Assembly (NCBI RefSeq): GCF_964355755.1
Contig: NC_092671.1
Span: 4,971,001-5,035,000 of the forward strand
DNA from: Antedon mediterranea
Lineage: Eukaryota > Echinodermata > Crinoidea > Comatulida > Antedonidae
Length of the DNA stretch: 64,000 bases
Direction of reading: 5' to 3'
Positions 1 to 64,000 of the stretch are shown piece after piece; position 1 is the first letter of the stretch, and each line of letters opens with the position of its first letter. A model generated the notes under the pieces. The model was not told the origin of the DNA and made no database searches. It saw only the letters and a list, made by a program, of their open reading frames with translations. The position numbers and the translations under genes were made by a program.

Positions 1-1140
1 ATTGTACATTCCGTTAATTGTCTTCAAGTCGTCATCAGACAAGGAAGAGAAGAATGAGATGGTTTTTTGTCTGTGAGGAGATAGTATTGATGAAACTAGT
101 TTTACATCTGGGAATGATTCCACCTCCTCCCTAATCAGGTTTCTTAGTCCAAATTGATTGGTGATAATAATCGCATCGTTCAAAAGTGTAAGATTCTGTG
201 GACTCAGATTTCCAGTATCATCCAATGACTGCAACATGTCTATTGTACTTTTGACGTTGGAAAATGTAGCGTTGTTCAATAAATCACTGTACACACATTT
301 AAGCATACTGAATAGTCCATCCTCGCGGCGCTCGTCATACCAGGATGAAAAAACTACCTTTATCATTTGGTACGTTTCCTCTGTTGTTCCTTATGAAACA
401 AACAAATACAGTGTTATTTATTAACTCGACCGATACATTATGTTATTTTTGGGCTAGTATTTAGTAGCACAGTGAGATATTTCTCACTATTTACAGGTTT
501 ATCTTTATAGCAGAAGGTGTGATCATGATTTTCAGCTTTAAACATAATTAAATTTTTTTTTTTATATATCAAACTACAGATGTAACTTGGTCTATATTCT
601 TGAATTGGATCCTCGACGATTAAATTAAAAATGACGGTAAAAGTTCATTTAATTGTTTACCTTTGGGCTTACTTTGAACTACTTTTTTGGGGCTAGGTTC
701 ATCTTCGTCTTCACTCTCATCTATAAATAACATGTTTATACGGTATGAATAAATATAATTAGATTAAATTGTTGTTAAATTGATATAATGGTACATTAAA
801 ATGTATCATAAGAAATTCAACATAAATGATGCAATATATATTTTACAATATTTTATTATTAGCATATTTTAAAACAATTTCAACATTTAATCTTTAATTA
901 TTTAAAAAATTAAATTACCATGTCTTCTTTTTGTCGTGCTTTGAGACGATTTTTCATCTAAATAAAATTAAGAAAATAAATGTTATATTATTTAGAATAA
1001 TTATGAATTACAAAATTATGTGTTATACATATCAGTGGACGAATTTTATAATGTGGACGGTTATAGCCTTGTTATTATTTGTAAAGTCGGCTAAAAGAAG
1101 TGTCAACAAAATCATCAAACTTACGTTCACGATCTGCCAT
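1..1140 (-). CDS. 5' part of a gene with a tentative death-effector-like domain (runs off left edge)
   Basis: Four spliced exons read on the minus strand: 1125-1140 (ATG at 1138-1140), 919-957, 661-720 and 1-380, the last open to the window edge. All three introns are GT-AG and all interrupt a codon after its first base, so the joined frame stays open for 165 codons. Residues ~1-40 are charged and probably disordered, with an acidic run followed by SPKKVV. From about residue 45 the sequence looks helical. The stretch containing IDMLQSLDDTGNLSPQNL and FGLRNLI has the spacing of a death-effector-domain helix bundle; this fold assignment is inferred from pattern only. In echinoderms such domains occur in apoptosis and NLR-like proteins, but the C-terminal part is outside the window, so no function is assigned. 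The gene model is stronger than the domain call. Confidence 0.6.
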
Positions 1141-1290
1141 TTTCCCAAATTATGTGCCTATCTGCAAAACAATTGTGTGTAAATCATTTTTACGGTAGTT
1201 GTTTAAATTACCATCCACCGTCTATATCATACATCAATCTTTTATTAAAGATGTATGAGGTAATAATTCACTAAATTTTGTTGGACATGA

Positions 1291-1745
1291 CATTTTAATG
1301 TCACGTAATAGTAAGTGGATCGAAAAATGTATTTACCTGACAAAACTGTAATTTAAAGCAAAACAATATTCAATGCCAGCCAATGGGTTTTTGGTGGAAT
1401 TATTTTGTGAAAATTAAGTGAAAACACTATTTTTGGGGTATTTTTTCTACGGAAGTGAATAACTTTATTAAAACTATAACAAAATAACCTATTCAGTCTG
1501 ACTTAATCAATCTTCATTTCTCAGGTTTTGGGGGGACATCTTTAAATGATTATGGCCTTTATGTCAATATTAAATCCTTTGCTCGGAAATGAAATTGTTT
1601 TTAATTATTATTTAGCACATCTAGGCTAATACTAATTGTTACTGTAACACCGTACAGGAGGACAAAATTTCCACTCGACAGTGCAGTTCTTCCCACTCGA
1701 CAGTGCAGTTCTTTTTGGGAAAGCCACTCGACAGTGCAGTTCTTT
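1291..1745 (+). repeat. foldback-element fragment: shared internal module plus three 21-nt direct repeats
   Basis: Positions ~1310-1410 are clearly related to ~7240-7345 (inside the foldback element at 6896-8125) and, inverted, to ~17795-17885. All share a core like CTGTAATTTAAAGCAAA. Just downstream, the 21-nt unit starting CCACTCGACAGTGCAGTTCT occurs three times (about 1671, 1692 and 1721) with uneven spacers. I find no inverted partner array nearby. A one-ended or deleted relative of the other inverted-array elements in this window is the simplest reading. Confidence 0.5.
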
Positions 1746-3140
1746 TGAACTGATCCACTTTTGGTTACCCGCAGGTGCTGATAGTACTTTTGTTCTGTTT
1801 TGTTGAATGATGCCGTACCTTGTTTATGATTTTTGTATGTTACCTGGAAATTGAATAAAAAATGTATGTATAGAATACCATTAACCGTTTTAAAAAATCT
1901 CTTTTCTGATATGATAAATGGTATCTTAAATCATGCGTATCAAACTTCTCATGCAACTAATAAGGCAAACGTGTGTGCTCATACAATAGATTAGAACTGG
2001 AATATTAGCAAGTATGAAACTGACCATGTTTAGGATTTGGCTTACGGCTTGCTCAGCTATGGATCCTTTATCTATGTACGTCTATACCTGTATAGGCCTA
2101 CAGTATGAGCATCTATAGAATGATTCAGGATATTGACTATATACAAGTAGAAGGACTATAATCAATCATAAAAAAATATGGTTTCCTATGCAGAACGTAG
2201 ATTCAACAGTAACATTATTACTGCATGGTAGAACGATACACACAGTAGGCCTACTGTTTAATGATGAATAATCCAAATCAACAATCAACCAGTTTTCGTC
2301 ACACTGTAGTTAATTCAGATTAAAATTTGCATGACAATTGTGAATAATATTATAAAAACATATGCATGTTGAATTGAAAACGTTTTAATTTCATAGTCTT
2401 GGTTTAGTGGCTCAGCCAAGCCCGTTTAATTCTACACGTGTACTTGGTCTTCTTCGTTAAAAAAATGTCTTCAGAGATCACATCTGTGGATGAGTATCAT
2501 TTTTATTTCTGTTGTAGCGTACAATCGAGAACTGCTGGTGTTCTGCCGTACCATGAAAAACAATAAATATCTCATCGCTTCCTCGCCTCTACCTTTCCCC
2601 CATCCCTCTGTCTTGTCAAGGTCAATATTAACCCTTTTCCTGTGGCATCCCGGATGATATAAAATTTGTAATTTTTTAAATTATTTTTTCTATTATGTAT
2701 TTTATGGTTTCGTCTGTTGAGGCAGCCGATATTTGCCCTTGTTGATGGCATCAGTAGAGAATAAAATTCAATAACACTGCAGTACCAATTGTCGAGGAAA
2801 TGGTGATTCAAGAACCAGAAGATTTCGAGTTTGAGACACTTTTACTCCTAGGCGTCTTGGTTAAACTGAGCCCGTTGGGAGTAGCATTTTAACTCTCAAA
2901 CATAATCTTCATTTTTACAGTTTACATATTCACAGTAGGCTATTGGTTGAAATGGTTTAGAAATTCCTTTCTAGTCGTAGGCCTATTTGAATTAGATTAC
3001 ATTTTTTGGCGGGAAAGGAATTATAGCCACACCCACATTTTCAGAAAACGTAATTTCAAAGTAATTTCAGGTAAGCCTACCTTAAATTCTTGAAGAAGTT
3101 GTAGAGTAATAAGTATTAGTTCTCTTACGGTGCTTGTCAC

Positions 3141-3176
3141 CAGGGAAGAGTGAGATAAAAAACTCACTCTTCCCTG
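3141..3176. repeat. short perfect hairpin
   Basis: CAGGGAAGAGTGAG is followed after a short A-rich loop by its exact complement, giving a 14-bp stem that extends imperfectly outward. No gene end is nearby, so it is read as a repeat relic, not a terminator. Confidence 0.5.
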
Positions 3177-3689
3177 TTTTGGTGGTTTCGTGGCGTATAC
3201 ACAGTACCTTGGTTTAACATCAACGGTTCCAAATCGCAAATGAATTCTAACCTGTAGTGGTTACTGACTAAAAACTGCTGTGTAATCGAAATAATATAGA
3301 TTTAGCCAATCAATACGGTTACACAACAATGAAAGTATGTACGTAATGGCGGAAGGATAATCATCTATTTTTTGGTGATTGTGATGAGTGGTAATTTGGC
3401 ACAGCTATACATTTTGTTCATGCGTTTGAAAGAAAAAAATAAAATTACTAATGAAAAATAGAAGCATTTTTTTAGAAAAATGTCTAAAAAATGAACTTGT
3501 GTGAATTGTTTCGATCTTCCTATCCAATTTTTAATTGCAAAATGCCATCTTCAATCATTATTATTTTAAAACCTTGTTTATATTATGTAATAACGATCCT
3601 CTTTTTATATTTTTTTTTACAAAATTCAATTATAAACACGGAAACATGGACAAAAGCAACCACCAGTAGGCCTAGACGTACATGCTATA

Positions 3690-3780
3690 GTCACTTGCGT
3701 AATAATTAATCTGGGTTTTCGTATTCCTTGTCGGCCTGGCCTTACAAGGAATACGAAAACCCAGATTATACGCAAGTGAC
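3690..3780. mobile_element. 91-bp near-perfect palindromic MITE
   Basis: The ends are GTCACTTGCGTA and TACGCAAGTGAC. The two arms pair over roughly 39 bp with minimal mismatch around a ~12-bp centre. It is flanked by ATA on both sides, a possible 3-bp target duplication. It has no coding capacity. It is a hairpin-only non-autonomous element whose superfamily I cannot assign. Confidence 0.55.
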
Positions 3781-4565
3781 ATAATATTTTGTTCACCCAT
3801 ATTTAACAAAATCATCCTGAGATTTAAGACGTATAGCCGATGTTTTGTTTATTATTAATTAGATGGAATTATAGTGTCGATTGTTTAATATTTTCTGTAT
3901 CACTTTTTTTTTATTCTAAATTGTTTTTGGTGTGTTTCTGATTGCCTTGGTTTTAATCCATTCACTATTAAAGAAAACTGGATAAACCAAATAAAAGATT
4001 TTGAAGGGCACCATAACAAACCATCCCGCCTGCCCAAAAAAAAGATGGAAACAAATCGTGGAAATGTCGAAATTACGGAAAACGTTTCAAGAGGATTACA
4101 GAACATTTCCAATTGTTGATTATGGTGGAGTACGTAGGCCTATAGTGTATTTCATCTAAAGTGAGCCCCGACAAGCTAACAAATTGCCCAAAGGTATAAA
4201 AACAGTGTAACGGTTGAAACACTCATGCGTTACGTTTGACAATGTATAACTTCGATGAATAAATATTAAATAATGAATATCAATCCCGAGGAATTTCTTT
4301 TATACTTTTAAATAAACACCTCACTCAATCAAACAATATGTCTATAGCATATGCTTCAGAATACAAAGACCTTGTCGTATCCACCGTTTAGATACAGGTA
4401 TAATGCGTGGGCAATGAATGCAACTGTGTGTAATATCGCAAGTCATCTGCCTACCATACAATATGCATTAAAAAACTCTTTTCCTCGATAATTTTAGAGT
4501 AATATTTATTTTTCATAACATACTGTATTATAATTTTGCTCATTTAGTCAAAATGATGAAATGTG

Positions 4566-4690
4566 AGATGTGCCTATATATGGTAGTGATATATTTAAAT
4601 ACGGTAGTGATATGACATCATCATGTCCATATTTGGGCAAATCACATATTTTTGTCACATAAAGTTTGATAGTGTAGACAAGTCTTAAGA
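4566..4690 (+). repeat. short interspersed MITE copy (family also at 10156-10285 and 36371-36476)
   Basis: It contains 'TATGGTAGTGATAT', 'GACATCATCATGTCCA' and 'AAGTTTGATAGTGTAGACA' in the same order as the copy at 36371-36476. The copy at 10156-10285 is inverted and has matching inverted ends (AGCTCT...AGAGCT). It is about 120 bp long and noncoding, and lies just past the 3' end of the zinc-finger gene. Confidence 0.6.
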
Positions 4691-4702
4691 AAGAAAGATT
4701 TA

Positions 4703-5899
4703 TTAATTTAATAAATGAATTTTTGAGTGTGTGTTTAAACTGCTTTTACTTCTAAAGCTATGTCCACATTGTTCACATTTAAAGGGCATTTCTCCAGTAT
4801 GTTTTCTAAAGTGAACTTTTAAGTTACTCCTTTGTGTGAACCGTTCCCCACAATGTTCACACTCGTGTGGTTTCTCTCCTGTGTGCACCAACACGTGTTG
4901 TTTCAACATTGCATTTTCAATAAATCTTTTCCCACAAACTAGACATTCACATGGCTTGTTCCCAGTGTGTGTCTGCACATGTTTTCTCAATTGACTTTTA
5001 GCTTTAAAGTCTTTCTCACAATACGTACAGTGGTATGGTTTTTCTCCGGTATGTACCCTAACATGTACTTTCAATTGGCTACTATCTGTAAACTTCTTTC
5101 CACAATGTTCACATACATATAGTTTCTGATTTTTGTCTCTTACGGTATGTGTTTTAGCATGTTTTTGCAACAGTTCCGAATGTTTAAATCTTTTCCCACA
5201 AATGTTGCCGTCAATCTCAAAATTACACTGGTAATTCTTCTCATCAGAATGCACAACCGAATGTCTCTTCAACTTTGAACCATCGATAAATTTCTTCCCG
5301 CATTGATCGCACACGTAAGGCCTCTCGTTGGAATGTATTCTTAGGTGCTTAGTCAACGCACTTTTCCCGTTAAATCGTTTGTCACATTCCTGACAACTGT
5401 ATGGTTTTTCACCCGTATGAATCCTAAGATGCACGTTCAGATGACTCTTTTCGCCAAACATTTTACCACAGTCTTCACACTCGTGTCGTTTTTCTTTCTG
5501 TGCGTCTGAATGTACTTGCATGTGTCTATTTAAATGGCTACTAGTTTTAAATTGTTTGTTACATAGTTTACATGTATACGGTGTTTCACCTGTATGTGTT
5601 CTTAAATGTATTTTAAGTTGGCTTGTGTCCTTAAACTTTTTTTCACAATGTTCACATTTATGTGGTTTTTCTTCGGTATTCATTTTTAACTTGCCAGTTA
5701 ATTTATTTTTACCTTCTTGTGGCTTATGAATCTTAACATGTTTTTTTAAATGAACTTTTGTATTAAGTGTGTGATCACATGGTAATTCTAGTGGTATTTC
5801 CTCTCCATTTGTAGCTTTCAAATGTATTTCGGCTGTAATTTCTTCCTTTTCTTCCACACAACCTAATCTCATTTTTAATTTCATTACTGCCTTTTCCAT
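4703..5899 (-). CDS. C2H2 zinc-finger protein with 11 full fingers
   Basis: A 398-residue reading frame in one exon. Eleven complete C2H2 fingers follow a degenerate first one (CDHTLNTKVHLKKH). Most have the canonical CxxC-x12-HxxxH spacing with TGEKP-type linkers, as in TGEKPYHCTYCEK. Finger 7 is unusual, with an expanded knuckle (CNFEIDGNIC). Polydactyl arrays of this kind normally bind DNA as nuclear transcription factors. No KRAB, BTB or ZAD domain is visible in this exon. The frame stays open upstream of the ATG at 5899 to a good acceptor at 5967/5968, so the true start may lie in an upstream exon. A GTGAGT donor-like site on the minus strand at 6173-6184 could belong to such an exon. 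Target and process are unknown. Confidence 0.85.
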   Translation of the reverse strand: MEKAVMKLKMRLGCVEEKEEITAEIHLKATNGEEIPLELPCDHTLNTKVHLKKHVKIHKPQEGKNKLTGKLKMNTEEKPHKCEHCEKKFKDTSQLKIHLRTHTGETPYTCKLCNKQFKTSSHLNRHMQVHSDAQKEKRHECEDCGKMFGEKSHLNVHLRIHTGEKPYSCQECDKRFNGKSALTKHLRIHSNERPYVCDQCGKKFIDGSKLKRHSVVHSDEKNYQCNFEIDGNICGKRFKHSELLQKHAKTHTVRDKNQKLYVCEHCGKKFTDSSQLKVHVRVHTGEKPYHCTYCEKDFKAKSQLRKHVQTHTGNKPCECLVCGKRFIENAMLKQHVLVHTGEKPHECEHCGERFTQRSNLKVHFRKHTGEMPFKCEQCGHSFRSKSSLNTHSKIHLLN

Positions 5900-5967
5900 G
5901 GAACCTATATAATTCTGTTTAACTGGCTTGACTGAGAATTTTCTTCCTGGACTTGAACTTGAATTCC

Positions 5968-6895
5968 TGCAATTACAAAAATACCAATGTATTAATTAAC
6001 ATTAATGTAAAGTATTAATTATTATAAATGCTGTATTATGGCAGGGATGAATACAGTACCGTATCATATCACAGTTGAATCCAGATATCTCAAAAGGTTT
6101 TCCCTTTGATTGGTACGGTACACTGACTGTATCCTTCTAAATTATTAAATTAGATAACAGCACCAGTAGTGTCAACACCACTCACTTTTCAGTATCAACA
6201 GTTTGGAAATTAGTTTACATATTTTAAATTTTCGATTTGATGGGTTATCCAGGTGGAATTCTTTTTTTTATTATGTACTTGCTACTACTACTACTACAGT
6301 ACTAGCCTACTCAATCAAAATATCAATCTACTCAACACTGAGTTAATGAATCTTTCTGGCCATTTTAACAACCATCTACTACTACAGTACTACCATAGAG
6401 CTATAAATTAGCTCCATAATAATCTATGCACAAATTCACTAGGTTTATGAAAGCCTGCGTACAGAGGAACCCGTACAGAGTAGAGCTAGGCTAGTAGAGG
6501 TCCGGTACATCATCAAGCTGGGCGACCAACAATAAAGGCTAGGCCTAGTCCTAGATAGAGGGCCTGGCGCCCACCACATGGTTATGCCTGATAGAAAGAT
6601 ATATATTTATTACTTTATATACATATTAAACTTATATTACGAGCTAACTAGCCGCGCCTATAATATTACTAGGCCTAGAGACTGAAACGAAAACAAAGTC
6701 AAACGCCGTACAGAGAAATATTATTCTACCGTTTCGGTTCGGTAGCATGTTATTTTTAGAATTCTTTCCTCTGGAACCCCTCTGTAGCATACAAGACTAC
6801 GGCCGGGTAATCCTACGGCCGCACGACGGCGTCTTATAGTGAGCATTGTGTGGTAGTTTAACCTTTATACAGTACTAAGTTAGGAGTCTTTTTAT
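5968..6895. other. upstream region/intron of the zinc-finger gene
   Basis: Noncoding. Positions ~5968-6320 are duplicated at 13010-14900. The stretch at ~6440-6850 is less AT-rich, with TAGGCCTA-type filler, and may hold the promoter. I cannot place a transcription start. Confidence 0.4.
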
Positions 6896-8125
6896 AACCG
6901 TCTCGGCCAAAGTCAAGTCGCCCGCAGTCGGCCCCACATCAAGTCGGCCCCAAGTCAACTCGGCCCCAAGTCAACTCGGCCTCAAGTCAACTCGGCCTCA
7001 CGTCAACTCGGCCAAAAACTAATCGGTCAACTCGGCCACAATAAAGTATGGAACGCAAAAAGTGCTTAATATTATTATGATTCTTACTATCCACGCTTTA
7101 AAAAAAATGAATAAAAAAAATATATATATAATAAAGAAATATTTCTTACAAAAAACGCTGCTCGCTTATTGACGTAACTGTTTTAAAGATATATTGTCCC
7201 TCTAAAAAATATTTTTTAATTCAAATTTGTTTTTGAATGTGTCATTTTATTGTCACATATAAGTTATTTTACCTGAAAAAAATGTAATTAAAGGCAAAAA
7301 ATACTTCAATTGTCTGTCAGACAATGTGGTTTTTGAGTTATAATAATTAAACGTTTCTTTTCTCTTTTTATAATGTGAATTTTGTTACAGAAGTGATAAT
7401 TTATTGCTAAGGTCAAGTCTGGGGGTCAATTTCATGGACTGTTTTGATAATAATTCAATGATCTCGTGTGACGTAGCGGGCTAGAGCAGCAGCGGGATAA
7501 TATAATTAAATAATATCATATAAAAAAATGAACTCATTGCCGATATGAATATAAGTACCCGCGTGTTACAAAAACACGTGCAGGTACCGCATTTTAGTAA
7601 ATCGAAGACGGGGGCCTACGTTCCACCATTTGGCCATAGAAAAAAAAGGGGAAACCCCCGGTCAGTAAAAACACGTAGCAGTTGTAGACATCGAATTTTA
7701 TTAAACGTAAATAAAGGAAAGTTGGTGAAATCATTCCTATTTTTTTTGCTAAATATATTGTCTAAATATTAATATTCATTAAAAGTCAGAATTATTTATA
7801 GTTAAAAAATTGTGAAGAAATATTATTTTATCAATCCCCTTCATTTGCACTTTTTGCGTTCCATACTTTAACAGGGCCGAGTTGACCGATTATTTTTTGG
7901 CCGAGTTGACGTGAGGCCGAGTTGACGTGAGGCCGAGTTGACTTGAGGCCGAGTTGACTTGAGGCCGAGTTGACTTGAGGCCGAGTTGACTTGAGGCCGA
8001 GTTGACTTGAGGCCGAGTTGACTTGAGGCCGAGTTGACTTGAGGCCGAGTTGACTTGAGGCCGAGTTGACTTGAGGCCGAGTTGACTTTGGCCGAGACGG
8101 TTTAGGGCCGACTTGGATCGAAATC
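6896..8125. mobile_element. TU/foldback-like element A (16-bp inverted terminal arrays, 8-bp target duplication)
   Basis: The left end is a short array of AACTCGGCC-type units (6897-7030). The right end (7868-8100) is the inverted counterpart, about 13 copies of the 16-bp unit GGCCGAGTTGACTTGA. The outermost AACCGTCTCGGCC is matched by GGCCGAGACGGTT on the right. CTTTTTAT flanks both sides (6888-6895 and 8126-8133), an 8-bp target duplication. Inside the arrays, GTATGGAACGCAAAAAGTGC (left) and its complement (right) form a second inverted layer. The core is AT-rich with no real gene; the open frame at 7545-7772 has no family motif. Inverted repeats made of short tandem units with 8-bp duplications match the published layout of sea-urchin TU elements. 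That family link is inference. Confidence 0.75.
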
Positions 8126-8151
8126 CTTTTTATTACCGTAATAAATTGAAT

Positions 8152-8755
8152 AGAAAACTAAAGACCTAAGATATCTTACTGTAGAAACCTAAAGAAATGG
8201 AGGATAGTAATAACCCTTTAAAAAAAATGTTTATTGTATTTAAGCAACCATAGAGATATTATATATCTCTATGAAGCAACATAATTTCAATTTATTTGTT
8301 TAATACATGGATGTAATGCTAGATAAGTACAAGAAGCAAGACAATTATTAAATAAATCACTGAAAATATTTAATGATAAATTATACTGGTCTGGTGTGGT
8401 TGTAAAATCAACTGGATGAAATACTTGCCATTTCTTTATACTGTAATTGTTTGTATATATATTATGTGACCTGTATGTACCACTAGAAAATCTAAAATTG
8501 TTTACCGAAAACCACATCTTAGAAATAAACCCCCTTTAGTGGTAATAGAATAATCTAATTCTAACCATTCAAAAAGTCTCTAAAATACATTGCATTAAGA
8601 TATCTTAGGTCTTAGTTTTCTAGACACCCATCAACGGATCTAGAAAACTAAGACCCAAGATATTTCTAGATCTAAAAAACTATAATATCTTAGGTCTTAG
8701 TGTTCTAGACACCCATCAACGGATCTAGAAAACTAGACACCCAATTCGCACAATG
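8152..8755. repeat. inverted plus tandem repeat cluster (AGATATCTTAGGTCTTAG family)
   Basis: AAAACTAAAGACCTAAGATA (8154 onwards) is repeated inverted near 8598. From 8601 an ~85-bp unit with 'TAGACACCCATCAACGGATC' occurs twice in tandem (starts 8601 and 8686), each copy internally palindromic. It is noncoding and of unknown origin. Confidence 0.55.
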
Positions 8756-9931
8756 ATTGGCCTAGCTACCCAAAGTTCCCAAATGATAGCCTAACAACAA
8801 TAAACAGATTAACTACCAATCATTTTAACTCCATTATAAAATATCGTTGGAAATATCGAACAGCGTCCGACTTCATGGTGATAAGTATAACAAGTATCAT
8901 CATATCATACGTAAATATTTTTTATTATTATTTATTTTATTTATTTATTTTTATTTCAACAATATTTTATAAACCTTATTTAGTGAGGGTGACCCTAAAC
9001 AGCATATGCTGACAATCAAGGGGCACTCATATAAACATTATAAAAAAAAACATATATGGAAAAAGAAAAACGGACGAACTATGTTTTAAAAAATATATAT
9101 ACATAAATACAAAAATATAGCCTACAATACTATACAAAACGTTTTTTTATTGGAATTAAATATTTTTTTAGAGCAGACTTAAAATTGTTTATTGTAAATA
9201 TAATTTAATTTTGCTTACTACAATAAATACCGTAATCATCTTTATTTATTGGAAAATAATTGAAAGAACTAACTGTGTACAGATTAAACAACAACACAAA
9301 AATTAATTATGGCATCGAATTATGTTGATGTCATTAATCAATAAATTAAACATTTCACATAGTAATAAATACAAGGATGAAAATTTACTTGTCCTGTTGT
9401 GTTTAACAATATTTAAAGCATGATTTGCGTTCATTGATTGAAGCTCATGTTTAATTGTGAGAATTCCACAAGTTTTTTTTATGAAACTTAACAAGAAACA
9501 TGCAAGTGTAGTTTATGGAAATGTATTATGGACGGACAACGTATTCAGATGTTTTATAATAATCATAGTTCCGACAGTACCTATACCGCCCTCTGTGTGT
9601 ATCAAGATACACATATTGATTTGATTACAGTACAGTAATAGATCACATGACATTTCACAAAATATTACCATCTAAATACAGTATTACGCAAACAGCATTC
9701 ACATTGTACTGTATTGTATCGATCTATTTTCAAGATTGTAATTGTTCAAACAGGAACAAAACAAAAGTTTAATTTAATAAAAAGTTCGAGTTACTCAGTA
9801 ACTTTCGCTCTCTTTGAAAATTTCAACACAGCATAGTACAGTAGTATTATTAATTTTGTTTTCCTTTGTATTGTATTCAATAACATGTTTTATTTATTTA
9901 TTTATTTATTCAAGATCCAACAGTGTATAAA

Positions 9932-9964
9932 CAGGGAGTTGTTATTTCTAATAACAACTCCCTG
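9932..9964. repeat. perfect 15-bp hairpin, family shared with 54823-54853
   Basis: CAGGGAGTTGTTATT, a 3-nt loop, then the exact complement. An almost identical hairpin occurs at 54823-54853, so this is a dispersed element and not chance. Confidence 0.55.
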
Positions 9965-10155
9965 GTATAAAGAAAAACAACAATACAGGATCGCCATAAA
10001 ATATACATTTGATTTGAAAAAAAGAATAAGGAAAACAAACAGATGTATTGTAGGCCTATTTACATTAATTACAACTGTACACACATGTAATAATACTCAT
10101 ACATAATGTAATATTCATAGGCCTTCGGTCCTTCTATAAATCAAAAACTCATAAT

Positions 10156-10285
10156 AGCTCTTTCTACACTATCAAACTTTTTGTGACAAAAAAATGTAAT
10201 GTGCCAATATATGGACAAGATGATGTCATATCAATACCATATTTAGAATATTACTACCATATTTAAACTAGTTTATAGACAGAGC
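10156..10285 (-). mobile_element. ~130-bp MITE just downstream of the GT92 stop codon
   Basis: The ends are AGCTCTTTCTACACTATCAA and its imperfect complement TAGACAGAGCT. Related copies lie at 4566-4690 and 36371-36476. It abuts the stop codon and so probably forms part of the GT92 3' UTR. Confidence 0.55.
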
Positions 10286-10286
10286 T

Positions 10287-11690
10287 TTATATTTCGTAGT
10301 CTAAAAGCATAGGAATGGTAGTTGTATTCAAACCTTCTTTATCTTTTAGCACTGCTTTCCATATCTCTACCATAGTAGTATCTTTAACATTGAATGGTGG
10401 CAGTTTAAAGCTGCGATGCCTTGGATTATCTCCACGGTAATGCACCATTCTCAGCTCACTCACAGGATCTAATGTTTTATGCCCACTTCCTAACTTAATA
10501 GCGTGTATTTTGAAATAGTGAACATTAATTGGTCTTAAAATATGACCTGTATTTGGAATGGTTGGCAATTTTGATCTCCAAAGATTCCTCTCTATTATAG
10601 TACCATTGCGGGTAGTTGATTTTAGAGGTCGACCGAAAAACCAATTTTGAATCCTTATTCCTCCTAATGTATACAGTTTCGGATCTCTTAGATAGTCAGT
10701 GATTTTAGGTCTTTTCGGATCCATTGGTTGGATATATTCATCAACGTCAGTTTTAATCATCCATAGGGAATCATGTCGATGACGCCACAAACAGTCGTTT
10801 TCATGAGCAATCTGTATTTCCAGATACGTCTTTGAAGGTGATTTGGTATGCCTCCATGGAACTACAGTCACAAATCCTGAATTTATGAACTCCCTCAATG
10901 ATGTGATCAGAGAACTACTGTTACTTTCGTTGACAGCATTGTCATATATGTAAACATGCTCTACTCCCATATACTTGTGGTATTGTAACCACGAAGGGAT
11001 ACATTTATCTACATTCTTAACCATTGTACACATTGATAAAAAGTGTCTTTGCTTCAAACCTGTTTGACAAACCGTCAAATTGTCATAGGCGACGGTGTTC
11101 TCACTACCACTTTCTACATTAATTATATTAGTTTGTGCACTTGGTAAAATTCGAAAATTCATCTGAAAATTGAGTCTTGTTTTATATTTCTTTGGTAATT
11201 CACATGTTATTACAATTATATATTGTGGAAGCCATCCAAAGCTTAATTTATCCTCTAAAATAGGATTGTTAAAAGTTCTTTCACCATCTGGAAATTCACA
11301 GATAAACGTTCGAGAACTCCACTTGTTTGTTGAAAACTGTAATCCAATAAAAACCACATATTCTCCAGTTGTATCAACAAAAGCTGAATGTAGATCTGGT
11401 AGCCAAGACTTTCTTAAACTATCTTTGAAATAACACGATCCGTCTTGTGGATAAGAAGTCGTGTATTTAGATTCATCAATTAAAAATTCACCACAACCAT
11501 GTTTGCAGATAGATCCATTTTGAACACTTTGATCAATAGTGTATTGTTTGCGTATAACACTTTCATCCTGTGGTTGTTGATTGATAGATGGCAGGAATTC
11601 TTTAAATTTTACATTATTATCCAGGAAGATAACAAAGTATAGAGTAATAATGGCAAATGCAATGATTATTGTAAATTTCTTTTTCTTCAT
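10287..11690 (-). CDS. GT92-family (DUF23) type II membrane glycosyltransferase
   Basis: 467 residues in one coding exon. The N-terminus MKKKKFTIIIAFAIITLYFV is a cytosolic basic patch plus a signal-anchor helix (residues ~6-24), the usual type II Golgi topology. The GT92 domain spans about residues 205-440. SMCTMVKN at ~219-226 and WLQYHKYMGVEHVYIYDN at ~234-251 mark the N-terminal Rossmann part. The metal/donor-binding DVDEYI motif is at 315-320, and MVHYRG is at 415-420. The family includes nematode GALT-1, which adds galactose to core fucose on N-glycans; the substrate here is unknown. Several NxS/T sites (for example NLT, NGT, NTT) suggest glycosylation of the luminal part. A possible splice acceptor lies just upstream of the ATG, so the 5' UTR may be spliced. 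The frame is intact. Confidence 0.9.
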   Translation of the reverse strand: MKKKKFTIIIAFAIITLYFVIFLDNNVKFKEFLPSINQQPQDESVIRKQYTIDQSVQNGSICKHGCGEFLIDESKYTTSYPQDGSCYFKDSLRKSWLPDLHSAFVDTTGEYVVFIGLQFSTNKWSSRTFICEFPDGERTFNNPILEDKLSFGWLPQYIIVITCELPKKYKTRLNFQMNFRILPSAQTNIINVESGSENTVAYDNLTVCQTGLKQRHFLSMCTMVKNVDKCIPSWLQYHKYMGVEHVYIYDNAVNESNSSSLITSLREFINSGFVTVVPWRHTKSPSKTYLEIQIAHENDCLWRHRHDSLWMIKTDVDEYIQPMDPKRPKITDYLRDPKLYTLGGIRIQNWFFGRPLKSTTRNGTIIERNLWRSKLPTIPNTGHILRPINVHYFKIHAIKLGSGHKTLDPVSELRMVHYRGDNPRHRSFKLPPFNVKDTTMVEIWKAVLKDKEGLNTTTIPMLLDYEI

Positions 11691-11733
11691 ACTATGTTTC
11701 CTGTCAACCTTAGGAAAAATGGAAATGTTATTA

Positions 11734-12188
11734 GAGGTTTCGCAACCTTACGAATACGATAACGAAAACGGATACGTCACGCACACGTATTCGTTAGCCA
11801 GTAAAAATGTTTCGCATGGCAACGAAATATTTAGGGCGCCGTCTAAAATATGACTGCGGTAAATTTGAACGAAGCGCAGGTACATGTTGCTTGGCTGCCT
11901 AGGCATAACATGAAAGCGAGTGAGGACTTTAAAAACTGCTATTTATCAAAATTGACCTGGCATTAGTAAATTTCAATAAATCTATAATATTATATAATCA
12001 TGAATCATTCACTATTCAATTGCAAAATAGATCAAAAACTATACTCGTTTTGTAGTTTTATGAATATGACTGGTGATATTTGTCAACACGAATACGCTTT
12101 ACGAATATGAAATGGGGATCAGCTTAAAGTTTTACAAATGTGTGACATATCTGTTTTCGTTATCGTATTCGTAAGATTGCGAAACCTC
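11734..12188. mobile_element. 455-bp MITE with ~36-bp terminal inverted repeats, immediately 5' of GT92
   Basis: Left end GAGGTTTCGCAACCTTACGA and right end TCGTAAGATTGCGAAACCTC are inverted copies that continue inward for about 36 bp. The interior is noncoding, with further ACGAATA-type repeats. No convincing target duplication is seen. The left end lies 44 bp upstream of the GT92 start codon, so it may sit in that gene's promoter or first intron. Confidence 0.65.
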
Positions 12189-12239
12189 CCTAGTACCTCA
12201 AAATAATAAATTAATAATGAGTGTTGTCTTTATATATGC

Positions 12240-12930
12240 ATATTCTGTAGAAATTAGCTGAAATATGCAAATTAAGGGTAAAAACATAGGGTACCCATAG
12301 AACTCCAACCGCTAGTTATATAGATTTTTTTTCTAAATTGTTCAGAATAGGCCTATGTTTATATTCATTCTTAAGGAACTTTTTGTCCAAAAATGACCAG
12401 AAATACTGTATTTGACCTCTGACCTTATTTTAAAGGGATTTTCACAGGATTTACATATCTCCATAATCAATATAGGTAGAAACTTCATTTTATTCTATAT
12501 ACTTTTACATGTGACTGAGGGGATGAAATTCCACAAACCATACCTCGGACATACCTTTGGAACATGCAAATTATCTGAAACATGCACATTAATGGTTAAA
12601 ATATAGGGTATAGGACCTACAAATTGAACGCCAACCGCTAGTTGTTGAGAATTAATTTTTTTTCTCAAAATTGTTTTTGTGGAATATTTTGTCCCAACAA
12701 ATGACCGTAAGTGCCGTATTTGACCTTATTTTCAAAGGATTAAGGTAACTTTCACCATATTTATATATATATATCATATATAGTCAATAATTCCATTGAC
12801 TATGCTTTCACACAGGATTAACGTGTCACCATAACTACTCTAGGTAGAGACATTATTTTAGTCTCTATACTTACACATATGATAAAGAGATAAAATTCCA
12901 CAAATCACACTTTGTAACAAACACACACAT
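12240..12930. repeat. two tandem diverged copies of a ~330-bp repeat
   Basis: Both copies (about 12240-12560 and 12561-12930) contain CCAACCGCTAGTT, a GTCC-AAAATGACC-type segment, 'TTTGACCTTATTTT'-like DNA and ATTCCACAAA in the same order. The segment resembling 'GTCCAAAAATGACCGGAAAT' is also in the arms of the foldback element in the NBR1 intron (43042-46264), so the two repeats are related. Confidence 0.5.
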
Positions 12931-13036
12931 GCAATACTATAATTCTGTTTAACTGGCTGACTGAGAATTTTCTTCCTTGATCACTCTACTTGAATTTCTG
13001 CAATTACAAGAATGATAAAAATGTATTAATTTGAAG

Positions 13037-13752
13037 GGTGTCTGATCATTTCGGCCGCCAGTCATTTCGGCCGCCGGTTATGGAATTGCCAAATTCATGA
13101 AACGCCAAAAAGGACAATGTATTGTTCATTTCGGCCGCCATAATTGTAATTATTCTTGAATATGTATGACACCCCATGTGTGTTAAAATGTTAACATTTT
13201 ACTAAACACTGTATTTTTAAGCCGAATCGGCGGTCTTCAATTCCAGAAACAGCAGCAATATTTATGGCATAATTTATGGCGTGCACTTTGCCATCACTAC
13301 AGTGAATATTAATGATATTTTTTAATAAGAAGGAGGTGACACTTATTCGTATGTTTTACATTTATTATATTCATGAATAAACACATTTTTACAAAGCACA
13401 CGCACGCATCTTCAGGACCTGTAAAATAAAAATATAAATAAACATTTAATCAATATTCATTTTGACCAAAATATTCAGATGGTAAAATACCGTAATATAA
13501 CTTTAAATCTAAGTATTTAGCCCATTGCACAACTGATCTCTGGTTTAAATGACCATATTTCTCTGTGGCGTTCCATAGACTTGGTAAAGTAATTTTTTTC
13601 ACTGTACAGTTATTTCTGGCTATTTCAATTTGGCGCGCCATCCCTGGCGGCCGAAACGATCATGCCATATTTTGTCCTTTTTGGAGTTTTATGAATTTGG
13701 TCGTTCCTTAACCGACGGCCGAAATTATTGGCGGCCAAAATGCACTGTGACC
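13037..13752. mobile_element. TU/foldback-like element C, 716 bp, 8-bp target duplication
   Basis: ATTTGAAG is duplicated at 13029-13036 and 13753-13760. The ends carry CATTTCGGCCGCC-type units in inverted orientation (GGCGGCCGAAA on the right). Inside them, CATGAAACGCCAAAAAGGAC on the left pairs with TGTCCTTTTTGGAGTTTTATG on the right. This inner box resembles GTATGGAACGCAAAAAGTGC at the same position in element A. Comparison with the undisrupted paralogous sequence near 5995-6020 confirms the insertion. The only frame worth noting is 13450-13641. Confidence 0.75.
13450..13641 (-). CDS. unidentified 63-codon open frame inside element C
   Basis: Begins MARQIEIARNNCTVKK and includes SLWNATEKYGHLNQRSVVQW. 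The residue composition is gene-like, with no simple repeats. It is followed downstream on the minus strand by an AT-rich stretch ending in TTTTACAG, as if it were an exon followed by an intron. I do not recognise the family. It may be a captured host exon fragment or chance. There is no sign that it is expressed. Confidence 0.2.
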   Translation of the reverse strand: MARQIEIARNNCTVKKITLPSLWNATEKYGHLNQRSVVQWAKYLDLKLYYGILPSEYFGQNEY

Positions 13753-13920
13753 ATTTGAAGTATTAATTATTATAAATGCTGTATTATGGCAGGGATGAAT
13801 ACGGTACCATATCATCCAAGTTGAATCTAGATATCTCAAAAGGTTTTCCCTTTGATTGGTACGGTACTGACTGACTGTATCCTTCTAAATTATTAAATTA
13901 GATAACCGCACCAGTGTCAC

Positions 13921-14722
13921 TGTTATGCGCGATTTGAACGATTTGCGCAATTTGAAATTGCGCAAACAAAATCCTTGCGCAATTTGAATTGAAACATGTG
14001 TTTCAAATTGCGCAAGCAACGTATTAAATTGCGCAAGTAATCTGCAAATTGCGCAAGGTTTTTCGACAGATTGTGAAATCATGCACACCCATATTTTTAT
14101 AGTAATTTCTAAGAATGATTCAAAATTAAAGATAAATATCGCATTTCCTTATTTTAGTAGTGCAAATATTGTTATAAGTTAGCATACCGTCGAAGAACCG
14201 ACGAAGGAAAACTAAGCGGTGGTGTTCCACCAGGCGGGCGCGGCGCGGGCGGCCGACTATACTACTCTAGCCTAGCTAGGGTCTGGACTACTGATACTGA
14301 CTAGGTTACATGGCCTAGCTTAAACTAATATTAAAAACTTAAAAAGTGAGTATTAACATTATCTTCATTGAAATGGTCTTATTTACCCTATATAATAAAA
14401 TACTAAATTTTAAACTCCTCTGCCTAGGCCTAGCCTAGCCATGTATGGGAAAATTTACAGTTCGTTTTCAAATTGCGCAAAGGTGTCATATTGCGCAAGA
14501 ACTATCTTGCGCAATTTACAAATTGTGCAGCGCAATTTAAAATTGCGCAAAGATTTCTTGCGCAATTTGAAATTGCGCAAGTTGATTGCGCAATTTGAAA
14601 TTGCGCAAAAAAATCCTTGCGCAATTTTAAATTGCGCAAGAATTCTTTGCGCAATTTCAAATTGCGCAAGGATTTTTTTGCGCAATTTCAAATTGCGCAA
14701 ATCGTTCAAATCGCGCATAACA
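13921..14722. mobile_element. foldback element D, 802 bp, palindromic 'TTGCGCAA' units
   Basis: The terminal inverted repeats begin TGTTATGCGCGATTTGAACG and are identical for about 45 bp. TCAC flanks both sides (13917-13920 and 14723-14726), a likely 4-bp target duplication. The paralogous sequence near 6165-6180 lacks the insert. The right third (about 14465-14710) is a ladder of units such as TTGCGCAATTTGAAATTGCG, each itself palindromic. Transcripts would fold into a long multi-hairpin. The non-repeat middle (~14095-14440) is noncoding. Confidence 0.75.
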
Positions 14723-15257
14723 TCACCACCACTCACTTTTCAGTATCAACAGTTTGGACTCCATTGATTTAGAAATTATAGTTTCACATGATAATTATAA
14801 TTTTTAATTATCGATTTGATGGGTTATCCAGCTCATATTCTTATTTTGATTATGTACTTGGTATATTTTACTTTACTACTACTACTAGCCTAAACTAAAA
14901 ATTGTGTCCATACGACAGTTGAAAAAAAAAAAATTACTTATAATGGTCCCTACAGTAGGCTACTAACCTGTCCTCTGAAAATATGCTTGCCGCGCTATGT
15001 TATTTCTGTTGGTTACGCTTCCCTGCACAGCATTTTACGTCATCGATCAAAAATGTCTTCCGTTTCGTGAAAAAGGCCTAGCTAGTTAGGCCTGGGCCCC
15101 TAATAAGTCTACAGTATGGGTGTTGTGTAAAGGGTGTAAAAACAATGTTTAGTCGAAGATTAGAAGAATATTTTCAGTTGTTGATGTTGCATTTTTGCCC
15201 AGTCTAGTTTCTCTTAAGAATGGCTCTAACGCATTTTGCTACTCCCTTCTCTCTTTA

Positions 15258-15307
15258 AGGGGCATTCACACCTGCTCCGTTTCGCGGAACGGAAGACGGC
15301 GCCGTTT
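15258..15307 (+). repeat. left terminal inverted repeat of the Harbinger element
   Basis: Starts AGGGGCATTCACACCTGCTC right after the TTA target copy. It matches the right end at 48 of 50 positions. Confidence 0.9.
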
Positions 15308-15401
15308 CTTCCAACGTGACGCGCCCGTTCACCGTTCCGTTTTAAACATTCACACCTGTTCCGTTTTGTGACGTATTCCGTGACAACGGGCAAACGTTAA
15401 A

Positions 15402-17012
15402 ATGGCAGCCGTTTCTGGATGGTCATCGGATGATAGTGAGGACGAAATTATTCTTTCCGCTATAATTTTAGCCAAAAGAAGGAAAAGAAAATGGGTGAAG
15501 GAGGTCTGTTCAGAAAGAAAGACATTTGGTCAATTTGAAACGTTAGTAAAACGTAATCTGGCGACCAATGAAGACGAATTCTTCAATTATTTTAGAATGA
15601 CGCCTCACCAATACGGTCATCTTGTCAGTTTAATTAAAGATGATATTACAAAACGGGACACAAGATTCAGAGAGAGTATCTCCGCGGAAGAACGTTTATC
15701 CATCTGTTTAAGGTACGGTAATGCTCCGAGGTTTATTAATTAAAATTATATTCGTCTACTTAGTTGTCACCAAACTTAAATAGGCCATTGTATAGTAGTA
15801 GGTCTTGTATATGATTATAGGCAATTACGGGCATTAGGGCCTATCATTTTCACCAACATAATTATTATTAAATAATTTAATATAATACAGTTTTTGTATT
15901 TAACTCCACCAAAGTTCATGAATACGCATGAACTTAGTAGAACGTCTTACGAAGAGATTTTTACATCGTAAATAAAGGCTTTTTGAAATAATATTTTATA
16001 GGCCAAATTAGTAATACTAAATAGCCTAACTGCCGTTTACAAAGACATTGGAGTAATTTTGAAACTTGTTTTTATGTCTTGTTTTAGGTATCTTGCTACG
16101 GGTGATTCATATCCGACGATGTATTTTGCATATCGTGTTGGGAAGTCGACTATATGTAAAATTATTTCAGAAGTCTGCCAGGCGATTTGGGATAATTTAA
16201 AAAACACCTACATGGCTATTCCATCACGTAGCGATTGGAAGCAAATCGCGGAAGAGTTTAATTCGAAATGGAATTTCCCAAATTGCATTGGAGCAATAGA
16301 CGGCAAACATGTACAGATTGTAGCTCCAGATAGATCGGGGTCATTGTTTTATAACTATAAGTCGACACACTCAGTTGTGCTACTAGCACTGGTCGATGCT
16401 GACTACTGTTTTTCTTTCATTGATGTCGGGAACTACGGGTCAAACAGCGATGGCGGAATTTTCGCTAGATCCGACCTAAACCGAGCTATTACAAACAAAA
16501 CCTTGGAAGTACCAGAAGATGTCAATTTACCCGGTTCCCCAGAGCTTGGGCCAATGCCACATGTCATCTTAGGTGATGAAGCCTTCCCATTGAAAACTAA
16601 CATTATGAGGCCATATCCTGGAAAGGAACTGACCGACGAAAAGCGAATTTTTAACTACAGACTGTCGAGGGGCAGAAGAATCTCTGAAAACGTATTTGGA
16701 CAGCTGGCCGCGAAATACCGAATTTATTTTCGTGTAATCAACATGCATCCAAAGAACGTGGACAAGATCATTAAGGCAACTTGCGTACTCCATAACTACA
16801 TAAAAAAAACTTCCGACAGGAGTGGACGACTTCCTCCTACCGAAGACGTTGACCTTAGTCAATACGAAGGAATCCAGCCACTACGCCAAATAGGCAATCA
16901 TGCAGGGGTAGACGCGATGGGAATTCGTGATGCTTTCAAAGACTACTTCAATTCACCAAATGGCGAAGTTGTTTGGCAGCGAAAAGTGTGTTTTGGACAC
17001 GCCTCTATTTAA
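15402..17012 (+). CDS. Harbinger DDE transposase (HARBI1-like), two exons
   Basis: Exons 15402-15712 and 16088-17012 join through a GT-AG intron (AAG|GTACGG ... TTTTAG|GT) to give 411 residues, somewhat longer than host HARBI1 proteins (~350). The join restores SICLRYLATGDSYPTMYFAY, the family's typical N-terminal stretch; each exon alone ends abruptly. The RNase-H-like catalytic domain has the DDE_4 triad: Asp in GAIDGKHVQ (~175), Asp in ILGDEAFPL (~267) and Glu in RRISENVFG (~304). The acidic N-terminus SSDDSEDE and the basic KRRKRK are consistent with a nuclear protein. It should cut and reinsert the element in a TTA/TAA target, normally together with the accessory DNA-binding protein encoded on the opposite strand. 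There are no stops or frameshifts. Confidence 0.93.
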
Positions 17013-17357
17013 AAATGGTCAAGTGCCGTGGCAGAGACAAGCTTGCTTTGGGCACGCCTGCATCTAGTAATGTTGCTAATCAATGCATTCAACGTCAAAA
17101 TAATTTTCAAAATAAACAAATTAAAGATTGGTTAAGTACTGTAGTTTAATATAATTATAGCTATTAAATACAATTCACATTTAATTAGACATTCAGGTCA
17201 TTCAATATCAACTCTATAAATATAATAATCTTTTGTGAAATATTATATTCACATAACAAATTTTTAAATTTGTATTAATTACATCAACTGCATATTATAA
17301 TTTTGTCAGTTTCAGACATAAAGTTTGTGGTACATCACGTATATCATATATATATAT

Positions 17358-17415
17358 ACGTTTCGATCAATATACTTTGATCGTCATGAGGATCAAAATA
17401 TATTGATCGAAACGT
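17358..17415. repeat. palindrome with degenerate hammerhead-ribozyme-like core
   Basis: ACGTTTCGATCAATATACTT and its inverted counterpart flank GTCATGAG. Each strand reads TCATGA, a GATC...GATC stem, then GAAACGT. That is the order of a hammerhead core (CUGAUGA, stem II, GAAAC) with the first box mutated (TCATGA for TGATGA). Penelope-like elements are known to carry such motifs. It is probably an inactive relic, or just a palindromic repeat. Confidence 0.3.
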
Positions 17416-17997
17416 CAAGAAACTCAACAGTTCTTTTCAGAACCAAATACATATGGTGTACTGCAAGCTTTATGTCAACATTTGATTTTTCCAATCAAAC
17501 TGTCAAACAATATATTACTAATCTACATCTTGCATTGAATGCCCCATTTGTTAAATTGTTTTTAAATTACTTATTACATTGTTTTTGTTAATTTTAATGT
17601 TTCTTCTCTTGCAATAAATACATATGTATGTATTACAGATGTATTGTCTCCCAAAAACATGAAAAATGATGATTAATTAAATCAGACTTTAAAAAAGGAT
17701 ATTTTGTAGTTTTAATAGAGTAAATCTCTTCCATAGAAAAATAAATATGTTCACTATAAATTGACAATATAAATGGATAAATTCAACCCAAAACCCAGCC
17801 AATTTGACTATTGTTTGCTTTAAATTACAGTTTTTTCTGGTAAATCATTTCTTTTTTTCGATCCAGTTTTGTAGATACTGTAAAGTGGATAACAAATAAT
17901 AAACATTTAAATGGCAACAACAAAAATGGTAAGAATTTTTTTTCATGGGGACAATACATCTTAATACTTATACATAGCAAAATATTAATTTAAATTA

Positions 17998-18107
17998 ATC
18001 TAACTTAATATTCACAGATCCAATGGTAAAGACCAAATTTGAAAGTATTAGAGATTCATTTAAGAAATGGAAAGATTCGCAAATCCTGAAAAGCGGACAG
18101 GAATTCA
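17998..18107 (+). pseudogene. inverted partial copy of the MADF gene exon 2
   Basis: Includes the intron end TCTAACTTAATATTCACAG and then ~85 bp closely matching exon 2 (18737-18893) but on the opposite strand, for example CCAATGGTAAAGACCAAATT. It ends at GGACAGGAATTC, after which similarity stops. It has several substitutions relative to the functional exon and lies right next to the 3' end of the gene. Confidence 0.75.
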
Positions 18108-18118
18108 CCATGGTATAC

Positions 18119-19153
18119 TTATTCTTCATTAATTGCAATTTCTTCCTCAATTTCTAAAATTAGTTCATTCATTTTTCTCTTGACCTTGATTTGCTTTAAT
18201 TTTGGAAACCTTCTAACCGTTGCCAGGTGTGATCTAAAAAACAAAGTAAGGTCATCGGCTTCTTTTTGCTCATCTCTGGCCTTCTTTGATTGGAAATATT
18301 CCACTAAATGTTCTGCGATTTCTTCCTCTTTTTTTCTTTTATTGCAACTCGATTTTAATGTAGCTTTGGCATCTGCAGAAGCTTTAGCTACTGGAGCTTT
18401 AGCTACTGGAGCTTTAGCTACTGGAGCTTTAGCTACTGGAGCTTTAGCTACTGGAGCTTTAGCTACTGGAGCTTTAGCTACTGGAGCTTCAGCTACTGGA
18501 GCTTCAGCTACTGGAGCTTCAGCTACTGGAGCTTCAGCTACTGGAGCTTCAGCTACTGGAGCTTCAGCTATTGGGCCTTCAAAGTCAGTTGACACTGGAA
18601 TATCTGTATGTTTAGTAATGTTACTAAAACTTCTGTAAGTAAAGTTGGTTAAGATTAATTACAGTAAAAATAATAGCAACAACATTTATAACCCCACGTA
18701 ACTAAAAAAAACACACACATTAAAATCTGAACTTACTCCCGGTGTGATATATGGACTTGCAGAAATCCTAGGTGATCTGCCCACTTGTATTTTTTCTTCG
18801 CTTTGAATTCCTGTCCGCTTTTCACGATGTGGGAATCTTTCCATTTTTTGAATGAATCCCGTATACTCTCAAATTTGGTCTTTACCATTGGATCTGTGAA
18901 TATTAAGTTAGATTTAGGTTAGGTATGAATGCATTAACACAGTTTAAAACAGTAGAAACTGTTTCAATTTGTTGTTATGTAGGTATTAAATAAAATACTC
19001 ACATTCAAGTCCAACTTGCTTTCCAATAGCCTGCCAAATATCAATCTTTTTCTTATCATTCTTATAGTCTGAATTTTTCTTGTCGTACAAGACTGAATTT
19101 TTCTCCACTAGCAACAAGAGCCTTTCAATTTGATTGTCATAGTCAGAATTCAT
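18119..19153 (-). CDS. MADF-BESS DNA-binding accessory protein of the Harbinger element
   Basis: Three exons on the minus strand: 19003-19153 (ATG at 19151-19153), 18737-18893 and 18119-18632. Introns are GT-AG and frames join to 273 residues. The MADF (Myb/SANT-like) domain is at ~8-97, with LLLLVEKNSVLYDKK, IDIWQAIGKQVGL, FESIRDSFKKWKD and KYKWADHLGFL. Residues ~123-190 are about 13 repeats of the pentapeptide APVAE/APVAK (15-bp DNA repeat, ~18378-18575). The Glu-to-Lys switch midway splits the repeat into an acidic and a basic block. A basic patch (NKRKK) and a BESS-like motif (~232-270, DDLTLFFRSHLATVRRFP) follow; BESS mediates protein-protein contact. Harbinger accessory proteins of the Myb/SANT class bind the element ends and carry the transposase into the nucleus; that role is inferred here. 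Confidence 0.88.
18378..18575 (-). repeat. in-frame 15-bp coding minisatellite
   Basis: About 13 tandem copies of a unit like GCTACTGGAGCTTTA, seen on the plus strand. A block with TTTAGC is followed by a block with TTCAGC. It is open on both strands because the period is a multiple of three. It encodes the APVAE/APVAK tract of the MADF protein. Confidence 0.85.
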
Positions 19154-20060
19154 GATGTGATTCTGTCACACACAAGACAAGCAGAAAAAAAAAAAGAAAA
19201 TATCAATTAGTTATTCATGAATATCTATTTTAATTTCCACATACTGTAATTATTTCAGCCTCTAATTTATATAGATTATTATTATAATAGATTAATAGGC
19301 CCAAGGTACCCTAGACTAACATACTAATTTATTAACTCTAGGCTAGGCCTAGCCTTGTTGCGATATGTTCTTTCCTGAAACTGGAATTGATCTAGGCCTA
19401 GCTAGGCAGATAGAAGTAGTAGGGCCTAGGCCTACTGTAAAAAAAAAATAGCTATAGGCCTAGTTAGGCTAGGCGGGCTAGTACTCCTAGTCTACGCTTA
19501 GCTAGGCTACTGTAATAATAATATTATAACCCTTAGTTAGTAGTTAGGTAGGCCTGTGCATAGCCCTTATTTGTATTACTATATGGTAGACCTATCTAGG
19601 CTATATAGGCTACTACTACTAGGCCTAGTAGGCCTAGGCAGGTATAGATTATTACTATTTATAAGATTAGATTATATAGTTATACTACAACAGGCGTAGA
19701 GTAGTAGTAGGCCAAGTCTAAATAGGCTAGTCTTAGTTTAGGTACATCTAGGCTAGTATAGTAAGTTACGTTTAGCCTACTTACTACTACTAGCCTAGAG
19801 GCCTAGGGCTAGGCGCCCTACAAACAGTATTAATAATAATAGAATAGGCCTACTACTAGTACTAACTAGGCCTAGCCTAGTAGTAAGTAGAGGGCCTAAT
19901 TATTAATAATTACTACAAACCTATGATGCAGACTAGAGCTAGACTACGATGACGATCTTAGGCTATAGTATTGGTGTTATAGGCCTCTAGGCTAGTATGG
20001 AAAGGGTTGCTATGCTAAGCCTACCGCGTCTCGTCCTACGGCGAGAGGGCACGAAGAATA
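19154..20060. other. Harbinger noncoding filler rich in TAGGCCTA
   Basis: Dense in short palindromic TAGGCCTAG, TAGTAGTA and similar words, with no gene. It probably contains the promoter of the minus-strand MADF gene. Confidence 0.4.
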
Positions 20061-22398
20061 CAGGTCAACCCGTACCCATGCCAACTCGTACCCACCAACT
20101 CGTACCCAAATTTTGGCTTACTCGTACCCAAAATTTTGGCTGACCCGTACCCATCATTGGCTGACCCGTACCCATCATTGGCTAGCCCGTACCCAAGTTT
20201 AATGCTATTTAAAGTATATTTATATTACATTTAAACCCAGTTTTATTAAATTTTTAGATACCAATCATATTATGTTCGATATTAATTATAATGGCAAAAA
20301 CTATTGACCTAAAAAGTATAATAATATGTACAGACTCGTACGAAAAAAGCACAGCTTTCATCGTATTTGCGTACGTCGTATTTGGTCAAGTTAATACTTG
20401 AGGGCGCTGTTTTATATGGGATGTCAGTGGTCGGCTGTGCTGCATTCTATTTTTTTTTCATTTATGAGTTATTCATCTATTATTTTCTACAAATAGTAGT
20501 ACACGGAAATTGAAATACCCACTAGTCTGTGATGATGAAAACTTGAATTATTAAAAGTAAACATGAATATCTTTTATACATAATTTGTATTTTCATTTTA
20601 TTTTACAGATAATGAAGTAATGTGCTTTTTGAAAATCGTTTTAAAACGAATGTTTTTTGTTGTTTTGTTTTGCAAGTTTTGGAAATTATTAAACTGTTTT
20701 AACATTTCGAAAATATTTAAATACATTTTTAAGTAGTCACTCGTATTTTAAAATCACGAAACTATTTAAGTGGATACCAGCCTCATTGCTGCTATGAGCA
20801 TCTTAGTAGTAGATTAGATTATTGCAGTTTATCTAGTACCTACAATGACGGATGTGAGAGTAATAATAAAAGGTAACCTCCCAATAATTTAACATTTAAT
20901 TACAAACGACGACATTTGCTGTTATTACGTTTTCATTTTATAATGATTATTACTGTATTATTAATAATGACTAAAAACCGAAATAAATACTACAAACTTA
21001 AAAAAATCATCTTATCGCTGACAGATACGTAACTCAGACACGTGTAGGGGCCTTCAGAACGTTTATATTATTTTAGTAAATAACGACATCCGTTGCCATG
21101 GAAAAACGATCGTAGTTCATTCATTTGTCTTATTTGACACATTATAGAATGCGTATTTTTTTTTAAAAGGGAATCCCTCGTCAGCAAAAACACGTAGCTG
21201 TAAGTTATTGAGGAAACATTTACCAAAAATGCTTAATTACCGTAAACAAACAGATAATTTTACTGAATTATTTCAGAAAAAAAATAAATAGAAAACGATC
21301 ATACGCCACATTGCGTTGTCTATTTTTGGACACACTAAAAATGGACCCGTACGTACAAATGCGTTTTTTTTAAATATTAAAGAGGAATCCCCATTCAGCA
21401 AAAACACGTACGTAGCTGTTATAGAAGAAAATCTGCCAACATGTTTAATAATTGCCTTACAGTACGACAGTACGTGTATATGATCATTTCACTGAATTAT
21501 TAATAAATAAAATATATGGAAAACGATCATACGTCATTACTGAGTCGTCTCTTAGACGCCGGCCCTATAAATGCGTGTTTTTTGTAATAAAAGGTTAATC
21601 CCGGTCAGCAAAAACACGTAACACGAAATCTACGAGTAATTCGACCCCATAGCCCTGCAGGCTTTTTGCTTAAAACAGGGCGTTGTTAATTCAACCAATT
21701 TTGAACATACAAATACAATAGAAATAATAATTACTTGATCGAATGTAATCAGGAAAGATAATTAGAATAAAATAAAAGAATAAAAATTGATAAGTATAAA
21801 ATTATACGTTGTTGGTACTTTACCTGGGCTTAATTGACTTGTAATACTAACTATACAACAGTTAAAATATTTTTTTATTAATTAATTTTCTCTTACGTAA
21901 ATAAAAAAGACACATCAAACATACGTTTATAAAACTATAATACTACATTTAAATAAATGTTAACAAATATATGCCTAATTAAACGAAGTCTACAATCAAA
22001 TCAATGGTCATTAATTTTTTTATTAGCACAAAAAACAATTTAAATATAAAAATATTCATACGGCAAAAGCATCCGTTTTGCGCCGATCAAATCATTACAA
22101 GTAATTATTCAAATTGGGTACGAGTAGGCCAAATAATGGGTACGAGTAAGCCAAAAATGGGTACGGGTAAGCCAAATAATGGGTACGAGTAAGCCAAATA
22201 ATGGGTACGAGTAAGCCAAATACTTGGGTACGAGTAAGCCAAATATTTAGGTACGAGTTGGCATGGGTACGGGTTGGTTTGGGTACGGGTTAGCCAAAGT
22301 GGGTACGAGTTGACCAATTATTTGGGTACGAGTTAGCCAAGTTGGGTACGAGTTGGCATGGGTACGGGTTGGTTTGGGTACGGGTTGACCAGCACCCC
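20061..22398. mobile_element. TU/foldback-like element B nested in the Harbinger element
   Basis: The left array (20063-20195) has units like AACTCGTACCCA and GACCCGTACCCATCATTGGCT. The right array (22118-22390) is the inverse, with about 13 units of 16-25 bp such as GGGTACGAGTAAGCCAAATA. The outermost GGTCAACCCGTACCC on the left is matched inverted on the right. Possible 8-bp duplications GAAGAATA (20053-20060) and GCGGAATA (22399-22406) agree at six of eight bases. The interior has three tandem ~210-bp units (starts about 21150, 21358 and 21567), each with GTCAGCAAAAACACGTA. That box also occurs once in element A (~7660, as GTCAGTAAAAACACGTAGC). No coding gene is seen. Confidence 0.7.
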
Positions 22399-22909
22399 GC
22401 GGAATAGGACTCAATGTACGCCTCCATGGAGACACTCTACTGGGCGGGAGTAATCACGTCAATTTTATGGCCTAAACAGACGATAGAAATGAATTCACTG
22501 TTTTATGCTTATTCGATAGAAAATAAACAATGAATTGATACTTATCTTTAAACTGTGATAATTAATTTGATCTTAATAATAACACACAGCATAATAAGGG
22601 TTCAACTCCGTAAATTCAAAATGTAATACAAAAAATCACTTCCCTCCATTTCCCCGCGCAAGTGATTTCCCCCACACACGATGATTGTGTCCCGAGCAGC
22701 AGCCAGCCAGCAGCTCAGCTCTTCATGACCTTCGACATATAAACACGGGCTATGATTGGTCAAATGTAGACCGTATTCCGTTCCGTTCCATCTCGATCAA
22801 ATCAAGAGCGATCTGTCCGTTCCGTTGTTTTTCACCGGCCGTTCATTTTTCACGGAACGGATTTGGTGTAAACGCTGCTATTGTTTTAACGCTTTTCGAT
22901 TTTCTAACA

Positions 22910-22959
22910 AAACGGCGCCGTCTTCCGTTCCGCCAAACGGAACAGGTGTGAATGCCCCT
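22910..22959 (-). repeat. right terminal inverted repeat of the Harbinger element
   Basis: Ends GGTGTGAATGCCCCT followed by the TTA target copy. It is inverted relative to 15258-15307. Confidence 0.9.
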
Positions 22960-23133
22960 TTACTCAACATGCATGTTTTTCGTGGTATCTTTGCTTTAAC
23001 TGGAACTTAAACCCCCTAAGTTAAAGAAAATATTTATTGGAATACACTTTGCACACAAATCAATATGCCAAATTGGTTACTTTTAAATACCTCTGGCTTC
23101 AGAAAAAAAACACTATCATCATCGCGAAGCAAG

Positions 23134-26100
23134 ATGGCAGCGACCATAAAGCAAGTTCCCTTGAGTTGCAGTGGTCACACACGACCTGTTGTCCATCTTG
23201 CTTTCAGCAAGATCACTCCAGATGGTTACTTTCTCATCAGTGCCTCTAAAGGTAAAGTTGTTGTGTAATTATATATTTTTAAACTCTTGAACTTGTGTGG
23301 TGTACTGTAGTCTAGCTAGGCCAGTAGTTTTTATGGAAATAAAGAAAGAAGAGAAAGGGCCTCCTGGCGGAAGAAATTGATTTGTGGTTGACTGGTTTTG
23401 TGAAGTATGAGGGAATGGGCCTGGTCTAGGCCTAGACATTTGTTATACTGTACTTTTATTTATACGATATCTAATTACGCCTAGGCCTAGACATTTTTGC
23501 TCACAATGTTATACTTTATAATTAATACAATTTATAATAATTCATATACAGTCAACTCTCCCAATACCGGACTCTCTGAAAACCAGAAACTCTCCCAATA
23601 CCAGACTTTTTTTGAGGACCAAAAGGTCCCAAATTTATTTTTACCATTAAAAACACATTCCGAAAACCAGACTTTCCGGAAAACCAGACTTATTTGGCCG
23701 GCCCAAAGGTGTCCGGTATTGGGAGAGTTGACTGTATAGGCCTAGGCTAGTAGGCCTAGCTAACTAAGCCTAGCACATAAATCTAGGCCTAGCCTAGGAA
23801 TCCTGAATTAGTAAGGTGGGGGGGGGGGGGGGGGGGGCTAGGCTTATGGGCCGGATGTCGATGACATACAGCCTAGTAAAAAGTAGGATAACTATTATTA
23901 TATTATTAATATATATGATTTATTAGTAACCTCTATCCTGGGCTACGCCTATATTCGATTTCATTGCATAATAATAATCATAATTCAATTTTAAAATTAC
24001 TTACAGATGGCAAGCCGATGTTACGTCAGGGTGACACAGGGGACTGGATTGGAACATTTGAAGGGCACAAAGGAGCTGTTTGGAGTGCAACCTTAAATGC
24101 TGAGGCAACCAGAGCTGCCACTGGGGCTGGAGACTTTTCAGCGTATGTTCAACCAGGATTTAAGTCAAATATTAATATTAGTGAATAATTAGGAGAGCTA
24201 AAAAGCAAGGATAAATCTCAGTGACCCAACCCTCACCACAAAGCATTTAATCAGTGATTCCAGGAAGATGTAAATTAAAATAATATTTTACATCTCCCTG
24301 TTGGTGATATCCAAAAACAAGGTAGTTAATTTTTGCCAAAATTAATTTGAAAATGTTATCAAAGACATTTTCGACCACATACTGCAGTAGGGACAATTGA
24401 TGCTTGACCTGTTTTTATTGTTTTATTTTTTTTTTGACAAATAAATAAATGAAATATACAATATGTACTGAACTGTACTGTAAAGGCATTGTTCACTACA
24501 GTAGATTTGTAGTTGTACTTCCTATATGATTTTATATTACGACTAAATCAAGTTGTTCATTATTAGTTCATAATAGTTGATAAGGATATGTAATATGTAC
24601 AATAACTATTTTAGTCAGTTTTCATATAATAATAATTATAATATATTCTATGTTTGCAGGAAGGTGTGGGATTCTGTTGGTGGTTCAGAACTTTACAATT
24701 TTTCTCACAAACATATAGTCAAGGCAGTTGATTTTTCAAGGGTGAATATGTTTTAGTAGTAAATACAGTTTAGGAATGATTAGAAAAACATCAAAGTATT
24801 GTATAGTTACAATATGACATGACATTTTAAAAGAGATTTAAAAAAAACGAAAATAAAAAAAAAAAAACATTTTCACAAACTACTTAAAAATAACCCAGTT
24901 CGTAAAATCAACGATCTAAGAATTCATTGAAATCTTCTAAACTTAAACTAATTTTGTTAAATACAGTTGTATAAAAGAGGCAAATTTACTTGCAAACAAG
25001 CAATTTGCTAGTAGATTTTTCATAATTACTTGTTTTAATTCTCAGGATACTAAATTCTTACTGACTGGGAGTAATGAAAAAATATTGCGAATCTTTGACT
25101 TAAATCAACCGGAAGCAGACCCAGAGGTGTTGAAAGGACATGAAGGTAGTATCCGACATGCTCTGTGGTGTGCAGACAATAAGAGGATAATCAGTGCAGG
25201 AGAAGACAAGACAGTTAGGTATTCAAACAGGTTTTAAAATGATATTTTATTATTTATTTCTGGTTACTCCCTGTGTCCCTGCATCATTTTGCAGTTTAGC
25301 TTTGATGCTACATCCACCTGAATGAGTGTCTCATTCAAATACCTTTGGCTTATATTTTAGTACTCTTGGGTGGGCTTCTTTTCAAGATGGGCTTCTTTTA
25401 AAAATGGGCTTCTTTTTGAAATTACTTTTGCAGACCAAAAAAAGAGTGAGGGAGTGGTGGGTGTATGGAGCTTCTTTTTGAGGTTTTACGGTAGCTCATT
25501 ATAAATTTCTTGGCATTGTGACTGCTTCAGCAGTAAAAGCATAATGTTACATTATAAGTAATTGCCTCTACCAGAGAGGTATTACCACTGTCTGTCTGTT
25601 TCTATTCACAGAGTGTGGGATGCTAGCAATAAATCATTAATTACCAAGTTAGATTTTGAGAATTCATCCATCAGCCTGGAGCTGTCTCAGGATGACTCAG
25701 TTCTTGTAGTCACTCACAAGAACACAATTAGTTTCTTCAACACAGACAAGTAAGACATTAGAAAGATTTCGATTTGCGACAACTGACAATCAAACTTTGC
25801 ATGTTAATTCATGCATGCAGGGATATTGGGATGTGTTTCTTAACTCCCCATTTTGACACAGTTTTGATGGTTTCTAGGTTCAGACGATGACCGACGACAC
25901 ATTAATCAACCTCACTTAGTTAGGTCATTGATGCTCCCTATTTAAGGTTAAGTTACCAATGTGTAGTTACTTACTGTTACTCTGTTTTACTTTTGAAATA
26001 GACCCACTGCAGCCATGTATTATATTCTCATTAATTAATCACCCAAATATAAATAGTAATAATTATGCTGATTAATAAAAATTGATTGATTGATTGATTT

Positions 26101-27003
26101 TATTCGATATTCATACATAAAAGTTAAAATATACAATGTATAAAAGAGAATACCTGGATAACCCATTAAGTCGACAAAAAAGTAAACTTATTTCCAATGG
26201 GGTCCAATCCGTAATGACTGAAACGTGAGTGGTTGGGCCTAGTACAATTATCATTAAGTATGACTCAGTAAAAATGAAAAAAACAAGAAAATACATACAA
26301 GACAAGATAACATAAAAAAAACAATAGAACCTGTGTATGACTTTCCATCTATCATGCAGTTTTAGACCTCAACAATTTTTTTTAAATATACAATATCTTC
26401 TCAACTCTATACAAATATTATATAAGATATGGTTATATTTATATATAGTCCGCATTGTAGTGACGGAACACATACAGATTTTTGTTTAATTGTTGTTTTT
26501 GTTTTCATTGATAGCTTTACAAAAATAAAAGAATTGACAATCCCAACTCAACTATACTCTGCTTCTTTGCATCCAGACAAATCATGCGTAGTCGCTGGTG
26601 GAGAGGACTTCAAATTATACAAACTGGATTATGATACCGGTGCTGAGCTAGGTGAGAGCAAACATAAACCTACCTCCTCCAATTAAGGACCATTTCCAAC
26701 AAACAGTTTATTATCTTTGATTTAGTTTTTGGTGTGTAATTAGCTGTAAATAATACCGGATTCATTTGCATAATTTTGTTTTATCTAGAAAGCTACAAAG
26801 GTCATTTTGGTCCTGTTCATTGTGTACGCTACAGCCCTGATGGAGAGTTGTACGCCAGTGGATCTGAAGACGGAACTCTCCGTCTCTGGCAAAACACTGT
26901 CGGAAAAACATATGGCTTATGGAAGTGCACTGACGAAAACTGTGCGGGCGATTCCAGCGTAGCGTTGTCTTCTACACCACCATCAGTGAAAGCTGAAGCC
27001 TGA
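23134..27003 (+). CDS. STRAP: STRAP/Unrip WD40-repeat protein, 7 coding exons
   Basis: Exons 23134-23251, 24007-24142, 24660-24741, 25046-25218, 25612-25749, 26515-26651 and 26789-27003 all have GT-AG borders and total 333 codons including stop. The 332-residue product is close to vertebrate STRAP (~350). Diagnostic stretches are [59 protein letters not shown] and [20 protein letters not shown]. Seven WD40 blades form one propeller; the acidic C-terminal tail is shorter than in vertebrates. STRAP is a cytoplasmic scaffold of the SMN complex, where it was called Unrip, and a partner of TGF-beta receptors and Smad7. An in-frame upstream ATG (23065) exists, but [10 protein letters not shown] is chosen because it matches the family's N-terminus. 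The Harbinger element ends ~170 bp upstream, so the promoter or 5' UTR may be partly transposon-derived. Confidence 0.95.
23549..23734. mobile_element. 186-bp pogo/Tigger-like MITE in STRAP intron 1
   Basis: Ends CAGTCAACTCTCCCAATACC and its complement GGTATTGGGAGAGTTGACTG are flanked by TA on both sides. The CAGT start and TA target suggest a Tc1/mariner-pogo relative. It is noncoding. Confidence 0.7.
23818..23837 (+). repeat. 20-base poly-G run in STRAP intron 1
   Basis: An uninterrupted G tract that could form a quadruplex in DNA or pre-mRNA. Its length is unreliable in most sequencing. Confidence 0.8.
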
Positions 27004-27525
27004 ACCAGATTTTAAACAACTACAGACAAGTACTTGATGAACGTTATTAGTAAACCAAATAGGTTCCCAACCTGTGTTACATCTACCATTTGGGTCAGTG
27101 AATCTTTATTTCTAGTACAGGTAGTAAATACTGTTTTTCACCCACCAAGGTTTGGCATACAATCAACCGGGTGTGTAAAACCGTGAATTTCCAACTACAG
27201 TAACGTAGTAGAAAATACATGATTTTATTTGGTTAATGAACACTACTTTTATGGCATCCTTTCTTTTCAAAATATCAAATTTTTGCCAAATGAAATTTTG
27301 TGTGGACAGAAAAGAAGAATGATGCATCGCATATTCGTATAGTCCGGATTCTTACTGTATTAATTACAAGGATGGACACACCTTTTCTGACCTTAACATA
27401 CTCTTGGAAAACACATGCTTTTCAATGAGTGGTCTCTGAAAGGATCGGCCTTATTTGATCACTGGTTACAATGGATGCCGTTGTCAAGACAACTGGTGAA
27501 GGTAGCCTATAATGCCTGCTTTTTA

Positions 27526-27531
27526 AATAAA
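27526..27531 (+). terminator. poly(A) signal of STRAP
   Basis: AATAAA about 520 bp after the STRAP stop, followed within 25 bp by a GT-rich stretch (GTTGGGTGTGTCTTTTTGTT). That is the normal arrangement for 3'-end cleavage. The interval 27004-27889 otherwise holds only this 3' UTR and the TRIM gene's downstream region. Confidence 0.55.
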
Positions 27532-27889
27532 GAAGACAAATGAGTTGGGTGTGTCTTTTTGTTACAATTTTATTGTATTTGTTTTCAGACAGTGAAAATA
27601 TATAAAATGTGTGAACTAATCTATTAAAAACTATTATTATTTTCATCATACACAAACATTTTTATAACATTGTAAACAATGAAATGCAATGAATTTTTTC
27701 GAGAAATTAATGATTATTTTATTTGTATTATTTAAAATATTCATTACTTTACAATTTTTTTACAGATTATTTTTAAATTTATAAATTAACTGATAATTTA
27801 ATTTAATAATTTGAACATTTCAATGTAGGAAATATTTTATACATATAATTATAATTTGTATACAGGGGAAGAGTTTTGCTTGTTTAATT

Positions 27890-29619
27890 TTAATATTTAA
27901 ACATTTTGATTGTGCTGTCATCGTAATTTGCTACAGCAACCGTACGTGGGTTATATGAAATGATACATAACTGATTTGGATAATTAATTCTATCTTCTTG
28001 TTTATCAATTCTTTTGATGAATTGTCCATCACTACTGAAAAGTTGTAGTTTGTGGTAACTTAAGACGGTGATGTTACCATCCTCATCAACTACAACTCCA
28101 CATGGCATCATCACCTTACCATCCTCAGCTCCTCCATTGATAATTACTTTCATTGACTGGTTAATATCATACAATAATACTTGACTCTGTCCAGCATCTG
28201 CTACAAGTACTTTACCAGTTTTGTAAGTGTAACATCAGAGTATCCATTGAAAATTCCTTTCTTTTGCATTCCTATCTTCTTCAACAGCTTACCATTAATT
28301 ATGTCAAACATGAAAAAACATTCAATGTGCCAATCTGCTACATATATAACATTAGTTGCCTCATCTATGTGGATACCACATGGGTTTTTCAATACACCTT
28401 TACCAATGGATTTGATCACATGACCATTCATATTACATACTTGAATGCATTTATTACCTTCATTACTGAATGCTATGTTGTCATTCTTCATTCTGGACAT
28501 GCTGTAAACTTTCACACCTTCTGGTAGTGTAATCTTTCTTATACATCCTCCTGATACTTTGTATTTGTAAATTTCATTTGTGAGCAATGAAACCAGCAAA
28601 TCATCATCATCACACTTTACCACTCCTCTAGGGGTAACCTCTACTTTGATAGTAAGTGGTTTGAATACATTACCAATGTCATCACATTTTGCTACTGTGC
28701 TAGGCATATCCTCTTCCTTAATATTAACTGGTTTCAATATAACTTTTTCAATGTCATTTTCTTGTAATAAATCAGTTGGATGTTGGTTTCTGATAAAGTT
28801 AATTTGTCTAGTAGTACTGACTTGCTTGATTTCTTCAGATTTGTTAATTTCATCCATCATTTTATTTAATACAATCTCACTTGATTTCATAGCAGTTGCA
28901 GGCTCACTCATTAATAACTGATTTAAGGAACTCATATGTTTAGTCAATTCAGAATTGATTTTTGTTAGATTTTGAATTTGTTCGTCATTAACTTTCTTTT
29001 CATTTTTATAAGATGTTTCAACTTTTTCCTTCATTTCATCCGCTTTTTTCTGGATATCTTTGAGACTTGCCTCTTTACTTTCTTTCAGTTCTTTACCATT
29101 CTTTGTCACTATTTCGAGTTCGTTTTCTATATTTTTTATGGATTCATTGGCAGCTTTCTTTAAGTCGTCTGAGGTTTCTTTAAACGTATTAAATGCTGTA
29201 ACAATGTTAATTAGTTCATGTTTTCCATCCCCAGCAACGTGTTCCATTTCAGTGCATTCTATGCATATTGGTACTTTACATTTTGTGCAATACATTTTCA
29301 ATGGTTTAGCATGAGAAAGGCACAGAGAGGTAGTGCCTTTAACCTCATCTTTCTGTTCATGTTGTATGACAGTTTCCAAGAGGTTGTTAAGAAATGGGTT
29401 TGGTGCAAGATTTTGCAGCCCTCCTACTTGAATGGGATTTGACTTGCGACAAATAGGGCATGTCAGCTTGCCATTGTTGGTATGAACCCAATTCCACAAA
29501 CACTTCAGACAAAAACTATGATGGCAGCTAAGTGATTTTGGATTTTCTAATCTGTCATTACAGATAGAACATTCTAGTTCTTTCTCATCTATAGACACAT
29601 TTACATTGTTGCTAGCCAT
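27890..29619 (-). CDS. TRIM/RBCC protein with NHL-type propeller, one apparent 1-base frameshift
   Basis: A single coding exon starting MASNNVNVSIDEKELECSIC (ATG at 29617-29619), just after an acceptor (TTGCTCTTGCAG), so a 5' UTR exon exists upstream. RING finger at 17-57 (C17, C20, C32, H34, C37, C40, C54, C57). B-box 2 at ~98-135 (CLSHAKPLKMYCTKCKVP). Coiled coil at ~140-265. NHL-like propeller from ~330 to the end, with CGIHIDEATNVIYVADWHIE and CGVVVDEDGNITVLS. The frame breaks in the propeller: it runs into a stop at 28201, while the next frame carries the missing blades to 27890. Adding one base to the TTTT run at 28219-28222 would reconnect them, for ~576 residues. It is probably an E3 ubiquitin ligase of the TRIM2/3/56 type. 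The break could be a homopolymer error, a polymorphism or a young pseudogene. Confidence 0.85.
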
Positions 29620-30249
29620 CCTGCAAGAGCAATTGTAACAAGTGATTTTTTTTATGTAGACATTTAATATAGCAATAGTTTTTTTGTTACCTAAAATACA
29701 CAAGAACTTAAAATCAACATACTAAAAGTAATGATTGTTACACCATGTTAAGTAATTACAGTCTATCGATGTATATATATATGATCATGTATTTAGGCAA
29801 ATTTTCAAAATTGAATCATTGTTCTAATAATGGCTCAATATCATTACAAAGTTGCTTAATGTATACATACCGTAACCCATTTGGAAGCCTACAAACAACT
29901 GTTTAAATTTAAAACAGATTCAAGTTTATAAGACCAATTCTAAGTGATTCAATTGTAGACAGATTCTCACCTCCTCCAAAATATTAAAATTAATTGTTTT
30001 AATATAGCTTTTATTACAGTGAATTATTAATTTAAATAGACCGCACTGTAAAACGAAAACATTTATTTGATTATTCACTTCTTAAATCTAAAATAGAAAA
30101 ATCCATAATGGTTTTAGGAAATTTTGTAAAGCTGAAATTGTAATTATAATATGTTTTAAAAAAATGCCTTGTTGAAGCTTTCCTAATACGTGCAGATGTG
30201 GTCGTTGCAAAATGACTAGTAAGGGATGTATTTCATGACACCTGGTATT

Positions 30250-31660
30250 TAGTAAGTTATCAGTTTAGTTTCAGTTTCAGATTTATTTCACACAAAAATA
30301 CACAGTAAATACATTTTTTATAAGTAATAATAAAATGTGTGTGGAGATTGCAATAAGCCAAATTGGCGTTAGGTCTGAACCTCCAAATAAAACAAATATA
30401 TAAATATAAATATGGTAATGACTGAAATAAGTAGAAAAATAATACAAAATAGAGGCATTTTAAAAAAGTTGTTCTTAGTGCAGGAAAAAGACAAAAAACT
30501 AATGTGCATAACTATGAATTAATAATTGTTTATATTTTTTTTAAAGAAGCTGAAGTATTTGACAATTTGAGGTTAAAAGGCAAAATATTCCATAAATATG
30601 GTCCATAATAAAAGATGTCCTACGAAGTAAAATAGAAAACCTTTCATAAATGATATTTTTAGAAGTCGAAGAATGCAATTGACAAAAATATGAAAAGAAA
30701 GTATTAAATTGTGAAGGAAGCTGGTTATTACTGAAACAAAACATTAACATGGCTGTTTGAAGTTTGTTGATATCGAGAATAATATAATACAAGAGTGTTG
30801 TAGAGTGAGAATAAAATATCAAATGGAAGTATGTGTTTGAGTTTAGATAACATTCCAACATTTCTTGATACCGTTTTATAAATATTGGCAATATGAACGC
30901 CCAAATTTAATTGGGATTCAACTATAGCCCCAAAAAATCGGACGATATCTGATGGTAGATCTTTAGATTTCTTATCATGATTAAAGTAAATTAGGTTAGT
31001 TTTGGATAAATTAGGTGATAATTTGTTAACTTTAAACCATGCAGAAATATTCTGTAATTCTATATTAATTGATGATATAAGGGTGTGTACATTTTCATGT
31101 GAAAAAACAAAATTAAGTTAATAACTTTGAAGTGTTAGGGAGATCGTTTACATATATTAAGCCATGGACCTAAAATTGACCCTTGGTATGCCACAAGTAA
31201 TGGGCAAAATATGGGAATTAATTGAATTAATAGATGTAATTGCTGTTAATTAAGTTTAGTGAGCCTCTAACGCCATAATGGGAGCTTTACGGAAACCGTA
31301 TTGATTGTCAATGTCATGTATAATAATATATTTGGTAAAAAAGGACAATAGCCTGTTATAAATTATTTTGTCAAAGATTTTTGAAAAACAAGGAAACAGA
31401 GCTATGGGTCTGTAATTAAAAAATTGGTGTGGATCATCTTTTTTACATATGGGTATAATTTTAGCAATTTTCAGTGCATTCGGAAATTTTCCAGACTGAA
31501 GTGAAATGTTAAAAAAAAACGGTTTGCAAATAAAAGGGGTTATTTTCTTTATTACTTCTAAAATTTAACAATCACCACCAAGCCACAACTCCACTACAAT
31601 TTTTAAAGCCTGTTTCTCTGTTAATGTTACAATGAGTTGCTTTGAATCAACACACTATGC
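30250..31660 (-). mobile_element. degenerate non-LTR retrotransposon (LINE), reverse-transcriptase remnant
   Basis: Read on the minus strand, 31510-31280 translates without a stop. It contains LQSGKFPNALKIAKIIPICK, NYRPIALFPCFSKIFDKIIY and NQYGFRK, typical of the fingers/palm of CR1/Jockey-group reverse transcriptases. Further on (31230-31140) a damaged GIPQGS-like segment is readable in shifting frames. The 116-codon frame at 30541-30891 fits the region after the reverse transcriptase. Multiple frame breaks show it is dead. Confidence 0.75.
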
Positions 31661-32157
31661 TTCCCGAGATCAAATGGAAAGGTTCAAAACAGACATACCA
31701 GTTTATAAGACCAAATCTAAGTGATTAGATTGTAGATAGATTCTCATCTCTATTCTTCCAAAAATATTTAAATTTATTTTTTAATACAAAGCATAAAACA
31801 TGGATGGAATAATGCCTATAAGTAAGTTTCACTTTATAAAACTATCTTTTAATAGATATTTCCTATATTGTATTTATTACAATTCCTTATTTCCTACATT
31901 TGGCACTGAAATTCGCTAAACAAAAATGCGATAACATTTTAAATAATAAAATAGATATAATTCATGTTTGAAGATGCATACAAAACCAAAAATGTATGAT
32001 TAAATTATTATATAATTTTGAACTGGAAACTATAAAAAAAACCCTTAACCATTTTTTCCATCAAGGTATTCAATTTGGAGTGTGTATAAAAATGCATTAA
32101 ATACAACATAATGATATTAACTACCAAATGCACTATAGTTCATCATTAAATACCAGT

Positions 32158-32163
32158 TTTATT
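32158..32163 (-). terminator. candidate poly(A) signal of the FKBP14-like gene
   Basis: AATAAA on the minus strand 78 bases after the stop codon. It is plausible by position only. Confidence 0.4.
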
Positions 32164-32240
32164 ATCAAGGTATTAAGTTTGGAATGTGTAAATTCATAAA
32201 ATATAACATAATTATATTATTAATATAACTATTACAGACA

Positions 32241-33803
32241 CTATAGTTCATCATGTGCCTTCCCTATAAACTCCAATTTTGATATTATTCCATCACCGTT
32301 GATATCTTGATGTGAAAATACCGCTCGAACTGCATCCTTTGTGGTTAAATCATTGGTACCCTTCTGGATGTAGTAGTAAATCATCTGCAAAAGAAAAACA
32401 AATTGCACATAAATAAGCTAAAGATGGTTCTTATAAAGGGGTTGTTTGGTTCTCCTGCTGTATAGTCAACATATATGTATAATCAAGTAAAAGTCCTGTA
32501 AGACCGAATTCTAGCTGAGGAGTCGATTACATTTATGTACATGCGAAGTCCACACAGAGGATCATTGTTAAAACCCGCAACTAATGTCGAACGAATTCCT
32601 TCAATTCATTGCTGTATTTTTTTTTTATACTAGGTGACCTCTTAAGAGGGCCCAGGATCATGATTAGTACACCAGGAGGGAGAGGATCCCCTTCTCTTTT
32701 TGAATATTGTAGGCCTATTGAGTTTTATATTCAATTAATCAAAATATGTGAATATCAAGAATAATGCAGAACAATAATTTGATTAAATAGAGTTAAATAA
32801 AAAAAAAAAGCAAAGCTTGTGAGAGGCAGCCTATAAGCCAAGGGAAAACAAACAATGGACCAGAAACAGGAATAAAAAAATTGTACACATAAGCAATGTT
32901 TGGTACACAGGAACGGGCAAAACATTGCTTAAGGTCAATGATCTGTATGGGCGTATATAATATCATGTCAGCCCAATTTTTTCAGGAATTCACCCTCATA
33001 CACAAACTAACACACACACCACCACACACTGCATTATAAAAATCATTCCAAGTAATATATCACCTCTTTCATGGTTATATGGCCATCATTATTACTATCC
33101 ATAACATAAAATTTTCTTAGTCTTGGAGCTTCATCTCGAATTTCCAGAAGCTCAAAATGGTAAATTACAGTTGTATCGTCAAATGGAACCATTGATGATC
33201 CTGAAAATATTGAAAAAAAAGCTATAAGTTTAAAGAAAACTGACAAAATTCTGTTTTTTTATTCCATCAGACATTTTTTAAACTGTAATGATATTAATAT
33301 AACAATAATATATCAATACGACTATGGTCTACTTGCATGAACAAATTAATGTAATGTTATGTAAACCTACCTGAAATACCTCCCTTCTGTAGTGGACCAG
33401 GTGGAATGGTTACCTCTCTTTTCTCTCCAACACACATATCTTCTAGGCCTTGTTCCCATCCTAACATTGCAAGGTGTTGTCCTAATCGCACTTGCTTAGG
33501 GTGACCACTTTCGAGCCTTTTAACATAAAACCATTATAGAAATAATATGTTCTTCATAATTTATAGCCACAAAAAAAATGAATTGTAAATGGTTACTTAC
33601 GACGAATCAAACTGCTTTCCATTTTCTTGGTTGATACCTATGTAATGTAACACTAAAAGGTCCCCAGACTCACTCCTCACTTCACAATCAGACGGGCGGT
33701 ACAGAATCTCTATCCTAACTTCATTTTCAGTATTCATGGCTGAGAGAAAAGATATAAACAAAAAGCATGTACAACACTGAAGATAAATATAATAACTCGC
33801 CAT
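32241..33803 (-). CDS. FKBP14: FKBP14-like ER peptidyl-prolyl isomerase with two EF-hands
   Basis: Four exons on the minus strand: 33601-33803 (ATG at 33801-33803), 33371-33516, 33064-33200 and 32241-32384. GT-AG joins give 209 residues (FKBP14 is ~211). The signal peptide is MASYYIYLQCCTCFLFISFL and nearby residues. The FKBP domain (~30-140) contains GDLLVLHYIG, GKQFDSS, GWEQGLEDMCVGEKREVTIP and FELLEI. Two EF-hand loops follow, DSNNDGHITMKE and DINGDGIISKLE, both with good calcium-ligand positions. The protein ends HDEL, the ER retrieval signal. Such enzymes isomerise prolines in folding ER clients, notably procollagens. The frame is open far upstream of the chosen ATG, but only this start gives a signal peptide and the family length. 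Confidence 0.93.
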
Positions 33804-34429
33804 GGTTTGTATTAGTTTAGAATAAATATCGATAATGATGACGTGTGCAGCTATTTTAATAGGTGTACTAAAAACATTTTGTATGCTTTTATTGTTTACT
33901 ACTAGACTTCGCTGGAACACGATAACCTTTGAACCTTCATTCAAAAGGAATATCTTTATCCGAGCTATCGAACCGATCCGAATATTACCGAACACGTGTA
34001 GTAGTAGTTTTAGTACACACAAAATGTGCGGCTTTTCTCGTTTTATCTGAATGTTATACCTTTTAAGCATATTATCAATTATTGTAGACTACGAATGTCA
34101 AAAAATGAAAACCGTTATTATAGAAAAAGTACGTACACAACACGTACGTAACATCGAAGTTGCTCTGAAAAATGAGTTTTGACCAATCGCATTGTTCGTC
34201 ACATTGTGACGTCATTTAAGAAGAAACTTTCCTCCAACAAAATTATCGTCTGCTGGCCTTTCCATTTAAATTCTCACGGAAAAAGATTTGAATTAATTTT
34301 ATTTATGACCATGTTATGACACTACAGAAAAGGTAAGATCAATTTAGCTTTTTAATTAATATTCGTTAGACACAATTATAATTTAGTGATTCAATTTATT
34401 ACTTTAAAAAACATGTTTTGTATGCTTTT

Positions 34430-34510
34430 CATGCCATGGTGGCCGAGGCTAAGTTTATCTGCCTGCTCTTGCTAACCACCAGGAACAAGTTCCACACCCT
34501 GGTCCTCCTC
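34430..34510 (+). repeat. tRNA-like SINE relic
   Basis: GGTGGCCGAGGCTAAGTTTA resembles the A-box region of Leu/Ser tRNAs. A degenerate B-box-like GTTCCACACCC follows 40 bp later. The acceptor stem is absent, so it is not a functional tRNA gene. Confidence 0.3.
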
Positions 34511-36370
34511 TAGTAGGCCTAAAGTATATTTTGTATCCTAACTCTTAAAAATCACCTTACCCATAGCCTTTTAGTAAATAATTTAGTCTATCATAATCAA
34601 TATTAATATGTAATCATTTCAATTTATTATTAATTTTAGTACTGTGGGTGGTTCATGTCAAAATATGTTTGAAACCTGACCAACAAACTGGCTCAACCAT
34701 ACTTGCCTCTCCATCTTGACAGAACAACGCTTATTGAGAATTATGAAAACAACTAAACTCAAAATATAAAGACATTTTTGACACAAATATATATTTTATA
34801 TTTTTTTTTATTTTGAAAAGTCCATAATCCTTTTTCACGCTATCATGCATTGACTGTTGTCAATTAAATAATATAATCTATTATCATTCATACACTTAGT
34901 ATATTCCTGCTCAAATCAACTTATTCATGATCACCCTAAACCCACAACCAAACTTGAACTTAAGTTTTTGCTCAAACCTTAATTAACATTGAATATTCTA
35001 CCACCTAGCACAATGCTTTATACCACAAACGTTTTGACACACTGATTTTGTTTTGAATTACCTTTAAATATTTCTGTTGATTTTTTATCACTAAAATGCA
35101 TCATCACACATAATGTCACATAGCAATGGATAGCAAAGGATAACACAAAAATATAAATTTTAAGATCTATCACCCCCTCAGCATGCAAACAATGTTAAAG
35201 CTAACATACTTTCAAAACGCAAAATGCTATAAAATTTCCATAATTTTATAAACGAACAACTGATAAGTTTACACTCAGTTTTAATTTTATCACGCATGCA
35301 CTAATTTTCATCCAACATATATCAAAAATTAAATTTAAATATTCTCAAAATTATTCTAAATAGCTGAAATGGGGATTTGGATATTACAATCACTATCCAC
35401 TAATTTAACCAATCTCAAAATCAAACCTCTGCATAATTACGCATTCTTTAGCCTTTCATTAAGCATTTTTTAAGTCATTCCAACCATTTGTAACGCTAGT
35501 TTTCAAAGATGGCCTAAAACGCAAGGCGGCCTAATATTGAGAAATTAATATGTTTTCCTAGACAAATTATTTAATCATTTTTCTGAAATTATGCATGCAC
35601 TGATCCAATCACACCAGATATTGTACATTTTTTGAATTTTTTTGAATTTCAACCATCGTTAAAGTTCCAGTTTAGCCCAAATTGAGTTTATCTAGTTTGT
35701 ATACTTCTTTACCACGAAAGGGCACTAGCCAATCAAATGACACCAAATCTAAGGAATCCAAGTAGAGCCAGGTAATTGGAGTGAATCTACATCAACATTT
35801 TTGGCTACATATTTATCTATATTGTGCAAAATAATTAACTTTTAACACACGTTTACAGTTTTAAAATTTAAAACTGCATTTCTTGAAGTGACAATGTTTT
35901 CTTACTATATAACATCAGCAAAAGTTGTTACATCACCATACATCTTTTTCTCACACAAATGAACACTGAACTATTTAAGACTGGTGCTCAAAGATAAATT
36001 ATGCTCGTATATAAATTACATCTATTTTTGGCGTATTTACATTGTTTCATTGCAAAATGTTTTTTAAAATCTATGTTTTACAGCAAAGTAAAACCATCCA
36101 CGTTCAGTTATGACATCATTCAAAATAAACCAATCAGCAACAAGCAAGTACCTCATAAATCATTCACTACTGCAAATACATATCTTAATTCTTAACACAT
36201 GCTAACATACCAATTCCTTTAAAATATTTTTTACAAATGGCTGTAATTATTACATATTCAACTGCTTTATATTAATTTGAAGGTAGGGTCCTATCTCATA
36301 CAGTACCTATTGGAACATATATGAAAAGTATTTATTAAAGATCTGTCTAGACTATAAAACTAATTTGAAA

Positions 36371-36476
36371 AGTATGATGAGCCCAAATATGGTAGTGATA
36401 TGATGTCATAGTGTCCACATATGGGCACATCACATTTTTTTTATCACAAAGTTTGATAGTGTAGACAGAGCTTTAC
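36371..36476 (+). repeat. MITE copy of the 4566/10156 family
   Basis: Shares GATATGATGTCATAGTGTCC and AAGTTTGATAGTGTAGACAG with the other copies and ends in GAGCTTTA. Confidence 0.55.
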
Positions 36477-37425
36477 AGTTCTCCTATGAACCATAGTACC
36501 ATGTCATGTAGTCATGGAGCCAAACTATGGCTTAAGCTGCCAACGTGGTGTTGTAGTAGGACGTAATGCCTATATAGAACAAGTTGCTTATACAAAATGA
36601 AACGAGAGAGTAATAATAGCATAATTTCATATGTACTACTAATACTGTGTAAATACTTCAAGGACTGACTATTCTATATTATAGAATGTGTTATATAATA
36701 TCATATTTATCAATAATAAGCTGTGTATATGTGCATAAGATATTTTTTACAATGTGTTAATTATTATCCTATTAATGTTCACAGTTTCCTAATAGTCAGA
36801 AACACTGAATTTGTAATTTTTCTTATCATCTTAATTCAAAACTTTTAAACCAAAATAGAGGAAACAAATATTCTAATTACTTTAAAAAAAAGTCAAATGT
36901 TTTTGTTACCAATCAAAATTAATTTTCGTTTTTGGATACTCCCATTAAACAAATAATTCTACCTAAAATAATTTTGTAAACAAATTGTTTAAAAGAACCA
37001 AAAAAATGTATATAATATACAGGAAAAATATATACTTATGAACATGGAAATCTAGTAGTACAATTGAGGGAATTCATACAAACAGCTAGTTAATTAATCT
37101 AAAATATTAATTAATGATAATGTTCCAAGTAATGAATAAACACATTTCTGAGTAAGTAGCATGATCTTAATACATATTGAATATGTTGTCTTGTTAGTAT
37201 TAATGTGACTATCCACTAACACAATAATTATATCATGAAATAGTGAGGGGTACACTGTGACCTCTTTCACCTCATAGACTATCAGTAAATGTAAATAACG
37301 ACACAACAATCATCTCTCTCACTTATATTATACAATATATATATCATAATATTCACGATATGCATTAAGTAAACAGAAAATCAAATCTATCAAAATATAT
37401 ATAAATTATTTTTTCTTGTCATCGT

Positions 37426-40400
37426 CTAATGTCTTGTGCCTGACCAGTCTTGGTCTTCATCAGCAAGAAGAGCTTGTACCGTCAAATGGATATTGTCTTC
37501 AAACTTTGTCAACAATCGGCTGTTTTGTTCTCGGTTTCCGAATCCCATTTCCAGAAGTTGATCCATGGCGGACGTGTAGTGCACTTGGTCACGAGTGAAG
37601 TTGCGAGCTGGTTTCTCGTCCTGTAACAGAAATGTAACCATTTAAGATATAATAAGCCAAGATTATAAAGTGCAAATTGAAGTTCTGGCCAATGAGTCTT
37701 AAACCTGCTCTGGTTTCAGCTTTTCAAATAAAATTGTGTCTTGTGTTATTTGTGGTTACATACCAATTGAGTAAAAATTAAAACTGGTTGTCTTGAAACA
37801 TGGTGGAAAACTATATACTTACACAAGCCTGTTGTGTTCCAAACAAAGCTTGAACGGAGCTAGCAGCCCCATCATAGACCTGTTTGGCGATGATACTAGC
37901 AATCGAAGCGGCACGCACTGTAGCAACACTACAAAAGAAAAGGAAAAATACAATATTAGTCCATGAATGAATCTGTTTCATTTAATATTTATATGTGATT
38001 CATATTCGTATATATATTGTTTCCATGTTGTTGGTAATTTTGGAATTGTATGTACTCTCCATTCATTTTTGCCGGTCACTTGTAATTTATGATTGCAGAT
38101 TTGTTATGTAGTATATATGTAGTCATTTTAAAATAAACATACCCAAGTAAGTCCATTGGGTCATGTTCATCATACACATCTCGTCTTGCTTCGTTAACTG
38201 TTGATATTCCCTCATCTTGGGGATTCTCCTCGTTGTTTTCATCATCATTGTTTTCATCCTCCTCTTCATTATTGTCATCTTCCTCGTCATCGTTATTATC
38301 AGTTGTTTCGCTATCATCATCGCTCGATCCTTGCATGTTTTCAGTCGTCTCGGCCGTATCATGGAAAGTTTCTTCTTCTTCTTGTAAGATTTCAGTAATA
38401 GCACCCTCAACATTTTTCACTTCTTCAGGCACCTAAAAAAAGCATCAATCCATCATAAAATATTACAAGAGAAATCATACTCTATTGTATCTAAAACAAT
38501 TAAAGGCTTTCAAACTATGGCATACACAAATATGCATGCTTTCCATACTATACCTGTGTACCCTTTTTCCCTGTTCGGTTGTTACTGTCAATCTGACAAT
38601 CCATTTTTTCTATGTTATGCCTTTCATACCTAATATCATCTATGGGATGCAGTTGGTGCCAAAATTGTTCAGAAAAATATAGTATAGAATGAATGATATC
38701 TTACAATTATATCCTCAATAATAATATTACTCTTTCTCTGGTGCAGTTGTGCATCATTGATTATTAGCGTAGCAGGAGTAACAATAGGAGTCAATGGAAC
38801 TGTATAAATGTCTTGTGATGTGCAGAGGATCTCATCAACATCTTTTACGGGTAGCTCTATGACCTCTGTGCTGTCGGTGGTGCATGCTGATGCGCTTTGA
38901 GATCTAACCATTGAAGATCCAGCCTAAGTAGTCAAAATAAATATTTACTGAAGTAAGTAAATAGTTTGTAACAATTTTGAAATGCATTTTGTTTAGGTTT
39001 TAGATATTAACACATGCATTGTTACAGCTATATTTTTCAAAAAACAGAGTTTTCTTATTGTAAGGTCCCAAAAATGCAAATACATTGTAAAACCAGACTT
39101 TAGGGAAAGACTGACATTTTGGGCTAACACTAAATCATGCACTTGCCTGAGAGGTAACAGAGTCCCTTCTGATAGTCATAGATGATGTGATTGGAATATC
39201 GGTGTTGAAACAATCTGGCAGAGGTACAACAATAAAATCCTCTAGTAAATCCTCTGAGCAAGTGCTTAAAACATCACAATCATCTGAAATACAACAAAAT
39301 ATAGAATTAATATACTAGTCATGTTAATGTCAGTTAAAACTGTTATTGAGAGACTCTTTCCAGCTTGGTTTCTTCTATCATTCTGAATTTTTTTTTCACT
39401 TTGTGCCTTCCATACTTATCATATTCAAAGATATAATCAATTTTCTTTATTACTTACTGTGATTATCAATATTGCCAGTCTCGCCTTTTTCAGAGCTGAT
39501 TATTTCCAGTTCATCAGTAGCTAGTAAGATAAAAAAAAATTGAAAAAAGTTATTGAGAGCATAATGTTAAAAAGTTCCTTACAAAGATGTTTTTGATTAG
39601 ATGACTAACCCAGATCCTGGCTACAATACCAGTGCTTGTGTTTATCTTATTCAGAGCTTTCAGTCTTGACAATCAAAGCTTTAGTATAGTACCATTCTGG
39701 TTTACTCTTTCTTTCTGGAGTAAATCCAGATTTTTGTTGGCATGGTGGTCCTATAGAAAATTGAAATCTCCCCAATATAATAGACTTACCAGGTGTGCTA
39801 TCATCTGCCTTAGCTGCCTCTTCTTCGACAATGTTTGGGTCAGATTTGGTTTCAGTCTCACCCTCAAGGTCAAACACGCACGTATCTGGCAGAGTAAACT
39901 GTTGCTCATTCGCTTGTGGGACAGGTGATATGCAAGGAGTCAAACCTGAAACAACAACACAAGATGTTCTTTCATCAAATTATCAGAATATTCAAAATAA
40001 TTTACATAAAAACTCACAAATTAAAATATAAGTGGTTTTCAAAGTTTGTGTTACTTCTTGAGTTATTACTCTTCTCAGAGGTTAAACGGACCATGTTGGT
40101 TTATCCAGGTAGGTTAGGCATGCAATAGATTGTAGGTAGATTTTAGGATTCTTGTGAGGGAATCTCAAAGAGGCTTTTATAGGTATAGTAAAGCTCCTGG
40201 GCCTTTTTTTAGGGAGAATTTGGTAACAATCTTAACTCATTGACTATTAATTAGACATTATTTCAATCATGGAGGAAATATTTCCTCCATATTTTGATGC
40301 ACATACAAGAACTCACCAATTGGAGTATTGTTAGGAGTAGCAGTCGATGCTGGTCTGCCACCACTCTCATTTCTGTCTGTAATTTTCAACATTTCAAATG

Positions 40401-43400
40401 AGAGGATGTCTTGGGCAGTTAGGAGTTCAGACGATACCACCTGTGTTGTCTCTTGTGGGCTGATCTGAAGACGTGCAACCGCTGTTGCTGCCAGGTCAGT
40501 ATCCGTATCCCTAATAGACTCGTCAATAGTCTATGTGGAATAAAAGAAGAATTAAGAATGTATTGGGCCTTATGGACATTCATCAGCTATCATTTGAATA
40601 ACTGAATTATAGTTGCATTTTATACTAAGATGTTCGTCTGATCTTAGTATGTGCCTCAATTTCCTAGTGTGCGATTTTGGCAATAAAAACCATCACCAAA
40701 TATTAGTCTCTACCTATAATACACAGTCATATCTTAACCTATGGTATGTAATGGACATATTAAGCATTAAGTGGTGTTGCAGTAGAAACTGAAAAAAAAA
40801 AAAAATTCTATGCAACAATAACAGTAACGTACCAGATTGCGTTGCACATCCTGTTTTACTATCACTGGTTCAACAACCTCTTCCTTGACCTCCAAAATCT
40901 CTTGAGGATCCACTACTATACGACACCAGACACGCTGTCCAAATTGCTGGCTACGGCCACGGTGAGTCAAACGCCAGTGGCTCTCGTAATCGCCTGGTGA
41001 AATTGGCGCTAGAAACTCGACACTGACACACCCTTCTTCATTGGTTTTCAAGGACGGGACATTGACGAGTGGAGTTGAGATTAGAGGAATGTTACCCCAC
41101 TGATATTGCAACTGTTGAAATAGAATGAAATTCTAAGGTTTATTTTTACAAACAACCAGTGGCCAACATCATACCAATCAAACAGTAACTATATAATGCA
41201 TAAATTGACCAATCATAGATGGATACATTGCTAGTACAGTAGAACCTATGTTAAGGTGATATCTTTACGATCCAACAAAGTGTCCCCGTAATAATATTAG
41301 AGGCGTTTCCCCTGAATAAGGGTTGGCCATATTTCCTATCATGTCATGAGAAGTGTCCCCTAAATATTGGTTTCTACCAGAATAGAGGTGTCCCGAAGTG
41401 GTGCTACATTACTACCAATCACTAAACTACATACCTGTGTAAGGGTATCCCAGTTCACATCACCTGTGTTCTTAATAGTCCAGTTCTTAATGAACTTAGT
41501 GCCTGGTTGTAGATGGCTGCCATCTGGTATGTTAGCATGAGCAACAAACACAGCATCCATTTTACTATAAAAAAAAAATTTCACAAAATTAAAAGAAAAT
41601 AATTTTGTATTGTATTTTATTGCTATTTAGAAGGATTGCCAATAGTTTTATTATGTTTCCTTAAGACGAAAAATGTTTTGACTTTTATTACATTTATTTT
41701 TCAACAAAAACATCAGGGACTTATAAAGAGTCAATGAAGCTCTCTGGCTGAGCAATAAGTCAGAAGTCCCGGCTTCAAAATTTAATCCAAGAAAGAATTG
41801 GCAAACTTACCTCATATGGGATTTTCCCTCATCCAACTCTGTAGTTGCACTGTCCACTATGATCCGAACTTTCTTCTCAGAGAACTGTTCAATTTTCTCA
41901 CGTTTTGTGGGTGAAAGGCCAACACAGATCTCCGCTTGTCGCTTCATCTTTTTCATCTTTAGTTTTTTAGCTTTTTCTGCTTTTCGGGCAGCTCTCTGTT
42001 CTCTTTTCCTTAGCCTGATAAAATAGAAACAAATACTGTAAAACAAATCCTTTAGAACAAAGTTATATACAAAACAATTGATGAAAAAGAGTGGAATATT
42101 GTTGATATTGGTCCTGAACTGAAAACAATCAGGCTGACTCAGAATGGTTTCCAGAATACTTTTAGTACATTTTCTAGTTTTGTCTGTATATTCCGTACCT
42201 TTCCTCGTAAGACTCTCCATATATGGAATGCTTGATGAGTGGTGCTCGTTTCCCGTCATAACGCAGTCCGACTCCTGACACCGGCCGTCTGATTTTCACA
42301 AACACATGATCAGGGTTATGTATGGAATCAATCAACTCGCACGTTTCACAAAGATCAAAGTCTTCACAATTACTGCAGAAAAAAAAATACTTGTAAATAT
42401 TACTTATCTTAAAACTTGGTTCGCTCCTGGATGCAACATAAGGATGTAGATGCAATAATTTGACAAATAAGCAACGACCCATCCATGCATATCTGAGGTC
42501 AAATTATTCGCATTGTACCTAAGTTAATAGTGACCTTTTTCATAGCAGCTGCTGTATAGGTTTTTCGAATGTTATCTTACTACAATGCTTACTGTACTCA
42601 CCCACATTTGTAGCGAATACCAACGATTTGATTATTACATCCATCACAGATAATACCTCTATGAATGCATATTACTGCAATTAAAAAATAATTTTTATAT
42701 GAATTGAGGATAATGTATTGGATGTAAAACAATTAAATCCAAGCCAAGGCTTTTATTTAAGTGTACATAGTGGTGGAACCAAACAGGAATAGATTTTATA
42801 TCAAATCTATTCAAGGTGAAACAAAACAGGAAAGAAATCATGAAAATTAAAACTCGCCACAGATTCAGGATGAGCCAATTAATCTTAGTTTCTAGTTCAG
42901 TCATAAGACCTATCTGGGAAAACTGACAGCCTTGAATATACAAACCATAAACAATGCATGAATGTACCACTTTACAACCAGTATAATCTTAATAACACTA
43001 CCTAAACACTATCAGTGCCACATTGAAACAAAATTGTATAATAGTAGAGCAGTTAATGACATGAGCTGTGCATTTTATTACCAAAGCATGAAACTTGGCA
43101 CAAAGTTTCTTTGATGTATATAGATTCAAAATATCGGGGGGTGCCAAGTGTCCAACGTCCGGTATGGCGGCCATCTTGATTTCAAAATGGCCACCATAAA
43201 AACAAAAAATGTTCATATCTGGGAAACTATACACATTAGAGACTTAATTCTGGTCTCAAATTCTTCACAAACTATATATTTCTATTTGCTCTAATGAAAA
43301 GTTTCGTCCAAAAATGACCGGAAATGACGTTTCTTACAGTTTGACCTTTGACCTCGTATTTGTATATCTCTGTAACTACTGGTCATTTTCAATTGATTTT

Positions 43401-46400
43401 GGTGTCACTTTGTTCAGAATAAATACATTTATATTTGTAGTAATGGAACATTTTCACATAAAATGACCGGAAATACAATTTATGACCTTTGACATTAATT
43501 TATTGATTTTTAATTATGTGAATATACTGTAGGTGGTTTTTGTTGGTCTAAAGTGCACCTAATTTTGAACTTTAACCTGATAGGCGTAATTATATTAAAT
43601 GATTAATGGACTTAAATTGTATATAGTACATAAAATTGGTAAACATTGTGCTTGGTGGTACCATTAGTTCAATGATGTTGGCACCTTCTGATTCGCTAAA
43701 AGTTTTAATAGTTTGACAGAGGAAATAACATACATGTTATTGAATACCGTAAAACCTCGAAAAGGTGATAGTATGAGCTTCTTTTCGAGACAGTCTGTAT
43801 TTGATTGTCAAATGAATATAGTATGATGATCGTGTTTATATCAATATATTATTAATGACCTTACAAAGAACCCTTTCTATTTCAACAATTAAGCCATAGT
43901 TATTCTACAATTTATTGTTTTCCAAGTGGTAGGCCTATTTTGATTGCATCTTATTTTTGTATGCTTCCTCGGTTAATATGGTCCTAACCCTCCTTCTTTG
44001 TCTGTAGATGATCTTATACCCCATTCTTTGTCTGTGGATGGTCTTTACCCGCTTCTGTGTCTGTTGATGGTATTATTACACCCCTTTCTTTATGTATGGA
44101 TGGTCTTACACCCATTTCTTTGTCTGTGGATGGTCCTACACTCCCTTCTTTGTCTGTGGATGGTCCTACACCCCTTCTTTTTCTGTGGATGGTCCTACAC
44201 CCCCTTCTTTGTCTGTGGATAGTCTTATGCACCTTTCTTTGTCTGTGGATGGTCTTACACACCTTTCTTTGTCTGTGGACGGTCTTATACCCCTTTCTTT
44301 GTCTGTGGATGGTCTTATACCCCTTCTGTGTCTGTTGATGGTATTACAACCCTTTCTTTGTCTGTTGATGGTATTACACCCCTTTCTTTGTCTGTGAATG
44401 GTTCTACACCCCTTCTTTGTCTGTGGATGGTCTTACACCCCTGTCTTTGTCTGTAGATGGTCTTACACTCCCTTCTTTGTATGTGGATGGTCTTACTTAC
44501 ACCCCTTCTTTGTCTGTGGGTGGTCTTACATCCCCTTCTTTGTCTGTGGATGGTCCGATGGTCCTACACCTCCTTTTTTGTCTGTGAATGGTCTTATACC
44601 CCTTCTTTGTCTGTAAGTGGTCCTATACCCCTTTCTTTGTCAGTGGACGGTTCTACACCCCCTTCTTTGTCTGTGGATGGTCTTACACCCCTTTCTCTTT
44701 CTGTGGACGGTCTTATACCCGCTTCTGTGCCTGTGGGTGATCTTATACCCCCTTCTTTGTCTGTTGATGGTATTACACCCCTTTCTTTGTCCGTTGATGG
44801 TATTACACCCCTTTTTTGTATGTGGATGGTCTTATACACCCCTTTCTTTGTGTATGGCTGGTCTTGCACTCCTTTAATTTGTCTGTGGATGGTCTTATAC
44901 CCCTTCTTTGTCTGTAAGTGGTCCTATACCCCTTTCTTTGTCAGTGGTGGATGGTCTTACACCCCCTTCTTTGTCTGTGGACGGTCCTACGCCCCCTTCT
45001 TTGTCTGTGGATGGTCCTATACCCCTTTTTTTGTCAGTGGATGGTCTTATACCCCCTTCTTTGTCTGTGGACGGTCCTACATCCCCTTCTTTGTCTTTAG
45101 ATGGCCTTAGACCCCTTTCTTTGTCTGTGGATGGTCTTATACCTCCTTCTTTGTGTGTGGATGGTCTTACACCCCCTTCTTTGTCTGTGGATGGTCTTAC
45201 ACCCCCTTTTTTGTCTGTGGATGGTCTTATACCTTCTTCTTTGTATGTGGATGGTCTTACAACCCCTTCTTTGTCTGTGGATGGTCTTACACCCCCTTCT
45301 TTGTCTGTGGATGGTCTTACACCCCCTTCTTTGTCTGGACCCACTACTTTGATTGATTAAATTAGACATTGTTTCTTGTATGATTAGGAAACCAAGACCT
45401 TTAAAGTGAAAGTCCACAGGTGGATGCCTAAACAGGTCTTGTACAGAACAGTATATTGTAGGTCCATGTCACTAATTTGAGGATTACTTGAATAATTATA
45501 TTGAGATGTCTTTTACGAATTGATTTAGTTCGGATTTTGCTAAAAAATCAATGACTAGAGAAAATCGAGGAAAAGGATTCAGATGAAATGGAGTACATTT
45601 TTTTAGATGCAACGAAAAAACGATTGACACATCACAGTTTAGCAAACATGTCGGCATAGATGAGCTCAGTGATCTGTCATACTTTATGCCTATCCTATCA
45701 CATCAAAAGTAAAACATTCAGAATCATAATTCCGTGTCATTTATTTCGGTAAAAAAATTAGGTGCATTTATACCAATTTAACCACATACAGTATGTTCAC
45801 ATAATTATATATGTCAAAGGTTATAAATTGTATTTCCAGTCATTTTATGTGAAAATGTTTCATTACTATAAATATAAATGTCTTTATTCTGAACAAAATG
45901 ACACCAAAATCGATTGAAAATGATCAGTAGTTAATGAGATATACAAATAAGAGGTCAAAGGTCAAACTGGAAGAAACGTAATTTTTGGACGAAACTTTTC
46001 ATTAGAGCAAATAGAAATATGTGGTTTGTGAACAATTTAACACCAGAATCAAGTCTCTACTGTTTATAGTTGCCAAGATATGAACACTTTTTGTTTTTAT
46101 GGTGGCCATTTTGAAATCAAGATGGCCGCCATACCGGACGTTGGACACTTGGCACCCCCCGATATTTTGAATCTATATACATCAAAGAATCTTTGTGGAA
46201 AGTTTCATGCTTTGGTAATAAAGTGCACAACTTGGCTATTTTTATGGCGTTAACTGCTCTACTATAAGGGCCGGCTCCATGTATGTTCAAGTCACTGATC
46301 TGTCACTGTATTCACCAAGCTTACCGTAGGCAAAGAGAAACACACTTACAATTTCAAATTTGTTTTTTTAAAATTGGTACTAACCTTGGTTGGATGTTGG

Positions 46401-49400
46401 CGTTACAGGAGTTGAACCCGGACTGGTGTCAACAGCACCTTGCAGCCCATCTAGTACACCCTTGACAACATCTGATGTAATCTGTAAAAGATCAAAATAT
46501 ACAATGAATGCTGACATAGTTAAATCAGGGAGTTGAAATAACATAACATTTCCTGACTGATAAAAGATGTACTTTAATATGTTTGAGAGTGCTTAAAGGT
46601 TCTTTCAGGTAGGCTCAAACCTCAACACTATCCTTTAACTACCTTATATGAGTATTCACCAATCACACACGTGAGATATTTCCCTTAAATCCTTAGGTAT
46701 AGCATTTGGCGAAATTCTACGGTGGAACCTATACTTATTCAAAAGTTTTGTTTTTAAATTTAGCCTAGATTAGATAATAGAATACTTTATAAAATAATCT
46801 AATATAAACTACTCCAATTTAGAAAAATTAAAATAAATTGTTTCTGATTTTGAATTAAATTTTAAAGATAATTTAACATGATGGAAAGTAACTATCATAC
46901 ATGACCAATTGCTGGATGTTAACCTATGTATGTTATCTGTAATAGAAACATTCACTTATAATGTTAACCACAGGAAGGGCATATATTACTGTTCATTCTA
47001 ACATGCACATGAGTCAGGGTGTAACATAGTTATTGCACAACCTCTGATGAGGATGTGAAATTGCTTGAATTTAAGGGAACTAATGGAAATCTAATTAAAA
47101 TTTTCGTCACATTTTCATGGTATTCATGGTTGGATATATGCTAGATTTCAACTAATAATGGTTACTGGGTATTTAAAATGTGATAATTTTAAATACTTGT
47201 TCATTTGTTGCGCCCTATTTGCATAAATTATCAATTTGGAAGAAGCCATGTATATTAAATCTTCATAAAGTAGAAGAGAAGTATTAATATTTTTCATATG
47301 GTTGCAGTGTTTTTTATTCATTTATTATACCTTTCATACATTTTTAGAAGCAACAATACTTTCCAGCATTTTTATATTCCAATACTTTGTGGCAAATGGC
47401 CACCAAAAATACTATAGTTTTTTTGACAGTACTATTCTACATCTAATTTGCATAAATAAATTAAAAAATAAAATTATGTTTGTATGTTACCACTACATTT
47501 ATTAATACCGTAACATTTATAAACTCATATTTCACATAATAATGATTAATTTTAAGATTTACTTCCAAATTAATTATAAATATATGTAAATTGAAATCTG
47601 ATAAGTCAAAATAGACACTTTAATCTTACCTTGGACTTTTCCTTGCTGAACCACTGAGGAGCTACCTCATCATGTACCAGTGCAAATGCAGTGTCCTTTC
47701 TGGGCTTAGGAATAGGTGCCACCACAGGCTCTGGCATCAGCTCTTCAAACTCCTTATCACATGGCTTAATCGCCTCAAGCTTCGTAGGTCTCGCCATGAA
47801 CTGGCCAACATTTGATGCTAGTTTGGCGTAATAATCTGAAGTTAGCTTAGGCTTGGGTGTAGGGGTTTTCTTACAAGGCATATCAGACACCTTAGACTGG
47901 GTTGTAAGGGTAGTAGTGCCTGTGTGTGGCATGGGTTGGCTCGTCCAGAACATACCAGCATTTGTTGCCAAGTTTGCGTAGTGGTCTGGTGATGGTTTAC
48001 TTGGTCGGCCACGTGGAGCTAGACGACGTCTTGATGGAACTTCTTTCCTTTCAATTTTCACAGGAACAGGCTTTACACCGTTCATATCTGGACTTCTATC
48101 ACAATGGTCTACTATTAGCTTATCTTCTTCTACTTCTTTATCAATTATCATTATACGAATGACGTCTTCACATTTTCTGGAGACTTTAAGAGCCTCCTGA
48201 AACTCATCTGAAATAAAGATTCACATCCTTGTATATTATACTTTAATATTATTTATTGATCGTTTCCTAGAAGTTATACCTATCATTAATAAATTAACAA
48301 TATTTGTATTTATAACCTGCCAATTATTAATTATCAATCTGTTGGAAATCTAAAATGTGACTAAATTAAAAATGTGTGTAGGATGTATAGAATTATGAAT
48401 TTTCTCTTAAATTTTGTCCCACAATATCACATGGGTCAAAATTCAACGTTTCTTAACTGTTTTAAAAAGCTAAACTTTAAATGCAAGGCCTACATTCATA
48501 AAAATGCAAATTAAAAAACATCTAGTGGATAGTGTATTACAGTATCATCAACTACTTACTGTAGCAATAAGAACATCTCAAAAGCAAGTGTTTTATGTTA
48601 TATAAGTAACAGTATACTAAAGGTTTAAATGCAAGCCAGCCATCCAGGGTATAATAACAAAGTGGACCCTGGATGTGATCTCAAATAAGTCTTAATAACT
48701 TGTTTTGCAATAAATGAAACTCATCTGATTCTTCCTGACAATAATCAGGTTTATCAAATTCTTCCTTGTCTGGAAGTGTCTCCATTTTGTTCTAGTTGTT
48801 TATTTAGATGTGATATTTTAAATTCATGTAACTTTTCTAATGGTTTAAGTAATTACTATTTAATCTATCTTTAGAAGAGACTACTATCGCAGTTTTGATT
48901 TTAAATCTAATTAAAATATTCGCTAAACTCATAATTATTAAATGTTTAACATATTAAAACATAGTATCTTACCTTCACAGTTAATAGTGACCTGGGGAAA
49001 AAAATGCATATTTAATTAGTTTTAAATGCATAAATCTAATGCATAAATCATGCAGTATAATATTCACTTATTTAAAGGGACATTTTCATTAATTAGCAAT
49101 AACTGCTCTATTAAGAAACAGTGAGTTTTGCATTTACTTGCTCACCATTTTATGAATTTGTAGCTAGCAATGTGGCATATTATATTATAGTATAGGCACA
49201 TTCTACACTGCCAAAAATGTTTCCAAATTTACCTAATTAATAAAGCAATTCATTTTTCTATCATGTCCACAAAGAATAAAACAAAATTTTCTATTGGGAA
49301 ACAGATTTCTATTCAAACAAAGCATTTTTTAATGTACTATATGAAAGGTACTTTACAGTAATTTGTATTATTATAATGATATGTGTGACAAATAAGAGAT

Positions 49401-50336
49401 CATTTGTGAACATAGCAAATCACATTCAGGCACTTTATTGTCTGAAACTAAATTATGTCTTTTATTACTAATAAATTCTAAATAAAAGTAAATTGTAAGG
49501 TCTTTCGAAATTCTTTTGAAAAATTTAAAGGGCCAGTTAAAAATTTAATATTTGGCTCTTCTTATTCAAAATTATCAGCCCTTAATTGTTAACAAAAATC
49601 TTGACGGCGGGTTGCCAATCACAAAATAAATATTGCTATTTGCCGACCAGATGAGCATTTAGCATGAGAAAATGTATGATCCGATTTTATTAATTTTCAT
49701 AATTAGAGTCTAGACAAGTATAGACAGTAACTTGAAAACAAATACAGTGAAAAATGTCCCAGCTGTTTTTAAAATTCCCTTGACATTATTGCAAAAGAAT
49801 AAGTTTTTTAATTTAAATATTTGTTATATTTATCAAAATAGTGTTTTAATAAATAGAAATAAAATCTAAATAAACCGTACCTTATCATTTTCATTGTCAA
49901 TGTATTTCACTGTAATGTTATTTACTTCAAACCCACATTCCAGCTGTAAGTAAATTAACAATTATTGTAAAGTTAATCATTAAAATATTATCAAATTTAT
50001 AAATTTAATAACATATGTCATGAGTCTGTGAAAATAATATCACAGAATATTGTCCTCACTACTCACACTAGGTAGCTAGGCAAATTAATTCATCTGTTTG
50101 AGAAATGCCTGTTACCAGTTTAATATTGACTAATTAATATTATTTTCATTCGTGACAATAAATAGCTAACCAGACGCAATAATATCCGCCGGACAAACGC
50201 ATCCTTCCCCTCTACTTCAGAGCTAGAGAGGTAGACTTACCATTGCTTTAAAATCGATCCATTTTGTTGAATAGGGCAATGATATGATGTTACTATCCCC
50301 TCCAAAAAGCACTTCAGCAGCAAAATTCTGAGACAT
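37426..50336 (-). CDS. NBR1: NBR1 selective-autophagy receptor, 18 exons, complete
   Basis: Minus-strand exons: 50241-50336 (ATG at 50334-50336), 49881-49943, 48973-48991, 47630-48207, 46385-46481, 42602-42674, 42199-42372, 41811-42014, 41435-41564, 40833-41111, 40317-40530, 39790-39945, 39458-39520, 39147-39283, 38705-38923, 38143-38432, 37823-37928 and 37426-37620. Phases all agree, giving 1030 residues (human 966). PB1 at ~5-72 (TKWIDFKAM, VKYIDNENDKV, DEFQEALK). ZZ finger at ~285-335 ([20 protein letters not shown]). FW domain at ~436-550 (KFIKNWTIKNTGDVNW, YESHWRLTHRG, FGQRVWCRIVVDP). TAQDILSFEML at ~610. LIR core FIVV at 732-735 in LEDFIVVPLPDCF. Acidic tract at ~865-910, amphipathic helix at ~931-960, UBA at ~984-1022 (MDQLLEMGFG). 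It links ubiquitinated cargo to Atg8/LC3 membranes. One intron (after exon 14) starts with GC. Confidence 0.96.
41237..41400. repeat. Tigger-like MITE fragment in NBR1 intron 9
   Basis: Starts ACAGTAGAACCTATGTTAAGG and contains GTGTCCCC-type words. It is related to the element at 59416-59615 and the fragment near 62340-62430. Its right end borders exon 9. Confidence 0.4.
43042..46264. mobile_element. 3.2-kb foldback element with minisatellite core in NBR1 intron 5
   Basis: The left arm (43042-~43570) and right arm (~45750-46264) are inverted copies, ~520 bp each. Matching landmarks include CGTCCGGTATGGCGGCCATC on the left and GATGGCCGCCATACCGGACG on the right, and TAGTAGAGCAGTTAA at the very ends. 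TAA flanks both ends (43039-43041 and 46265-46267), a possible 3-bp target duplication. The centre holds a 30-bp minisatellite plus unrelated AT-rich DNA. No transposase is encoded. The element nearly fills the 3.7-kb intron 42675-46384. Confidence 0.75.
43978..45340. repeat. 30-bp minisatellite, about 45 copies
   Basis: The consensus contains TCTTTGTCTGTGGATGGTCT followed by TACACCCCCT. The period is 29-30 bp, with copies varying by substitution and small indels. The period is divisible by three and the unit lacks stops in several frames, so long false open frames appear on both strands (for example 44457-45110 and 44895-45344). Confidence 0.9.
48208..50240. other. NBR1 introns 1-3
   Basis: AT-rich introns of about 0.3, 0.9 and 0.8 kb separating the small PB1 exons, including a 19-nt microexon at 48973-48991. 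I see no other feature. Confidence 0.5.
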
Positions 50337-52735
50337 TCTTGTATCTGAAAATCCGCTTTAGATGCACATTAATAAAATAGAAACAAATAGAACCAATTAT
50401 TTTGCACAAATAGACAAACTACGACATATTAATCCAACTCTTTATTATCAGTTAGCCTGCAAATTCATCATGGCCGATAATATTTACCTTGGGAGAAAAA
50501 CCACGTCACTCTGTTTATGTAAACGTCATAACAAACCGTATTAAAATAGATCCAATGTTTCGACTAAATATTTTCATATAAACTAACTTTATATTATCCT
50601 ATTTTAATACTATCATTATGTAAAATCGTACAAATATGAATATAGCATTTTCTGTACATATTTCGTCCGAAATTGATAGCGATAATGGCGGAATAATATT
50701 GGTAAGTGGGACTTTCCCAAAATAAGCATGACGTAATATTTGTGTATCAGAGGTTTCGAGATGATGAGCAGCCGTCACGTCTAAATGCATCACTAACCAA
50801 TGACTTTAACAATAGACTGGTTTATGATGGTTTATTAGCTTTTTACCTGTATGAAAACGCCACCTACTTAATGGTGTTTATTGATTTAATTACAAAATAC
50901 AGTACTGTGTATAACAATAATACTCTATTTATTTCATACGTATTTCATACATTTCAACATAACCGGAAAGGGATGATACTATAATTTCCAAAATTGAGTT
51001 AACTTTTTCCTCTCCCTTATATCATGGAGAAATAAGATTTCTCCATTCTTATATCAAATTATAAAACTGCTACAGCCAACTCCTGCGACTTTTTTTTTTT
51101 TTTTTTTTTTTTGGTCTTTTGTTTTTTTCTCAGTTTCGAATGTGGACTGAAGAACACTGCACATGATTATGAGTAAGATTGTTTTATGATTTTAGATCCT
51201 GAAATAGAATGGTAGGTTACGTTTATCCACTATAAGTAACAAATCGGCCTTAAATAATGAGCCTATTTTACATCACATTACATCTTTTTGGGGATCTCTT
51301 TCAATCACACACTCGGGTGGGTCAATAGATCCTCGGTGGTCCGGTACGGTTGATCTTCCCATTAGGTAGGATGTCCGTCACCATTTTTCAGGAGAGGGGA
51401 GGAATTGGCATGGCTGGGATCTTGTCACTATTTATCTTATCCGGTTTTACTGCAGTCACTCCTTAAGTGGGCATCTTAGATCAGTTTTTGTTTCTTATTT
51501 CTGCCCTTCAGACACCCCTTTACGATTGCTTTAGGAGTGATCCTCTCCAGTAGTCTAGTCTCAGAACAAAATGCCTTAATACCACGTGGTTTTGATAAAT
51601 CATAAGCAAGACGAACATAGGTACATCTGTTTTTATATAAGTATCTATACAAACGTTTTCCTAATTCACCAGAAAGTCCTTTTCCTTTCGGCACGTGGGT
51701 GTGGGGATTCCCTTCCGACACGAGAACAAGCTCCCATAGGGAATTCCCCCTTTGGGTAGCGGATCTATCCCATGTCCCTCCTCCCCTTAATTTTGACCGG
51801 ATACGCCTATTGGATACTGCTGTCACCCGCGCCGTAAAAAAAGTTTGTATGCCCCTTACTTATATATTTTTAAAACATAGAATGCTCATAACTTTTTTAC
51901 AATGCAGTTAAAAAAATCAAATTGTGTGACATCGTTTTTCGTCATCAAAAAACGAATAAAAAAAAGATATATCTCTTTAATTTGTAATATGGTGGCTGGT
52001 AAACAATTGTCAACGTGTCCAGAATTACAAATTGTCAATACAACATTCAAAAGTAAATGTATAGTATTATATGATTAAAAATGTATTTAAAAGCATCCGA
52101 CATTATTTACGTTACGGATGTTCAAATTGTCGTGCTTTATGAAAACAGAGGGGTGAGGTCGTCGGAACAGCCAATTTACTTAGGCTTGCTTTGATTACAC
52201 GGTGCGCGAGTCTCCGGTGGTCGTATTCACCCAAGCTGTGTTACGTTTGTATGGCAAGAAATTATTGTTAATTTAGCGTCCTGCACATTTTCTTGGTAAT
52301 AATATTACTTATTTCAAAAGGTATGTTGATCTATAAGTATCAAAGAATAGGATGGCTGAGAACCATGGTCGTATGTTTTGTGTTTCTTTTGTAATAAAAA
52401 CATTTTACGAAAGTGATTCGATTGGGACTTGGATGTGTTGTTGATTTCTCAGCAGTGCAGTGCGGTCAGACGTCTAGTCAGACCCTGCAAGAATTACTTC
52501 AATAAAAACACTTTTTTTATATAGAAAAGTTTATCATTGGATTGAATAAGAATAATATTAAAAGAATTAGCCCTTCAATTAAATCCTTTAATGTGCAAGT
52601 TGTTTTAATGTGCATTTTTTACATGTCATTTTTTCTTACTAAGTGGTTGCTCGCTCCCCACTTGCCCAGATCGTGAGGTCGTCTGAGTTGAGACATCGTC
52701 AGGTTGACATATTTCTCCTTTTTTTCACAGAAATA
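50337..52735. other. divergent NBR1-UBE2E intergenic region
   Basis: Shared upstream region of two head-to-head genes. It contains a 23-base poly-T run (51090-51112) and an unidentified 116-codon minus-strand frame (51476-51826). An acceptor TTTTTTTCACAG right before 52731 shows that UBE2E has an upstream noncoding exon, possibly ending at a GGTATG site near 52319. The plus-strand frames at 50362-50544 and 50706-50984 have no support. Confidence 0.45.
51476..51826 (-). CDS. unidentified 116-codon frame, possibly repeat-derived
   Basis: Contains LGKRLYRYLYKNRCTYVRLA and KAFCSETRLLERITPKAIVK. It is rich in Lys/Arg, and the local GC content is higher than its surroundings, which sets the block ~51300-51840 apart. 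No family is recognised and no splice sites or neighbouring domains support it. A fragment of an unrecognised mobile element is the likeliest explanation. Confidence 0.2.
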   Translation of the reverse strand: MTAVSNRRIRSKLRGGGTWDRSATQRGNSLWELVLVSEGNPHTHVPKGKGLSGELGKRLYRYLYKNRCTYVRLAYDLSKPRGIKAFCSETRLLERITPKAIVKGCLKGRNKKQKLI

Positions 52736-55700
52736 ATGCCAAACGAACGGAATACTAATAACAGAACACCTAATGGTGCGCAGGCAACAGGTAGTGGGGG
52801 AAATAGTGGTGCAAACAGCAGAAGAATTGGTCCTACAAACTCCTCTTCTGAACGAGAACAAACTGTTTCTCTGCCGCCTGCTCCTGCAAAAACGACTCCG
52901 TCCTCGGGAAAATGGAGTCAAAAAATGCTGAGCAACAGCGCAAGAAGGTATTTTATCACATAATTATATCAATATTAACAGTTATTTTAGTCTTTGTGAA
53001 AAGAATACCCGTTGATTTCCATTGATGGGCTGTTTGTCTATCGATCAGATATCGGAGTATAATGCACTTAAATAGAATGTGTATAGCTCACTGCTAAGTC
53101 CATTTATACGCTATCGTAGACTGACACTAGCTCATTTGCATATAAGCTAAAACATCGTGTCTCTAAATAACACTCCTACTTATAAACATCCACATAGTCA
53201 GATATTAATCAATATATGATATCCTATGTTTTGATACCAAATTTGTTAGATTTGGTTAAAAAATGGCAGAGATATTAGAGTTTTTATTTTCAATTGAAAC
53301 TGGCAGCCATGTTTCCTATTCTGTAGGCTTTGTTCACAGTACTGTACACTACTGTAGGGAGTGTGTGTGTTGTGAGTACATCACTAATTACTTTCATATT
53401 CATCCCAATTGATTACTGTTTAAATCAAGTAAAGAATATAATATCAAATGTAAATTCAATTAATACTAAACAACAATTGTAAGATTTTTTTTAAAGGAAA
53501 TATATTTTATTGTTGTCGATCAAGCAAATCAATCAAGGGATTTTGTTTTAATACTCGACAGTATTGGTATAATTAATAAATAGCTATAGTTTTTAATATT
53601 TAAAGTATTGTTCTAATTGACAACTGAATTGTTAATATTAATTTTCAGCAATTCTTAGTTTTGTTTTAAAATGTAATGCTATTATCATTATGATCAAATA
53701 AGGATTAAGAAATTACTGTCACATAAAACTATGATTATTAAGTATCGTAATGTAATTATATCTGGTAATGATTGATTGTAATTATTCATAACTAAAGTTC
53801 TAAATGGTAAATTTATTTTACATATTAAATTATAAAAGATTAAATTAAAGTAACTCGACACATTATGGTATTATCAAATACTATATAATATGTTGATCTG
53901 TTTTAACCCAGGGATATAATCTGGAGGGGAGGGGGGTTGAAGAACACTGATGGCTGCAATTTCATAGATTATTATATTGATTACATGTACTGTATTGATT
54001 TTTAAACTAATTAGTGTATATCTATCCACTGAATATCAATTTCTTATTATAATTGAAAGCTTTGTGTTGCTATTCCAAATTTTGTAGGCCGATTTGGTAT
54101 AGCCCCTTCTCCATTTGAAAGGTTAAAGGGCCTTTCAGGGAGGGCCCCATCCATATCCCCTTATCGTTCATTGCCAAACGGCGTGTCTCTTATCTTGTCA
54201 GGATTTGTTAATCTTGTTAAGTTAAAACTTGACGAGATGTGTCGTCTTCGGATAGCATCGGCCGTAGTTTTTAGGTTGTCAGGAGAACATTAAACATGTT
54301 TAATTTTCTCCCGACGAGACGAATCACCGGATCTTGTCTTATACAACACTGTCTGAGTTGACCATTAGATGTGCTTATTGTACAGTACATCGGGAAAGAT
54401 GCCGTAAAACCTTGAAGCCCACCAGAAAAAGTCCTAAAAAAGAAAGAAGCCCATGGGCTTATTTTCAAGGTTTAACAGTATGAGCTTTTAAATATGGTTT
54501 TTGTACTGTAAATCATCAAGACTCTCCTATAAGGAGTTCTGATCTTGTACTGTACTTGCCTCAATGTTATCTTTCTTTGTGTCCGATTCACCAGTGAAAT
54601 ATTATACACAAATTGGCTGATTAGACAACACAAGATCGATCTACAGTACAGTAGCCAACAGTGGTATTTTTTGTATGATTTTCCGAAATACACTACTAAT
54701 TGCATAACTAACTGTATTAACATTTTGAGGCTGAAAATGAGGTCGTAAAAGGACCTAAAATTAAAAAATTAAATTGATTGTTCATGTTGATGCTGTATTT
54801 TGGAAGAAAGAGTTGGTAATAGCAGGGAGTTGTTATTAGATAACAATTCCCTGGTAATAATAGCGAAACAAATGATTTTTAGGCTGCCTTATTATAGCAA
54901 TGTCTTAGTTAAGTTGAAGATGCTCTCCAGATGGAATGCCATCCTGAGATGAGTAGTAGTAATTTTGTTTACTTTATTTATTTCATATATATGTAATTTA
55001 CTTTCTATGGACCAGAGTTTCCGAAATAAAAGAATGAATGAATGAATTAGCCTTATCAACATTTAACAAAATACTGTTGTTTACAGTACCTGTGCCTGAC
55101 CAATTTAATATAATTAAATGAGCCAATAGCATAATTGATTTTAATTTTAAAGTTAATTATTATTGTATTATCAACATTAATTTGTAATTCAATTGAGTAA
55201 AATGTACTTTAGTTGGTTTTTATTTAATTCTGTATGTTGGTAATTAGTATGTTGTTGTGGTTATCATCTTCTATAAGAACAAGGGGTGACATAGAGTTCA
55301 CGCAGGAAGCTGGGTGCAAACTTTGAGTGAAAGGTGTTATTTGGCCTTTATTTTATTACCACATGGGTACTAAAAAATGTCTTTCTTTCAACTCGTTTTA
55401 AAACAATTATACTACATTTATGGTACTGTGTATATACAGGAGGTAACACTTAAAATTAGCTTTATTTGTTTAATACAAAATTGTTTCTTTTGTATGCAAA
55501 TTATAAAACAAAGTATTCCCTAAATATGTAAACAATTAGTACTTTATTCCCAGAATGATACTTCCTTTATTTGTTGTTTTCAATATAGTGAGTGACAGAT
55601 TTCTTGTTCTATACCTGTTTTTAATGAATTTAATTTTACAGACAAAACCAGTATCTCACTTTAACTACTGTACTGTATATAAACAACACAGTAGTGTAGG

Positions 55701-58700
55701 TGAAACATAATAAATAAATTTGGTAACTGCTTTCTGTCATTATCATGAGATGCTAGAGGGAGAAGTGATTGTTTGACATAATGTAACCCCCTCCTGACCT
55801 TGTCAGAATTGTCTCATTAAATATATATAATATAAGTTTGTCTACTAACAGTGTTGTCAACTCTCAGAAATCAAACCGCTTCCAAAACCAGAATTGTTTT
55901 AATGTCCCATTCCTTTCAGTACTTACTAACTGTATTAAAATATTAACCGATAAAGTTCCAGTGGAAACGGGGTTTCCGCTTGAGAAAAATTAACCGATAA
56001 TCCAATGACCTCATTAAAATTCGATGATAATTATCCGATAAATGCGATCATTTTAAGCTTAGTTTGGTCATGCGCACATAATTTTGTTATGAATTTATCT
56101 GATTAAAAAATTAACTGATTTAATTGTTTGTTATGGTTACAGAAACATTGCCAATATGTAAGATTAGGCTGTGAAAACTTATGGAAGCAATCTTGGGTCA
56201 GCTCCAGTGTTCCTGGTAAAAGCTCATGAAATGTATTTACGGTGGGTACTAGCACCCACATTCAAAGTCTTTCTTTCTACCCAATTTTAATTTCAACATA
56301 GTACCCGATTCAATAAACCTGTGTCCTGTGGATACTCATTGTACATTACCGTCTTCTCTATACTGTACCTACAGAACAGTATTTCCAAATTTACTTGCTT
56401 AGTCGACAGAGAACAAACTAATTATCTATCTATAACTTGGTGCTAAAATAAATGTATTAAACCAACACCATATCATATAACTGTTTACATTCCAGGCTCA
56501 TGGCTCTGCAACCTTTTCAATCTTCGGACTGAAACTTAAGCTCTGGGGCCCGTTAAGCGCTGGGGTTTAGCCAGTGAGCGCCTACCACCCTACTGTACAG
56601 TACTTCTTGGGCAAGTGCTCAGGATTATTTGATCTAGTCCCTACAGTAGGTCACGGCCGGAATTGAAGTGTTGGAAGCAAGCTAATACACTCTACATATC
56701 TTGAATAGTTACTCTAGGATAAATAATTAGTCTTTTGTTGTAATTAAAGTAGTTCATATTGAAAAGGATAAAAATCACCCACTATACACAAATGAAGGAC
56801 ATTCCAGTTGTATCCAAAGTATTAAGCAAAATACAATTATAAATAAAGAAAGATCGGCTTGCAAACTTCTGTACAGTACGTTAAGTACTGTACCTCCAAG
56901 AAGATAATTTTCTTTTTTGGCACCAAACAAAAATATACAATAAGATGAGGATATCACATGCCATCAACCAGATTGAGTTATGCCTGTACTCTTTTACTGC
57001 AGTACGCTTAGAACCAGATTGAGTTATGCCTGTACTCTTTTACTGCAGTATGCTTAGAACCAGATTGAGTTATGCCTGTACTCTTTTACTGCAGTATGCT
57101 TAGAACCAGATTGAGTTATGCCTGTACTCTTTTACTGCAGTATGCTTAGAACCAGATTGAGTTATGCCTGTACTCTTTTACTGCAGTACGCTTAGAACCA
57201 GATTGAGTTATGCCTGTACTCTTTTACTGCAGTATGCTTAGAACCAGATTGAGTTATGCCTGTACTCTTTTACTGCAGTATGCTTAGAACCAGATTGAGT
57301 TATGCCTGTACTCTTTTACTGCAGTACGTTTAGAACCAGATTGAGTTATGCCTGTACTCTTTTACTGCAGTATGCTTAGAACCAGATTGAGTTATGCCTA
57401 TACTCTTTTACTGCAGTACGCTTAGAACCAGATTGAGTTATGCCTGTACTCTTTTACTACAGTACGCTTAGAACTGTACTGTTAATGTTGCTGACATTTC
57501 TTTATTTACCACTTATTTTTAGACCTTCCACATACTGCTGGCCTAGCTAGTTAGTTAGTTGTCAACTAGCATCCCACCCTTCCACATAGAAGATCTGATC
57601 CTCGCCCACACTAAGATTTGATAGCTACTGTATACCAATACTCCCCTGCGTTTTGTATAGTAATGCATACCACAACTTCCGATAATACTCTTAGGAAAAA
57701 AAAATACTGATAGAATGTATGAAACATTTTTGGCAGAGTTTCAAGACATACAGTAGGGATAATTTTAGGACATTTTAGTTGTCATCAAACTATACAATGT
57801 CTTTTTTTGAGATCTTGTATTTCTATACTACAGTGATTGGAAGACATGTTGTAGCTTGTATACAACTATCAGTTACGTAGGCCTACATTAGTTTTTTTTA
57901 TTCATGTCCATGTTTTGTATTGTATTTATATGTATCGCATAGAGACAACATAAATGAAATTAAAATGAAATATCATCACTTCTATCTCACTCGAATAGCA
58001 ATTTATACAGTACTGTACAACACGGAAACATGTGGGATTATTCCATTAACAAATAGGGTTATTTTAGTACAATAGGCCAGATGTTTTTTATGTACTGTAA
58101 GCAAGAAATAGAAAATAGTACATGTTGTCGTATCAATTTCCCATATAGTGACTGAAAAGAATAATTTGTAAGAATTGGAAAATTCTTCGTTTTTCATTCT
58201 GTTTGAATAAACGCCTCCCCCGAATAAACGCCCCGACACATGCATATATACACAATATTGTAATAAAAAACATTTTTATTTGTAGTAGAATTCATTGATT
58301 GACATAATCAATTTTTACTGTATTTTATCCGACTTCTTGGTTTGTGTTGTATTTCTTCACATCCAAGAGGTATTTATTTGATTATACATGTTTACCATAT
58401 TACATACAAAAAACTAAACCCCTAACCCGAATAAATTCCCCCGAAAAAAACTCTCCTGAACAAAATCATAAACCAACTACACAGTACTTCTTTTTCTTTA
58501 CAGCTTATTATAATCATGGAGGACGTTATAAGCTTTGCTGCAGTAGCCTTTGTCTTCACAAAGCCTCAATCACCATTCATTTAATTAGATGGCATATTCT
58601 TCTTAATTTATCAAATGCTAATTAAAATGGCTTTAAAGAATGAAATGTTTGCTCATTAAGAAAAGGTGTTAATTGACTTGGAAGTAATGGATGAATGTAA

Positions 58701-61700
58701 ATACCACCATTTATTTTAGTGCTTTTAGTTTCTTGTGTCTCTGATCATGGTAAAATAATTTAACTGTTATTTCACCATGCTCTAATCATGGACCTATAAT
58801 TTATAGGTCCATGCTCTTATCAATAGAAGCTACCCTATAGGGGCATAATGTACTTCTCCTACTACTGTACCTACTGTACTACCAGCAAAAAATATAGAAA
58901 TGATTTATGTCTACATATGCTGGCTAATTGAAAAGTGTGAAAGCCTCCTTCCACTATTGTTATTAGCACAACTTGAACAATACAATGATGTGTAGCCACA
59001 AGAAATAAATTGGTGCGGTTTTGTGAAGTGAACAATATCTGTTCAAGCCACTGGGAAAGTGGTCAAGTTGAAATGTTGCCAACCGTACTAGTGGCTACGG
59101 CCCTGCTATAAAAGTGAGAATTAGTGTCAATTTTTGGTAAAATTACTTTTCAGTCTAATAGCAAATTACCAGTATGAATCACATGTTGTTTCGCGTGACG
59201 ACCCAGGAAAGATAACAGAATACCTATTCGCAACATAAAAATCAAATAGAAGTAATGTTAGACTTGTTCTAGAATCAAACTTTGTTAAAACATTTTAAAT
59301 TATAGAACCATTGTTTAGTGTTTCATTGCATATAATATATGGGCATAAGTACTGTAACTATATAGTTACTGTACATGAACAAGAAGAGTTTAAATAGAGT
59401 TTACAGTTCTGTATGCAGTAGAACCCCTCTTTAGACATCCCCCATTCAAGGGGCATGCTTTTATGTAATAAAAGGACACTTCTATCGAAGGGAAAAACTT
59501 TCCTGTTAACAAATAAAAGAAGTATATGGTTTTTAACACTAGCCAGTCCATGGGACACCCATATTAAAAAGAGGATGCTTTGTTAGGTCCCAAAGGTGTA
59601 ATAGGGATTCTATTGTATCTTGGTGGTTATGATGCTTGGCTACCACTCTAATGGTCGTGGGTTCAAGTCTCGTCACATGTCAGGATTTTTTCTAAGGACA
59701 AAATTACAACACCCCTCCCAAAGACTTTGTTTATGTAGAGCATCTTGTGTATATGTTTGTCTTGTGAACCTCTGAGGGTCCCTAATGATCAGCAATTGCT
59801 TGATGGATCATCCTCATTAAATATGGTGTAAAAAAATATATATATAGAAACTATAGACATTTATTAACAGAATACTAGTGTGGTACGCATTGACATGAAG
59901 TAAAATGATAAATACATTTACTTACAGCCATTAGCAAAATACCTATGATGTGTGGAAACCAAGTTATTTACAATACTATTCATGAATGTAGGAATCGTAC
60001 TCATGTAATACATTATGATTATATATTAGTTTTTATAACATAATAACATTTTTCAAACTGTATGAGACCGAGAAGTCTATATATTTGAGATTTAACCAAA
60101 ATAAATGAAAGAATTTACATAAGTTATGATGATAAGCATTACATTTTATTTTGTGAAACAATTACGGTATATAGATACATATGAAATTGGTGAAATTAAG
60201 TGATCCACATTATTCAAGCAAACAAACATGATTATATCATCAAAATGAAAATGGTTGTAAGACAAAAAAAAAGAAAACTCTATTAGGTTTAAAATCCCTT
60301 GAGTACTTTATTGTATGATAAAATGATAAATGAGATTATAGTATTATGGTATAAAAGTATAGTATAGTTATTAAAACATAATTAATATTATCGTGCTTAA
60401 AAAAATTAATATCTTTCAAAGCTAAGTAATTATGCAATTAAAATTACTCAAAGGTCAAATTAAGGTCATATTCTCATGTTTGTTGCTTAGAATGACATGA
60501 GAATTCAAGCGACTTGTAACCAAATTGCATAGAGAATGAGATTACTGTATTCATTTCCATAGAGTTATTATATTACAACTAGAGTGTCAACTGCAACAAA
60601 ATCACTGCTTAAAAGGCGGTCCACCATTAAGACCAAATAGTAAAGAATATGGCTACATCATGTTTGCCAATCAGATGCTAGTTTGAAGCCACTATGGTAA
60701 ACGCCTTTAGAACGCAACAGTATAAAAATGTTACCAGATATAAACATTTCAGGATTTTTTACAAAAACAACTATTCATTTTGTCATTAAAAATATCATTT
60801 TATAAAAACTGGGGTCTACTGAATTTTTAACAAAGTTGTTATTATTTTTTATTATTTTTAAATCCAAAGGCAACTTGCTGAACAAAAATCAATGCTGTGG
60901 TTTAAAATTAAAAAATGTAATCAAAACAATAAAGTAAACCAGAAAAAAAAAAGTGTTATCATTTTGAAGAATTCTTCCCTGTTCTTAACATTTTCAAATT
61001 CTAGTTGTATAATACATTTTTAATATGATTTATGCATTTCTTGAATACCATATTAATATAGTAAATAGAAAAAAGGCTGTCCAAGGTTTTCTATTCATTA
61101 AGTGCTTAATTGTAGTTCAGACTATTTGTTATTTAATATTCTGATAATTCACTAGATAAATATTAAAAAGTATATTTTTATATAGTACAGGGATACAGAG
61201 AAATATCCACATTTCATTTTTTCATTTCAGTTTTTTTGTTAAAATGTATCATTTGTATTCCTAGCAGTAAATTTATCTGCAGCAGAGGGTGCAAGTACAA
61301 TGAACAGAATGTCTTCTATATCAGCATTAACTCCTAAAAAGCTAGCTATGATTGTGTTTTGTGATACACAATAGGTTGTGTACACAATCAGATCTGAACA
61401 ATGATATGCAAGTGGTTAATTTAATCTTGTTTGTCCTTGCTTTTCATTCATTTTAAGTTAATTAAACTGATTAGCACAGCTCAGTAGCATTTTTGTTTTT
61501 AAAATACGGTTTTTGTGGGTGTTAATTGAACACATTTTGTATAAAGGCAACACTAACTAAAGTCACCAACAAATTAAGAATTAGAAATTAAGGTTATCAA
61601 ACATGAATAATATGGTGCTTGTTCCTTTTCAAGGACCTGAACACCATCGTAAAAATAATTTGTATACAGTATAATAAAATGGAAAAGAGTGATATGATAC

Positions 61701-62824
61701 GATATTGTTAATCATTTAATCATTCAATGATCATTTAACACCATGGAGTTAGAAACTACTTCCCATCCATGCAAAAACCAACAGCATTACAATTCAAATA
61801 AAAAAAATTGACAATAAAAAGAAGAATCTGTGAATTCTGTAATTCTGAGATATTTACATCATTATATCATACATTTCGCAGATATGGCTAATCTTTTTAA
61901 ATCAATTTTTTAAATAAAAAAAACCTGTTATTTTGCATTACAATACAGAAATCTGATCATTATAATTTTAATTTGGGGTACAGGTAATCACTTAGTAGTT
62001 GAACATTACAGTTCATCGCACATATCCAACAGCTCAATTAATTAACTAGTGAAACTTTGACCCCCGTTGCTAACAATGTAGACAACATGGTTGTGATATT
62101 AAGGGCTTTTGATACTGCTTGATGGATTGAATTGACCCTTAAGTCCTGTTTCTATGAGTAGAAGGATACTGCTTTTTAAGGGTCTACACAAAAAAAAGCA
62201 ATCTTAAAAAACATTTTTAAAGATCCCAAATTGATTGAATATTCGTAAAATTATATGTATCAGTACAACCACTCCTTTAGGCATACAGTACCTACTGTAT
62301 TCAGTGAAAACTTTCCCATGAAGTGAAAGAAGAAAATTATGTTTTAGTTCTACAATCCCTATTCAGGGGACACCCCTATTATTACTATTAAGGATATAAT
62401 TTGTTGGGTTCCCGAAGGTGTCCCCTTGATAAAGGTTTTTTTTTTTCGTTATTTTATATTTTATGACACTGACAGTATCAAAACAAAAACAGGACCGACG
62501 CAGCGATAACACACACAGAAACAAAAAAACAGATTCGGCAATAAACAATTCAAGTGCAATTTGATAGTTGATAGAGGTTTTACTGAATGCTATAGATACC
62601 ATATTTCAAATACCTATGAATATTTCTTTATTTTATATCTCTATATTAATAATAAATATGTATTATGTGGCTGTGATGAGTCTATTGAGTAAGAGATACA
62701 CGTACAATAGTGTGAATCGGTTGTTATGCTTTATTGTCGTTTATTTGTACAATTTATTTTTTATATTTTTCAGAATCCAGAAAGAGCTTGCCGAAATAAC
62801 CCTAGACCCACCACCAAATTGCAG
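52736..62824 (+). CDS. UBE2E: UBE2E-class ubiquitin-conjugating enzyme, first two coding exons (runs off right edge)
   Basis: Exon 52736-52947 begins MPNERNTNNRTPNGAQATGS. It encodes a ~70-residue Ser/Asn/Gly-rich N-terminal extension ending SARR. Exon 62774-62824 encodes IQKELAEITLDPPPNC, the start of the UBC fold, identical or nearly so to vertebrate UBE2E1-3. The 9.8-kb intron has GT-AG borders and splits an Arg codon; the second donor splits the following Ser codon. The catalytic cysteine and most of the UBC domain lie beyond the window. UBE2E enzymes are class III E2s that work with RING E3s and are nuclear-imported when ubiquitin-charged. The extension is the class hallmark, although its sequence is not conserved. 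Confidence 0.9.
54402..54479. mobile_element. ~78-bp MITE with CCGTAAAACCTTGAA ends
   Basis: The left end GCCGTAAAACCTTGAAGCCC is answered by TTTTCAAGGTTTAACAGT on the right. Related ends occur near 25440-25498, 43747-43790 and 63676-63712, so it is a dispersed family. Confidence 0.55.
54823..54853. repeat. hairpin, same family as 9932-9964
   Basis: CAGGGAGTTGTTATT followed by a near-complement ending TTCCCTG. Confidence 0.5.
56967..57473. repeat. 46-bp minisatellite, 11 copies
   Basis: The unit contains ACCAGATTGAGTTATGCCTG, then TACTCTTTTACTGCAGTA and CGCTTAGA. Copies are nearly identical (mostly C/T changes), so the array is recently expanded. It lies in UBE2E intron 1. Confidence 0.95.
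58787..58813. repeat. 27-bp palindrome
   Basis: CATGGACCTATAA and its complement TTATAGGTCCATG around a single central base. Function unknown. Confidence 0.4.
59416..59615. mobile_element. ~200-bp Tigger/pogo-like MITE
   Basis: Left end CAGTAGAACCCCTCTTTAGA, right end AGGGATTCTATTG then TA. The ends are imperfect inverted copies. Relatives lie near 41237 and 62340. Confidence 0.5.
59622..59835 (+). mobile_element. tRNA-derived SINE
   Basis: The head TGGTGGTTATGATGCTTGGC carries A-box-like sequence, and GGGTTCAAGTCTC is a good Pol III B box. A ~150-bp unrelated body follows, ending CATTAAATATGGTGTAAAAA. This is the standard SINE layout. The tRNA part is 5'-truncated and cannot be a functional tRNA. 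Confidence 0.65.
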
Positions 62825-64000
62825 GTATGGAATTTTGTTTTAAATTTTTATGAAAAACACTTTTTTATTATAATAATTCTTTATACATTTTATTAATTCC
62901 AATATACAATATTTGAGAAGTTTAAAAAATGTTAACATAAACAGCAGATTTTTATTTTATATTTTTAAGTGAGCTGTTTTATTTTCATTTATTTTGAAAT
63001 GTATTATTTATTACTCTTTTCGTTAAAATTATTATTATTGCTGGTATTCAATAATAATTGAAACGGTATCACTGAAGGTCAGTTTTCTTTCGGACCAATC
63101 TGACCATTAAAGCTGGAGTGATGATTACGTTCATACAACTGTCAAAATATTTAATCCTTGCAAGCCAAGTACAATTGAGTGTGAAATAAATGAAGATTAT
63201 CACGTTTAAATTGCAGTTTGCAACTGTTCCATAAAAAAATGAACTTTCCAATTCAGTTTATAATAAAGTTTACTAATGTCAACAACAAGTCAATGAGTAC
63301 TAAATGTTAGAAGACAATTTTCAGTAAAGGCAAAATTACACAGACGAGCGGTAACATTAATAAAAATGTAGAATCTATGTTGTTCCTTCTGACCATTCAC
63401 ACACAACAGAGAGCGGACAGGTGGTTTCCATTCACAGGATAGATACAGCTTCTACATGGGACGAGCTACGCGGTTTTTCGCTTAGCGTTACTACTATAAG
63501 TACTGTAATTTTAGTTTCAAGTCTTGATACAGATCTTTCGATTTGCCACGACCAATGTACATCATGTTAGTTCATTGCGCACATGCGGAAATATGATTGG
63601 AGCGTGTGCCCTCGCTCCCTACCTTGACACAGTTGGGGAGCAGCCCAGGCGATGACCGACAACACATAAATTGACCTGAAGCCCATGGGCTTCTTTTTTA
63701 GGTTTTACAGTATTTATTTGTCAGGAGCAAGTAACTGGCATCGGCCCAAATAGAACAAATTTGCTTTTATTCCATCATAAACACTTACAATTAACAATTT
63801 ACATAAATGCTAAAATTAGTACAAAATCATTGTGTATACAGTTTTTAATATGTTGGTTTACTGTATAAAAATATTGACATTACTATACAATAGATTTATC
63901 CTATTCATTATCGTCTTCAGCACTTTTAAATGCACATACTTTCTGTTCACTTTGAAGTACATAAAATAACTAATATATTAATATTTTTTCTGAATAATAA
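62825..64000. other. UBE2E intron 2 (incomplete), no further exon seen
   Basis: AT-rich. A MITE end of the CCGTAAAACC family lies at about 63676-63712. The next UBE2E exon (following the PPPNC codons) was not found before the edge. Confidence 0.45.

Follow-up and report, generated by a model that had tools for sequence, protein, structure and literature searches.

Do four elements that end in inverted arrays of short tandem units represent one mobile core that has exchanged its terminal arrays? This question arises from a first-pass annotation of the window, the whole stretch of 64,000 nucleotides analysed here, which described arrays without any common sequence around related cores. Reading the sequence confirmed that each of the four places has inverted arrays of short units, and we call these elements A, B, C and D. 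The boundaries given for A, C and D proved exact, being flanked by the duplications CTTTTTAT, ATTTGAAG and TCAC, respectively, while those of B had to be corrected to 20056-22397. The features of the window on which the following argument draws are these:

1262..1550, plus strand: copy of an abundant dispersed repeat (the third module of the first-pass annotation), not an element core
1671..1746, plus strand: three copies of the 21-mer CCACTCGACAGTGCAGTTCTT, beside the repeat at 1262..1550
6888..6895, no strand: left 8-bp target duplication of A, CTTTTTAT, identical to 8126-8133
6896..8125, plus strand: element A, non-autonomous, read in the sequence; 285 exact terminal sites genome-wide
about 6903-7040 and about 7876-8105, plus strand: left and right arrays of A, unit GGCCGAGTTGACTTGA, read in the sequence
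7156..7497, plus strand: internal stretch of A, absent from most A copies, holding the abundant dispersed repeat common to 1262-1550
7580..7700, plus strand: A core module homologous to the B core, GGGGAAACCCCCGGTCAGTAAAAACACGTAGC... (nhmmer, 2.5e-9 and 5.5e-8)
7849..7873, minus strand: inner border of the A inverted repeat, TAAAGTATGGAACGCAAAAAGTGC, with an inverted copy near 7042-7066 (match 24/24)
8126..8133, no strand: right 8-bp target duplication of A, CTTTTTAT, read in the sequence
13029..13036, no strand: left 8-bp target duplication of C, ATTTGAAG
13037..13752, plus strand: element C, tips GGTGTCTGATCATTTCGGCC / GGCCAAAATGCACTGTGACC, unit CATTTCGGCCGCC; 49 exact sites of the GGTCACAG end
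13753..13760, no strand: right 8-bp target duplication of C, ATTTGAAG
13917-13920 and 14723-14726: 4-bp target duplication of D, TCAC
13921..14722, plus strand: element D, terminal inverted repeat (TIR) TGTTATGCGCGATTTGAACGATTTGCGC, palindromic unit TTGCGCAATTTGAAATTGCGCA
20056..22397, plus strand: element B, tips GAATACAGGTCAACCC / GGTTGACCAGCACCC; 223 exact terminal sites genome-wide
about 20062-20197 and 22115-22390, plus strand: arrays of B, units CCAACTCGTACCC, GGCTTACTCGTACCC, GGTCAACCCGTACCC and variants
21110..21640, plus strand: core of B, in which the module common to A is present in triplicate, in tandem and at a spacing of about 210 bp (boxes at 21180, 21394 and 21604)

Searching the genome with each window element (a 354-Mb eukaryote assembly of 18 contigs, with sequence read at 68 loci) identified A, B, C and D as four dispersed repeat families, the copies of which have constant ends. 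The exact terminal sites listed above are matches to 15-20-mers, for C to those of one end, and reversed control patterns gave 0. Rfam returned no match anywhere in the window. In families A, B and C the two tips of an element are unequal: A copies end in GGGTGCAGGTCAAGTC and G[A/G]TTTCGATCC (also written GGGTGCAGG / GRTTTCGATCC), B copies in GGGTGCTGGTCAACCC and GAATACAGGTCAACCC (also written GGGTGCTGG / GAATACAGG), and the fetched C copies in GGTGTCTGATCATTTCGGCC and GGTCACAGTGCATTTCGGCC (also written GGTGTCTG / GGTCACAG). Target duplications are exactly 8 bp in four A copies (L004, L005, L007 and L008), 8 or 9 bp in the fetched B copies and 8 bp in those of C. The window copy of A has the right tip GGATCGAAATC and is without the outermost 23 bp of the left tip of its family (GGGTGCAGGTCAAGTCGGCCCTA). 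It is flanked by a perfect 8-bp duplication despite starting 23 bp inside that usual left tip.

The interiors of A, B and C contain no conserved reading frame and no Pfam domain. A 69-aa frame in C was rejected as a gene, being neither conserved between copies nor provided with relatives. Outward-facing B ends lying about 5.5 kb apart were considered as an autonomous element and also rejected; the pieces form a large palindrome with arms 93-99% alike, which carries fragments of B arrays and, in the stretch read, no evident gene.

Element D does not belong with the other three. We read the flanks of ten D copies, including the one in the window, and their ends (TGTTATGCGCG...CGCGCATAACA) are of the TGT...ACA type. 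Duplications of 4 bp flank eight of the ten (CATA three times, TTTA, TTTG, TAAG, TCAC and GTTA); one of the remaining two is best read as 5 bp (TACCG) and the other has no clear duplication. Because of these 4-bp duplications and the different ends, D lies outside the superfamily of A, B and C, to which it is unrelated by duplication, tip, unit and core, and the proposal of a single family that includes it is not borne out. D is an unrelated family that has recently been amplified. In its TGTNR-type tip (TGTTA) and its 4-bp duplication it is comparable to Ginger2 and other TGT...ACA transposons (PMC2836005), but its duplications do not follow the RTATAY target preference of Ginger2.

The relationship between the cores of A and B is a different matter, and here the first reading was right. 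The core box marks a real homology of about 150 bp: a profile of A copies matches B with an E value of 2.5e-9, in three tandem matches, and the reverse search with a profile of B copies finds A with 5.5e-8. A plain pairwise score of the two window elements is blind to this homology because the window copy of A is degenerate in that region. Shared features of the core are the palindrome GGGGAATCCCC and the box GTCAG[C/T][A/G]AAAACACGTAGC, and the module is tripled or further multiplied in B. Genome-wide, the box TCAG[C/T][A/G]AAAACACGTA occurs 292 times, compared with 0 for the reversed pattern.

The claim that the array units share no sequence fails for A and B, since these families have both a common tip and related units. 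The tips agree at 12 of 14 positions (GGGTGC[A/T]GGTCAA), and none of 2,000 shuffles was as good; the common tip is visible only in other A copies because the window copy is without it. In the units, CGAGTTGAC is common to GGCCGAGTTGACTTGA of A and the variant GGGTACGAGTTGACC of B. The similarity of the A unit is supported for two of the three B forms at p ~0.013-0.025 (post hoc and uncorrected), and is not significant for the GGGTACGAGTAAGCC form. In the same comparison the unit of D is unrelated to those of A, B and C. With one tip, related units and a non-coding core of about 150 bp in common, A and B are sister families as judged from their sequences, and these common features were presumably inherited from one ancestral element.

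Where A and C are concerned, a weak similarity of units (p 0.003-0.02, post hoc and uncorrected) and a shared anatomy are what could link the two families. A box just inside the arrays had been reported for both elements, which our searches do not support: the C profile finds nothing in A, and profiles of A and C recover nothing of the box in either direction. In C, the supposed box is placed where the nematode element Tm1 has its inner motif D. We also read two places where A lies near C. In both, the elements are separate neighbouring insertions and no chimera, kept apart by other sequence of about 10 bp in one place and about 110 bp in the other.

A third module, near 1291, had been reported as shared with A. 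It is indeed present in the window copy, yet it turned out to be a dispersed repeat that most A copies lack, with 3,419 candidate places genome-wide, the best-scored at about 75-80% identity. Most scored A copies skip from about query position 250 to about 602-615, and the stretch in question corresponds to query 260-602. The neighbouring 21-mer, CCACTCGACAGTGCAGTTCTT, is elsewhere almost always single and without an inverted array. The 21-mer array at 1671 was rejected as a fifth element, given that the 21-mer is usually single, and also as a link to a Mutator-like (MULE) sequence 2 kb away (C8:5179414), a closeness that is near chance.

TU elements of sea urchins are foldback elements with inverted arrays of short units, and in these arrays A, B, C and D are alike to them. 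In a modular element of the TU kind one mobile core repeatedly gains new terminal arrays, and two observations would agree with this reading. The related cores of A and B lie under visibly different arrays; moreover, A termini are also found at the ends of a second class, about 2 kb long and without the core box (in one copy of this class, of which 1.1 kb was read, the core is different and consists partly of other repeats). Against this stands the distribution of boxes and termini, which we compared where the two site lists overlap, from C1 to about C3:19.2 Mb, a region with 100 boxes. Of the 60 B-form boxes, 59 have a B terminus no more than 3.5 kb away, and 33 of the 39 A-form boxes have an A terminus no more than 1.5 kb away, the other six being without an exact terminus of either kind; the proximity expected by chance is under 1%. 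An A or B terminus is found near 93 of the boxes; in 92 of these the type of the box is that of the terminus, and the sole exception is the window copy of A, which through a point change has a B-like box spelling beside an A terminus. Among the 100 boxes compared we saw no case in which A and B had exchanged an array or a core, unlike the exchange of modules in TU elements. As far as tested, in the overlap region of the site lists, cores thus cluster with their own arrays, the very outcome that the first-pass annotation had named as refuting its swapping of arrays around a common core, and that proposal is contradicted to the same extent. Additionally, the tips and units of A and B are themselves related, neighbouring copies of A and C are separate insertions, and the third module is a common repeat. 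Taken with these points, the modular reading is very improbable. If anything, the modularity runs in reverse, with A termini bounding different cores, as is usual for non-autonomous MULEs.

The module common to A and B might instead be a separate dispersed repeat that was inserted independently in both families, just as the other shared module, at 1291, proved to be such a repeat. We regard this too as highly unlikely: the 292 boxes, where compared, are nearly always found beside A or B termini, and the tip is shared as well, so that common descent explains both tip and core. Common descent is also enough to account for a core that can still be recognised in both families despite the drift of their arrays.

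Another question regards the superfamily to which A, B and C belong. Mutator-like elements of the Foldback/Phantom type duplicate 8-11 bp of their target, a range that includes the 8 bp of A, the 8-9 bp of B and the 8 bp of C, and that excludes D. All three families also have long TIRs with short subterminal tandem repeats, as in Tm1 and Muta, and unequal tips outside the repeats, as in the A1/A2 tips of Tm1. Tm1, from root-knot nematodes, is a Mutator/Foldback family with a Phantom MULE transposase, unequal 7-bp tips, tandem motifs of about 14 bp and 8-10-bp duplications (PMC3169594). A, B and C resemble it in the unequal tips outside the repeats, in tandem TIR units that vary in number between ends, in the size of the duplications and in having different cores under the same ends; additionally, C has the same layout, in which an A-rich motif on the inner side precedes one further unit. 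The sequences are unrelated, however, and Tm1 has one transposase-encoding copy whereas none was found here; a core common to two sister families is a feature of A and B. In Aedes aegypti, 14 MULE families have been described, all with 8-9-bp duplications; of the 12 Muta families with long TIRs, 10 have subterminal tandem repeats of 9-15 bp, and non-autonomous cores are heterogeneous (PMC5225508). Muta (Phantom) is comparable to the present case in that one genome holds several families, many with their own subterminal tandem repeats, 8-9-bp duplications and many non-autonomous copies with heterogeneous cores, but Muta was defined from autonomous copies and here only non-autonomous copies were seen.

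Given the unequal tips, short-unit arrays, 8-9-bp duplications and lack of coding capacity, we read A, B and C as non-autonomous elements of the MULE type, a membership that their anatomy suggests. We consider it likely that they are three dispersed families of non-autonomous, Mutator-like (Foldback/Phantom-type) transposons of the cut-and-paste kind, among which A and B are sisters with diverged arrays, and that D is unrelated to them. The genome contains 36 places with a MULE domain, some of which are intact multi-copy frames of about 640-700 aa. Among the termini listed (100 places each for A and B), none of these places could be shown to lie between A, B or C ends, and the few MULE matches within 10 kb of listed A or B termini are no more than expected by chance or are wrongly oriented. 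The autonomous, transposase-encoding copy that the first-pass annotation had suggested looking for was found neither among the A and B termini listed nor with C ends.

Alternatively, A, B and C may be foldback elements of the P superfamily, similar to Galileo, with repeats that bind a THAP-domain transposase. The 8-bp duplications of A and C fall within the 7-8 bp of P elements, long repetitive ends are found in Galileo as well, and the genome has 35 places with a TNP-like RNase H domain (PF21787). Long, internally repetitive TIRs like those seen here are known from Drosophila, in Galileo (PMC3688188) and in Tetris (PMC4079207), the latter with 8-10-bp duplications, tandem repeats of about 220 bp and, as here, no autonomous copy found; Galileo has a P-type transposase, and the repeats of Tetris lie in the TIRs whereas the ~210-bp repeats of B lie in the core. 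Two points make a P-type origin less likely: B produces duplications of 9 bp as well as of 8 bp, a pattern reported for the MULE Muta1, and no link was found, with no P-type place closer than 10 kb to any C end or to the A and B termini listed. The unequal tips, moreover, match Tm1. We therefore hold the P-superfamily assignment to be unlikely, and the Mutator-like reading is the one that we follow.

How would such ends work? Outermost at each end is a unique tip, about 10-14 bp long and not the same at both ends of an element, and next to it comes the array of 13-22-bp units. It is most likely that these units act as multiple binding sites for the transposase, by analogy with Galileo, in which the TIR repeats bind the element's own transposase (PMC3688188). 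The tip would be the site of cutting, and the enzyme, which we expect to be a MULE transposase, would duplicate 8-9 bp of the target. The arrays of A and B have since diverged by turnover of their units, a change in which the transposase of each family, through its DNA-binding domain, has probably kept pace, the shared tip being the part of the ends that would have changed least. The first-pass annotation had seen a dilemma, in which either the array is not the recognition signal or each array co-evolves with its own enzyme; the literature supports the latter. It is possible, if improbable, that selection has preserved the core of about 150 bp common to A and B despite the drift of tips and arrays, for instance because this internal stretch holds a regulatory site or one that the transposase binds. 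If so, transposase recognition would take place partly inside the element.

One genome shows how foldback ends diverge, with one outermost tip and an internal non-coding module remaining recognisable between sister families while the array units are turned over. This does not call for a new mechanism, and it can help in the classification of foldback repeats and in deciding what to examine in transposase binding.

The A copy of the window (6896-8125), a non-autonomous foldback-type element, is flanked by a perfect 8-bp duplication (6888-6895 and 8126-8133), the left repeat directly adjoining AACCGTCTCGG. This start lies 23 bp internal to the usual left tip of the A family, as would be seen if an internal end had served in mobilising the copy. 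A dispersed repeat of ~290 bp that is very abundant, with 3,419 candidate places genome-wide, has copies in the window at 1262-1550 and 17645-17868.

Elsewhere in the genome, B-array fragments (from the foldback family of the window element at 20056-22397) sit near both ends of a ~5.7-kb palindrome at C1:11538050-11543800 (L069, L070, L071) and point outward. Its arms are 93-99% similar in the parts read, and among the genome-wide B-terminus sites the 5.5-kb spacing of outward B ends recurs in at least six places, this one and five similar ones among them. At C6:23955622-23960366, two B copies (L011 and L012) lie head to tail with few bases between them and share a short flanking sequence.

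A 336-aa frame at 16002-17012 carries a DDE_Tnp_4 domain of the PIF/Harbinger type (E 9.5e-34); nearby, the stretch 15270-15668 is found again within a ~2-kb A-type element (L088). Two tandem arrays also occur in the window, one of ~45 copies of a 30-bp unit in which several frames are open (43978-45337), the other of eleven copies of a 46-bp unit with 97% similarity (56966-57474).

Family D, represented by 13921-14722, has TGT...ACA ends and 4-bp duplications. Genome-wide, its copies share ~98-99% identity, a level that suggests the family amplified in a recent burst.
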